Part shown: piece after piece, positions 1 through 64,000 of the stretch
Position numbering within the stretch: the first letter of the stretch is position 1
Layout: each line of letters starts with the position of its first letter
From: Romanomermis culicivorax
Taxonomy: Eukaryota > Nematoda > Enoplea > Mermithida > Mermithidae
Length of the DNA: 64,000 bases
NCBI GenBank assembly: GCA_963922205.1
Contig: CAWUHX010000009.1
Coordinates: forward strand, 496,001-560,000
Reading direction: 5' to 3'
The notes under the pieces: generated by a model
What the model was told of the DNA's origin: nothing
Databases searched by the model: none
Seen by the model: only the letters and a program-made list of their open reading frames with translations
Made by a program: the position numbers and the translations under genes

Positions 1-3000
1 AGATTAAGGCCAAAATTGACGAATAGCTTGGACTATGATCACCCCTTGGAAAATTAAGCCTCCTTGAGTACAGTAATAGGTACGTTACAGTACAAATGAG
101 ACCGTTTCGCCTCTTTGATGAGATTATTCAGTGACTGTAAGACCACGTTACCTTTTTGAAAAGTTGATGAACAGGTACTTTATACTAGGAGAGTTTTTGC
201 TATTTCGAATCTGTGTGCGTATAGTTACTGAAGTAGAAAATCTTGGTTTGCAGGCAGGCATTAATAATGTGCTGTTTCAAGCTAAGAGACTTTCTCGAAA
301 AAAATTTTCTTGATCCCGATGGGGGATCGGCGATGGCTAGAATCCGTACACTGCAGAGAAATATTAAAGAAATAAAGTGTCGCAATATGACTAAAAAGAT
401 TATGGAAAAAGCTGCGTATCAATCCACATAACTATAACAATTTCTATTTTCGAAAAATAAGCCAGTATTTTCTGAGATCCGTAATACTACATCAAGAATT
501 TCTGATCGAGGCAAAATTTAGAGTTATAACAGATAAAACGGAATACTCCAAGTTTGACTCCTTAGTAGTGCATATAATCCTAAGAAAGCTGCAATAAACA
601 TCGGATCCCGAATGTTAATGTCCTACTCAACGCCGAAAGTATCTTTATTTTAGTGCCTAAGTTTCTAAGTGCTTTAGGATTCACAGATATGTTGTCGTAG
701 CTCGACCGGAAACCGTTGATTCAAAATCACAAGAAACATAAACAATATGTGGATGAAAGTCAAATCTGTAACAAAAATACTGTACAAAAATACAAAAAAA
801 AAACATTAAAATTTCGAAGTACTGCATATGCTATAGCTGAAATTTAAGATATGCGTTTGCTGGCCTATCTTGTTGTTGCATTTACAGTAATTAAAAGTAA
901 AGCATATGTCAAGTTCTATTTTCCGCAAAAATATCAGAAGTCCCAGACGCTAGAGTTTTATCATTGTGGGAATCGCAAAAGTTTAGGGTTTGCTCTCAGA
1001 AACTTTGTTATTCACAAAATCCTTTTTGACAGGTTAGTCTAAAATTTTTATTATTACTACATGTCTACTTTGGGATACCAAACACTGTACAACAGTGCCT
1101 TGTTGGGTGAATGGGCTCACTAATAATTGATCCGGATTCTAACTAAGGGTATCTGATTTTCTCTCATTGCAGGAACTCGAAAGCTTCGAAAAAGCGAACT
1201 TTGATGAAACAGATTCAATTCACAACCACCGAAAGAACAAAAAATAGGGATATGAAATGTAGTATACAATGATTCGCCGATCAATATGCATTGATGATGA
1301 ATATGTAGACAATTAGACATGAATAAATTAATCGGATTCTGCTCATGACCTGAGTTCTGAGTAATTTAAGAAAATGGACGGTAAAAACCACTGGTTTACT
1401 GTAAAAAGTAAAAAGTTTACTGTAAAAAAGAGCATTGAACGTTAAAATGATGAAATGCAGTTGACAGATCATCGGAAAAACGAAACAATAGACTTCTGGC
1501 TTCAAAGTGTACTTTAGTAGCCAAAAACTAGTGAAGTATGGATACAGGGTTACATTTGTGCTTCGGTTTTCCTATGAGTCTTTTTGATGCATGTGAAAGG
1601 TGTCGATACTGTGAATATTTTGAACTTTTTCGGACGGAAGTTGTTGTTATAACATTAAGCGGTAACGAAATAAATTTCATACGGCAAAATAATACTGATT
1701 ATCTTTGTACAACTAACGATAAGTTCCTTGTACTTCAGGAAAGAAGTGTTTCTGGAATGTTCGATCATTCGAAGCTAAATTCAAACCACAGTTCTTACCA
1801 GAACAGGTCCTACATGGATAGATCATTAATACGCTTTCCTGCTGGGAAATATTTCCGCAAAAAAATTTGATCTCGTTCGCATTAGCAATGCTTTATTTTC
1901 TATCAGCCGTACGAAATCATTAACTCCGATTCTAATGGATGATAAACAAACTAGTGAAACTAACAGATTTGACTCAAGAAGTATGCAGAAATTCTTTTTC
2001 CATTACGTCTCATAAGGCAGCAATACCGCATTGACCACGGGTAATCTGCCTCTGTTTCCTTGCATACACTGTTGAGTTTTCAAGATGTTTCAGTTTGAAA
2101 AACATAATAACATCAGCTTGCTCAACTTGTGAAAGACATTTTATCCATCAGAAAATACTCTCAATTCTAATTTTCAATGCACAGATCACGAGAAAGTAAT
2201 CAGCGGAGCACTGTTGCGAATAAGGAAATCCTGGGATCATATCAAAAGAGCATTGGAAACTTTTATTTAAAGCCCACAATCTAAGTAACCAAAGCGCTTC
2301 AATGAGTTTGACAAATCATAATGTCACAAACAAATTCACAATGGAAAAAAGCAAGATTAGTGCATTTTCGGACCGAGATAACAAAGTTTCAGTGAGACAT
2401 CGCGTTCCATTTATTCGCTGCACTACACTTCTTGATGGTGTGTCCTTCCGCATCTTTCCGGAGAAAAATTGATGTAGTAGGAAAGGAGGTAATGAAATTA
2501 TTATTTCGCCAGAGTTCAACTTGCTCGCTTTCCCGCCCCAATCCTTATATTAGATACAGATCGGGGTTTTATAGAGAGAAATGAAAGTTTTGACTTTCCT
2601 TAGGAAAAAGGCAAAGGGAGAGAAGTCAAAGAAGCAGAAACTATGGGCAGGAAAAAAGTTATAATAATGGTAATATTAATAAGGCAAAAAAGACGAAAGT
2701 GAAGAGAGGTAGGAGGAAAATGCTTCAAATGATGGTGACGACGAAGATGGCGAAATTTTTTGCCTCTCCATTTAGGTAAAGACGTATTTTACGGGAGAAA
2801 ACAAAGGTTCAAAGTAGGAAAAGGGTTGGAAGGGTAAGACCCCGTTAAAGTTGCCTTGCCTTGCCACTTACTTTTTATGGATGCCATAAGTTAGGTTACA
2901 AATCCTGACAAAAAAGACGAAACGTGTCAACAAATCACTTATGTTTTCAAAGAACGGAAGGCGTTGATAATAGGGTTTTAGAAAAAACTGTTGTCCTAGA

Positions 3001-4280
3001 GGGTTTATAAAATCTTAGAGCACGTCTAAAAGTTGGAGGTCAAATGATTCTTCTCTCATGTAACACAAATCAAAGTTTACAGTACGCTTGTGCAAGGCAT
3101 TCATAGTATAGTCTATTTATTTTGAAATGACCATTGCGGCGAATCTAAAATAGCATGTGCAACATGGAAAAATTACTTTTGTGCTGAACTGTGGAAAATA
3201 TTATCATCGACGAGTGGCAAAGAAGCAAACTGATAATTTTCTTTTATAAAATGGTGCGATTTCTTCCTTAGTGTATAATTAAGCGCAGAAAGCATATTTT
3301 TACCGTTTTCTGCTTAAGCTAATGTTGCATGGAACTGAAAATTAGTGATCTTATTCAACTAAACCTTATAATTTCTTTTGAGTAAAATGTCCTACATTAA
3401 GTGCTTTGAGTAAGTGACTTAGGGGGCTGTACTTATTTTTTGTCATTTTTCAATTTAAAAACATTAAAAACAGACTAGTTGTTTTGCCGCAGTTCTTTCC
3501 AAATCAAAAATATGTAAAAATTCCATGTCGAGTCGAACCTAAGATTTTGGTGATTGTGCGCGACTGCCTTTTCAAAGTAAACGGGGCGTAGTAAAGATTT
3601 GAGTATTCTCTACCACGGGTATACCACAACTTTAGTCAGCTCAAAATGAAGTTACACAGAAAATCATATTGTTTTGAAATAAAGCTTAGCGACTAGTTTC
3701 GGCTGCTGTCCAAGAAGCAAGCAAAATCAAGGGAAGTCAACCAAATTTTAATTGAACTTTTACTGTTCATATTTCCGTCAAAAATCTAAACATTTCATTT
3801 TTTGATGCCTGATCAGCGTGAAAAAAAGATTTCTGCTAGCCTCAAAAACATATACCTGGGTTGGATTAAACGACTTCCTGGATGAGGTCAAACCTTCTAA
3901 GCTGATATATGGTCATGACTATCCTAAAATCAATAGCGCTAAAAGATAACTTCTATGAAAATGAATTGATATTGTAGTGATCCACTGCGTGCAGAACTGA
4001 ATGACAAATAAAAGCATTGACGTATGCACATAATTATAGCAACTTTACTATACTCATAAAATGCAATGAGGTGGTTTTTGTCAAAGAGGATACCCTTGGC
4101 AATTTCACGAAAAGGTGAACTTTCACCCTAGGTATGTAACTCAAGTAATATGTTCTACCGCAGGCAAGGTAGTGTACAGTGAGGAAGTTTCGTGATAGGT
4201 TGATCATAAAATTACTCTTATTACTTAGAGTTATCTGGACAGCTTAGTAACCTGAGTACATTCGCGTCTTTTCTACGGCA
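1..4280. other. AT-rich stretch, nothing recognised
   Basis: No coding region, RNA gene or clear repeat array could be supported. The longest open frame (1538-1870, +) has no recognisable domain. Near 3384-3480 there is a diverged copy of a dispersed repeat that recurs at about 18165, 61310 and 61560. Confidence 0.5.
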
Positions 4281-4823
4281 CTATGCTGAGCATTGAAAAC
4301 TTATCTGATTCCAGAAACAACATCTACCATTGACAAGTAAATAAAGACATTTGGTATGGCGCAACGAAAAACTTCTAGCATAGGTACTCACTACGAACTG
4401 TTTTGTAAAAGTACTGACCTTTAGTGTTAAATTGTTATCGAATTGTCGAAAATACAGAACGAAAATACAGAACACTTCGGGGGATAATGTTATCGTATTT
4501 CGTAAAGAAAAAATCATCAAAAAAGAAGTTACGGATTTACGGACATTAGCGTATGTTTCATGATTATCCTTTGCATTACAGTTTTTATTACAGTATTTCA
4601 TAGAGATAAACAGATGATAATGCACAGGCTTCAATGAGCATCTTCTCAAGGGGCCGATTTTCTCACAGAGCCAAACTGAAATGAAACTGATCACCAGAAA
4701 ACTATTCATCCGAAAAAATACGAATGGACACGATAACTTTTCACTCAGTAGAATTGAACAGTATTTCGGACTAATAAGGAGCACAGTGACAAGTAAAACA
4801 CCTAATATAAAGAATTGAAGCAT
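4281..4823 (-). CDS. Unsupported 180-aa open reading frame
   Basis: I do not recognise this protein. It is an ATG-started, uninterrupted frame of 180 codons with a hydrophobic first 20 residues and another hydrophobic patch near residues 40-55, so a membrane protein is imaginable. Against a real gene: there is no family motif, the codon use looks like the AT-rich surroundings, and no promoter or splice signals stand out. An open frame of this length is only mildly unlikely by chance across six frames of 64 kb at this base composition. Treat it as a candidate exon at best. Confidence 0.15.
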   Translation of the reverse strand: MLQFFILGVLLVTVLLISPKYCSILLSEKLSCPFVFFRMNSFLVISFISVWLCEKIGPLRRCSLKPVHYHLFISMKYCNKNCNAKDNHETYANVRKSVTSFLMIFSLRNTITLSPEVFCIFVLYFRQFDNNLTLKVSTFTKQFVVSTYARSFSLRHTKCLYLLVNGRCCFWNQISFQCSA

Positions 4824-5704
4824 CGATTAATATGTGCGGATACAGTATAAAAACTAATTCGTGTATATAATGAACTTATTTAGAACAGAAAAACGGCTAA
4901 ATTTGCGGTCACTCATGTTGAAAGACTTGACTACAAATATTTTTGCAAAGTTATATCACTTTTACTTTCTTGTGGTCAACTTTCGTCCTTATGTGCTTTT
5001 GCATTTTTCACTCGACCAAATGAAAACATCACAGTAATTTTCGATTCGTGTTGTTCCGTGATTTCAAAAACGGCTTGAGCTATGCCATGAAAAGTTTTCA
5101 TTGCATCAGGAGGTAAAGACCAATGGTTTTTACTGTAAATGTCTGGTTCTTCTAACTTAAAGCATCCGACAATCCTCTGGAGATGTAACCACCCTACCCC
5201 TGAGGACCATCAGGTGGTGTAATTACCATTGATTCTCATGGCGTTTGCCGGACGTTTATTCAAAGCACATAAAAGCATGGAACAGGAGCACTTCGAAGTT
5301 TGCCATCTGTCTATTCTGCTTCACACAATGTAGTGACAGCTAAAAGCTTATAAATCATTGGGTTCTGCTCTTAGTGTCAGCACACCGACTCTCATTATTT
5401 AGAATTATTTCAAGAAAAATAGGCTATAATGCTCCCAACATATTACATCCTTGTCCGTCTTTATTTGCGCTGCAATCCTGCAATTTTTTGGGTAATTTTT
5501 CTATGAAAGCCTATGAGGCATTCATTGAGCACCGTACATGCTTTTCACATTCGATCATTCGTAAGCACTTGAGAAAAGCACAATTTTCAAGGTCACGCAC
5601 AATCATAAATAAATAAATATTAATAATGCGAGCGTATGATAGTCAAACAATGGTAGCCCGTAGATTCACAGGAGATGTAATGCATTACTTTTATAATTTC
5701 TTGT
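4824..5704. other. Spacer, nothing recognised
   Basis: AT-rich DNA between the unsupported frame on the left and the foldback element on the right. No gene or repeat structure was seen. Confidence 0.4.
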
Positions 5705-8700
5705 AAAATGCCCCGATGGGGCAAAAAAGGAGAATATACTTGCTTGGGTAGTTGCCAAGCCAGATAAAGGGGTGGACTAGATTTTTGAGAACTTGGGTGA
5801 GAGTTTAAAAAATCCAATTTTTTAATATTGGATTTTCATTCCTTCTCATTAAAAAATTTTCCATCTGTGTGAAAAAGTATATTCTGCGGCAGCTTCGTGC
5901 TTTTTGTCCTTCCTCAAGCATTGTATCCTCTACAGTAAAATTTTTCTGAATGAATATTATATGCAATAATGCTGATGGTTGACTTCCCTCAAATGTATAG
6001 AAATGGTAAACCAGTAGCATTCTAACTCCTGACTGATTTGCAACTATGTCTCTCACTCCAGCCAAAAAATAGTGGGGTATGGACATATTATAGTCATTTC
6101 GTTTTTTACAACCTATGGTTGTGATTAAAAGGGCGCGTTTTAGCACTATAAAAAACGATTGGGTAGCAGATCCGCTACCTACTGCATATCCGCTACCTAG
6201 TGCACATCCGCTACCTAGTGCACGACCGCTACCTAGTGCACATCCGCTACCATAGTCAGATCCGCTACTAGACAGCAAAAAATGTGAAAAAGGTTTTGCT
6301 GTTGTTTTCATAAGGGTTTTCCGAAGACAAAAGAATAAAAGAAAATGGAATACGGTAGGCGTTCTGCGTGGTAAAAAATATTTTGTTTGTCACTTTTATG
6401 GAACCGCAAGAATGGTTGAGAAACGTAATACTACAGGGAGTCTACCTAAAAATAAGTCACTAATGAGTAAAGATACGTAATAAAATCATAAAAATGTCCA
6501 CGCAGCCAAATTCTAATGCGTGAAAAATTCTTATTTACATAACAAAGGGACCATACAAGCACCTCGAGTGACAGAACAATTAGTTTGGACGGACGTTTTT
6601 CATTCTTTACCCGTACCAATCGGGTGATGAAAATATCGTTTTTGTTTTGTTTTTTAATTTTTTTCAAATACTTTTTTAAATTATTTTCAAGCATTTTATC
6701 ATCATTTTGAGTTCAAAATTTAAAAAAAATTTTTTTTTGAATATACCTCCCGAGTAGACCAAGGACTGAATATTTTCAGAAAACTTGGATCCATGGCAAT
6801 TATCCCATTTCTATCGAAAATTATTGGATTAACCCTGGGTTTAGAACAACAAACCACTGCATCTCACCGGGGTTCGTGGCACGCATTTGGCAGAACACAA
6901 TTTCTTGCATTTACTTCTGAAAATACGGGGCAAATTGAAAATTTTGAGTCGCATCGGTTGCAACCGCATATTTCCCAATTTTTAACGAATGAAATTTCAA
7001 ATTTTCACGAAACATGCGCCATCTAATTGGTAAAAAAAATTAAATGATCCTAGTAATTTGTAAATGTATACTGTACATTCTTCCATAATGGAATCCTGCC
7101 TAGGTCATTCAACGCAAAAAGTAAACGTAACGTTTTACTTATATACCTCAGCAGAAAGTAGCGGATGTGCACTAGGTAGCGGATCTGACTATGGTAGCGG
7201 ATGTGCACTAGGTAGCGGTTGTGCACTAGGTAGCGGATGTGCACTAGGTAGCGGATCTGGCACCGACCCATAAAAAACGGGTCGAAAAACTACCTACTGA
7301 ACATCTGCTACCTAGTGCACAACCGCTACCTAGTACCCATCCGCTACCATAGTCAGATCCGCTACCTAGTGCACATCCCTACTCTCTGCTGAGGTATATA
7401 AGTAACATGTTACATTTTACTTTTTGTATCGAATAACGTAGACAGGATTTCATTATGGGAGATCATATTGTATGCATTTACAAATTATCAGGCTTGTTTA
7501 AATTTTTACCAATTAGATGACGCATATATCGTGAAAGTGATAAATTTCGTTCTTTAAAAATTGCAAAACAAGCCAAAATCTACATACCGGTCCACAATTA
7601 GACCGGGCTAAAGTATGTATTCACAAAAGATTTTTTGGGCTGCCTGAATGAAGACCGGTCTATAGACTTTAGCCCCTTTGTTAAAGACTAGTAGAAACTG
7701 TGACATTACTAACAGAATCAAATATTAGAAGCTATAACTTCATAAAAAAATTAAGATAGAACTTTTTGAAAAATGTTTTTGAGCCGGATCCACGTTTGCT
7801 GAAAATAATTAGTCCTTGGTCTACTCGGGATGTATATTTAATAATCGTTTTTTTTAAATTTTGAACTCAAAAGGATGAAATATTTGAAAATAATTGAAAA
7901 AAGTTTTTGAAAGTTGAAAAACAAAACGAAGACGATATTTGCTGCACCAGAATCGCTACAGACAAATGCCCGACTGGACTGACTGTTCTGTCACTCGAGG
8001 TGCTTGTATGTCACTTTGTATGTAGATAAAAAATTTTCACTCATTAGAATGTGGTTGCATGGTCATTTTGATGATTTTGTTACTTATCTTTACGCATTAG
8101 TGACTTATCTTTCGGTAGACTCTTTGTAGAATTACGTTCATTTAATCATTCTTGCGGTTCCATATAAGTGGCAAGCAAAATATTTTCCACCATACAGAAC
8201 GCCTACCGTTTTATTCTTTTGTCTTAGAGAAACCCTTATGAAAATAATATCAAAATATTTTTCACATTTTTTGCTGTCTAATAGCGGATGTGACTACGGT
8301 AGCGGATGTGCACTAAGCAGCGGATGTGCACTAGGAAGCGGATGTGCAGTAGGAAGCGGATTTGCTATCGAATCATGAAAAACCTGGGGTTGGTTGCACT
8401 AACACATTCTGAGGATAATTTCAACGTTGGGATTAAATTGCTGATATTCAGTTTCAGTAGCAATGTCGAGATTAGTTTTTTGCAATTGCACTAACAATCC
8501 TCACTTCGGGATTAACTAATACTAAGGTTTAAGCTGACTTCCGGAATTGCAGACACTTATATATTTCTTTGCTTTAGACATATTTTGGAAGTGGGACGGG
8601 AGCAGACGAGATGGGTGAAATTGCTTCCCATGCGACATTTTTTTAAATTTCACTTTAGATTGCAGTTTAAACCCAAAAATTGTGAATGATACTATTTTGT

Positions 8701-9443
8701 TGAATAGTTTCAACAAACATTTGTGATAACTCAATTTCGAGTACCTATATTTAGAGAATGAATTTGTTTATCGCATGTAATCAGTAAAACTTACGAAGTG
8801 AATTCTATAAAATATCTATGTTATATAAAAAAACCGAATATGTAAATATTATCCCGCATTACGGGGTGATCAGGTCAGCAGCGGGACGGGAGCAGGATTG
8901 GCTGTGCAGTCAGGAAGCAGACAAGGTTTTTAATCCTGCGCACACACAATTGCAGGTTTTTCCTCATCTGTACAATTTTAATGCTTACGGTTGATTCCTG
9001 TTTTATGGATACTAAATTAAGTAAAAAAGTTCAATGCAGTTGGAAGCACACATTTACGAGGGGACATATGGGGATACTTATCCCCATAGTTTTGAAATTG
9101 GAAAATCTTCCATGTGAAAAAAAAATTTGGCTAACTTTGTTGAATTTTTGCCTCGAAAAACGTCAAAAAAACAGGGTCCGCCTCCAGTATCCTCCTCAAA
9201 GTTTTGAAGTCGCATATACATGGTTGGATATGGTTGAAAGGTGTGTGGATGCACTCAGCTGCAAAATATACTCTTCACAGACATGGAAAATTTTTTTATG
9301 AGAAAGAACGAAAATCCAATATTACAATACAGAAATTTTTAAACTCTCACCCAGTCCCTCAAAAATCTAGTCCACCCCTTTTTCTAGCTTGGCAACTATC
9401 CAAGCAAGTATATTCTCCTTTTTCTGCCCCATCGGGGCATTTT
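5705..9443. mobile_element. Foldback-type TIR element with nested palindrome
   Basis: The outer ends are inverted copies. The left end starts AAAATGCCCCGATGGGGCA at 5705, and its reverse complement ends at 9443. The arms can be followed for about 200 bp (5705 to about 5910 against about 9240 to 9443). No transposase gene is present, so this is a non-autonomous element. Nested inside is a second, nearly full-length palindrome (about 6148-8382) whose arms carry minisatellite arrays. A further partial copy of the outer arm lies at about 61857-62060, showing that the family is dispersed. No target-site duplication was obvious at the ends. Confidence 0.7.
6148..8382. repeat. 2.2-kb imperfect palindrome with minisatellite arms
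   Basis: The left arm (about 6148-6440 and beyond) and right arm (about 8160-8382) are inverted copies. Both carry tandem copies of an 18-bp unit close to GGTAGCGGATGTGCACTA, at 6170-6260 and 8282-8365. The centre holds a smaller palindrome (about 7142-7400) with two more arrays (7161-7260 and 7300-7380) bounded by inverted copies of TATACCTCAGCAGA. Every unit contains the self-complementary GTGCAC. Frames reading through the array give repeated Gly-Ser-Gly-Cys-Ala-Leu but are not genes. Confidence 0.7.
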
Positions 9444-9770
9444 CCAATAAATTAGTTCACTTTTTTTAATGGGCCTTGACCATACATGAAAAACTTCATT
9501 GACGAAGCACATTGAAGTTTCAATTTGCTCATCTTCACGTCAGAGAAACAATTTTAGAAAATCTTAAAGCTTCGAATCCTCACTTTTGGTAAAAGTAACA
9601 AATATGTGTAAGGTGCCTACTACTTGAAACACGTTGTGAAGAAAGTCAAATATAATCAAAAGCTACTTTTATTAGTTTTCATTTCACTATTTATTATATT
9701 TATTTTTTGTTCATTTTGCTCCAACTAGTTGAAACTCGATAATTTGACCAAGTTGTGATAAATAGTCATA

Positions 9771-10010
9771 ATGGCTGCAGACGCCTGCGTTTCACTTGCG
9801 GCTGCTGCATCGCACTTGTGGATGGCTGCGTCCTTCTGTGTCTCAGTTATGAATGGCTACGTCTCACTTTGGACTGTAGCGTCTCACTTGTGGATGGCTG
9901 CGTCTCGCTATGTCTCACTTGCATGTAACTGCGTCTCGCTTGCGGATGGCTGCGTGTTGCTTGCGGGCGCCTGCGTCTCACTCACGTACGGCTGAGTTTC
10001 ACCCGCGGAT
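9771..10010. repeat. Degenerate minisatellite, GGCTGCGTCTCACTTG-type units
   Basis: This stretch is made of diverged tandem copies of a roughly 20-30 bp unit built around GGATGGCTGCGTCTCACTTG. The open frame across it reflects the repeat and shows no protein domain. Confidence 0.65.
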
Positions 10011-10081
10011 GATTGCACAGTTCAACTAGGCCGAGCTCTAATAGTCCCTCTAAGTGGAGCTCCGATAGTCCGACTAGGCCA

Positions 10082-10260
10082 ATGGCTGAAATGACTCGGT
10101 GGCGGACGTGACCCGGTGGCAGGCATGAACCGGTGGCGGAGGCGACTGGTGGCGGAAATGACCCGGTGGTGGAGGCAACTCGGTGGCAGAAATGATCCGG
10201 TTGCGAAAATTACCCGGTGGTGAAGATGACCCGGTGGCAGAATGATCCTGTGGCCACACC
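10082..10260. repeat. Minisatellite, TGACCCGGTGGCGGA-type units
   Basis: About ten diverged copies of a 15-18 bp unit close to ATGACCCGGTGGCGGA lie in tandem, GC-rich against AT-rich surroundings. Open frames on the minus strand here only reflect the repeat. Confidence 0.7.
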
Positions 10261-13200
10261 AAGCAAGCGCAGACACGCTGCCGCCTCATCCACTGGAACC
10301 CCTCGTGATTATGTGACCACGTAGTTGGGGACAACTTGTTCCGCCTATCCTTAACAATCGCCTATCCTCAACAATTGCATATCCTTAACCATTGCGAACC
10401 ACGGTGGTCAAGAGACCACATGCACATCATATAACTCCCTTCGACTTTATGCCCGGAACATGTGTGCATAAAAACATTATGCTTAAAAAACACACAGCAA
10501 AAAATTTTATGCAGAAAAAATTTTTTTTAAGTCATCAACTTTATTAAAAAATAGAGAAATTTTGATGGTTTTCGGGACTTTAGGAGATGATATAATTGGA
10601 TTGAGGTCATATTTAAAAAAATGTAATCAGAGGGACACCGGGTAGATGCATGAGGCGAAGTATCAAGACCGGGGATGCTATACCCAATGTGAGGCGTGCT
10701 GGAACTAAAAGCCCCAAAAAGGCCGATTTTTGCATGTTATTGAGACCCCACCGAGCACCACTCGCAGATAAAAGCCAAATGACAACAGACACCCTTAGTT
10801 TGCCCGTATGCCCGAAATTATTAAAAAACCCAAGGTAGCTCTTACCGTTTTGGCTCTAGAGGGGGGACGCGAACTTGGGGGTCCAAGTATATTATAGGTT
10901 GACGCTATCGTGCCACCTATGACAAGCTACAGATAGATGTGGGCAAACTTTAAATGAGATGTCATGAAATTGACGAATATTATCGAGTTATTCACAAAGC
11001 TACACTCTACAGGATAAATATCGAGACGTTTAAATCCCAGAGAGACTGTCACGTCACTGTAACCAAGTATACCAAAAATGTCTAACTATGCATGGTAAAA
11101 ATACCACCAACCAGAAATTTCACCACCTTTTGTCAATGAATAAAAAACAAAAGGATACAGGAGCCAAGATTCAGGAAAATGAGTGAAACAAAAAAACTAA
11201 AATTTCAATGCAAAAAATGTTTGATCATATTTTTGTCTACCGAGACGGCTGTTTGGCATCGGGATTTAGAATCTTCAAATGAAGAATGAGAGAAGAATCT
11301 CGATTGTCATGCGTCCCATTTTGTGCCAGGTGCTTAGAATGAGGGATCATGAAAAAAGACCTAGAGTCTACAAGGTGTGTGCAGCTGGAAACTGCAAACT
11401 ATGCCTAATGATAAAAAGATCCGGTCATTATAGTTACTAAAGCAAATAAATATATTAATTAAAGACAAGAACAGAATATATTGCCAGAAAAAAAGCGAAT
11501 TATTTGCTACGCTTGCTTTCAAAGAGAAAAGGTCGAACCATACATTTCTCTCTAAAAAGTGAGGTTGAAAAAATTTAATCCATAACAAAATGAGGATGTC
11601 GGTGATGTTTTGAAGTACGACAGCTCACATAATAAGTTTTTCTCTCCTATTTTTGACAGAATCATACGTTATACTAGAAACTGAAGACTACCCTGAAAGC
11701 TGATTCCGTTAGAACTTCAAAATTTATAACTATAAGTCTGCGGACATGTCTCGTGGTTCAAAACTTATAATTTAGAATTTAACAGGATCACTTGCGGCAG
11801 ATGCTGTTTTTTTTTTCTCTGGAGATTTGCGGTTTTGATCATATGCAGATTACCTATGGATTCTATACAGAATCGTGGGATCGATAGGTCTTCACCTCAG
11901 TAGATTTTCAAGTGTATGAGTATCAGCCTTGAATTAGAGTGAAGTTGAAGACATAAGCATATTTTGGGTATTAGCGAACGCGATTTTCCATAGTTCTGTA
12001 TCTGTTAAAGCTGCTGGAATTGGGTTAAGAGGGCGTAAAAGAGATTTCATCCATGTTAAACATTCTTACGTAAATTTCATTCTAAGCACGATCTAGTTTC
12101 AAAAGTAATTAGGTTTATAAAGTCCTGGGGTCAGTTTTACTAGTCAAAACTGAGGATCACTCCGACGTCGGTATTGAAACGGAGTTTCAGCTGAGCACGA
12201 CGTCGGTTTTATCTTTTTTGGGTTTCACTAAAAAGTTCGAGCTCGGGGTTAGCTGAACCTGAGGTTTAAGCCTGAGCTCGAGTCAATCTCGACTATAACA
12301 AAAAAAGCACGCAAAATGTGGCACGTCATTAAAAAAATTTGGAACAGAGATAAAGTAAGTTTTGTAAAATATGTGTTGAAAAAATAGAAAAAATATAGGA
12401 AAAAAACAAAAATGGATGTTTGTTTGGAAAACAATGTGGAAAAATGTAAAACATGAGTGCACATGCTCGTACTTCGTGAAAAGGTTACAGCCGGACAAGA
12501 CCCAATAAAATGTTTTAAAAATGTGGTCAGAAATTCGGAATAACTATTTCATTTTCTATTTCTGTTGCATATATTTTGATCCTTTCATCAATTGTACGTT
12601 AAAAATAGGTACTGACAGTCTCATTTCCAATGTGAAAAGGTCAGTTGGATTTCTGATGAACCAGATTGCACCAGTCGTCTCTGGACCTCCGAAACAATAG
12701 AAAATTTCGACCAATGACCTATAGAAAAAGTGTTTGTTTCGTCAGCGATTCGGAGATAAATTTCTAGTGGTTCAGAGACGATTCTATTGGTCAATAGGTA
12801 TGCAGGGGGTATAGAAGCGAATCAATTTCTATCGCGATACCGTCCGAACCAAAAGAGGTAACTAAATATTCGCCATTCTATTCGAAGGCCTGCGAAGTAT
12901 ACGTCCTGAATATTATATTTCACTCATCTAGTTCGACTTATAATTAATCTTGATAAAAATAGATGTGCCCATTTTGCAAGTATAAACTTTTATGTAGAAA
13001 TGCACTTCATATAATCAACCGTAAAAAACAAAACAAAAAACATTAACTTACTTTTTTAACTTTTGAACATGAAGCAAAATGTGCAAATTAGAAGGAAATT
13101 GTGATGTTGCATATTTCAATGTTCATATGGCACGTCAGACTACATCTGGTAGTTGAAATATAAAGCCCAGTGGATATCAAAAAATTCATTTATTGAGAAT

Positions 13201-13465
13201 CAAATGAAAGAGGTCATTGTGTGCCAAATTTAGAGAAAAATTGAGCAAGAGGAGGGAGGCATTTCTGTAGTATCATTCCATATTTAATCACAGAAAAGAT
13301 GATTGACCTAAAAATAATCAACTTTTGTGACCTCAACTTAGCAAACTTGATACCAATGAATAGATCACGTCGAGATCTATAGAAAAATACAGTTTAAAAT
13401 GTTTTAGCAAGTCAAACTTTGGACAGAATTAACCCAGAACATTCATCAGAACAAAAATTTATGTA
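10261..13465. other. No gene recognised
   Basis: AT-rich DNA with only short frames lacking domains. No RNA gene or clear mobile-element boundary was seen. Confidence 0.4.
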
Positions 13466-13656
13466 GTAGCTCAGCTGCAGCTTAACTCATGCACACAAAA
13501 CATATCGAGAAAGTTAAGCTGCAGCTGAGCTGTAGCTTAACTCTGTATGTTATAACATTGTCATTAAGGTGCAGCTCAGCTGCAACTTAACTTTCCCGAT
13601 ATGTTTTGTGTGTGTGAGTTAAGCTACAGCTGAGCTGCAGCTCAGCTGGAGCTTAA
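13466..13656. repeat. Foldback repeat rich in AGCTGCAGCTGAGCT palindromes
   Basis: The segment 13466-13542 is repeated in inverted orientation at about 13571-13656. The arms contain GTTAAGCTGCAGCTGAGCT and a shared ACACAAAACATATCG block. Within each arm the AGCTGCAGCT and CAGCTGAGCTG motifs are themselves nearly self-complementary, so several alternative hairpins are possible. No coding capacity. Confidence 0.7.
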
Positions 13657-13673
13657 GTCTCTTTAATGAAACC

Positions 13674-13835
13674 GGCTCCGGCGCTCTAATGTCTCTGCGC
13701 TCTAATATCCCTGCGCTCTAATGTCCCTGCGCTCTTTTGTCCTGCGCTTTATTGCCCCTGCGCTCTATTGTCCGTGCTCTAATGTCCACGCTCTGATGTC
13801 CATGCTCTATTGTCCCACGCTCTAATGTCCGGTCA
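13674..13835. repeat. Minisatellite, GCGCTCTAATGTCCCT units
   Basis: About ten tandem copies of a 14-16 bp unit close to TGCGCTCTAATGTCCC, degenerating toward the right end where the units shorten. It follows directly after the foldback repeat. Confidence 0.75.
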
Positions 13836-15774
13836 CAAAGAAAAACAAGCTAATAAAGATTAACTATTAGAATAATTGAGTCACATTTCTACAGATCCAA
13901 AAGATATATTTCAGAAAAAATGACCGTCAAGTTTTGTGCTGATTGCGATAAGACCAGCAGAACATGAGTAAAGAAAAGTCTGGAAATCATGATGAACAGT
14001 AGAGTAACAAGAATATCTGAAGATACTGGACCTGTCAATGATTGCTGAAACGACGGCCGTACGACAGAGTGGCAAAAAATTGAGTATGAAGAAGATCGTA
14101 CTACGGTAAATGTGCCTAGCATGGTCCCGGATCAGTTTTTGTTCATCAGATAGTCCATTGCCCTATAGATTCCTAATGTCATTGAATAGCTACAAAATAT
14201 CACGAGCTGTACTAAATGAAAATTAATCTAACTAAACAGTAAACATTTAATTTCTGACTCGTCGTGTTTAATACAATTTTCGGCTTTCTGAAGTTTCTAA
14301 TATTTTCTTGATGGGGCAACTGCAGACGATCAGAACTCTCTCTCTCTCAAATTGAATAAAATTTTCATACGTTGTAAGCATTTTTTATCAAAAATGGAGC
14401 TCATCAGTTTATCCTATATCAGCGTCGTTGGTTCTTCTGGAATGCGTCACGAAAAACCGACAGATTCAGTGGTCTCTCATTACTTGACCATTCTGAGGGT
14501 TCCGGAAACAAATGAAATTTAGCATACTGATATTAAAGTAATTTTGCTATTCAGAAAAATTGACCTTGACGTCTATCCTAGTTGCTTTAATATGACCCAG
14601 CCGGCATTTCTTTGGTCCACATTCTACAGCGTACATCACAAAGTGAAAGATTATAAGGTTAACATGACAGCATTATGCCAACCTTACATGAAAGACCATT
14701 ATTGTATACGTATTATTAATGAACCATTTATGGAACAAAGCATCTTGAAAAACCTGTATTCTGCAGTGAATCACGTTGAAATGCAGTCGCAGCAATCATT
14801 AATATGTTCATTAATCTTGAACCACAATGTTTTGATGTCAAATCATCCTTTACAACTTGCAGCTCACAAGCTCTAGACACTTCAAGCATGAATTACAGCA
14901 GATACGGTTTTCAGGCACTGGGAATTTAATGGGTTCAACAATAAACCCGGCACTTTTTGTGCATATGAGTCAACAATTGACAAAAAAATAAAAACATGAC
15001 ATTCTGAACTGTATCAATACGACAAGAATAAAGCACTCGAAAAGATACTCCAACTAATTAATCGAATTAATCGAACCATTCTCACATATTAGTTTTCGGG
15101 AATTTGTACTACAGTTTCGACCCCAGAGTGAAGATTCTGGGTGCATTTATTCCACCACTGCTAAAGGATAATGCTCCTACAGAAAGAAATATGCCAAATT
15201 TGATCTTTTTTCTCCCCTTATCCTATCTCCATTCCCATCGCTGCTTAATATCAACGGAAAAAGCGCATTATGTATTCGGATAAATTGCTCGATTCTATGG
15301 TGAAACAGACGTCGAGAAAAAAATACAAACAAAGAAAAGGAAAAAAGACTCGAGGAATAACTAACCATAGCGGAAAAACTTATCGACAAATACAACTTAA
15401 CGACAATAGAAATTATCGAATAAAAGAAAACGATAGAGGGCCAATAAAATTGGGAAACACTCGGATGTACTTTGTACGGGTTGATAACGGATGAAATATT
15501 CCAGAAGAAAAATTGCATGAAAGGAGTAAATATTCGATTAATACTTTATCAGCAATGAATAGAAGATTATATTTCTTCATACCAACTTTCAGGTTTGACA
15601 CAACAGTTGGTAACAACGACGAAAAAAATTTGCGGGTATTGGAAAATACGTCTGTGTCCCTCCAATCGTTTAAAGAAAAAATTGTCAATGTAAGACAATA
15701 AGGAGTCAGGAAGAAACCCCTACCGTCAACTTTTCTTCCCTTTTTTCGTTTTTTTCTTTTTCATATACTTTCTT
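13836..15774. other. No gene recognised
   Basis: Open frames of 77-113 codons occur (for example 14544-14876, +), but none has a domain, an ATG start with context, or splice structure that I could support. Confidence 0.35.
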
Positions 15775-16441
15775 CTTTTCTTTTCTTTTCTTTTCTTTTC
15801 TTTTCTTTTCTTTTCTTTTCTTTTCTTTTCTTTTCTTTTCTTTTCTTTTCTTTTCTTTTCTTTTCTTTTCTTTTCTTTTCTTTTCTTTTCTTTTCTTTTC
15901 TTTTCTTTTCTTTTCTTTTCTTTTCTTTTCTTTTCTTTTCTTTTCTTTTCTTTTCTTTTCTTTTCTTTTCTTTTCTTTTCTTTTCTTTTCTTTTCTTTTC
16001 TTTTCTTTTCTTTTCTTTTCTTTTCTTTTCTTTTCTTTTCTTTTCTTTTCTTTTCTTTTCTTTTCTTTTCTTTTCTTTTCTTTTCTTTTCTTTTCTTTTC
16101 TTTTCTTTTCTTTTCTTTTCTTTTCTTTTCTTTTCTTTTCTTTTCTTTTCTTTTCTTTTCTTTTCTTTTCTTTTCTTTTCTTTTCTTTTCTTTTCTTTTC
16201 TTTTCTTTTCTTTTCTTTTCTTTTCTTTTCTTTTCTTTTCTTTTCTTTTCTTTTCTTTTCTTTTCTTTTCTTTTCTTTTCTTTTCTTTTCTTTTCTTTTC
16301 TTTTCTTTTCTTTTCTTTTCTTTTCTTTTCTTTTCTTTTCTTTTCTTTTCTTTTCTTTTCTTTTCTTTTCTTTTCTTTTCTTTTCTTTTCTTTTCTTTTC
16401 TTTTCTTTTCTTTTCTTTTCTTTTCTTTTCTTTTCTTTTCT
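15775..16441. repeat. (TTTTC)n pentanucleotide microsatellite, about 133 copies
   Basis: An uninterrupted run of the pentamer TTTTC fills about 667 bp, flanked on the left by a degenerate pyrimidine-rich lead-in from 15731. The perfect polypurine/polypyrimidine strand bias could favour triplex DNA. The 257-codon Lys/Arg/Glu frame on the minus strand is a by-product of the repeat. The array length may be imprecise because of assembly. Confidence 0.97.
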
Positions 16442-19020
16442 TTTTGCCTCAAATAACGCATAGAAAGAAAACCATTCACCTAATTACCGTACAAATTACA
16501 CTTTAACTGCAAAGGAATATACACGAATGAAGAATATGTTTCGAGAAAGAGCAATAAAAAAACAGTTCAGTGCACGTTAATATATTGTGCTCGAAAGTTG
16601 AAGAGCGGAAGGTCTAACCGTGAATTTATATGTAATATATCTCAAGGCAGACCCTGCCTTTTATTGTCTATTTATGAGCTAGAGCTATAATCAAATAAGG
16701 TAATCCTCAATTTAAGACCATTAGGCGAAAAATGTGACTATTTTATTGGTGCGAGCATTTGTTTTCCTTCTTCCGTTCTTTCTTATTGTTTTTAGAAAAA
16801 TGATCCATAGGTTGGTTTGCTACGGATATGACGTATAGCCTTTCCTGACTTTTTTGCCAATTTTTACTCGCTCCGCCCTAATACAAATAATATCCTACAG
16901 TAGCTACATGATCGAGCTATGGGTCCTATTGCTAGCATATTTTGTTTTATTTTTATTCTGTCAAAGGTAAAATCACTTATTGACAGAATATGCAGATTGA
17001 CAGAATATGCAGGAGCCTAAAATGCGTAAACGAATCGAAAAAATTGAATGACTACATCCCGGAAGGAAAGTTGTTTTGTTTTTACAGTAACCGCGGGCGT
17101 TGTTTACTCGCTAGAACGTGGCTGCTGCCGATTGAAGTTGTTTACAATATAAAATTTTAAATGAACAATATCAAAGATACAACCGGCAATCAATATTTTT
17201 CATTTAAACACACAACGGCGATGATTTGAATTACATAATGGTTGCCGAGAGCATAGAAACACTAGTCTAAAACGCATTTATGGAACATCGATGAAATTCA
17301 GCGCATAAGTTGATCCAATGAATACGCATGGTATAGTGGGCATAGCTCTTATGGGACATAGTTTTCACACTGAAATCCTTCGTAGAAAATCATGTTTACT
17401 GTGAAATTTGAATAAAAACGATCAATGATAGTAAGTTGGCCTGCACTTGGACTTTGCAGCCAAATAAGTAATAAAAATCTTTCGGAGCCGACTTTTACAT
17501 TCTTTCTTATTGTCATTTTATTCCTTCGTCATCTTATATTTTTCTTCGTATTCCTTTTTTCGGCCATTTTCTGTGTCTTGCTTATGTTTTTGTTAATGTC
17601 CTATGTTTGTTCTTATTACCTTATTTTTCGCGAATGAAATCAGCCATAATCAGCATTATTTTCCTAGTTAAATTTAGAGTTTGTAATAGTTGTGTAAAAG
17701 AGTGCTTAGGATTGAATTATTTGGAATGCATGTTTAATCTGGCATGTGTACTCGTAGAATTGGCAGTTATAGTTTGTCTTTTATAAAATGTGTTTAATTA
17801 TGACACAAAATAATTGCCGCCCCCATAGTCGTTTACACAATGCTTTTACTGTAAAATTTTTACTCAAAATATGGTAAGAGTTAGATGATGAGGCTTACAA
17901 AGTTTTGCGGAAATGGTTTAGCAGGAAATTGCAAAAATATGAAAAAGTACTTGCTTTCCACTCTTAATATTTACACGCATTTTAAGAAAATCACAGTATA
18001 GGATACATAAAATTGGTACTCTTCGATTCTTTTGAAATGCTTTCTCAAGAAAAGTGCGAAACAAGAATTAACTCATATTTCTACGATTTTCTGTTCATCG
18101 TATGTCGCATTGGACTGGAACTTTCTGAGTCAATTTAACTAACCATGGCAAATTTTTCAAGCAAAAATCCTACAATAAAAGCTGTTTGTAAATGACTTTA
18201 AGAACTTTTTTTGTCATTTTTCGATACATAAGCAGTTTAAAAATGGACTATGGTTGACTTTTAGACACTGAATATTAGTAGATCGCTATACAGTCGACTT
18301 GACTTATGATATGCAGGTTTTTGTCTTGTATTGTATTTTCTCTTGTTAGTAGTATATTTATTCGTCGGTTATATAATCTTTTACACAACGACATCTGACA
18401 GTAACTAAGGAATTAATGCTGATTTTCTATCATTTCGTTTCTGCATATAAAATTTTATAATGTCAGGCGCCGGAATGGCTGGCGACGAACTAGCTGACGC
18501 TGAATTGGCTCTTGCTGAAATGGCCCAATGTGACCGGACCATCCTAGACCGATTTTTAATTTCAAAAACTCCTCTTTTATTACAATCCCTTCACCTCGAC
18601 TGTTTATATATCAAATAGTATTCTATAGTATGTTTTAATAAAACATTTCTAATGTGAAAAATGATGTCAATATGCACTGACTTGAAAATCCTCTAGATGA
18701 ACCTCTAACTCTTGAATTTTTACTCCAAAAATTTATGAGCTCTAGTTGAGAGCTGTCACAAATTTTCAGTTCCATATGACGTACGACTTAGCAGAAAATG
18801 TAGAAAGCATAAAATAGAACTTGCTTTCCGTATTTATTTGGAAGCATTTTAAGAAAAGCAGACTATGACAATTTTTGCAATTATTGTAAATTACCATATT
18901 ATGGCTACAATTTGAGAGTAGATCAGAGTATAATGTATGAAATCTGAATACAATATGTGTTTTGTGATGCAACTAACCAAATTTTAGCATGCAAATAAAA
19001 TACAAATATGATACAAATAG
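16442..19020. other. No gene recognised; diverged dispersed repeats
   Basis: AT-rich DNA. Segments near 17830-18000, 18150-18290 and 18715-18860 resemble one another loosely (CTTGCTTTCC, TTTACTGTAAAA and CATTTTAAGAAAA blocks) and look like old copies of one non-autonomous repeat. No coding region was supported. Confidence 0.4.
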
Positions 19021-19076
19021 GCTTAGACATAGGCTCAGACTCAGGCTTAGGCTTAGGCTTAGGCTTAGGCTTAGGA
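19021..19076. repeat. Interstitial telomeric repeat (TTAGGC)n
   Basis: Four perfect TTAGGC hexamers (19047-19070) followed by TTAGGA, and preceded by a degenerate GGCTCAGACTCAGGC lead-in. TTAGGC is the nematode telomere unit, so this short internal block supports a nematode origin. It is too short and too degenerate on the left to be a chromosome end. Confidence 0.85.
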
Positions 19077-19377
19077 TCACTTCAAATTTTTTGGAACTGC
19101 GTTATATGCAGTATAGATAAAGGGATAGTTGATGTAATTGAACGGTCGAGGTCAAAGGACAGTTGATGAAAGACGCTTTTCGTGTTTCATTCTTAACATT
19201 AGTCGGGGTAAGAGGATGGCCGAGGTAAAGAGACGGTCAAGATAAAAGGATGGTCGAGGTTACGACACACAGTCCTGCTAACAACTCGACTGGATCGGAT
19301 TTCAGTGCAAACACGTTTTCTGGAAGAAAGCTGCTCGAAAAGTGATTTTGCATTTTGTCAGAAACATTAGCCAGTCA

Positions 19378-20579
19378 GGGCCGAATGACAGAAAGCGAGT
19401 TAGCATTTACATTGAGTTAGTCTAGCTAAAATCCAGAGTTAATTTTTTCGGTATGACAGAAGGTGAGTTAGCTTAAATCAGTGTTGAATGCGAGCCAGTT
19501 TAGCTCGCGATTTTAACTCTGCTAGGAAGTAGAGTTAAGCGCAGAGTTAGCATTCAACGCGACTTGGTACAACATCAATTTGATTGATTTTGCTTAGGAT
19601 TTGTCTGGATGATGCTAATAATAATGCTCATGCTTCAAATCTGCATGGAGTACAACTTGAAAATAGCCCATTTGTGGCGTATGATCTAAGTCAATTTCGG
19701 TTATGATATCAATTTTCCAATTTTCAAGGTACACTGTGTGCTATTCGATAGACCGTTTAGCAAATAGTATCACCCGAAACCCAGGTAAATCCAAGTGTCA
19801 AACACATGTCAACTGAATTCCTACACAACTACGCCTACACAACTGATAATCAAGGAAGGGGCAAAATATCATTCAAATCATCAGTAAACGATCCACAGTT
19901 TCTTGGACGTACTGAGCCACTAGTCTGTAGATTCGCTGTTGCTCCACTGTAAAAATATCAGGCGGCATTGTATTGGACTGTTAAGAACCCATAATACTCC
20001 ATTTTTGAACGAGAAGCAGCAATTTCTAACTGAGCCGCATAAAGTTTTAGTTGCTTCAATTCAATTTTTGTCGTGTTCTTGCTGCAGAAACTGCTTTTAA
20101 GACGGAAGGCTGTTATATGGTAAATTGCCCACTGGTTGACGCGCTAGAGGCTGTGACACGATTTTTTTTGTAGGACTTATTATCCAATTTTTTTCGAGAC
20201 AAACTTGGTCCAAAGCTTTGGTTTGTTCTCATGGCGTTCTCTGTCTTTCTGTCTCCTATGATATCTTTATATTGTTCAATACAAGAGACCAAAACATTTT
20301 GTTCGTTAAAAAACTTGAATTGTTAAATTTTTTGGCATGATGCAGCTATATTTCAAATCAAAAGTCGTAAATTGATGGAATGTGCAATCGGACAAGCACG
20401 AAAAAATAAGAAGGCTTTTCTCAACTCTAAGATAGTTAACTCGAGCTAAGTTCGCCTTCTGTCATACCGAAAAATATCAACTCGGTGTTAGTTCAGCTCT
20501 AGACTTAGCCCAGTGTTAGCTAACTCTGTGTTAGCGTTAACTCAGAGCAAAGCTGACTCGTTTTCTGTCATTCGGCTCT
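19378..20579. mobile_element. Non-autonomous TIR element, about 1.2 kb
   Basis: The left end GGCCGAATGACAGAAAGCGA is matched by the inverted right end, which finishes CTGTCATTCGGCTCT. A second shared block, TTTTTCGGTATGACAGAAGG (about 19446) and its complement (about 20449), shows that the arms extend roughly 180 bp. The arms are rich in GAGTTAGC/GCTAACTC motifs. No transposase frame was seen. A target-site duplication was not resolved. Confidence 0.7.
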
Positions 20580-23500
20580 CAGATATTGTCCTTACCAGAT
20601 AAAGACAATTTTTGTTCATTTGTTGCGTCATATAACATAAATTTAACAAAGGAAGATTTCGAGGTGTAACTACTGGCGCCAAACGCTACGCGCAATATAA
20701 GTCAAAACTAAAAACCGTTGAAATGTCACATAAAGGAACAATCGTCGAAAAATAAAAATACGTAATAGTTGCAACTTTACATTTCACTGGATAGAACTTG
20801 TCAAGACCTTTCTTGTGCACAACAAAAATAAACTATTGGTTCGATTTTGAGTGCTGCAATCACCTGCGCCTGATTTTGGACTCCTATCGTTGCAGACGAT
20901 AAACTGATTCTCGAATATCTTTTTGTATTCACCAACTCACGTCCACAAATTTTCAAAAAAAGTTGTGGAGCCGTTCGGCAGTTCCATTTTGAACTTTCCT
21001 AAATCCTCAAAAAGTGCTCCACATTTACGGAACTTCAGGTAAGACGCCCGTTCAGTCTGTATTTATGCTTAAAAAAGGCATACGATTCAGTTAGAATTCT
21101 CTAATGAAATAACAAAATTTCAAACGAGATTTGGAATACTTGAGTATATTTATGCATATACGATATTTTGCTACTTCTAATAAAAATTAATAACCATTAT
21201 CAGTTCGATAATGCAATCTCGTCTGACTGAATTCATTATAAAAAAATTCTTCACCTTCACGTGAATCAACTCGAAACGTGCGAAAAGTGTATCTTTTCTC
21301 GCACACTGAGTGGTAGCTTCTCTTCCACCGACTGCACAGTCCTGCATCACCTGTTGCGACTGCAGTAGTTCCCGTCACAAAAATCCAGGTCTGGGCCGGT
21401 GAGTTGGATGCGCAACATCAAGTCTACGGGTTCAGAGGAAAAAGCACAATGGCACCTTTTGCGCATCGTCACATTCTCCTCCTAGGGAAACTTTTAATTA
21501 TCAAATTGGAACATTTTCCTCAATGGAATAATCAACAGTCGTGATTAATCAACAAAGTGTCAATCTTGGAATGTGATGGCATCACAGATAGGCGTGGAAA
21601 ATAGATGTTCTCTTTCCCACTATCTTTCTGCTTCTAGCTTTGTATATTAGCGGCGTACAAACATGTAATAACCGAATTATATCTAATGTGTGAACACATT
21701 ATAAAAACGCCCTTTTGAAAGCCTACAAATTTTTTAGGGTTGAGACTTCATTGAAACCTGTAACGCTCAATATAAGAAAAAATAATGCAAAAAAAGAAAA
21801 AATGCAGATGTTTTCGAAAACTGACTGGTTCAAGGGCTGATGCTTATAGATGCCGTTGAGTGGCGTTACCTGGGCCAAAACACAAAAGAATTTTCATGTA
21901 GCCTTTGCTCTTCGAAAACAACTGGATTGAGGGCACTTCGATAGGACTGAAGCTTCATTTTGCGTACGTTTGAAAACGCCACAATGAGCCGGCGAACAAA
22001 TGAATCAAAACGTAAAGTTTATTGATATCTGTAGACAAATAAAATTAGGTAGACGAACTGTCTCGCATACAACACGTCTTATAGTTAAACTTTATATTCT
22101 TGGATACGAACTTTTGAAAAAGCCAAGTCATATTTACTTGGAATCTTCAAAGTTTCAACATCAGGTTTCTAATGGCTTATCAACAGATATCTGAAGATCT
22201 CACTTTTTAGAAAATGAGAAATTTCACACTAATCATATTATCATCCATAGATTGTATTATAAAAGTCAACCTTTCAAAGATATCTTCAATTTTCAATTCA
22301 TCTGTTTGACACTCATGACTTGGATTTGAACTCGACTACGAGCAGTTTATAAATAAGTGAGCTAATTTTAAATCAAGACAGCCAAATGACGATAATCAAC
22401 CTACAAATATTTATAAATAATCATTTTCAGATAACAGAAGTGCATTCATAGTTCTATTTAACTTACTTGTATCTCTAAAAAATCATGTAATCTTCTGAAC
22501 GATCCATTATTTTTGAAAGCGTAAAAAAGTCGTCGGATGTTTTGGAATAAATTTTATTTCATCCCTAACTTCGGACTTAATGTTCAGCAGTGACAATGAA
22601 AGTACTAACACTTTCCTGGATTTACTGTACACATGTAAATTCACGAACAACATGTGCGCAAAGAAGGAAAAAAATATGTAGGTTATAAAATTAATAACTA
22701 ATGTATTAAAAATTTTCCCGAAATAATCTAGCTATTTGCAATTTTTGGGGGATTAGAGATCAAAACCAGAGTATTGGCAGATTTTGGAAAAATAATAAAA
22801 CTGGAAGGGTAACTTTATGTGGATGAACAGACAACGTCTACAGAAATTTCTCTTTTTGACCAACTTTGATCAAAGTTTCAGACTATAAGAGAAATTTAAA
22901 AAATAAATTGAATTAAATAAATAAAAAATGTTCGTCACTTTAGCAAACAAACGAATTCAGAATGACATTGTTTAGAAAACATTTTCGTAGTAAAATTATG
23001 TTCAAAACATATTGATTTTTTCAGTTCAGAATTCGAACCTGGATATTAGAGACTTTATATTGTCAACTGTGCTCTTTCAACGGATTAGAATGTGAGTCTC
23101 ACAAATTTATCCCTCTCGCGTCAGAAATTCTACCATCTTAAAATAAGGCCGTCGTATATCATAAAAAACCAAACAAAGTCTTCCCATTCAATTCGGGCCC
23201 CAATTTTCTCAAAAGATTTGCAATTATACCGACCGAGGGTCGATTTTTTCAACCGATTCCACACGCCAAGATAATTGTCGGGAAAACAAGCGACCGCCCT
23301 ACCATAAAAAACTCGAAATTGCGCGAAATGGCTATACAACGGATTTTTCACCCGTTCTGGAGGATCGAAAAAAATATTAACGTAAGATTACCGGGTTTAA
23401 TCGAATTGTCGGTTATAGAATGGGATAAAAAGGAAAAAATAGAATCACATTCTGAAGGTTTGAGAAAAAACAGAATGGAGGTCGAACAAATGGCACTCAG

Positions 23501-24646
23501 TTATTGCTCAACATTTTCACGTCTATTATTTTGCTATATACTTTTTGTAGTTTATCACCCTTCTGTTCCAGAAAAGTTCCAAGAGAGAAACATTACCGCG
23601 CAATTGGAGATGAGGACATTTTTGCAGACGTCATTCTCTAGGAGCAAAGAAGCCATGCGATAACTGATTATATACAGACATCCATATTTGCGTTCAAAGA
23701 TAATTTGCGTACGAGTGGGCCGAAGCAGATTTGCGGATTAGGCATTCATAAGAGCAGTGTTACAAAATAGAAAAAAGTTTTTACTGCGTATGCGAAAAGC
23801 TAAAAAGCAGATAAGATAGTGTATGAAGAAATATGATTGACAAAAAACTGCCGAGTGTGAAAAGAATTGGTTGATATTGTTGATGATGCCTTTGAATGAA
23901 AAGAAAGATGCAGAAGAAAGATAAACGCCTAATGAAAAAAATGTTGGAAAAAGATTGGTAGTGTATGCTGTTTGGCCGATATTGTCTACAGTCGTTGATC
24001 AACATACAAGAACGTCTCATTTAGTGTAGTTTTACAACAGGTAGTCTTAGATTACTGTAACAAGTTTCATACGTAAGATTTAATACATATGCAAACTATG
24101 GAGAAGTTGTTTAGCAAGTGCACTTTTATTTTCCAAATATCTAATATTACGCAGTATCACGCACTTTTGATGAAGCAGGATTTATAAGCATGGGTATGTA
24201 TTTACCAAAATCGAAATAATGAGCAATGAATTGTCCATATCCAAACGCAAGCTTGCCTATCGCTGAAAGCTTCACATTACTGTTAAAAACTTCTCCCGAT
24301 CTCAACATGATGCAAATCACTACTCGCCACAGTAATCGTCAGTTTCCAGAGATTTTTCAGCCTTCGAGCTTACCAATCATTGAGTATGTTCAAATTTTAT
24401 TTCAATTGAATTCCAATGCGCGCTGCAGTCTAAACTGAAGTGTTTGAGATATTGCGTGAGCACAAAGTGACTCAAACGCATGAACATTGGAGCTAGAAAA
24501 GGTACTAATTTGGATGCACGGCACAGTGAAACGTTTCACGAATCCTATATTCGTTTAAAGTGTCATTGGAAGTTTTACGATATCGAATCTATTGAAGAAA
24601 AGGTGATCAGGGGTCCAGCGATGTTGAGAATGGAATCACAAAGCTT
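20580..24646. other. No gene recognised
   Basis: AT-rich DNA with only short frames (longest 114 codons at 23319-23663, +). Nothing matched a family I know. Confidence 0.35.
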
Positions 24647-25172
24647 CCTGGAGTCTGTTTGTAGACCTACAAGCTGTACAAGTTGATCTTGAAAAACTTG
24701 CAAGCTACAAGATAAACATACGAGTCCGTAGGTTGTGGCATACGTTACAATAAGTTGTAAATAAAAGTTTCAACAAGGCACAAGTAAAAAAAACTATTTT
24801 CGAAAATTTTTCTTTGTCGTTCAACGTAATTTTAGAACAAGTACACAAACCCCCACAACTGAAAGATGCAATCAGAAAGCAGAAAAACGGAAGAAAATTA
24901 CTTCCATCAGGGTGACTTATTCGTTTCAGAGCACTTTTTAGTGCACCCATGATTTGCATGTACATTTTTATTTACAGCATACGGAGTTTTTTATTTAAAA
25001 CTTTTACTAACTTGTATAACATTACCTTGTAGCTTGTAGAAATGTTTATCTACAACTTGTAGTTTTGTAGCTACAAGTTGCCTTCTCGTATGTTTACCTT
25101 GTAGCTTGTAAGTTTTTAAAGACGAACTTGTAGCTTGTAGACCTACAAATCTTTTGTGCAACGGACTCCAGG
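24647..25172. mobile_element. MITE-like TIR element, 526 bp
   Basis: The ends CCTGGAGTCTGTT (24647) and AACGGACTCCAGG (25160-25172) are inverted copies. Similarity continues for about 80 bp through GTAGACCTACAAGCT, AAAACTTGCAAGCTACAAG and AAACATACGAG blocks. Extra copies of CTTGTAGCTTGTAG near the right end suggest local duplication. No protein is encoded; the 86-codon minus-strand frame is not credible. Confidence 0.75.
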
Positions 25173-27289
25173 TATGAGAAATGTGCTCCAAGTCGTATAA
25201 ACTGTAAAAATTCAAATTCTAACTTGCAGTCAACATGCTTCATCAGGTCTCATAGACTGTAAGTTTTTTTCCAAATCAGTCTCGGAAAAATATGCTCTAT
25301 GTGAATGATAAAACAGCCAGTTTACGTGGCCGCCCTTTTTCTCAGATTGGCTATCAGTTAACATACGATGCATGGTCATCATCTGCATACAAATTTCCAT
25401 AGATTTATTATCATTCCGAAGCTCATTTGAAAATGTGCGAAATATTTTTGATTTTTCAATTAATTAACGATCACCTATCCCTTTGAATTTGAAATTTAGG
25501 TTAATACTACGGCAGTCTTCTATAGCAGACATGTTCAAATTATTAACTATTTACTTTGAAATGGCAGGCGCAGTGATAGCCAAAACAGGTGGATTTGAGA
25601 CATGCGATTTCCCCGAGTGGAAAACATTATACCGTAGAAAAAAATGAATTTCTTCACGACAACTTGGAGACCAAAGTCGCGAAATAACATCATGCTTATT
25701 CACTTTTTCAAACCCTAAACGCAATACTCGCAAAATTTTAACAATTTTTGGAGAGGATTTTCAGCTCGCGGACGAAATTTTTTTCTAATTTACTACAGTA
25801 ATAAGTTTACATTTTTTTCTGAATTCATCATTATCGGTTTGCTCCATCTGTGATTAGAAGATAAATAGACCATAGTTCCTACAAGAAAGTCAATCAATTA
25901 GACAGCGCAGATAGTAAATTTCCATTTCCTTTGCTTCACGCTAAAACGTGGACAAAGAGTGTGGTCAAAGAGCTAAAAAAACTTCTGAAGTTGGTGATAA
26001 TCAAAATTCGTTGTCACGATCTATCTACTTATTTATGTACTTATTTTCATCGGTAGGTAATCGATTTTCGAGGAGGCAGTTGTTGCTCCTGTTATTATTT
26101 ATTGTTAGGTACTAAAAAACTGTTCAGGAAAGTGTTGCTCCCCTATGATAAATTTCCAATTCACTACTGAATCCAGTACTACTTACTACTGAAAAGGTTT
26201 TATGCAACAACAGGCGCCAGGGCAGCTTGCGTATAGAAAAAAGTTTGATCCTGGAAAGATCTTATGCATGCATTATGAGACACTATGAAAAGCGCCAAGT
26301 GACGAAAACACAATCCAACATAGGAAGAAGCTGGGCGTGCTCAACACTGCACGAAATATTATGCATTATTCACAAGAAACTATTAATCCGTGCGTCGTAT
26401 GTTACCCAAATCGATACCAAACGTTATTCATGCAAATCAAGTTTTATCTGTGAGCTGTGAGCGTGCCAAGTTCCGAAACAAATCTTGGCTAGAAATTACA
26501 GTGAAAGATTATGCATCAGCACTATTGAGCTCAAGAACGTTATAGACTCAAATATAGAATCTTGGATGTGCTTATCAAAATTAATTATGTAACACAAAAG
26601 GTCGTATCGACTGATAGCAGTAAGTTCCTCACGTTCTGACAAATTATATTTGAAGCTCAAGCTTCGCGAAAATTCACAGAATTATATTCTAAAAAGTGAG
26701 ACATCAGTGCTATGTTGTACGAAGCCTGCTGTATATGCCACTGACTGCATGCGTTGTGTCAGGAGGAGTGATCAAATGTAAATTATGCAAACTTATGTAA
26801 ATTCTCCGTAGGTTTCATTCTTGTAATTTCTGTTAGATTTATTATTATTCTTATTTTGACCAAAATTACGGTAAAAACTGGCTATATAACAGTAGATGTT
26901 TTCGACATTTTTTGCTAGAAATTATATGCACACTTCACTTTTTCACCGGATTAAGTAGCACTTTCTTTCACATCGTAATTATGCATACTTCAATGGAAAA
27001 GGTGGCCAGACATCGCAAAAACACTTATAACGGACGAAGGGCCAAGCACCCTTGCAGTTTTTCATTACGGGTTTTGGCTGATGCGGGAATAACATGAAAT
27101 TCACGCGTCTACAGTTAAGCCAGCTCTGTGGTCCGAGCCGACTACTGTGGGCGTTCTCTACCTTTATGAAATATGGGTCAAGTGGGTCTTGAAAACTAAT
27201 GCAAGACCCTGTTTTGGTTAGAGACCTCAGTCTTGGAGTTTTGCTCGTTTCTGAACTCTTCGTTTTGTCCTCAATGAATTGTTTTCATA
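25173..27289. other. No gene recognised
   Basis: AT-rich DNA. Several GTATTATGC/ATGCAT words recur around 26260-26530, but no repeat boundary or coding region was supported. Confidence 0.35.
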
Positions 27290-27495
27290 TTTTTCCTTGG
27301 TTCAGATAGTCAGATCTGAACGTTTGCTGGGCCCTCGGTGCGCCCAAAACATACATTTATTTTTCTTGGTTCAGATAGTCAGATCTGAACATTTGCTGGG
27401 CCCTCGGTGAGCCCAAGACATACATTTATTTTTCTTGGTTCATATAGTCACATCTGAACATTTGCTGGGCCCTCGGTGCACCCAAGACATACGTT
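27290..27495. repeat. Three tandem copies of a 75-78 bp unit
   Basis: Three successive units each contain TTCTTGGTTCAGATAGTCAG, an AGATCTGAAC block, TTTGCTGGGCCCTCGGTG and a CCCAAGACATACATTTAT tail. Differences between units are few substitutions, such as the broken AGATCT in unit 3. To the right the last unit runs into an open minus-strand frame (27448-27678) of 76 codons, basic and ending in Cys-Leu-Gly-Cys-Thr, which I do not recognise. Confidence 0.85.
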
Positions 27496-28820
27496 TTCCC
27501 GTTCTGGTGGTTTTTGTGGGCTTTTGCCCCCTCGTTCATATCTACGGTAGTGGGTTTTTGCCCTCTTTGGATTGTCCGTTCGTCCGACAACGAGTTTTCT
27601 GGCCGCCTCAATACCATTGTCGTTTTTGATTGTTTCACTGGAGTTCGTAAACGCTCGTTTTGTTTTGTATGGGGTCAATGGAACTTTTGTACATGAGTTT
27701 GGTTTGTAAATTAGTAAACAGAAAACTCAATTGTCTCCCGACTAAGAATAGCAAATCTTACTGTAACTCAGTCTACATTACACCGTACCCCTGACAGTTG
27801 CAACTGATTGATGCTCCACTGATTGACAAGATCATGCTCGAACATGTAACTGGGGCCGTGTACTATGAGATGCAATCCTAGCCAAGGGTCATCACACACC
27901 ATGGTATCCTCGTTCTCACAATGGAAACAAGATACTCAACTTCAGGTCAGTTGTTTGAACCTTTGTCCACTGTTTATGGCCTTTTTTATGAAGATGCCAA
28001 TTTTGACTCAAAAAGCTTTGCTTTTTTAATGATCACTCATGAAATACAGGTTTACCTGATATTTATATTCACGAATCAATTGCCAACATGCTCACATGTA
28101 TGTGAGATTCTTCGATTTCATATTGTTTCATATTCACATGAGAGTATGTTCCATTTTATTGTGCCTTGAAAACGTGGTCAAAAATTTGAGCTTTATTGTA
28201 CCCAACATTACCTACACTAATGAACTGTTGACTCGACTAATAACAAGCTGACTAAAAATTGTTGGTGCAAGTGGACTTTACTCTTGTACGAATAACAGCA
28301 CTGAAGAAATGGACTATTAAAGCACATAATTTCTGCATTGATGCAAGCTGCCGCCCAGATGTTTCCAACGCTGTGAAAAGCATTCAAGAGCTGACATACC
28401 ACAGGGTCACTAATCAGTACGACATACAGTCCTGCCATCACGACCAAAACATATGGTGCTGAATCTAGTAAACAGTAGTAGTACAACAAGTTACGAGTCA
28501 AGCGTTAAGAGGGCTACAAATGGCCGTCTCACCAAAAATCAGAGTTTAGGAGCAAGGAATTACGAGTCTAGGAGTGCTACGAGTGACCGTTTCACCAACA
28601 AATAAAGTTTATGAGTACGGGCCCATGAAATATCAGTGTTACGAGCGTCAGTTTTTCATAATTTACGACTGTTCAGTTTGACCAAATGAGTAACTCATCA
28701 TTATGATAACGAAAGGTCTCATAAATTTGATGAGATTTTCATGGACTAAAAGTGGGTCCGTAGGAGTCGTAGCTTAGTCGTGTTTGAGCATTTTTGTCAT
28801 TTGTTTTTTTTGTCAATCCG
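27496..28820. other. Left flank of the giant element
   Basis: No gene is supported. Together with the right flank after 55260 it gives a reconstructable empty site around ACAAAGAAA. Confidence 0.4.
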
Positions 28821-28829
28821 ACAAAGAAA
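28821..28829. repeat. Target-site duplication, left copy
   Basis: ACAAAGAAA directly precedes the first base of the left TIR and is repeated exactly at 55252-55260 after the right TIR. Nine base pairs is the usual length for Mutator-like insertions. Confidence 0.95.
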
Positions 28830-29836
28830 GGGTAGTACTAAAACCCGGATCATGTCCACGGATCCGGATCCGGATCGGGTGTCTAAAACCCGGATCACCA
28901 CGGATCGGCGGATCGGCGGATCGGGGGTTTGGCTCGCCAAACCCTGTTTTTAGGTGTCTAAAACCCGGATTATCACGGATCATGGCGGATCAGTCCGGTG
29001 ATCCGGATCCGTGGAAAATTCGTCTAAAACCCGGATTTTCGTCACGGATCACCCCCCACGGATCGGGTTTGTATGTATTAATTTTTGATCGGGAACCCGA
29101 ATTTTTGATCCGGATCATGATTTTTTGATCCGGATCAAAATTTTTGATCCAGATCAAAATTTTTTGATCTAGATCAAAATTTTTCGAATTTTTTCGTCGT
29201 GATGAGTATATTCACGTCACATAATCAGAATTTGATCCAGATCAATATTTTTGATCCGGATCAAATTTTTTTTTCAAATTTTCACCTAGGGTAAAATTTT
29301 TCGTATTTTAACGTCGTGATGAGTAAATTAACGTCACATAATCAGATTTGATCCGGATCAAAATTTTGATCCGGATCAAATTTTTTTTTTTCAAATTTTC
29401 ACCTAGAGTAAAATTTTTCGTATTTTACCGTCGTGATGAGTAAATTAACGTCACATAATGATACCGATCGAATTTTTTTTTCAAATTTTCACCTAGAGTA
29501 AAATTTTTCAGAAAAGAAAATTTTAAAACGATTGAACCACAACCGTGAATCATCCCGAGCAACTTCTATAAGATGTTGAACATCTGATAGAACGGTTGTT
29601 AAGCCATTAATATTGACCTCTCGCTTAGTAATTGGATTGAAATTGGATCCATACGGATCTTTAGTCGGTTGGTTCAATTACATGAAGAAGTCTCTTTTGC
29701 AGGTGTATATAAAGAAGAGAAAAGCATTGAAACATCACGTCGACGGGATGATATAGAATAAATGCATGTTTATTAGGATTTTTTTCATTGCAATTATTTG
29801 TACGGATCTGGATCCGTGTATAATGTTAGTTGAGCA
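28830..29836 (+). repeat. Left terminal inverted repeat, about 1.0 kb
   Basis: It starts GGGTAGTACTAAAACCCGGA. The outer 200 bp contain four copies of CTAAAACCCGGAT at 28838, 28883, 28958 and 29024, probable transposase-binding iterations, and a GGTTTGGC-TC-GCCAAACC hairpin at about 28925. Further in are many GATCCGGATC palindromes and about 110-bp units around ACGTCGTGATGAGTAAATTA. It matches 54245-55251 in reverse complement. A 62-codon frame present in both arms is open only because the arms are copies. Confidence 0.93.
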
Positions 29837-32800
29837 ACGGTTAAAAATTTTTGTTTTCAAATTTTCACCTAGAGTAAAATTTTTGGTATGTTAACGTCGT
29901 GATGAGTAAATTAACTTCACATCATCATATTTTGATCCGGATCACGACTTTTGATCCGGATCAAAATTTTTTTTCTTCAAATTTTCACTTAGAGTAAAAT
30001 TTTTCGTATTTTACCGTCGTTAAGAGTAAATTAACATCACTTAATCAGATTTCTATCCATCACATAAACAGATTTTGATGTGGATCAATATTTCATCAAA
30101 ATTTTTTTCAAATTTCCACCTAGGGTTAAAGATTTTCGATGTTTGACGAATGTAAATTTTTTGTATTTTGAATTCGAATAAAATAAAAAACAGTTTTTGA
30201 ATAAAATAAAAAACGATTGAACCAACCGTTTAGTGATGTTGTTCTAAATTTGACGATTCTTCAAAATGCAACATCTGATAGAGCAGTTGTTGAACCATTC
30301 AGTGGTTATGTTGTTCCGTAATGACGGCACATTCTGCACGGATCCCTATGGGATTCAGATCCCGACGGGATCATTATTCGGTTGGTTCAATTACATAACT
30401 AAGTCAATTTTGCAAATGTATATAAAGAAGAGAAAAGCATTGAAACATCACGTCTACGGGATAACACAGAATAAATGCATGTGTATTAGTAGTGTTTTTA
30501 TTGGTTTAGTAGGCTTTTTTATAATAAATGCATGTGTATTAGGATTATTTTTATTGCAATTATGTGTACGGACCTGGATCACTATTTTTGATCAGGTTTG
30601 GATAAATATTAAAAATATTTTGAAAAAGAAAATTTAGCAAAACTATTGAACAACAGTGAAGTGAATTTCCGACTCCACTCAGCATCTGATAGAACAGTAG
30701 TTAAGCCATTTCCTGTTTTGTAGTTCGATTAAAATTGGATCCCTACGGGATTATTATTCGGTTGTTCAATTACATAACGAAGTCACATTTGCAGGTGTAT
30801 ATAAAGAAGAGAAAAGCATTGAAACATCACGTCGACGGGATGACAGAGAATAAATGCATGTGTATTTATTCTGTATAACCGGTTTTACATAGAATAAATT
30901 GTATTAGTATTCTTTTTATTGCAATTTTGTGTACTTATCTGGATCCGTGTATAATGCTAGTTGAGCAAACATTAATCACTTATTCCAAATGTTTACCCAG
31001 CCATGTTTTCCCAGCCATAAATGTTTACCCAGCCTTATATGTTTAGGCAGAAAATTTTTTTATGAATCTGGATCCGTGGAGTGGTTTATTTAAATTTTGT
31101 GTACGGATCTGTATCGTTATATGTGAATACGTAAAGTATTTTTATTCGTTAGCCATTTATTGTGCTTTATTATGCAATCAAGAGTCGGCATAGTTTTCTG
31201 GGCATTAAGTAAAGTAACAGGTTAGTTATTGGTTCCATGACTTTACATATATTTGTGTATAAAAAATTTAGGAGAAAATGTATTTGAATTTGTATTATGT
31301 TAAACTGCACCTAGGTTTGAAAAAAAAAGTTTACGGATCTGGATCCGTGTATATACTTTCTATATGTCTATGTTTAACTTAAAATGCAAAAGGATTGAAC
31401 AACCTCAAGGTTCGGTATTGCCGAAATCGATAAAATAAATTTCGATAGAACAGTCGTTTAATCATCAATTAAGTTTTTGCCTTTCTGGTTTGTTCAAATC
31501 CTAATGAGCCCATATTGGCACACATATATAAATTCGATGAAACTGTAGAAACATCAAATTGACGGGTTGATTCGAATATTTAACGTGTGTCTAAAACCAC
31601 ATCAAAAGTATGCAAGTGGAGTTACCAGATCAGTACATTTTGATCTGGCGCCATGTAAATATTTTTTATGAGCATTCATGAATGGGTTTTGAGGATGTGC
31701 AACTTAAACTGCAAAAGGATTGACTAACCTCAAGGTTCCATAATTCCATAATCTATCAAGTAAAACTTGAATAGTAGAACAAGTAAACATCGATAGAACA
31801 GTCGTTAAGTCATCGATGTAGTCCTTTTTGGTTAATCAAATCCTAAGAGCCAATATTGGCATATGTATATAAACATGAGGAAACTGTAGGAACATCAAAT
31901 TGACGGGTTGGTGCGAATTTTTAACGTGTGTCTAAAACCACATCAAAAGTAGGCAAGTGGAGTCACCAGATCAGTACATTTTGATCTGGCGCCATGTAAA
32001 TATTCAACTTCAACTGCAAAAGGATTGAATAACCTCAAGGTTCCGTAGTCGACGAAATAAATTTTGATAGAACAGTCGTTAAGTCATCGATTATCCATAG
32101 TCCACGAAATAAACTTTGATAGAATAGTTGTTAAGTCATCGAATTTGTCCTTTTGGTTAATCAAATCCTAATGAGCCAATATTGGCATATGTATATAAAC
32201 ATGAGGAAACTGTAGGAACATCAAATTGACGGGTTGGCGCGAATTTTTAACGTGTGTCTAAAACCACATCAAAAGTAAGCAAGTGCAGTCACCAGATCGA
32301 TACATTCTGTTGTCAATGCTGGAATACATTTGCAACCCGTCACTTTTATGTTTTATAAGAAAAGTTGAAAATATATACTTTAACTGCTATTTTGTAGTTA
32401 CGATAGAACAGTCGTTAAATCATTGATATAATGTTTAGCCTGTTCTATTTTTGTTTTTTTTTTTTTAATAAAATGGTAATTCAAATGGAAAATATTTTTC
32501 CAATAATTCAAACATATTAAAAATGTAAAAAAATATAAAAGAGTGCTCTAACAACAGTTTAATTCTATTAATCTGCTGTTAAACCACGCATACAAAACTG
32601 ATTCGAACTTTTTTATATATCGGTGTTTTTGTTTGAAACATAAAAACTACGGTTTGGAAGAGAAATAATGCATGTAGTCAGAAACCTCATAAAACGAGTT
32701 CGAATAGAGACGGATCATCTATTTTTCAATCAATCACAGGATTCCTGTTATGATTCAATTACCACATTTTATTTACATTTAAACAAACGACTATGTACAG

Positions 32801-33100
32801 TAAGAATAGCCTAAAAACCAAAAAAGATAAAAAAACCCAAATGGAAAAAAATAAAAGGGGTGCTCTAGCAACAGTTTAATTCTATTAATCTGTCGTTAGA
32901 CCACTCATACCAAATTAATTCGGAATTTTTTATATATCGGTGTTTTGGTATGAAACATAAAAACTACGGGTTGGAAGAGAATTAATGCATTACGGATCAT
33001 CTATTTTTCAGTCAATATCACTGGATTCCTGTTATGTACCAATTATGTACCAAATTTTATTTACATTTAAGCAAACAACTATGTACAGTAACAGAACAGT
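29837..33100. repeat. Left subterminal array of TATA-containing modules
   Basis: About eight diverged modules of roughly 250-400 bp follow one another. A typical module has a GATAGAACAGTCGTTAAGTC block, then a TATATAAA-like box (29707, 30419, 30798, 31525, 31866, 32192; weaker at 32614 and 32928), then GAAACATCA and ACGGG(T/A)TG, and often AATAAATGCATG or GTCTAAAACCACATC. Near 31630 and 31970 there is a CCAGATCA...TGATCTGG hairpin. Related blocks recur inverted at 51-54 kb. No protein is recognisable. The 123-codon frame at 30266-30637 spans module boundaries and is not supported. Confidence 0.8.
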
Positions 33101-33545
33101 AACAGAACAAAAGAAAACAACAAAAAAAAAGAATAACCAATAAACAAAAAAAGGATAAACCAAAAAAAGTAGGAAAAAAGCCATAAAAAAAAAGGTACTT
33201 AAAAAAACAAAAAAAAACTTAAAAAAAGAAAAACGAAAAAAAAATAAAAAAACGGAAAAATGTATACGGAAATACTATACAAACAATCAAAAATACAATA
33301 ACAATTTAACAATTATTTACAGTATGACGAGATAAAATTTATAAAGCGATAAAATTAAAACGAACAATAACGATATAATTTGAACAGTCAGTAACAAACG
33401 AGATAAAATTTATAAAGCGATAAAACTTAAACGAACAATAACAAGTGAGATAAAATTTTAAAAATTGCACGAGGTAAAACCGGTAAATAAGACACATAAA
33501 AAGAGACAAAAATTAACAAAACAACATTAAAAACAACAACAATAT
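33101..33545. other. A-rich spacer 3' of the transposase gene
   Basis: Strongly A-rich plus strand with repeated GAGATAAAATTTATAAAGCGATAAAA units (about 33322 and 33400). It lies just downstream of the leftward gene's stop and could hold its polyadenylation region. The other copy is at 36026-36470. Confidence 0.5.
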
Positions 33546-34075
33546 TTAACAATCTAGAAAATACAAGGCATATTGTAAAACATGCCCGTTTGCACTACCT
33601 TCTTCTACTCGTACCATTTTTTCCTGCAAATCGTCGCAAAGGTAATATTCCTTTGATGAAGTTCCCGGTCGAAGGACGATGCATGCGAAGTGGTTGGAGT
33701 TATAAACAATAACCGACAACAGATGATATCTGAAAAATGTAGAGTTGAAAAAAACAAAACACAACTCCAGTTTGTTTTTACCGTCGTCGATTAAACGTCA
33801 ACTCCGTCGGCAATGCAAAAACGTCATTGAATGGTGCGTTGCACAAATAAATTGGTGGCAACATGAGTAGCTGTTGCATCGTAAAGGTAGGCGCAAAATA
33901 AGTTCGTATACCCGGACATTTTGTCGACCCGTTCTCATGTCTTTGTCCACAAATTTGCTTATGTTTGCGAAGATGTTTATTCGCCAAATTCTCGATCGTT
34001 TTATCTTTAATGGTACTATAACATAAACGGTAAAGTCCAATTGGGAAAAACAATTTTCGCAAACCTCAAACGTAA
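33546..34075 (-). pseudogene. Duplicate copy of the USP-like terminal exons
   Basis: The same two exons as at 36471-37000: 34075-33782 and 33729-33546, joined by a 52-nt intron with GTAAAAAC donor and TTTTTCAG acceptor. The encoded segment resembles the C-terminal half of ubiquitin-specific proteases, with a His in an Asn-His-Phe context and an Asp-Asp pair after Tyr-Tyr-Leu-Cys. Relative to the second copy it lacks one base near 33881, so the reading frame feeding the 3' exon differs. It is listed as a duplicate because it abuts the artefactual duplication and 100-N gap. Confidence 0.65.
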
Positions 34076-34891
34076 CTTTTCACTTTAAAACAGAGTGATC
34101 CGTAACGGCTTGGTACGGATCACCTAAATTTCAGACTCAAAAATGTCGGAAATAGTTTGCCAACTTGTTCCACATACTCAATTGGATTAGGGGAACACGT
34201 TAAAATCAAAATTTTGAAATTTCAAAAATTTTTTAAATTTTTTAAATTTTTAACAAAATTTTAAAATTTTTCAAAATCGTCATAGAAATGTCCGGCGTAC
34301 TCAGAAACGTAGGAAAACATGTTTCCCCAACCCGGAACACAATTTTTCAATTCAATAATTGAGTGATCCGTGGCCGAGTGATCCGGGTTTTAGACATGCA
34401 TGTCTAAAACCCGGATTATTTTCTCACGGATCACCTGAATTTCCGACTCAAAAATGTCGAAAAAAGTTTGCCAACTAGTTCGACATACTAAACAGGGTCA
34501 GGGGAACACTTTAAAATCAAAATTTTAAAATTTTAAAATTTTTTAAAATTTTTTAAAATTTTTTAAAAAATTTTAAAATTTTTTAATTTCGTTATAGAAA
34601 TGTCCGCCGTACTCAGAAACGTAGGAAAACATGTTTCCCCAACCCGGAACACAATTTTTCAATTCAATAATTGAGTGATCCGTGGCCGAGTGATCCGGGT
34701 TTTAGACATGCATGTCTAAAACCCGGATTATTTTCTCACGGATCACCTGAATTTCCGACTCAAAAATGTCGAAAAAAGTTTGCCAACTAGTTCCACATAC
34801 TAAACAGGGTCAGGGGAACACTTTAAAATCAAAATTTTGAAATTTTAAAATTTTTTAAAATTTTTTAAAATTTTAAAAAAAATTTAAAATT

Positions 34892-34991
34892 NNNNNNNNN
34901 NNNNNNNNNNNNNNNNNNNNNNNNNNNNNNNNNNNNNNNNNNNNNNNNNNNNNNNNNNNNNNNNNNNNNNNNNNNNNNNNNNNNNNNNNNN
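34892..34991. other. Assembly gap of exactly 100 N
   Basis: 100 consecutive N, a conventional gap of unknown size. The flanking sequences are copies of each other. Confidence 0.99.
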
Positions 34992-37817
34992 ATAGAACAG
35001 TCGTTAAGTCATCGATTATCCATAGTCCACGAAATAAACTTTGATAGAATAGTTGTTAAGTCATCGAATTTGTCCTTTTGGTTAATCAAATCCTAATGAG
35101 CCAATATTGGCATATGTATATAAACATGAGGAAACTGTAGGAACATCAAATTGACGGGTTGGCGCGAATTTTTAACGTGTGTCTAAAACCACATCAAAAG
35201 TAAGCAAGTGCAGTCACCAGATCGATACATTCTGTTGTCAATGCTGGAATACATTTGCAACCCGTCACTTTTATGTTTTATAAGAAAAGTTGAAAATATA
35301 TACTTTAACTGCTATTTTGTAGTTACGATAGAACAGTCGTTAAATCATTGATATAATGTTTAGCCTGTTCTATTTTTGTTTTTTTTTTTTAATAAAATGG
35401 TAATTCAAATGGAAAATATTTTTCCAATAATTCAAACATATTAAAAATGTAAAAAAATATAAAAGAGTGCTCTAACAACAGTTTAATTCTATTAATCTGC
35501 TGTTAAACCACGCATACAAAACTGATTCGAACTTTTTTATATATCGGTGTTTTTGTTTGAAACATAAAAACTACGGTTTGGAAGAGAAATAATGCATGTA
35601 GTCAGAAAACCTCATAAAACGAGTTCGAATAGAGACGGATCATCTATTTTTCAATCAATCACAGGATTCCTGTTATGATTCAATTACCCACATTTTATTT
35701 ACATTTAAACAAACGACTATGTACAGTAAGAATAGCCTAAAAACCAAAAAAGATAAAAAAACCCAAATGGAAAAAAATAAAAGGGGTGCTCTAGCAACAG
35801 TTTAATTCTATTAATCTGTCGTTAGACCACTCATACCAATTAATTCGGAATTTTTTATATATCGGTGTTTTGGTATGAAACATAAAAACTACGGGTTGGA
35901 AGAGAATTAATGCATTACGGATCATCTATTTTTCAGTCAATATCACTGGATTCCTGTTATGTACCAATTATGTACCAAATTTTATTTACATTTAAGCAAA
36001 CAACTATGTACAGTAACAGAACAGTAACAGAACAAAAGAAAACAACAAAAAAAAAGAATAACCAATAAACAAAAAAAGGATAAACCAAAAAAAGTAGGAA
36101 AAAAGCCATAAAAAAAAAGGTACTTAAAAAAACAAAAAAAAACTTAAAAAAAGAAAAACGAAAAAAAAATAAAAAAACGGAAAAATGTATACGGAAATAC
36201 TATACAAACAATCAAAAATACAATAACAATTTAACAATTATTTACAGTATGACGAGATAAAATTTATAAAGCGATAAAATTAAAACGAACAATAACGATA
36301 TAATTTGAACAGTCAGTAACAAACGAGATAAAATTTATAAAGCGATAAAACTTAAACGAACAATAACAAGTGAGATAAAATTTTAAAAATTGCACGAGGT
36401 AAAACCGGTAAATAAGACACATAAAAAGAGACAAAAATTAACAAAACAACATTAAAAACAACAACAATATTTAACAATCTAGAAAATACAAGGCATATTG
36501 TAAAACATGCCCGTTTGCACTACCTTCTTCTACTCGTACCATTTTTTCCTGCAAATCGTCGCAAAGGTAATATTCCTTTGATGAAGTTCCCGGTCGAAGG
36601 ACGATGCATGCGAAGTGGTTGGAGTTATAAACAATAACCGACAACAGATGATATCTGAAAAATGTAGAGTTGAAAAAACAAAACACAACTCCAGTTTGTT
36701 TTTACCGTCGTCGATTAAACGTCAACTCCGTCGGCAATGCAAAAACGTCATTGAATGGTGCGTTGCACAAATAAATTGGTGGCAACATGAGTAGCTGTTG
36801 CATTCGTAAAGGTAGGCGCAAAATAAGTTCGTATACCCGGACATTTTGTCGACCCGTTCTCATGTCTTTGTCCACAAATTTGCTTATGTTTGCGAAGATG
36901 TTTATTCGCCAAATTCTCGATCGTTTTATCTTTAATGGTACTATAACATAAACGGTAAAGTCCAATTGGGAAAAACAATTTTCGCAAACCTCAAACGTAA
37001 CTTTTCACTTTAAAACAGAGTGATCCGTAACGGCTTGGTACGGATCACCTAAATTTCAGACTCAAAAATGTCGGAAATAGTTTGCCAACTTGTTCCACAT
37101 ACTCAATTGGATTAGGGGAACACGTTAAAATCAAAATTTTGAAATTTCAAAAATTTTTTAAATTTTTTAAATTTTTTAACAAAATTTTAAAATTTTTCAA
37201 AATCGTCATAGAAATGTCCGGCGTACTCAGAAACGTAGGAAAACATGTTTCCCCCAACCCGGAACACAATTTTTCAATTCAATAATTGAGTGATCCGTGG
37301 CCGAGTGATCCGGGTTTTAGACATGCATGTCTAAAACCCGGATTATTTTCTCACGGATCACCTGAATTTCCGACTCAAAAATGTCGAAAAAAGTTTGCCA
37401 ACTAGTTCGACATACTAAACAGGGTCAGGGGAACACTTTAAAATCAAAATTTTAAAATTTTAAAATTTTTTAAAATTTTTTAAAATTTTTTAAAAAATTT
37501 TAAAATTTTTTAATTTCGTTATAGAAATGTCCGCCGTACTCAGAAACGTAGGAAAACATGTTTCCCCAACCCGGAACACAATTTTTCAATTCAATAATTG
37601 AGTGATCCGTGGCCGAGTGATCCGGGTTTTAGACATGCATGTCTAAAACCCGGATTATTTTCTCACGGATCACCTGAATTTCCGACTCAAAAATGTCGAA
37701 AAAAGTTTGCCAACTAGTTCCACATACTAAACAGGGTCAGGGGAACACTTTAAAATCAAAATTTAAAAATTTTAAAATTTTTTTAAATTTTTTAAAATTT
37801 TAAAAAAAATTTAAAAT
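34992..37817. repeat. Second copy of the 2.8-kb duplication
   Basis: It starts ATAGAACAGTCGTTAAGTCA exactly as at 32067 and continues to about 37817. It is contiguous with the rest of the transposase gene and is therefore taken as the reference copy. Confidence 0.85.
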
Positions 37818-40800
37818 TTTTTAAAATCGTCATAGAAATGTCCGCCGTACTCAGAAACGTAGGAAAACAATATTTCCACTTCGAATTGGGTATGCAAACA
37901 CTTTTTAAAAAGAAAGAACTTTTAACAAGTATCTCAAAACCTAAAGAGATTAATTAACAAAAGACTTACAGTGCATAGCCGGTTATTTCTTGGGTGTTAA
38001 TCCGCATAGGGCATTTGGCTACGGAACACTCGCTGCGGCGTTGTAGAGTGTACAAGGTGTTGATATGGCTCAAGAAGAACTCGTCGGCGGCACCGTATAA
38101 ATCGATCTTTGTGCCCGAGCCGTCTTTGGTTATATTTTTCTCTTGTACCGCATTCTTTTGGTAGCGTATGTAATTCACCCACTCCAATGCAGCTTCCCCG
38201 AATTGATGTTCAAGTGCCAATGTCATGGATTTTTTTAACATTGACAATTCGATGGGTAGCTGTAAAGTATGAAATTAATTCATGAATGTTATGTAATATA
38301 GCATTTAAATTACCTGTCGCAAGAATTTTGGACAAAACTTAGCCTTAATATAGAAAGTTGTAAGGCCAGGATCGATTGTACAAGTATTCTGAAGTTGATA
38401 TTTTTGAACAGTCGGCGAATTTCGGAAGTAATGAATAACGAAGCAGTGCGTGCATTCCCAATAAAATTTGTTTTCGGGTTTTCTTCGATTATTTTTAAGC
38501 GAAAAATAAATATCGGAAATATTTTCGCAGTCGGGATGATACCACATTCGGCAATTTTCGGCAACTTGGGCATCGCATTCAAGCATGCGATTGACAGTTT
38601 TATCGACTTGACATTCGCAGAATGTCGGCTTCGCATCTTTCGATTTTAATGACACGTTCAATAAAGCATCGTCGTCGACATCGCTAAGGCGGTCTATTAT
38701 TTCCTCATCCTCTTCGGGTTCTAAATTCGAGAGGTTGTTAGTAATTAGCGTTGATAAGTCCATCTGAATGCAAAAATTAAATTAGTTCAACTAAAAAATA
38801 ATTCTAAAATAACTTAAATATTACTGGTGGTTTTTGTCGCATTTCCGGTATTAAATCCGTGTCTTCAATTTCATCGCAGGTTGGAATTTGCGAATCAATT
38901 ATAATTGTAGTCTCTCTTAAATAGAAAATGGTAATGTGATTAAAATAGGTCTGAATATGTAAGTTTACTGAAAGATGTTAGTGCAGATCCTATTTGTTAC
39001 ATGTTTACCTTTTTGTATTTAGAGCTACGGTGGTTTGCGATTGTGATTCCACCAAAACTGTCGCCTGGGAGTTGAAATTGGGCGGAGACGCATTACCGAT
39101 CTTATCGAATAATGATTCGCATTCTTCTTCTATGCGTCTGAATTGAATAATATGTAAATTAGATTTTTAACCTCAATGATAACAAGTATATTTTAACCAC
39201 TTACTCAAGATGTTTCGCATTTAATCGACCGGCATCGTAGGCACAATTTGTTGTTTCCTCTGAATGCCCGCGGCAATTCGTAAAATCGCTGTTATTTTTT
39301 TCAACGGCATCAGTTTGCGAATCGTAGGCACAAGTAGCTGTATCTACTTGAGTGTCGAAATGCAAATCTTTTGTCGCAGGCTTCTGAATTTTGACGTCGT
39401 CAACACAAGTAGCTGTTTCTACTTGTTTGTTAGCAGGCTGCCTGATTTCTACGTTCTTATAACAAGTAGCTGTATCTACTTGTGTGTTTGCGGGCTCGTC
39501 ATCCTCGTCGTCAAATTCAACATCCGTAATTTTCGGCTTTACGTTCGTAAAGTCGTCCTTGCGAGGTCGTTTGCGTCCCAACTTTGATTTACTTATTTTT
39601 CGTTTGTCCGCACGTCGCAAAGTTGTGATGTTTCTGGTTGCCTTCACGTTAACTGGTAAATTGCACGACAAACGAGCGGCAATCAAGTGGGCGCATGCCT
39701 TGTCGCCGCAACCGCAGCTGGTGGGGTTGAATCGAACTAGATACACCTGGCCGTTTTCGGTTACGTTGAAGCACTAAAAAAAATTTGCAAATTAATTTAA
39801 AAAAACATAAACTACATTATGAATTATTACTCTTGAAAGGGTGTCGTGGACCACCTTTCCATTTTCGACCAAAAATTGACCGATTCGGAAATTTGAATCG
39901 GCATCTCCGCGGTGATCTAATTTTGGCTCTTCCTTCTGCGGTTGTACGTATACTTGGCCAAATCGACAATATTGTAAAACTTTTCCGGGTTCGATTATAT
40001 CTCGTTTCGGCATTTCGTTGGCAGGCCTCAATGGAATGTGGTCGTTTAGCTTGAAATCCCCAAGTCCATATTTGGCGCGGTCATAATCGACGTTGTAATA
40101 ATTAAACAGAGTGTGGAAAGCGAGAACGGCCACGTCGATGGGCATTTCTCGCCAAGAATTCCAGCTCTTTAGGACTCTGTTGAAACTTTCGCTAGCGTTG
40201 GTCGTTATGCCTAAAATACGTATTTAAATTAATTAATGAAAACTAAAAATTATCAATTAAACAATATATATTTAAATTATTTAATGAAAACTATAAATTA
40301 TTAATTAAACAATATATATTTAAATTATTTAATTAAATTTATATATTATTTGCTTTAGTAAATTATAACTATAGGCTTTTGACGTATGAAAACATTACGT
40401 TTGTTAATATTTGAAATAATATCAAAATTAACATACCTGAGAAGCTGGAGTAAATTCCGATCGGTTCCAACACCCATTTTCCGCTTGTTCGAACAGCTGG
40501 GGCAATGGACGAAAAGTAATATTGTTTGAATTTTTCGGGCCATTTTTCGCTAAGTTCTTCAGCTTTTAATGCTGCTAGTTTCTCTGAGTCCGATTTTAGA
40601 ATCGAATACATATCGCTCAATATGTCAACACGCATGTCGTTATTTTTGGGAAACAAATCGGTAATTTTACGAGTAACGTTGTCGAGTAAATGTCGCCAAC
40701 AGTAAACGTGAATCGTGTTTGGCGTCAAATTTCGGAAATCAAATTCGCGATCGGTAATTAGAACGGTTTTGACGGTCCCATTCGTTATACGAATGGGTAG

Positions 40801-42159
40801 CTGTCGAAAAATTTTTTTTACGAAGCGGCAATGGTTTTCTCTGAATTTTTTCTCGTGTATAAGTACGGCGAGTGGGAAAACCGGTTGGCCGGTAAGGCTT
40901 TTTTGGCGATAAATTAATACTGACGCATAAAACTCGCCCAATTCAAACGTCGTGTCGTAAAGAACGACAAATGGCTCGTTTGGATATTCTGTTATTAATT
41001 CGTTGATTATTTCGGGCGTGTCCGGCAACATACAGGAAACCAAAAAGTCTTGAGGCGTTTGTTCAATGCTCAATATAAATTGGCGTTCATTCTCGCGAAT
41101 GAACGTGTTTAAATTGTATATGGCGTCCTTTGTCGGCCGAAATTTATTTTGAATAACGTATTTGAAGTTGGACATCTGAAAGAGTAATTTTAGTTTGTAA
41201 CACATTTATACTTTAAAACTATGACTCTTGTAAAAATTGTACTAGTTGACATATTTATTTAATTATATTTACTTGTTTTCGATCTCTGCCATGTACGATA
41301 GCTTCCAGTCCCGGTGGAGCAGGATTGTCTGTTCTAATTTTTTGGTACAATTGAGCAGCGGTAAGGTTCGGATCTCTTTGAAGTTCCACTTCTACGAGTT
41401 TCTTGATTACTGGAGCATTTCGAATAAAGACTCTGTCACTGTTCGAATTATAATGCTTTCGCTTGACGCCATATTTTTCATCGCCAACGTAGTGGACTAC
41501 TCCGACGTGTAGTTTTTCGTCCACTGGTGTTTTTATCTGCCGATATTCCATTCTTTTAAATTTCTTCTTTGCTTCGGAATTTCGATCGCAGGCGACAGCG
41601 TAGTGAGTAGCTGAATACTTTGGATTAGACCTCGGAAGTTTTCGAACTCCATCGTTTACCCAATTAAAACAATCGCAGAGAAAGGTTTCTATGAGGAAGT
41701 ACAAATATTATATAAGGTTAACATAAATAATGTAACCTGTTAATTACTATCTTCTTTGCTGGAGTAAGGAAACAAGTAAACGTCTCCTCCTTTTGGACAA
41801 GGTGACGGTTTGTTGATTAATCGTTCTGCGTTAGCCGAACCTTAAATATTAGTTACAGTTGGAAAACATACAATACAAACAACTTGTAATTAATTTTGGA
41901 TGTAAGTTTCACCAAAATAAACAATTAGCTTACCGATTAACTTATCCAAGTCCTTATATTCTAATCTGCATTGTCTGTTGGTCATAACGGGAATGGCACA
42001 TCCTGAATTAACTGGCGTATCTTCCGTTTCGGCAGATGTTGCATTTGCATTTGATTCGATCTTGGGCAGATCATCTTTAGGTTGATCAACTTGCGACGGT
42101 AGACTAGGAGTTAGCTTGAAATCGTCGTCGGAGTCGTATTGGTTGTCGTCCGAATACAT
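36471..42159 (-). CDS. MULE transposase with SWIM, PHD finger and USP-like tail
   Basis: Exons: 42159-41934, 41840-41748, 41688-41273, 41175-40437, 40210-39831, 39773-39205, 39137-39009, 38915-38825, 38763-38314, 38259-37970. All have GT/AG borders and are in phase (1,127 codons). Distal exons 37000-36706 and 36654-36471 add a USP-like tail ending at a TAA. MULE DDE core: Asp319 (YDTTF), Asp387 (ITDREF), the C404-H407 pair (CWRH) and probable Glu499 (TTNASESFN). SWIM finger CxCx4CxH at C638, C640, C645, H647. Then an acidic region with three QV(D/E)TATC repeats. PHD-like C4HC3 finger at about 930-988. The tail has a C..C pair and USP-style His and Asp boxes. The phase from exon 10 into the tail does not match, and a one-base shift is needed within it, so the tail is mutated or misassembled. 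The start is the first ATG after a CAGCTACTC motif. It presumably cuts or nicks the TIRs. Confidence 0.85.
37001..37969 (-). repeat. Transposase intron with about 300-bp repeats and terminal-motif palindromes
   Basis: This 969-bp intron holds three diverged copies of an about 300-bp unit. Two contain a perfect 36-bp palindrome, ATCCGGGTTTTAGACATG plus its complement, at 37308-37343 and 37620-37655. Each half contains CTAAAACCCGGAT, the iterated motif of the TIR. The same palindromes appear at 34381 and 34693 in the duplicated copy. The rest of the unit is AT-rich with AAAATTTT runs and GGAAAACATGTTTCCCC. Confidence 0.85.
39331..39482 (-). repeat. Three in-gene hairpin repeats encoding QV(D/E)TATC
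   Basis: Three near-identical 20-mers, CAAGTAGCTGTATCTACTTG (39331-39350), a T-for-A variant (39406-39425) and a third (39463-39482), have 7-bp perfect arms and 6-nt loops. On the coding strand each gives a QVDTATC or QVETATC heptapeptide inside the linker between SWIM and PHD parts. Each carries the element-wide CAGCTACTT motif. Confidence 0.85.
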
Positions 42160-43001
42160 TACTTGAGTAGCTGTGAGCGACTTTGTGAATGTCAATTATT
42201 GTTGACTTTGTGAGTAGCTGACAGACAACGAATTTACTATAAATTCTAATTGCTACGTCGTGGTCTATATCGACAGAGAATAATTTGGTTGGTGACGTGT
42301 GAGTAGCCGAGGTAAAAGCGGTAAATCGTTGAATTTTTAATTTCTATCGTAGACGGTGTGAGTAGCTGTGGATCCAATTACGTAATTGCGAAAAAATACA
42401 ATTTCATTCGTCGTTTGCTAAAGCAAAAAATACGAAAAATAAATAACAATCAATAATACCATAAGCATTAACTAAAATTACTTAATACATTAGGCTAACA
42501 CAAAAAGTAATATTAGTTGTCAATCTTACTTTTAGGCGTCATTCGTTGTTTCTTTGAAACGCAAGACTCGGGCAAAAATGCGTTGCGTTGCTTGCGCTGT
42601 GCGATGAAGAAAGCGCAATATCAATGTTACAGTAAACAGCTACCTGCAATTTGAAATGCAATATATGTACAAACATGAACACAATTTTATCTAACAGTCA
42701 CAATATTTATTTCACATGAACAATATGACGACATTTTATCTTCTTTAGGTTTTCAGGCCCAGATTTCACAATTCTATACATGACCCATCAATCCAACCCA
42801 AGATTCGTAACATTCTTCATTGCGCAACTTCCTGTCCATTGTCCACATGGAATGAGTGACCAGTAAACATTACAGTAGGAAATGAATGTTTACCTTTATG
42901 CACAAACATGGACTTTGCCCCTAAGATGCACCTTAATAGAATAGTGTATCATTCTTGCTTGAAAGAAGAAGTACTCTACAATTTTTTTTCACTCACTCGA
43001 A
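42160..43001. promoter_or_regulatory. Divergent intergenic region with clustered CAGCTACT motifs
   Basis: This region separates the leftward transposase from the rightward arginine-rich gene and must hold both promoters. On the transposase sense strand CAGCTACTC occurs at 42165-42173, 42212-42220 and 42360-42368, with a variant (CGGCTACTC) at 42301-42309. Facing right, CAGCTACCT is at 42637-42645. No clear TATA box was assigned. Confidence 0.6.
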
Positions 43002-43824
43002 ATGCCTCGCATTCATGTATCAATAAGCATTGGGAGACATCGAAGAAGAGTGGACAATGCCCGGCGTCATCCACGTCGTTTGCGTAGACGGGCCAGACAG
43101 CTACTCAACGGCAATCAAGATCATGTCGTTGGTGTAGCTAATCCAATTCCGGAATTTCCCCAACGCGAACCCCCGCAAGACGAACAGCTACTCAACGGCA
43201 ATGAAGACCCTGTCGTTGATATGGCTAATCCGATTCCAGAAATTGACGATGATGATTTGCCATTGATTTTCATAAGAGCACCCCGAAGAGGTAAATAGAT
43301 TCCACATTGTAACCATAATCATTTGAAAAATATGAAAAAGGAAGATCATTATGTAAACAGAAGGATAATTATGCTGTATAAAGGAGATACATTGAAAGTT
43401 AATAATTGTCCATAATTTTTTTTCCAATGAATGTTCAGCGCGACGAGGACAACAACGTCGGCGACGCAACAATAGACAAATTGGGGTTAGGCGTCGGAAC
43501 ATGAGACGTGGTGCAAACCCTCCACGCCGCGAAGAAAGTCCAGATAATCTACAGATCGACGAACTTCATCACGTTAATGTTGATCAATTCAACGATGTAA
43601 TTATGAATGGAATTGGCCAAGGGTTTGCCGAAGTAGAAGATCCGCCACCTATATTCGAAAACATGGATGTCGATGCGGACATAAACATTGGCCAACTTCG
43701 AGGAGCACGCCGAGTATGCTGGCGAATTGGGGTAAGTTTATACAACAGAGTACGTTGGTGGAATTCCAATGGTTGGGTTCCTTGCCCGCGTAGGTCCTCC
43801 TTCAATACTAGTCTAAATTTTTAA
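43002..43824 (+). CDS. Arginine-rich small protein with internal repeat
   Basis: Not matched to a known family. Exons 43002-43290 and 43439-43824 (148-nt intron, GTAAAT donor, TTCAG acceptor) give 224 aa. The N-terminal 35 residues and the segment just after the intron are strongly basic (runs of Arg, RRGQQRRRR), suggesting nucleic-acid binding. Between them a 33-residue unit is repeated twice, each starting QLLNGN and ending ANPIPE, followed by an Asp-rich stretch. A strong GTAAGTTT donor at 43732 could instead join to an acceptor at 43920, replacing the last 30 residues with a 33-residue Cys-rich tail that stops at 44022; both forms are in phase. Its place in the element suggests an accessory transposition protein. 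Confidence 0.65.
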
Positions 43825-44022
43825 TATTAATGTAGAGTAATGTTTATTATTGTGTTTTGTAAGTACTGTGAGTTTTCCATTTTATTGTGATGTGTGCATG
43901 TGTTCATTGTTTACTTCTAGTCACAATGTATTCGATGTGGTTTTTTCCAAATGCTACTTAGGTTGCTATGCTCAAAAGCCTACTGCTGTAGTACAAATTT
44001 AACCCGAAACATAACTGAATAA

Positions 44023-45215
44023 TTTTATAATTTGAAACGTAACGTAGAAATTTGAATGTTTTAACAATTTCAATTTATAGATACATGTAAGTTTTTGTTT
44101 TGGAAGAAACCTTGTTTTGGAAGAAACCACTCTTTGTATATATGTAATGTTAAAATGGTTTAATTTGTGCACGTTAATTTCAATTTTAAGTTTTGTTAAC
44201 ATTTATTTTATTTCTTTATGTTTATGTTTGGTTTTTATGAATTTTTTTGTCAAATTAAGTTTTACTTTTTTCCCAATTTGTTAATGTTTTGTTTATTGCT
44301 TTTTTTTAATTTTGTTAGGTTTATATTACGCACATTCATAAAAAAAATTAAAACCAAAAAAAATAAAAAAAAAAAATAACAAAAAAAAATTTTAAAATTA
44401 AAAAAACACAAAAAAATTCTTTAATTTCCTAATTCTGTCTCTATCCGTCTATGTTTTCTAGTCATGGTTGTGTACAATTTTCTTTATATATTTGTTTTAT
44501 CTTTTGCACGGTTTTTTTTTAGTTTTTTAAGTTTTGCACATGGCCGTGCGTAACCTCAGGGTCCACGTCCCCACGGCTGGGCACTGTTGCATTTAAATTT
44601 GCAATAGTGGCAAATGGAGGAGTTGAGTAGAAAAATACTGCTCGGTTTTGAAATATTTTACCGACATTCATTATAAGTGACTAAAACTTTTCATTGTTGG
44701 TTCATGGTAACGCGAAAGTGCATAAAACTATAATATGCATTTTGTGTTATGACAAACAAGTTATATCCGAATCCTGAAAATAAAAGAATAAGATGAATAG
44801 TTTACTGTAAATCCATCACTCGCAATTCGCAAAACTTTTTTCAAAAACTCCGTTCCAATTCAACGCCGCCCCCCGCCACCAAATCATCATCGCTTCGCTG
44901 GTGCAAAACGGGAAGCCGAGATCAAGTGTCAAAGCTTATCGCAACCTTCAGAACAATAGGTAACCATTAATTATGACGGGGGGGATATTGGCGATTTACG
45001 TAACTTTTTTAGACAACGTTGTGAAAACGTGTTACACAGCTACTCGTTTTACAACAACCAACCTTTACGTACGATTTATTATTTCTTTCGTTGATTGTTG
45101 GCGAAGCAACTTTTTGTACAGCTACTCACGTTTACAACGATAAACGTGAGGCCTCATTTTATTTATTTATCGTTGAACAAGCGGTCGTGTTTCCTGTTTC
45201 TTCACGACAACTAAT
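44023..45215 (+). other. Spacer and helicase promoter region
   Basis: AT-rich with an A-rich run at 44340-44410 and a GC-richer block at 44860-44960 without an assignable gene. Just before the helicase start are two sense-oriented CAGCTACTC motifs at 45037-45045 and 45119-45127, mirroring the cluster before the transposase. Confidence 0.5.
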
Positions 45216-48200
45216 ATGTCCTATTCGCACTCACATATCGACGAGCCTGCGCCGTTTGAGGTAACTTGTCTTTCAAAATCAAACATTAGTGATAATTCTA
45301 AGTTGTATAATTATTTGTTAGCCTCCGATCAACGCCGAAGTTGAGGAGGACTTCGATGAATTAGACGCCGTAGAAGTACACTACGAAGAATTCCATGAAC
45401 CTCAAGAACCAATAAAACATATTGCGCCGAATACTGTGTCGTACGACCACAATAATGTGAAATGCAGTTTTGATTACGAAACTGGATTCAGCGCTTTTGT
45501 GGAGCGGACAGTCGACGAATCAGACGAATTTGAAAAACCATGTCAGAAAGCTGCGTAAGTCCTTCGTTATTTTTTTCCGTTCGTGATCTTGTCGGTCTAC
45601 AGTTCCACGCATACCTGTAGGACCTACGATCAGTCAGGGGGGGGGGGGTAAATGCGAAATTTTGGGAGACCTCCGCTCCGACCAGTTGGTGGGGGGGGGG
45701 TTGGAAAAAGTCGAAATTTTCCCCAAAAAAGGCCAAAAAACATACACTTTTTGACAAATTTTTTTAATTTTTTCCCAACTGGGGGGGGGGAAATGATTTT
45801 GGGTATAGGGTTGGCCGAGTTGGGGGAGGGGTCCCCCCCAGCCCCCCCCCAAGTACAGGTATGGTTACACATTGTATTTACCGCAAAATTCCCCCAAAAA
45901 AACCCTGTTTTATTGTTGATTATTTACAACTGATTTTAGGTATCATTCGCCGAACGAATATTACAATACTTTTTTACACTGGATAAATCAACAAGCCGAC
46001 GATAATGATAAAATGTTGTTGGCGTTCAGCAAACACTTTCAGTCAATCGAGTACTTGCTAGATCCGCCTTCATACGCCACAGGAAAATTGGACTTCAGCG
46101 GGCTGCTACCCAATTGTGAGTTGATATGTCATTTTGACCTCATTGCAATTCAAATCCAACATATATCTTTAGTCGTTCGTCCGAATCAAAAGATTCAATT
46201 GACGATTTTGGAGCTTGGAGGTGATGGCAGATGGTACGAAACTGATGCGTATTGCGACGCAACGCTACTCAATGTACCCGATAGTGAGTAATCGAGTAGA
46301 ATAAAATTTAATAAAATTTATTACTTGCAATTGTTTTTAGATAGAAGCGCCAATTTAGTCGTCGACATCCTCAAGTTTCGCATAAACAAGTTGCAAAAGT
46401 GGATGGCATCGAAACATGCACCATTCGATACTGATGCCGAAGATCAAGACGATGCAGAAGACCTGGAATGGGACCAAGATGCCGCCAATGCCCTAGGAAA
46501 ATTTGTCGAATCAAGTCGCCAACCGGGCCGCAAAATGTGCAACATCCTTTGGAAAGGAGATGATACGGCGATGCAAAGGTATAGGTGTATAAAGCATTCA
46601 TATTTATTTTTTGGGTTCGTAGACCTTCAAATTTTTTGTCGTTGAGCATCACCGTTTATTTAGAACACTAAACTGCCTCAACACCATAAAGCACTTGAGC
46701 ATGGTGGACTCCAACACCGCAATGTGGCGGTTAAAGTTGAAAGAAAAAGAGATGGGCACTAAGTATATCGATGAAGCCTCCGGAATGCCGCTCCGACCTC
46801 TCAATGAAACAGCACCACAGATTAGCGAACCCATTCGTGATCTATTGATTCGTGGAAAACATCGTGATCCCACAGCTACTTGTCGATATCGCGATATAGG
46901 CGCAAATCGCAACGACCTGTTTGACTCTTGCCGTCTGAACATGTCTCAAAAAGAGGCCGTTCGCCTTTCAGAATCGAATTTTATTTCGATAATACAGGTG
47001 ATAATATCAAGATATTTATATCTTTCAACTCTTACGCTTAACTTGTTTGTACAGGGCCCGCCTGGAACGGGAAAAACATCCACAGCTACTTGTATTATTA
47101 GACGAGCATTAGCCCTTGATCAGGGTCAAAAAATATTGATAACGGCGCCTTCAAACACTGCCGTGGACAATATCATACGAGCACTTTTGAAAAGTGTTGA
47201 AAATGCAGGCAATGAAAAAGAACGCGTTCAAAATAACATCGTGCGCCTTACCAGCCGAGCTAAGTACTACCAGCCGGACGATGATATTCGACCCTACACA
47301 ATGCGAGCCGTAGCAATGCAGCCGGAAAATTTGGCATTTTGGTAAAGATATCTAAACTTTATAATACATAATTTGTTTCCGTCTGTTTAACATTGTAATT
47401 GTTTCTATATTTTCAACTTCAGCAAAACAAACTGGAGGCAATGCATCGAAATGAAGTATGGTGAACACTCACGAAAGACACCACTCACGAAAGACGAAGA
47501 CAAAAAAGCAGATGCGTGCCTATTCAAATACGAAAAACAGCTACTCAGGTGCAAATATCGTATAATCTTTACGACTTGCAATGGAGCAGCCGATGCCCGC
47601 CTAAAAGCATGCTTTTTCAAACTGGTATTGATCGACGAAGCAGCCCAGGATACTGAACCAACCACCTTGATTCCGGTTACAAGACTTCACATAAGTGGAA
47701 GGGTAATGAACTGTTAGATATTTCCCTTCCAAGTACTATGTTTTCGTTCATTTTCGCTCTTTCAGGTAACCCTTTTAGGCGATCCTTGCCAATTAGGGCC
47801 GTGTGTGACTTCCAAAGAAGCGGAACGAAAAGGATTCAGTCATACCCTGTTTGAGCGGTTACACAACATGAACATGCCGTACAAATTATTGAACCAACAA
47901 TATCGAATGCACCCGACAATTGGAAGCATAGTCAGTAGTTTGACGTACGAAAATCGGGTACAAAATTGTACCACCAAAGGTAACAATATGACTCAGTATA
48001 GGGACAATGTTTAAAATGATTTGAGTACTAGTAAATTTTATCGTTTCAACATTTGTGCTTATAGAACAACGCATGCTGCAACTTCCGAAATCATTTCCGA
48101 CAATGATGACTGGATATCCCGTAGCTTGGATTCATATAGCGAAAGAAGAATGCGCCGACGATAATTCGAGATCACTGCAAAATATAGGCGAAGCAATTGC

Positions 48201-50788
48201 ATGTGTCAATCTAGCGGCTTCCTTAATTGGACAATACAAAATGCGCTGCGACAACATAGTTATTATAACGTCGTACAGCGCACAGGTTAAACAACTACGA
48301 GCAAAAGTAGAGGAAGCATGCAAAGCCATTTTAAATGGCACATATTTGCAGAATCACAGCTACTCACGTAGCGAATTATTCGTTGAAGATCTACGCAAAA
48401 TTCGAATTGGAACAGTAGACGGGTTTCAGGTGGTAAATTATGATTACTACTTAACTCACTATACATTACTTTAGGGTTTTTAACAGGGTCAAGAATCCGA
48501 CATTGTCATCTACGACATCGTGCGATCAAATCAATATCTGACCATCGGATTCTTGGAAAACTTTAAACGTTTAAATGTCGCAATAAGCCGTGCGCGATGC
48601 TTGCTTATTGTCGTTGGCAACGCTACTATGTTTCCATCGTTGGAAGCAGGAAAGTGTTTCATTGTAAACAAAGATCAAATCAACACGGAGGGCCGACGAC
48701 ATTGGCGTAAATTGTTAGAATGGTAGGCAAAACTGATCAATTTATAACCTTATTTCAATTATAGTATATTGCAGTGCAGTATGTTTTAGTGCATTTTAGT
48801 GTAGTTATTTTTCTAAACTTTGATGTTTAGGTGTATTAACCATCGCTGCATACTCGATGCCGTTGGCAAAGAAACATCGCTTCCATTTGAAGCCACTTGG
48901 CCCTGCATAGGCGACCAACACGAATTGGTGTTGGTTAGAAGTAAGACAGATTGAGTTATTTTAAGCATATACTAATTTTAAAGTTGCATTTATATCTCTG
49001 TGTTTAGAAATGATGTCGACGCAATATGCACTGACCGTAGGCATACGCGAACATCTAGTAAACGAATTTCGTCACGTCGTTATGCCTATTTTGGTCCAAA
49101 ATGGTTGTCACGTCTACATGGCTCCCGTTTCCACCTATGTTGCCGGTTGGGCTGAAATTGTTGTGTCAGATGTACAACAGAGCCTCCACAACCACGTTGT
49201 CAACATAATTACGAACAATCTGCGAAATTACGACGAAATGCGAGTCTGTAAGTACTATTAAATGGGACATGTTATAGGATTTCCATTACACTAACAATTT
49301 TAACAGCTACAAGAAATTGCTTCGTAAACCCGTCGGAAGCTAATCGGGGTGTCGCTTGTCGATCTTGGAAATCGCAAATTTTCAAGAACGATTTACAGCT
49401 ACCCAATTTTATGGACAACTGGCATTATCGGGATGCAAATTACGCCGTATCGCACGGCATAAAAGGTATTTATTTGCTTTTTTATGGATATGTTTTCTGT
49501 TAGATAGATTTATTAGATTCTTCATAATCAATATTATCTTTTCTGAGTCCTGAAACATTTTCGCCGGACATTTCTATGACAATTTTGAAAAAATTTTAAG
49601 ATTTTTTAAAAAATTTTAAAAAATTTTAAAATTTTAAAATTTTGATTTTAAAGTGTTCCCCTGACCCTGTTTAGTATGTCGAACTAGTTGGCAAACTTTT
49701 TTCGACATTTTTGAGTCGGAAATTCAGGTGATCCGTGAGAAAATAATCCGGGTTTTAGACATGCATGTCTAAAACCCGGATCACTCGGCCACGGATCACT
49801 CAATTATTGAAGTGAAAAATTGTGTTCCGGGTTGGGGAAACATGTTTTCCTACGTTTCTGAGTACGGCGGACATTTCTATAACGAAATTAAAAAATTTTA
49901 AAATTTTTTAAAAAATTTTAAAAAATTTTAAAATATTTTAAAATTTTAAAATTTTGATTTTAAAGTGTTCCCCTGACCCTGTTTAGTATGTCGAACTAGT
50001 TGGCAAACTTTTTTCGACATTTTTGAGTCGGGAAATTCAGGTGATCCGTGAGAAAATAATCCGGGTTTTAGACATGCATGTCTAAAACCCGGATCACTCG
50101 GCCACGGATCACTCAATTTTTGGAGTGAAAAATTGTGTTCTGGGTTGGGGAAACATGTTTTCCTACGTTTGTGAGTACGGCGGACATTTCTATGACGATT
50201 TTAAAAAATTTTAAAATTTTTTAAAAAATTTAAAAAAATTTAAAAAAATTTTAAAATTTCAAAATTTTGATTTTAAAGTGTTCCCCTGACCCTGTTTAGT
50301 ATGTGGAACAAGTTGGCAATCTTTTTCCGACATTTTTATGTCTGAAATTTGGGTGATCCGGGAGTATCGGATCCGGGTATTCTAAAAACTCATTATAATT
50401 TATTTCAGTTCTTTCGCGACACATTGTTGTGTGGCATATACATTTACGCCACGATATTTTCCGATTGATGGTGGGGCAATTAACCAAACCGCCCTATTCA
50501 ATTTATGACGAATATAAGAAACACCATATTCGGTTGATAACCGAAGACGGACAAATCGCCACGGTGTACGAATTTATGTGCGGATATTTGACGACGACGC
50601 GAGGTTACAGGCCGAAAGCAGATTGGAGCCTCGAAACGGCTTACAATTATTTCGTCCACTGCTTGCGGGACCTATTGCTCAAATGGGAAAGAATGAACAA
50701 AAATCAACAGGCGAGGAAGGAGGCCGATGATTTGGCCAATATAGCCCGTCAAAGGGGTATACACGTCCCGATGGACGTATTCTATTAG
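45216..50788 (+). CDS. Superfamily 1 (UPF1-type) helicase, intact, 1,135 aa
   Basis: Fifteen exons: 45216-45260, 45322-45554, 45940-46115, 46173-46283, 46341-46578, 46664-46997, 47055-47341, 47423-47702, 47766-47979, 48065-48429, 48487-48722, 48831-48940, 49008-49247, 49307-49465, 50409-50788. All borders are GT/AG and the sum (3,408 nt) is in phase to a TAG. Motifs: Walker A GPPGTGKT 380-387; Ia APSNTAVDN 410-418; II DEAA 546-549; III GDPCQ 573-577; QYRMHP 613-618; V TVDGFQGQE 756-764; VI RLNVAISRAR 789-798. Every hallmark of an ATP-driven 5'-3' SF1B helicase is present. The first 267 and last 290 residues match nothing I know. It may unwind transposon ends or RNA during movement. A G-rich insertion lies in intron 2, and palindrome repeats fill the last intron. 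Confidence 0.93.
45610..45863. mobile_element. Small G-tract insertion with TIRs in helicase intron 2
   Basis: CATACCTGTA (45610-45619) is matched by TACAGGTATG (45854-45863). The 254 bp between hold G runs of about ten or more at 45638, 45690 and 45781 and C runs near 45835-45850, very unlike the AT-rich surroundings. It lies wholly within the intron 45555-45939, so coding is not affected. It looks like a MITE; no target duplication was resolved. Confidence 0.6.
49466..50408 (+). repeat. Helicase last intron with mirror copies of the 300-bp repeat
   Basis: This 943-bp intron carries three copies, in inverted orientation, of the about 300-bp unit found in the transposase intron. Perfect 36-bp palindromes of the terminal motif lie at 49746-49781 and 50059-50094; the third unit (about 50355) is diverged. 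Donor and acceptor sites remain functional-looking. Confidence 0.88.
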
Positions 50789-51287
50789 TTTTTGTATTTT
50801 TCCGTATTTTTTTGTTATTGTTTTTGTTACTAGTCTACCGGTGTTCCGGGTGCCGTTTTCGTTTGTATTCCACTTTTTGTATTAGTTTTTGTACATACTA
50901 GTCCAACGCGATTTTTCTTTCAAGTAAATTAAGTTTCACATTCTTATTTACGGAGGGAAACTGTAGGGTTGATAGTGTAAATAGTAATAGGTAAACTACA
51001 TATATGAATAATATCATACAAATATAATTCACAGTTTACTGAATTGGAATTTTTCAACTTGAGGACGTTAGTATTTCAGTGATTCATTATATTCTAACTA
51101 ATAATGTACGAATCAGATGCTGAACAAACTTATTTTTATACAACAATGTATTTGTATTTGCCCATGATCGGATATTACGGATCACACTATAACTGAAAAG
51201 GCACATGCAAAATAATTCTTCCAACCCGTAGAAATAATGTTCCATTCGAATGCAGCAAATAGATATACCGAACATGAATATTGTTGT
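50789..51287. other. Helicase 3' region
   Basis: AT-rich DNA after the helicase stop. Near 51223 begins the first right-hand module with CAACCCGTAGAAATAATG. No other gene was seen. Confidence 0.5.
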
Positions 51288-53393
51288 CAAACAGTAGAAC
51301 AACCCTCGGTTCTGTTAATCTGCAGTTAAACCACGCCAATTATCAAATCACAATTAATGAATTCTATTATTCTGCAGTTAAATCACACCTATTATAAAAG
51401 CGCAGGTCCTCAAGTTTGGGTGGACTACTGTTTTCTTTAAAATTCCTTTAAACCTATTTTTATACAACATTCACAACCATCTATAAACACATGCTAAATA
51501 GTTTTTTCAACCCGTAGAAATAATGTTCCATTCAAATTAAGCAGATTCATATAACAAACGTGAATAAAACAACCAACAGTAGGTCGGGCTCTGTTAATCT
51601 GTCGTTAAACCACTTTTCCTCGTCGAAAAGTGAAAAGCAGGTTTCAAATGCTAAGGGCGAAAAACGAAAAGCAGGTTCGACTACTGTTTTTTAAAATTTG
51701 TTGCATTGCAACCTATTTTTTGCATTGCGACCTATTGTGATAAGACGGATCACACTACAAACCAAATACTCATGCTGAACTTTTGTTCCAACCCGTAGAA
51801 ATAATGTTTCACTTGAATCCAGTGGATATATCATGTCATGGACAGAAATGCTAACAAGATAATTGGACCAGTCTGTTAATCTGTCGTTAGACCACACTCA
51901 GCATATAGCTGTAAGTGGCTTGTAAGGCCAAAGACTAAGCTAAAATTGGCTGGTCCAAATTATCTTCTTTTCTTCTTTTCACTTTTAAAACTTTTTTTCT
52001 TAATTTTTTTCCATTTCAAACCATATTCCGAATAAGACGGATCACACTACAATGTCGGATAAGACGGATCACTCTACAAACATAATACTCATGCTAACCT
52101 TTGATTCCAACCCGTAGAAATAATGTTTCACTAATTTCAGGTGGATATATTATGTCGTCAACATGAATGCTAAAAAGGTAATTGGACCAGTCTATTAATC
52201 TGCCATTGGACCACTCTGAATGAAAAGCTGTAATCGGCTTGTAAGGCCCAAAAGCCACAGACAGGTGCACTGGTCCAAATTACCTTTCTTTTCTCAATTT
52301 TCTTCTTCTTTTAAAATTCTTTTTCCATTTCAAACCATATTCCGAATAAGACGGATCACACTACAATGTCGGATAAGACGGATCACTCTACGAATATAAT
52401 ACTCATGCTAACCTTTGATTCCAACCCGTAGAAATAATGTTTCACTAATTTCAGGTGGATATATTATGTTGTCGACATGAATGCTAAAAAGGTAATTGGA
52501 CCAGTCTATTAATCTGCCATTAGACCACTCTCAATGAAAAGCTGTAAGCGGCTTGTAAGGCCCAACAGCAAAAAGCAAGTTCACTGGTCCAAATTACCTT
52601 TTTTCTTTGTTATTGTGTTATGTGAATGTCGGATCATACGGATCACACTACAATGTCGGATCAGACCAATCATACTACAAACCAAAAACACATGCTACAT
52701 TTATGTTCCAACCCGTAGATATAATGTTTCACTCAAATCCAGTGGATACATATAGTCCTCATCGGGAATAATGGCAAGGCAGTAGAACAGCCGTATTGAT
52801 CTGTTGTTAGACCACAATTTATTGAGCAACCAAATGCTCTTCCTTCGGTTGACTACTGTTTTGCTAAAACTGTATTTTGATTTGATCCAAAATACTATAT
52901 CAGTGAGGTGAAATCCAGAAAACGACAATTATATGGATCCATATGACATACATTTATTCTTAATCGACCCGTCGGCATGATGTTTCAATGCTTTTCTCTT
53001 CTTTATATACACCTGCAAACGAGACTACATTATGTAATTGAACATACCGAACAAGGATTCCGTATGAATCCCATTTTGATCCCACAACAAAGCAGGAAAT
53101 GGCTTAACTACTGTTCTATCAGATGTTGAACATCTTCTAGATGTTATTCGGGATAATGTCACGGTTGTTGTTCAATCGTTTTACAAAATATTCCTTTTCA
53201 AAATTTTTTTCAAACTTTCCAAATAAACTTACAATACTTTTTTCTAACCCGTACAAATAATGTTTCAATGAATTGCAGGAGATACATATAGCAAAAATGA
53301 ATTAAATTGTCAAACAGTAGAACACTAGGATGATTAATCTGAAGTTAAACCACACCTAAATGACGAACAATCTTGGCTGGACTACTGTTTTTG
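51288..53393 (+). repeat. Right subterminal array of hairpin modules
   Basis: Seven hairpin modules with outer arms at: 51288-51297/51425-51434; 51575-51586/51678-51688; 51856-51871/51950-51966; 52175-52190/52270-52286; 52489-52504/52584-52600; 52774-52785/52853-52864; 53311-53320/53382-53393. Each contains TTAATCTG(C/T) and GTTA(A/G)ACCAC in the 5' half. Most are preceded by CAACCCGTAGAAATAATGTT. The third to fifth share arms (A)AGATAATTGGACCAG or AAGGTAATTGGACCAG with matching changes on the other arm. They could be structured RNAs or protein-binding sites; no coding frames fit. Confidence 0.8.
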
Positions 53394-54244
53394 AATTTTT
53401 TCTCAATAAAACTATGAAAAAATTTCCTTACTCATAACGAAGGAAAAATAGAAAATAGAAGAAGAAAGCTTTTCTTTACGTATTCATAAAGACACGGATC
53501 CGTACACAAAATTTAAATAAACCACTCCACGGATCCAGATTCGTAAAATAATTTTCTGCCTAAACATATAAGGCTGGGTAAACATATATGGCTGGGTAAA
53601 CATACATGACTGGGTAAACACAGTTATTTGCAATAAAAGAGGTTAATGTTTGCTCAACTAACATTATACACGGATCCAGATCCGTACAATAAAAAAAATC
53701 CTAATACACATACATTTATTCTATATCATCCCGTCGACGTGATGTTTCAATGCTTTTCTCTTCTTTATATACACCTGCAAAATAGACTTCATTATGTAAT
53801 TGAACCAACCGACTAAAGATCTGGTACAGATCCGATTTTGATCCAATAACGAAGAAAGAAAGCAACATCAACGGCTTAACTACTGTTCTATCGGATGTTG
53901 AACGTCTTCGGGATGTTATTTGGGATCATGTCACGGTTGTTGTTCAATCGTTTTACAAAATATTTCTTTCCAAAATTATTTTGGACTAGAAATTGGACTA
54001 CTGTTTTTGAATTTTTTCTCAATAAAACTATGAAAATTTTACTACCATGGTAAAATACGAAAAATTTTACTCTAGGTGGAAATTTGATAAAAATTTTGAT
54101 CCGGATCAATAGTCATGATCCAGATTAAAATGTGATTATGTGACGTTAATTTACTAATCACCAAGGAAAAATATAAACATATATGGCTGGGAAAACATAA
54201 TGGCTGGGTAAACACGGTTATTCGCAATAAAAGTGGTTAATGTT
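53394..54244. repeat. Inner right subterminal repeats
   Basis: Contains inverted counterparts of left-side sequence: several GGCTGGGTAAACAT units (53571-53620 and 54185), ACGGATCCAGATCCGTAC blocks (53672 and 54268), and CATCCCGTCGACGTGATGTT (53728). Corresponding left copies lie at about 29735 and 30960-31120, so the inverted similarity of the two ends extends beyond the TIRs with insertions and deletions. Confidence 0.7.
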
Positions 54245-55251
54245 TGCTCAACTAACATTATACACGGATCCAGATCCGTACAAATAATTGCAATGAAAAA
54301 AATCCTAATAAACATGCATTTATTCTATATCATCCCGTCGACGTGATGTTTCAATGCTTTTCTCTACTTTATATACACCTGCAAAAGAGACTTCTTCATG
54401 TAATTGAACCAACCGACTAAAGATCCGTACGGATCCAATTTTGATCCCATAACTAAACAAGAGGTCAATATTAATGGCTTAACAACCGTTCTATCAGATG
54501 TTCAACATCTGATAGAAGTTGCTCGGGATGATTCACGGTTGTGGTTCAATCGTTTTACAATTTTCTTTTCTGAAAAATTTTACTCTAGGTGAAAATTTGA
54601 AAAAAAAATTCGATCGGTATCATTATGTGACGTTAATTTACTCATCACGACGGTAAAATACGAAAAATTTTACTCTAGGTGAAAATTTGAAAAAAAAATT
54701 TTGATCCGGATCAAAATTTCGATCCGGATCAAAATATGATGATGTGACGTTAATTTACTCATCACGACGTTAAAATACGAAAAATTTTACTCTAGGTGAA
54801 AATTTGAAAAAAAAATTTGATCCGGATCAAAAATATTGATCTGGATCAAATTCTGATTATGTGACGTGAATATACTCATCACGACGAAAAAATTCGAAAA
54901 ATTTTGATCTAGATCAAAAAATTTTGATCTGGATCAAAAATTTTGATCCGGATCAAAAAATCATGATCCGGATCAAAAATTCGGGTTCCCGATCAAAAAT
55001 TAATACATACAAACCCGATCCGTGGGGGGTGATCCGTGACGAAAATCCGGGTTTTAGACGAATTTTCCACGGATCCGGATCACCGGACTGATCCGCCGTG
55101 ATCCGTGATAATCCGGGTTTTAGACACCTAAAAACATGGTTTGGCGAGCCAAACCCCCGATCCGCCGATCCGCCGATCCGTGGTGATCCGGGTTTTAGAC
55201 ACCCGATCCGGATCCGGATCCGTGGACATGATCCGGGTTTTAGTACTACCC
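54245..55251 (-). repeat. Right terminal inverted repeat, about 1.0 kb
   Basis: Reverse complement of 28830-29836, ending ...CCGGGTTTTAGTACTACCC. Scattered substitutions accumulate inward, while the outer 120 bp show a single difference. Confidence 0.93.
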
Positions 55252-55260
55252 ACAAAGAAA
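55252..55260. repeat. Target-site duplication, right copy
   Basis: ACAAAGAAA, identical to 28821-28829. Confidence 0.95.
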
Positions 55261-55542
55261 CGATAATTTGGACCCTTTACCGAAATTATCGCATTTTGGG
55301 CGAGCAGCAAACAATCATTTTTACGTTTTCCTAGAAAAACCCAAAAAATAAAAATTTTTGTTAAAAACCAATAAGTCCACCCATGCAAAATAACCCTTTC
55401 CCCTCTGCCATCCCCCTTAAAAACCAAGGGCGCCCTCCGCCAGCAAGCCGCGACCTTAGAAATCCACTTTGAAGGTTCCCGTATATAATATATAAGGGGG
55501 GCGGAGCAACGCCTTTGATTGCCTAGTTTCAGAAATGTGCCG

Positions 55543-55686
55543 CCCATCTTGATTTCTTTTCAAGATGGGGTCTTGATTTTTTTTCAAGATGGGATCTTGA
55601 TTTTTATTTCAAGATGCCATCTTGATTTTTTAAAGATTCCATCTTGATTTTTTTTCAAGGTGCCATCTTGATTTTTTTCCCAAGAT
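55543..55686. repeat. Tandem array of CATCTTGA(T)nTCAAGATG palindromes
   Basis: At least five units of about 28-30 bp, each a short inverted repeat CATCTTGA ... TCAAGATG around a T-rich centre. Related fragments continue at 55766-55795. It starts about 290 bp outside the giant element. Confidence 0.8.
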
Positions 55687-56429
55687 TATTTCGAGAAAAA
55701 TGTGATGCGCTTCAAAAAATTGTGATGCACTTGAAGAAAAAGTCGAACATCGGAAAACTCTTACATCTTGATTTTTTTGCGATGCATCTTGAAAAAATGT
55801 TGTGCATCATGTTCGGCGGTAACGAATTTTTTCAGGTGGTAACAAATTTTTTCAAGTGGTAACACTTTTTTCAAGTGGTAATGAGTTTGGCCCTAAGCGA
55901 ATAACTAACAAAAATTAATAATCTGCAAAGATTTAGAAATTTTTCGCAATTTTTTTCGATGTTTTTAATAAAATTAACTCATCTTCACAATAAATTTAGA
56001 AAATTTCTATAAACTTGGTGAATTTTCAAAAATGTGATGAAAATCGTTTTCCATAGAGATGGAAAAATTTTTCGTAATTGTTATATGTTTCAACAAAATC
56101 TAACAAATTTTTACAAGAATTGAAAAAAATTCAAGATTCGATGAAATTTCAGAATTATTTAGAAATTAATAATTTCCAAAACAAATTGAAAAGCTCTTGG
56201 TATTTTTGTAAAATCGTTCAGACAATAGTTTGGCATGAAGATTACAGCCTGTTTCTTAAAAGCTGTCAGTAAAGTTACAGTAATCCCGTTTCGCAAAGAC
56301 TGTTGTTAGGCTTGAGATGCGTATTCATATTGAGAGAGAATGAAAAGCTCGTGTTCAGAGAATATGCAAAATTATAGTTTCACGCAAATTTGTTCTCAAC
56401 TGTTTAAAAATAGTACTATCAAATCAGTT
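55687..56429. other. No gene recognised
   Basis: AT-rich DNA with AAATTTTT runs and GTGGTAAC(A/G) repeats near 55836-55880 (TTTTTTCAAGTGGTAAC). No coding region. Confidence 0.4.
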
Positions 56430-57060
56430 AGGCATCACCAATGTAACTATACCGCCAGCTTTTGGGAAACTTGCCCACCTACGCAAGACAGTCAATCTAG
56501 CCTTAAAGATTGCAGATATGGATTTCGAATTTGTTGAAATAGTTGAGGATGACAACGGATCTTCTTTGTCAAACTCGAATTGAGCCGAATAATTTTCTTC
56601 TGGTGATTGGTCGTCGTTCTGTCTGCCTATCATTGCATCAGCATATTGAGCTCCTTCACCAGGATGACAATTTTCATGAACCCTTAGTCCCTTGATAACA
56701 GCTGAACCTCGACCGAGAATATCTAAAATCGCCGCATCAACATCAGTCAATTCAGTGCTCACCGCCCTCTGCTCCTGTCGAATTCACAATGTCAATTTTC
56801 TTCATCATAGCACGGCAAAGATTGTCCCATACTGTATCACAAACTTAAGGCCATTTCTTGTCCCTAAGGAAAGGATACCCAATACTTTTGCCATAGGTAA
56901 ATATCGATTCCCAAGCAGCTGCTTTTTGGAACTAGTCAATGTCAGAAAATGCACCAAATAACATGGCCTTCAATTCCTTGATTTGCTCTAAAAGTAACAG
57001 TTTTAGCTGGAATGTATTCTGTTGTTTGATGAACATCTTCCATTTCTTCTAACCAACTGT
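56430..57060 (-). pseudogene. Zeste/Myb-SANT-like DNA-binding protein, decayed
   Basis: Reading leftward from about 57060, one frame gives LLLLEQIKELKAMLFGAF, then an in-frame TAG, AAWESIFTYGKSIGYPFLRD, a TAA, and CDTVWDNLCRAMMKKID. The frame then shifts after TGAEGGEH to continue as LTDVDAAILDILGRGSAVIK through about 56520. The Trp spacing, the basic helix and the acidic LTDVDAAI segment recall the zeste-type or MADF/Myb-SANT domains found in transposon accessory proteins and nematode gene families. Two stops and at least one frameshift make this a pseudogene. The family call is from memory and tentative; the coding origin is more secure. Confidence 0.55.
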
Positions 57061-57274
57061 TGAAAAGTTGGTAATCAGTTGGTCACGCAACATCATTTGA
57101 GCGAAGTCAATGCAAATTCAAAAGAAACCGAACGAATTCAAAAGAAATTCCATTATTACCACAGAACAATCGAACCAAACAAACCAAATATTTCCCGATC
57201 CGATTAAAAAATCCCATTACAAAAAGATTACGAATTCCCCTATAACGAGTGCCAAAAAACACCCATAAAATGAT

Positions 57275-57308
57275 CATTTTACGAGTCCTGCGAAGGACTC
57301 GTAAAATG
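57275..57308. other. Perfect 14-bp stem hairpin
   Basis: CATTTTACGAGTCC, a 6-nt TGCGAA centre, then the exact complement. The half-site CGAAGGACTC is repeated immediately after (57309-57318). It could be the scar or core of a small foldback element. Confidence 0.75.
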
Positions 57309-58394
57309 CGAAGGACTCAAGGCAGGTCACCCGTAGCACAAATTGCGTCACTCCTACCTTGTTGCCCATTGCCCATAGGTTGTAGCTCATCATCTATAGC
57401 ACGAGTGGAGCTGATTTACTCGTAGAATTCAACACTTGTAATACTCGTAAGACTCATAATGTTGTGGTGAAACCAGGCCCTGGAGTGCATAGGATAGTGA
57501 ATTTACTGAATCTTTCCAAAGTGCATCATACAATATTCAAGAATAATACAGTATGCTGAAAGAATTTAGTAATTATTTTCTATCTTATACTCCTGAGAAA
57601 ATCGGCTGTCAGACTAAAGGCTCGCATTGACATTGTCAACAGCTGAAATGTCATAATTAAAATAGTAGTGCAAAAATCGTCCTGAAAGATGCCACAAGTA
57701 ATATCGGCACGCGCAATGTCATTGTGAATAGGGCCAAGCGCAGCCATTGGAAAGTCCTTAAACTGTCTATCTGCTTACGAGACCTAATTAGTAATGACAA
57801 TTTGAGGAGCATTACCATTTTTCAAAAATAAACTCGCTTCATTAGCTTGACTTATTTATATGAAATGCCTAAAATTCTCGACCAGTAAACTTGTTTATTT
57901 TTCTCGCTATTTCTCTCTTTCTCTCTCTCCTTCTATTTGTCGTCAACATTAATTTACTTTTTTACTCAATTCATCCACATAATAGTAGGAAAAAATATTC
58001 TTTGTTTAATTGGCTGCTCATGCTCACACTCTGGAAAATGTTGGACGCCCCGTTGACTTAGTATTTTGGAAAGCGGTTAACATATAACGTTCTGCTCATG
58101 ACACAATGTCGGTGAAAAAAGAATTCAAGTTTGTATTCATCTTTGGATTTCCATTAACGCATGAATATTCATTCGTTCATTCATTCATCGAAATAAAAAT
58201 TTCATGCTTTGAAAACAGTTTCAAGTCGGTAAGAGAGCCTTGTGGTGATCACAAAACATAAGAAAAGCATCTTATTGATACGTTTCAAAGAGAAAAATGT
58301 TCTTGCCTCACTTTCCCGATTAGATTAATTTCATTGAAGAAGCGCAAGATTCAACGTGTGTTATCCAACTTTTCATTTCAAAAATAAGATACAG
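57309..58394. other. No gene recognised
   Basis: AT-rich DNA with a CT-rich tract at 57900-57935. No gene or element boundary was seen. Confidence 0.4.
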
Positions 58395-58532
58395 TCTCAC
58401 TTTGGCGTCCGTCTCACTTTGGCGCCCATCTCACTTGGGCGCCCGTCTCGCTTTGGCGCCCGTCTCACTTTGGCGCCCATCTCACTTTGGTGCTCACTTT
58501 GGCGCCCGTCCTACTTTGGCGCAAATGTCCTA
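58395..58532 (+). repeat. Minisatellite, CTCACTTTGGCGCCCGT units (left array)
   Basis: About eight tandem copies of a 17-bp unit GTCTCACTTTGGCGCCC. The same unit appears in opposite orientation at 59247-59472, flanking the small gene between them. Confidence 0.9.
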
Positions 58533-58596
58533 ATAAACAAACGATGTGTTCTCATCTATGCAAATTTTACGCGCAGTTTTACATTACCATAACGGC

Positions 58597-58605
58597 TATA
58601 AATAG
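58597..58605 (+). promoter_or_regulatory. TATA box TATAAATAG
   Basis: A canonical TATAAATAG lies 64 bp before the ATG at 58669 and 65 bp after the left minisatellite. It is the clearest promoter-like site outside the giant element. Confidence 0.55.
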
Positions 58606-58668
58606 CTCAGGCCACCCTGAAAATAATCAGTTACCCTGCTAAATAAAAACACTTTTCATAAAACTAAA

Positions 58669-58959
58669 ATGGCTGATTTCAAGGAAGCCCCCTCTATCGC
58701 GTCTTTGTATTGTCAAATGTCAATGTTAGTTTGTGAAAGTAGAGTTAATCCGGATCTTTTTTATTTGTTCAAAAAGAAAAAAGTTGAAGGATTGGCCACC
58801 GGTGAGGAAGTCATGTACTCCGAATGCGTTTCTTGCAATAGTCATCGGAACCCCATGGGTCATGCCACAATTCGTGTCAAATCGGGATCACGGTCACAAT
58901 CCACTATGTGCGCCTTACCCGATTCGAAGTTGAAGCTAAGTGTATCAAATGTGAAATGA
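58669..58959 (+). CDS. Small unrecognised protein, 96 aa
   Basis: Not recognised. ATG-started frame of 96 codons beginning MADFKEAPSI, with a basic patch FKKKKVE near residue 35, a CVSC pair near residues 53-56 followed by His residues, and a basic, serine-rich C-terminus. The preceding A-rich leader and TATA box support a real transcript. The Cys-x2-Cys pair hints at metal binding, but a complete zinc-finger pattern is not visible. The gene sits between inverted minisatellite arrays and so may belong to a mobile element. A GTGAGG donor-like site at about 58801 leaves alternative splicing possible. Confidence 0.4.
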   Translation: MADFKEAPSIASLYCQMSMLVCESRVNPDLFYLFKKKKVEGLATGEEVMYSECVSCNSHRNPMGHATIRVKSGSRSQSTMCALPDSKLKLSVSNVK

Positions 58960-59246
58960 TTTTTTTTCCAATTTTTCACTAATTTTTATTACCGTGCAAA
59001 TTATGTGCGAAATCCTACAATTTATAATGTTCTCAGGGAAAATGGGAAATTTACAAAATGCAATCTAAAAATAGCCTTCGTCTATTTTTGAGGAAACGAT
59101 ATTTGACAATTTTGAGGAGAAGGGACTTTCGAGAAAAAGCTTTGAAGCATTTTTCGGGGAAAATGAACGGGGAAACAGAACCTTCGGGGAATGAGGATTC
59201 ACCCAAATAAATGATCAGCATGAATGCCGAAAAGCAGACTATGATA

Positions 59247-59472
59247 GGGCGTCAAAGTGAGACAGGCGTCAAAGTGAGACGGGCACCAATGTGAGACGGG
59301 CGCCAAGTTAGGACTTCCAAGAAAAGTCATTATTGAACAATGGGCGCCAAAGTAAGACGGGCGCCAAAGTAAGACAACAGTCTCACTTTGGCGCCTACAA
59401 CGTTGGACGCCAAAGTGAGACTGGCGTCAAAGTGAGATGGGCGCCAAAGTGAGACGGGCGCCAAAGTGAGAC
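59247..59472 (-). repeat. Minisatellite, GGCGCCAAAGTGAGACG units (right array)
   Basis: Inverted counterpart of the 58395-58532 array, in two blocks (59247-59310 and 59340-59472). One unit (about 59379-59395) is flipped to the left-array orientation. Confidence 0.88.
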
Positions 59473-61856
59473 CACAATCAAAAATATGACCGCGTAAGTT
59501 AGAAAGTTGCATTAGGAAAAATATAAGATAAAATAATAAAATGACGTAGTACAGTCTGTTTTTTGAGACAAAGCTTCAGAAGCACATAGTGAATCACCTA
59601 CATCGTTTACAGGAAGTTTTTAATGCAGAATTTTCCATTCAGAATTTTAATGGTTTGTAGCATGGCAGAAAAAGCAGTGTTTGATTAGTGAAAGTTTAAT
59701 GGGAAAAAATTTTTTGAAGTGAAGAGATCGAAATTTTCGCTTAAAAATTATAATCCGGAACACAGGAATTTTGATTCCAAAAATCATGAAAGTATTCAAT
59801 GTTTGAATCGACGGGAAAGTTGATCCTTCAAGTAAGTCATAGACAAAAAATTATTATTTGCGATCGAAAAATAGTCATTTTCCAGCTCTTCTCGTCCCTA
59901 GGATTGGGTCCCTTAATGTAGGAGTATACGATTGAAAAAGTCTGGGGAGGAAACATTGATTTGGGTAAAAAGTTTGATATAAAATTTGATAGAATACACC
60001 CGTGGAAAGTATGTAAGAAACAAAGGCTAAAGAGTAACACTAACGGTAAAAGTTTTCATTCATTTACATACCTTTTACCCTGTGGAGATAATGATCTGCA
60101 AAGACATGCTTATAACTTCAGGTTATGTTCAACACACATATCCGCAATGTGGGTAGGGTGCATGATCGCTACCCAGTGCACAAGAGCTACCATAGAAAAA
60201 TAACAAAAAATACATCAACTCTATAGAAGTTTTGTGTTTGTCAATGTTTATAAAATTACAAGTTCTTGCACAGTTGATGGAGCAAAATCGTGCATATTAG
60301 GCATAATAATGAACAATGGCCCACAGTGAAATCACTTAGTGTTGAGTAATAAAAAAATATGAAATAAGGCGATTATCTTGACAAAAATTAAAATGCGTAG
60401 GGCCTTGTGTTTTTACTGACCGGGTGTTCCATTACAAAAATATATTGTGTTTTGAAAATGTACAATTATGACACAAATTCTGTCGAGTTTTGAAAAATCA
60501 GTCCGTTCAGATCCTGCGTAAATCATAACAGAATCGGATCGACCAGATGAATGGTAACTCATTAAACCTAATACTCGAAAAGTTGTTAAAGGTTAGTTAA
60601 GTATGCTCGCAAATTTTTAGTCCTATGCGACAAACGCCTAAGTAGAAAATCGTAAAAATAAGAAATAGTGCTTGCTTTCCACTGCTATTATTTGTAAGCA
60701 TTTCAAGCAAAACAGACTATTTATTCCATATATATATTATAAACATTTTCGGTAGCGCTCGTGTACTAAGTAGAGCTTATCCCGATCTCAAATGTACAAT
60801 AACGCCTGATTTCAATACCTTCAGTCATACCGTACTCGACGCCTCAGAATCTCCAGACGGATGGCGAAGAAGTCATATAAAAACTTGGATCCTTGATTAA
60901 AAGTGAACGACGAGTCACTCTTGGGACATTTCAACTGGTGTTCAATGAATCATGTGTTTATTGCTATTTTTATGGAATCTTATTGATCATGAGAGGAGAA
61001 AATAAATGCAGAGTAAAATTGAATAAAGAGTGAAATTTTTTCTTCCAAAACGATTGATAACAAGCGTTTACATTATTTTGCGAGCCTGGAATCTTCGAAA
61101 TGACTAAATGTTATTTAACGTTTCATTTTTCGCAGATCTCAATGTCACTTGCATAATAGCCTACATAAATTCTATAGTCTGTTTTTCTTCAAATACTTGT
61201 AAATTTGAAAGTAAAAAGCAAGTACTATTATTATTTTTGAAATCTCCTGCGAAGCCATGTGTCCTTAATATTTGTGAGTCTATTCAATCAACCCTCATAA
61301 TTTTTTAAGTAAAAGATCCAACAGTAAAAGCTATATGTAAACGATTTTGAGGGCGGTACTTAATTTGTTATTTTTGGTAAGTCAGCGAACATAAATCAGT
61401 ACATCTGACAATTCATAGTGACCAATATTGTCTCTTTTCCTTTTAATGCTTGTACCTATTTTTGCGAAAAGAAAGTAAGATTTATATTTTTACTATTTCC
61501 TGTTAAACCACATGTCATACGACTGAAAATTTGGGAGCTTAATTGTCAAACCCTTTTCATTTTTTAGTTAAAAATCCTACAGTAAAAGCTTTGTGTAAAT
61601 GACATTGAGGGCGATTCTTATTTTGTATATTTTCCACTATGTAAGCATTTTATTAAAAACGGATTACAAGCTGTTTACGCAGATCTGTTTACAGGTAGAT
61701 TTACACGTAGACGTAGATCTGTTTACACGCTAAAATTATCATAATGTACTTATAGATTAAAACTCCGACTATATAATCGCTCTAAAGCTATAGCAGATAT
61801 GAACGAGTATAGTATTGCATCCGCGACTATTCACTAACTATTTTATTAGAAAATGC
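59473..61856. other. No gene recognised; dispersed repeat copies
   Basis: AT-rich DNA. At 60630-60720, 61310-61375 and 61560-61660 are copies of a dispersed family with the words CTTGCTTTCCACT and ACAGTAAAAGCT...GTAAA(C/T)GA. No coding region was supported. Confidence 0.4.
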
Positions 61857-62060
61857 CCCGATTGGGCAGAAAAAAGAATATACTTGCTCCGATAGTTACC
61901 AAGCTAGAAAAAGGATTGAACTAGATTTTTGAGAACTTGAGTTAAGATTTGAAAAAATCACTTTTGTAATAGTGGATTTTTATTCTTCTTCATTAAAAAA
62001 TTTTTCATGTCCGTGGAAAAGTATATTCTGCAGCTTCGTGCATTTTGTCCCTCCATAACA
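61857..62060 (+). mobile_element. Solo arm of the 5705-9443 element family
   Basis: AAAATGCCCCGATTGGGCAG and the following 200 bp match the outer arm at 5705-5910 with scattered changes, including GAGAATATACTTGCT-like and AAAGTATATTCTGC blocks. No matching inverted arm was found in the window. Confidence 0.75.
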
Positions 62061-62910
62061 TTGTCACGTTTAACGGGGGAGCTGGGGAGGTTTGGGTATC
62101 ACATCAGGTAGTACCGTGTTTTAGACGTCACATTGATGGTGAACCATATCAGATTGATCCCATTACAGTGAGTAATAGGCCGTGACTTCTGATGGATACT
62201 GGCATTTTCCCCAGGCTCCCCTGGTTGGTCTTGGGGGCCTAACCTGGCGAATGGTGGCTATAGAGAGGTCTATAGCTTGTGCTCTCTGGTGTTGTCCTGG
62301 GGTCTTACTGTAGGGTAACGGACAACGCCGCCAGGCTAGGTGTGACAATCCCCGAGTCCTGCTCAGGGAGAGTGGGGACAGGGTCACCCATAAAATGGCC
62401 TGATTGGTGGGACCCGATTATGAACCAGACAGTCCCTTTTTAGCCCGAGCCTGAGAGGTGGAGTCCCTACTTATCTGGGGAAAACCTGGGAAACCGACTT
62501 AAGAAGGGTTCCCCAACAAATACCCCACAAATAACAATAATCCCCTGAGAAGACTCACCTAGTCCTGTTTCTCAAGCGATTCGACGAAATCGGGCGGCAA
62601 GTCCCTGGATACTTTCGGTGTTCTGGCACTGGGCGGGGATGCGATCCACATGAGTCCTAGGCGATGGGTATAGGTGATCAGGAGGCGACTCGCCATTGTT
62701 TTCTCGGCTAACCGGAGCCAGCAGGTACTGTAGACGGGTAAGCGGCGGACGCAGTAGAAGGGTATAAATTTATGCAAATTTATTTGATGTAAGGCGGCGG
62801 ATGCAGTAAGGGAGGATATTCGAATTTATTCAAATTAGGCAAAAGGCGGCGGATGCTGACAACAAAATTGGACGCAGGGGTAAACCCAGGAATGAGCGAA
62901 AAACTAAAGA
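62061..62910. other. GC-richer unassigned region
   Basis: Base composition is clearly less AT-rich than the rest. Short minus-strand frames (62163-62387 and 62559-62777; the latter has an internal ATG giving MASRLLITYTHRLGL) show no domain. GGCGG(A/C)TGCAGTA words recur at 62741, 62792 and 62843. It may be part of a retroelement or other insertion running off the window. Confidence 0.35.
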
Positions 62911-63208
62911 AACATGTCCTTTTAAGGACATGTTTGGCTACAGCTGCAGCTTGGGCGGAGTTTCTCGGTGTCCAAGCTAACTTCTGCAGCTAGACGCGAT
63001 GCAGAAGATGCCTATGAGCACATAGACATTTTTTCGTTCACATGCGTTTAGCACTGAGGCCGACTGCAGTGCCTATGCTAAGCATATGAACGTCTTTAGC
63101 TAAACTTCTTAGCTAGTCGTTTTTGCGTAACAAAAACGACGCTAATTTTTGGTGATAAGAGGTGCATGGAATGCACCAAAAATAGCCATGTGCTCGTGGA
63201 GCACGGCT
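62911..63208. other. String of nine consecutive dissimilar hairpins
   Basis: Hairpins, with perfect or near-perfect stems, at 62911-62934 (11 bp), 62948-62978 (7 bp), 62981-63007 (7 bp), 63012-63025 (5 bp), 63035-63092 (10 of 11 plus inner pairs), 63097-63115 (7 bp), 63116-63140 (10 bp, 5-nt loop), 63145-63183 (10-bp outer or 7-bp inner stem) and 63184-63208 (6 + 4 bp). Spacing between them is 0-19 nt. The stems are not copies of one another. Confidence 0.8.
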
Positions 63209-63437
63209 GGCGGAAGTTTTTAGCTAAAGGGCCTACTGTAGCCCGCGTTCATAAAGAAATAAAAATACAACAAAACGAAACATGGAAATGCATGAAAGAT
63301 ATAAAAACGAACACAAAATGCATGTTGTAGAAATAAAATAAACGAAAACATGAATAAGTGATAAACAAAACATGAAAAAATAAATTGTTGGCATGATTTG
63401 GATCACGTGACGTAGGAGAAATTGAGCGGCACGTGAC

Positions 63438-63962
63438 ATGGCGGTCCTTCGAAAAAGGGCGTCCTCGTCCTTGTGGTGGTTAGTGGTGAGGTTTGTGCGG
63501 CGTGTTCGTGGTCGTTGGTCATTCCAGGTTGTGACGGCGAGTGGTCGAATAGGTCCGTTAGGTTGTTGGCGGATGGCGCCTTCTTTGATCGTGATTCGTT
63601 CGACAGTATGGTAACTGGAAATTGTTGATGCGTGAAGTTGCAGACATTGAATATTTTGTGCGAAAGTCTAGAACACAGAAAAGAAAAATTTTCAGGGCGA
63701 GATGTAGGCTATCGCAGAGGATGCGCCCAGTGAGGTATAGAATATCGGGTTATCGCAGAGGATGCACCCAGTGAGGTGTAGGATATCGGGTTATCGCAGG
63801 GGATGCACCCAGTGAGGCGTAGGCTATCGCGTGGGGATGCGCCTAAGATGTGACACTCTGGTTGCTGCACATTCTCTTCTATCCACTAAGATCCAGCATG
63901 GATAAGAGTGGATACTTCGTGAGGGGCATGGCGGTCCTTCGAAAAAGGACATCCTCATCCGT
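63438..63962 (+). repeat. Direct repeats of a 35-bp block 490 bp apart
   Basis: CATGGCGGTCCTTCGAAAAA followed by GG(G/A)C(G/A)TCCTC(G/A)TCC occurs at 63438-63472 and 63928-63962, bracketing the 41-bp tandem repeat. Confidence 0.8.
63707..63843 (+). repeat. 41-bp tandem repeat, about 3.3 copies
   Basis: Units begin TATCGCAGAGGATGC(A/G)CCCA and continue through GTGAGG(T/C)(G/A)TAG and ATATCGGGT. The last copy is truncated (TATCGCGTGGGGATGCGCC). No coding capacity was seen. Confidence 0.88.
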
Positions 63963-64000
63963 AAGTGGGGACAATGAAGAGAAGACATCTTGAATTAGGG

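Follow-up and report, generated by a model that had tools for sequence, protein, structure and literature searches.

The locus studied here raises the question of why a short word should recur, in one orientation, through all the genes of a single transposon. In the window, which is the whole 64-kb stretch of DNA that was analysed, CAGCTACT was found exactly 17 times when both strands were counted, against 0.62 copies expected and 3 in the most extreme of 100 shuffles, and CAGCTACC was found 4 times (0.52 expected; largest of 100 shuffles, 3). These 21 matches span 33866-49403, all inside the transposon at 28830-55251 (Table 1), and neither word occurs exactly in the 37.6 kb of flank, where host exons may be few. 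A preliminary description of the sequence had proposed a real, sense-oriented motif that is present in all genes of the element, expected less than once by chance, followed by C or T (17 of 17 CAGCTACT copies) and lacking exact copies in the flank, and our recount bears this out. Its plus-strand coordinates are exact, but those on the minus strand all lie one base too low, and its list of 21 matches, though correct as a count, holds one site twice. Indeed, the matches at 33866 and 36790 lie in a 2,925-bp segment that is present on both sides of an N gap, one match in each copy, and they were therefore counted once, which gives 20 distinct sites. Short internal repeats hold three of these (39333, 39408 and 39465) and two others (43098 and 43185), so that about 17 sites are independent. 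The consensus of the 20 distinct sites is an 11-mer, (A)CAGCTAC(T/C)(C/T)(A/G), and no conservation was seen in the flanks of the sites beyond these 11 nt.

The 9-bp target-site duplication, within the 8-11 bp of the Mutator superfamily (MULE), and the terminal inverted repeats are both as expected of an element of this superfamily. A Pfam search with the transposase model itself gave no MULE match at E 0.5; its only homologue, P0001, shares 30% identity with it over 99% of the region searched and is annotated PF10551. A putative PHD finger scored E 4.7e-4 when the exon was searched, which is below the curated cut-off, and E 0.052 when the full protein was. The element resembles Rehavkus and animal Mutator-like elements, as described in excerpts of PMC6446971, in its 9-bp duplication, inverted ends and putative PHD finger, and its tandem repeats recall the minisatellite of Rehavkus. 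Rehavkus, as described in the same excerpts, has ends of 26-400 bp and one ORF, in contrast to the ends of about 1 kb and the three genes, one of them for an SF1 helicase, found here. A literature search returned no like element or system, Rehavkus appearing, among the matches listed, only in excerpts of that article. No relative was found among 80 pattern matches in viral contigs or 32 in prokaryote genomes. A scan of viral contigs for the paired motif gave at least 120 stretches; among the matches listed, the top three by copy number are tandem arrays, and no other stretch holds more than 2 full-pattern copies.

Table 1. Features of the transposon and sites of the motif word (positions in the window).
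Feature	Positions	Strand	Remark
Whole transposon, Mutator-like	28830..55251		26,422 bp; inverted ends and flanking 9-bp direct repeats
Left target-site duplication ACAAAGAAA	28821..28829		perfect 9-bp repeat
Right target-site duplication ACAAAGAAA	55252..55260		perfect 9-bp repeat
Left terminal inverted repeat	28830..29855	+	520 nt at 99% and 473 nt at 96%
Right terminal inverted repeat	54226..55251	-	pairs with left end
Transposase gene model	33546..42159	-	10 exons, plus 2-exon tail twice in assembly; PHD-like finger
Arginine-rich protein gene model	43002..43794	+	2 exons, 215 aa, 3' end uncertain
SF1 (UPF1/IGHMBP2-type) helicase gene model	45216..50788	+	15 exons, 1135 aa
312-bp tandem array with contrasting word CCGGGTTTTAG	37040..37877	-	transposase intron
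313-bp tandem array	49581..50364	+	last helicase intron; sequence and sense as transposase-intron array
CAGCTACT site	33866..33873	-	coding, frame 0; duplicate of 36790
CAGCTACT site	36790..36797	-	second copy of 33866
CAGCTACC site	38255..38262	-	across splice acceptor, re-formed in spliced mRNA
CAGCTACT site	39333..39340	-	frame 1, Thr-Ala-Thr-Cys
CAGCTACT site	39408..39415	-	frame 1, Thr-Ala-Thr-Cys
CAGCTACT site	39465..39472	-	frame 1, Thr-Ala-Thr-Cys
CAGCTACC site	40796..40803	-	frame 0, transposase
CAGCTACT site	41606..41613	-	frame 1, transposase
CAGCTACT site	42166..42173	-	presumed transposase leader
CAGCTACT site	42213..42220	-	presumed transposase leader
CAGCTACT site	42361..42368	-	presumed transposase leader
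CAGCTACC site	42637..42644	+	between divergent genes
CAGCTACT site	43098..43105	+	frame 0, arginine-rich gene
CAGCTACT site	43185..43192	+	frame 0, arginine-rich gene
CAGCTACT site	45037..45044	+	presumed helicase leader
CAGCTACT site	45119..45126	+	presumed helicase leader
CAGCTACT site	46873..46880	+	frame 1, helicase
CAGCTACT site	47083..47090	+	frame 1, directly behind helicase Walker A motif
CAGCTACT site	47538..47545	+	frame 0, helicase
CAGCTACT site	48357..48364	+	frame 2, helicase
CAGCTACC site	49396..49403	+	frame 0, helicase

Exons and leaders are models built from the sequence, the leaders being presumed. On these models, 14 of the 20 distinct sites fall in the spliced coding sequence of three genes, which are all the modelled genes of the transposon, 5 fall in presumed 5' leaders and 1 lies between divergent genes. 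When this last site, at 42637, is taken as leader, no copy is found in the 4.1 kb of modelled introns or elsewhere in the element beyond the modelled mRNAs; the site at 38255 spans a 3' splice site, and the exon junction restores the same word in the modelled mRNA. On the same assumption, exact words in exons and leaders number 20 in sense and 0 in antisense, whereas words with three mismatches are equally common on the two strands (exon sense 241, exon antisense 235). The claim that all copies are on the coding strand is correct for 19 of the 20 sites, going by the gene models or the presumed leaders. The exception is 42637, which no gene model covers and which counts as sense only if the leader of the arginine-rich gene is assumed to include it. 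A check for equal density in the flank or on the antisense strand gave 0 in the former and 0 in the three modelled coding sequences for the latter. Sense near-words number 241 in exons against 62 in introns, from which P is about 0.02 for 17 sites (our own arithmetic); taken alone, this exon-intron contrast is weak evidence.

In the modelled mRNAs, 16 copies were counted against 0.08 expected, and the next unrelated 8-mer reaches 5. The codon-preserving shuffle proposed in the preliminary description points the same way, with 11 coding copies of CAGCTACT against a mean of 0.30 and a maximum of 4 in 2,000 synonymous-codon shuffles. The coding sites are spread 7/6/1 over the reading frames. Because the word occupies three frames and presumed leaders, and synonymous shuffles fall short of its count, the constraint acts on the nucleic acid, as had been supposed. 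Protein repeats, chance and composition were rejected as explanations in view of the frames, leaders and shuffles. CpG decay from a CAGCTACTCG ancestor, an idea taken from the CA/TG tail, is not supported, CpG observed/expected being 1.11-1.56 in the modelled mRNAs.

The reading that we favour, with a probability of roughly 0.4, is that the 11-mer is a nucleic-acid address selected in the mature transcripts of each of the three genes and read by a protein as a self-tag. Some protein would recognise the word as single-stranded RNA, picking out the transposon's own transcripts, and the outcome of this recognition would be export, stability, translation or protection from silencing. This is supported by the excess of the word and its strand, by the way it keeps to modelled exons and presumed leaders, and by its independence of frame. 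The roles first listed for the motif mixed RNA and DNA; we favour RNA, because of the exon confinement and because the same element holds a contrasting, non-coding motif. This word, CCGGGTTTTAG, occurs 10 times per strand, only in the transposon ends and the non-coding arrays, with 0 copies in the flank and 0 in exon coordinates, and in its distribution behaves like a DNA site. Taking the parts of the favoured reading separately, selection at the RNA level appears fairly probable, the chances of a protein reader are about even, and a reader encoded by the element itself is somewhat more doubtful.

The likeliest reader would nevertheless be element-encoded, the best candidate being the arginine-rich protein, which has 39 Arg and 0 Lys among its 215 aa and two dense arginine stretches. 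That it would use the exact 11-nt word, shared across genes and leaders, to tell the element's own RNA from that of the host is a tentative proposal. If so, the system might resemble retroviral Rev/RRE export in how it reads a self-address, as the element's arginine-rich protein would bind the element's own RNA. The RRE is one structured RNA, however, in contrast to about 20 linear copies here, with no structural signal and no conserved flanks, and the known arginine-rich RNA-binding motifs mostly bind structured RNA and not a linear word. The predicted unpaired probability of the sites is unremarkable, without any signal; an inverted CAAGTAG can be read upstream of the trio at 39333-39465, and no hairpin was seen by eye at the remaining sites. 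This unremarkable accessibility counts against the favoured reading, as do the searches with the arginine-rich protein, which gave neither a homologue at E 0.001 nor a Pfam match, and a block test of the 11 motif residues of the helicase against its homologues, which is not significant (P 0.11). Thr 389, which is the same residue in 105 of 120 homologues, also speaks against it. In its favour, the copy at 47083 encodes Ala-Thr-Cys behind Walker A, residues that occur in 2, 4 and 0 of 120 aligned homologues. A literature text search with CAGCUACU brought up no RNA motif evidently described among the matches listed.

If true, the favoured reading would mean RNA-level, exon-borne self-recognition in a cut-and-paste transposon, and a selection on nucleic acid so strong that it helps to mould the proteins encoded by the same sequence. 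To our knowledge, few cases of transposons marking their own products are known, VANC and its DNA word being the clearest in the Mutator superfamily. Beside VANC, a word maintained in mature mRNA through coding exons would be another such solution, at the RNA level, whose target is compact and whose candidate reader lies in the same 26 kb.

A serious rival is a mark at the level of DNA, in which an element protein binds the duplex word against silencing, as VANC does, or in which the word is a polar, outward DNA signal. Sites left of 42.4 kb are without exception on the minus strand and those beyond 42.6 kb without exception on the plus strand, the switch falling at about 42.5 kb, from where all genes point outward. 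Since "sense" is thus the same as "outward", the strand pattern is also compatible with a polar DNA mark. According to excerpts of PMC5735166 and PMC10398659, VANC anti-silencing proteins are encoded by Arabidopsis VANDAL elements, and their words, which are DNA sites, occur chiefly in non-coding tandem repeats, exon probes being bound much less. As far as these excerpts go, the two systems share the Mutator superfamily and a short exact, element-borne word in one orientation, but the present word is scattered over exons and leaders (14 coding, 5 leader, 1 intergenic, 0 intronic). Moreover, a DNA-type distribution is already shown by a separate word, CCGGGTTTTAG. The homologue and Pfam searches with the arginine-rich protein revealed no connection to VANC. 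Bacterial DNA uptake sequences, Chi and KOPS are likewise short exact words, dispersed over genes irrespective of frame and in some cases polar, and they act in DNA; unlike them, the present word belongs to a eukaryotic transposon and keeps to modelled exons and presumed leaders. On balance, we consider the DNA-level mark unlikely.

The sequence evidence for an mRNA self-address would serve equally if the word were bound by an RNA-binding protein of the host to the element's benefit, for instance in germline expression or export, as the reader need not be element-encoded. The UACUCA tail of the 11-mer resembles what we take to be a STAR/GLD-1 site. However, 6 of the 20 sites end in TTG or CTG, the invariant CAGC is presumably not part of a STAR site, and the flank, with few host exons perhaps, holds no copy, which makes a host protein improbable.

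A small-RNA (miRNA or piRNA) target, kept because tissue-restricted repression benefits the element, might explain the invariant core of seven bases and the tolerance of pyrimidine or purine changes on one side only. Nevertheless, T at position 8 in 16 of the 20 sites would misfit a simple G-U tolerance, no antisense word is present in the coding mRNAs and no Rfam match was found anywhere in the window, and we regard this explanation as quite improbable. An exonic splicing enhancer would also be sense, exonic and in any frame, but the sites are not placed near splice junctions (median distance 135 nt vs 92 for all positions, 94% of random sets being closer or equal) and the word is missing from many exons, so that such a role is very improbable. 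A by-product of repeated peptides or local duplication, without function in the nucleic acid, would suit the five sites in two short internal repeats and Thr-Ala-Thr-Cys, which is encoded five times, but with the independent sites that are left, in three frames and in leaders, and with synonymous shuffles failing, hardly any probability attaches to it.

Words with one mismatch number 41 in the flank and 5 in the element. We draw no conclusion from these figures; CCGCTACC accounts for 14 of the 41, and several of these lie within an 18-bp tandem run near 6.2 kb, in the flank.

In the 64-kb window the 8-mer CAGCTACT has 17 copies where 0.62 would be expected, with a maximum of 3 in 100 shuffles, and its variant CAGCTACC has 4 where 0.52 would be; all 21 copies fall within 33866-49403, inside a Mutator-like transposon. 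The word excess reported in the preliminary description is correct and striking, and its plus-strand positions are exact, while its minus-strand positions are one base too low. Since a 2,925-bp segment stands on both sides of an N gap and carries the same site at 33866 and at 36790, these two were scored as one, leaving 20 distinct sites, or about 17 if short internal repeats are collapsed (39333, 39408 and 39465 to one; 43098 and 43185 to one). The segment copies are one single-base indel apart, next to the motif, and the downstream frame is intact in one only; the doubling is perhaps an assembly artefact.

Splice-consistent models give the transposon three genes, whose introns point to a eukaryotic host. 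Out of 4917 candidates, a single homologue of the transposase could be detected, the protein P0001, which is annotated with MULE, C48 and PHD domains and shows 30% identity across 99% of the searched region. The transposase sequence itself falls below the Pfam MULE model and has a weak Pfam match to PHD; we also read in it a putative SWIM-like CxC...CxH pattern and a C48-like tail, neither with a Pfam match. The arginine-rich protein is predicted to have 215 aa, with 39 Arg and zero Lys, and gave no homologue at E 0.001 and no Pfam match. A search of the window gave no tRNA and no Rfam family.

Features of the transposon and its surroundings
Feature	Position	Strand	Remarks
Simple repeat, left flank	15706-16479		Long, AAGAAA-type; gives long spurious reading frames
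Target-site duplication	28821-28829 and 55252-55260		9 bp, ACAAAGAAA, perfect match
Transposon	28830-55251		26,422 bp; inverted ends ~1 kb (520 nt at 99%, 473 nt at 96%)
Doubled 2,925-bp segment	32067-37869		Beside assembly N gap; transposase tail in each copy
Transposase	33546..42159	-	
~312-bp tandem repeat	37040-37877		Transposase intron
Arginine-rich protein	43002-43794	+	
SF1 helicase	45216..50788	+	UPF1/IGHMBP2 type
Second helicase intron	45555-45939		Long G and C runs, differing from other introns read; possibly a separate small insertion
~312-bp tandem repeat	49581-50364		Last helicase intron; same repeat as in the transposase intron, in the same sense relative to its gene
Subterminal repeats, ~314 bp	51739-52607 and vicinity		Recurring CCAACCCGTAG; 7 in element, 0 in flank

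In the modelled mRNAs, CAGCTACT reaches 16 copies against 0.08 expected under a second-order Markov model, and the next unrelated 8-mer has 5. The codon-preserving shuffle suggested in the preliminary description did not reproduce the excess: in 2,000 synonymous-codon permutations CAGCTACT averaged 0.30 copies and never exceeded 4 (11 observed), CAGCTAC(C/T) averaged 0.60 with at most 4 (14 observed), and codon-order shuffles averaged 0.15 with at most 3 (14 observed). The spliced coding sequence of the three gene models holds 14 sites, spread over all three frames as had been claimed (7/6/1), and no antisense word. Five further sites lie upstream of start codons, within 281 bp for the transposase and 255 bp for the helicase, in presumed leaders. 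By gene models or presumed leaders, the claim that every copy is on the coding strand holds for all sites except 42637, which lies between the divergent genes. The site at 38255 crosses a splice acceptor in DNA, and the exon junction restores the word in the modelled RNA. The helicase site at 47083 is translated as Thr-Ala-Thr-Cys and follows the Walker A motif. Among the best 120 of 5463 homologues, the first Thr is matched by 105, and the Ala, Thr and Cys by 2, 4 and 0, the residues opposite being mostly Leu/Val/Ile, Val and Glu/Gln/Ser/Ala. Averaged across the 11 motif residues that could be aligned, the share of agreeing homologues is 0.17, compared with 0.35 at 402 other positions; since a block permutation gave P 0.11, this apparent departure from homologues is suggestive only.

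The best supported statement, which we hold tentatively as a whole (roughly 40%), is that the word serves mature mRNAs as a self-address, probably read by a protein that the element encodes. Such a protein would recognize the word in the mRNAs of its own element, and only position and composition make the arginine-rich protein a candidate. An RNA-level reading is favoured by strand, by restriction to modelled exons and presumed leaders, and by occurrence in every gene. Counting 42637 as leader, exact words in exons are 20 sense to 0 antisense, and three-mismatch words are 241 and 235; exon sense makes up 241/1044 of the element's near words (0.23^15 = 2.8e-10). Within the sense strand, near words number 241 in exons to 62 in introns (P ~0.02 for 17 sites, own arithmetic), a weaker support than the whole-element contrast.

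A DNA-level, VANC-like role is a less likely but serious alternative. Because all genes point outward from ~42.5 kb, a polar DNA mark would yield the same strand pattern. Moreover, VANC21, an anti-silencing protein of Arabidopsis, recognizes words of uniform orientation within the Mutator-like element that encodes it; unlike the word described here, VANC words lie mostly in tandem repeats outside coding sequence, and probes from exons are bound far less (PMC5735166, PMC10398659). The distribution of CAGCTACT is also opposite to that of CCGGGTTTTAG, a probable DNA-binding site, with 10 copies per strand in the inverted ends and in 312-bp arrays within transposase and helicase introns (one array doubled with the duplicated segment), and none at modelled exon coordinates or in the window flank. 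Palindromes of CCGGGTTTTAG mark both the ~312-bp repeat and the inverted ends. Recognition by a host RNA-binding protein is unlikely, and targeting by small RNAs more so. Predicted RNA accessibility at the sites is unremarkable. A splicing enhancer is highly improbable, the sites lying away from splice junctions (median 135 vs 92 nt), and a mere by-product is the least credible of all.

Alignment of the 20 sites gives 11 informative positions: A in 18/20 and otherwise T, the core CAGCTAC in 20/20, then T 16/C 4, C 14/T 6 and A 13/G 7. No further position exceeds the 0.6-bit mark from 20 nt upstream to position 29 downstream. The two final positions covary (CA 13, TG 6, CG 1, TA 0; Fisher P 1.8e-4, or 2.1e-3 with repeats collapsed). 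CpG decay does not account for this CA/TG tail, as the element has more CpG than expected: observed/expected is 1.11-1.56 in modelled mRNAs and 1.70 at its left end, compared with 0.93-0.95 in flanking DNA. A degenerate copy, CGGCTACT, is located at 42302.
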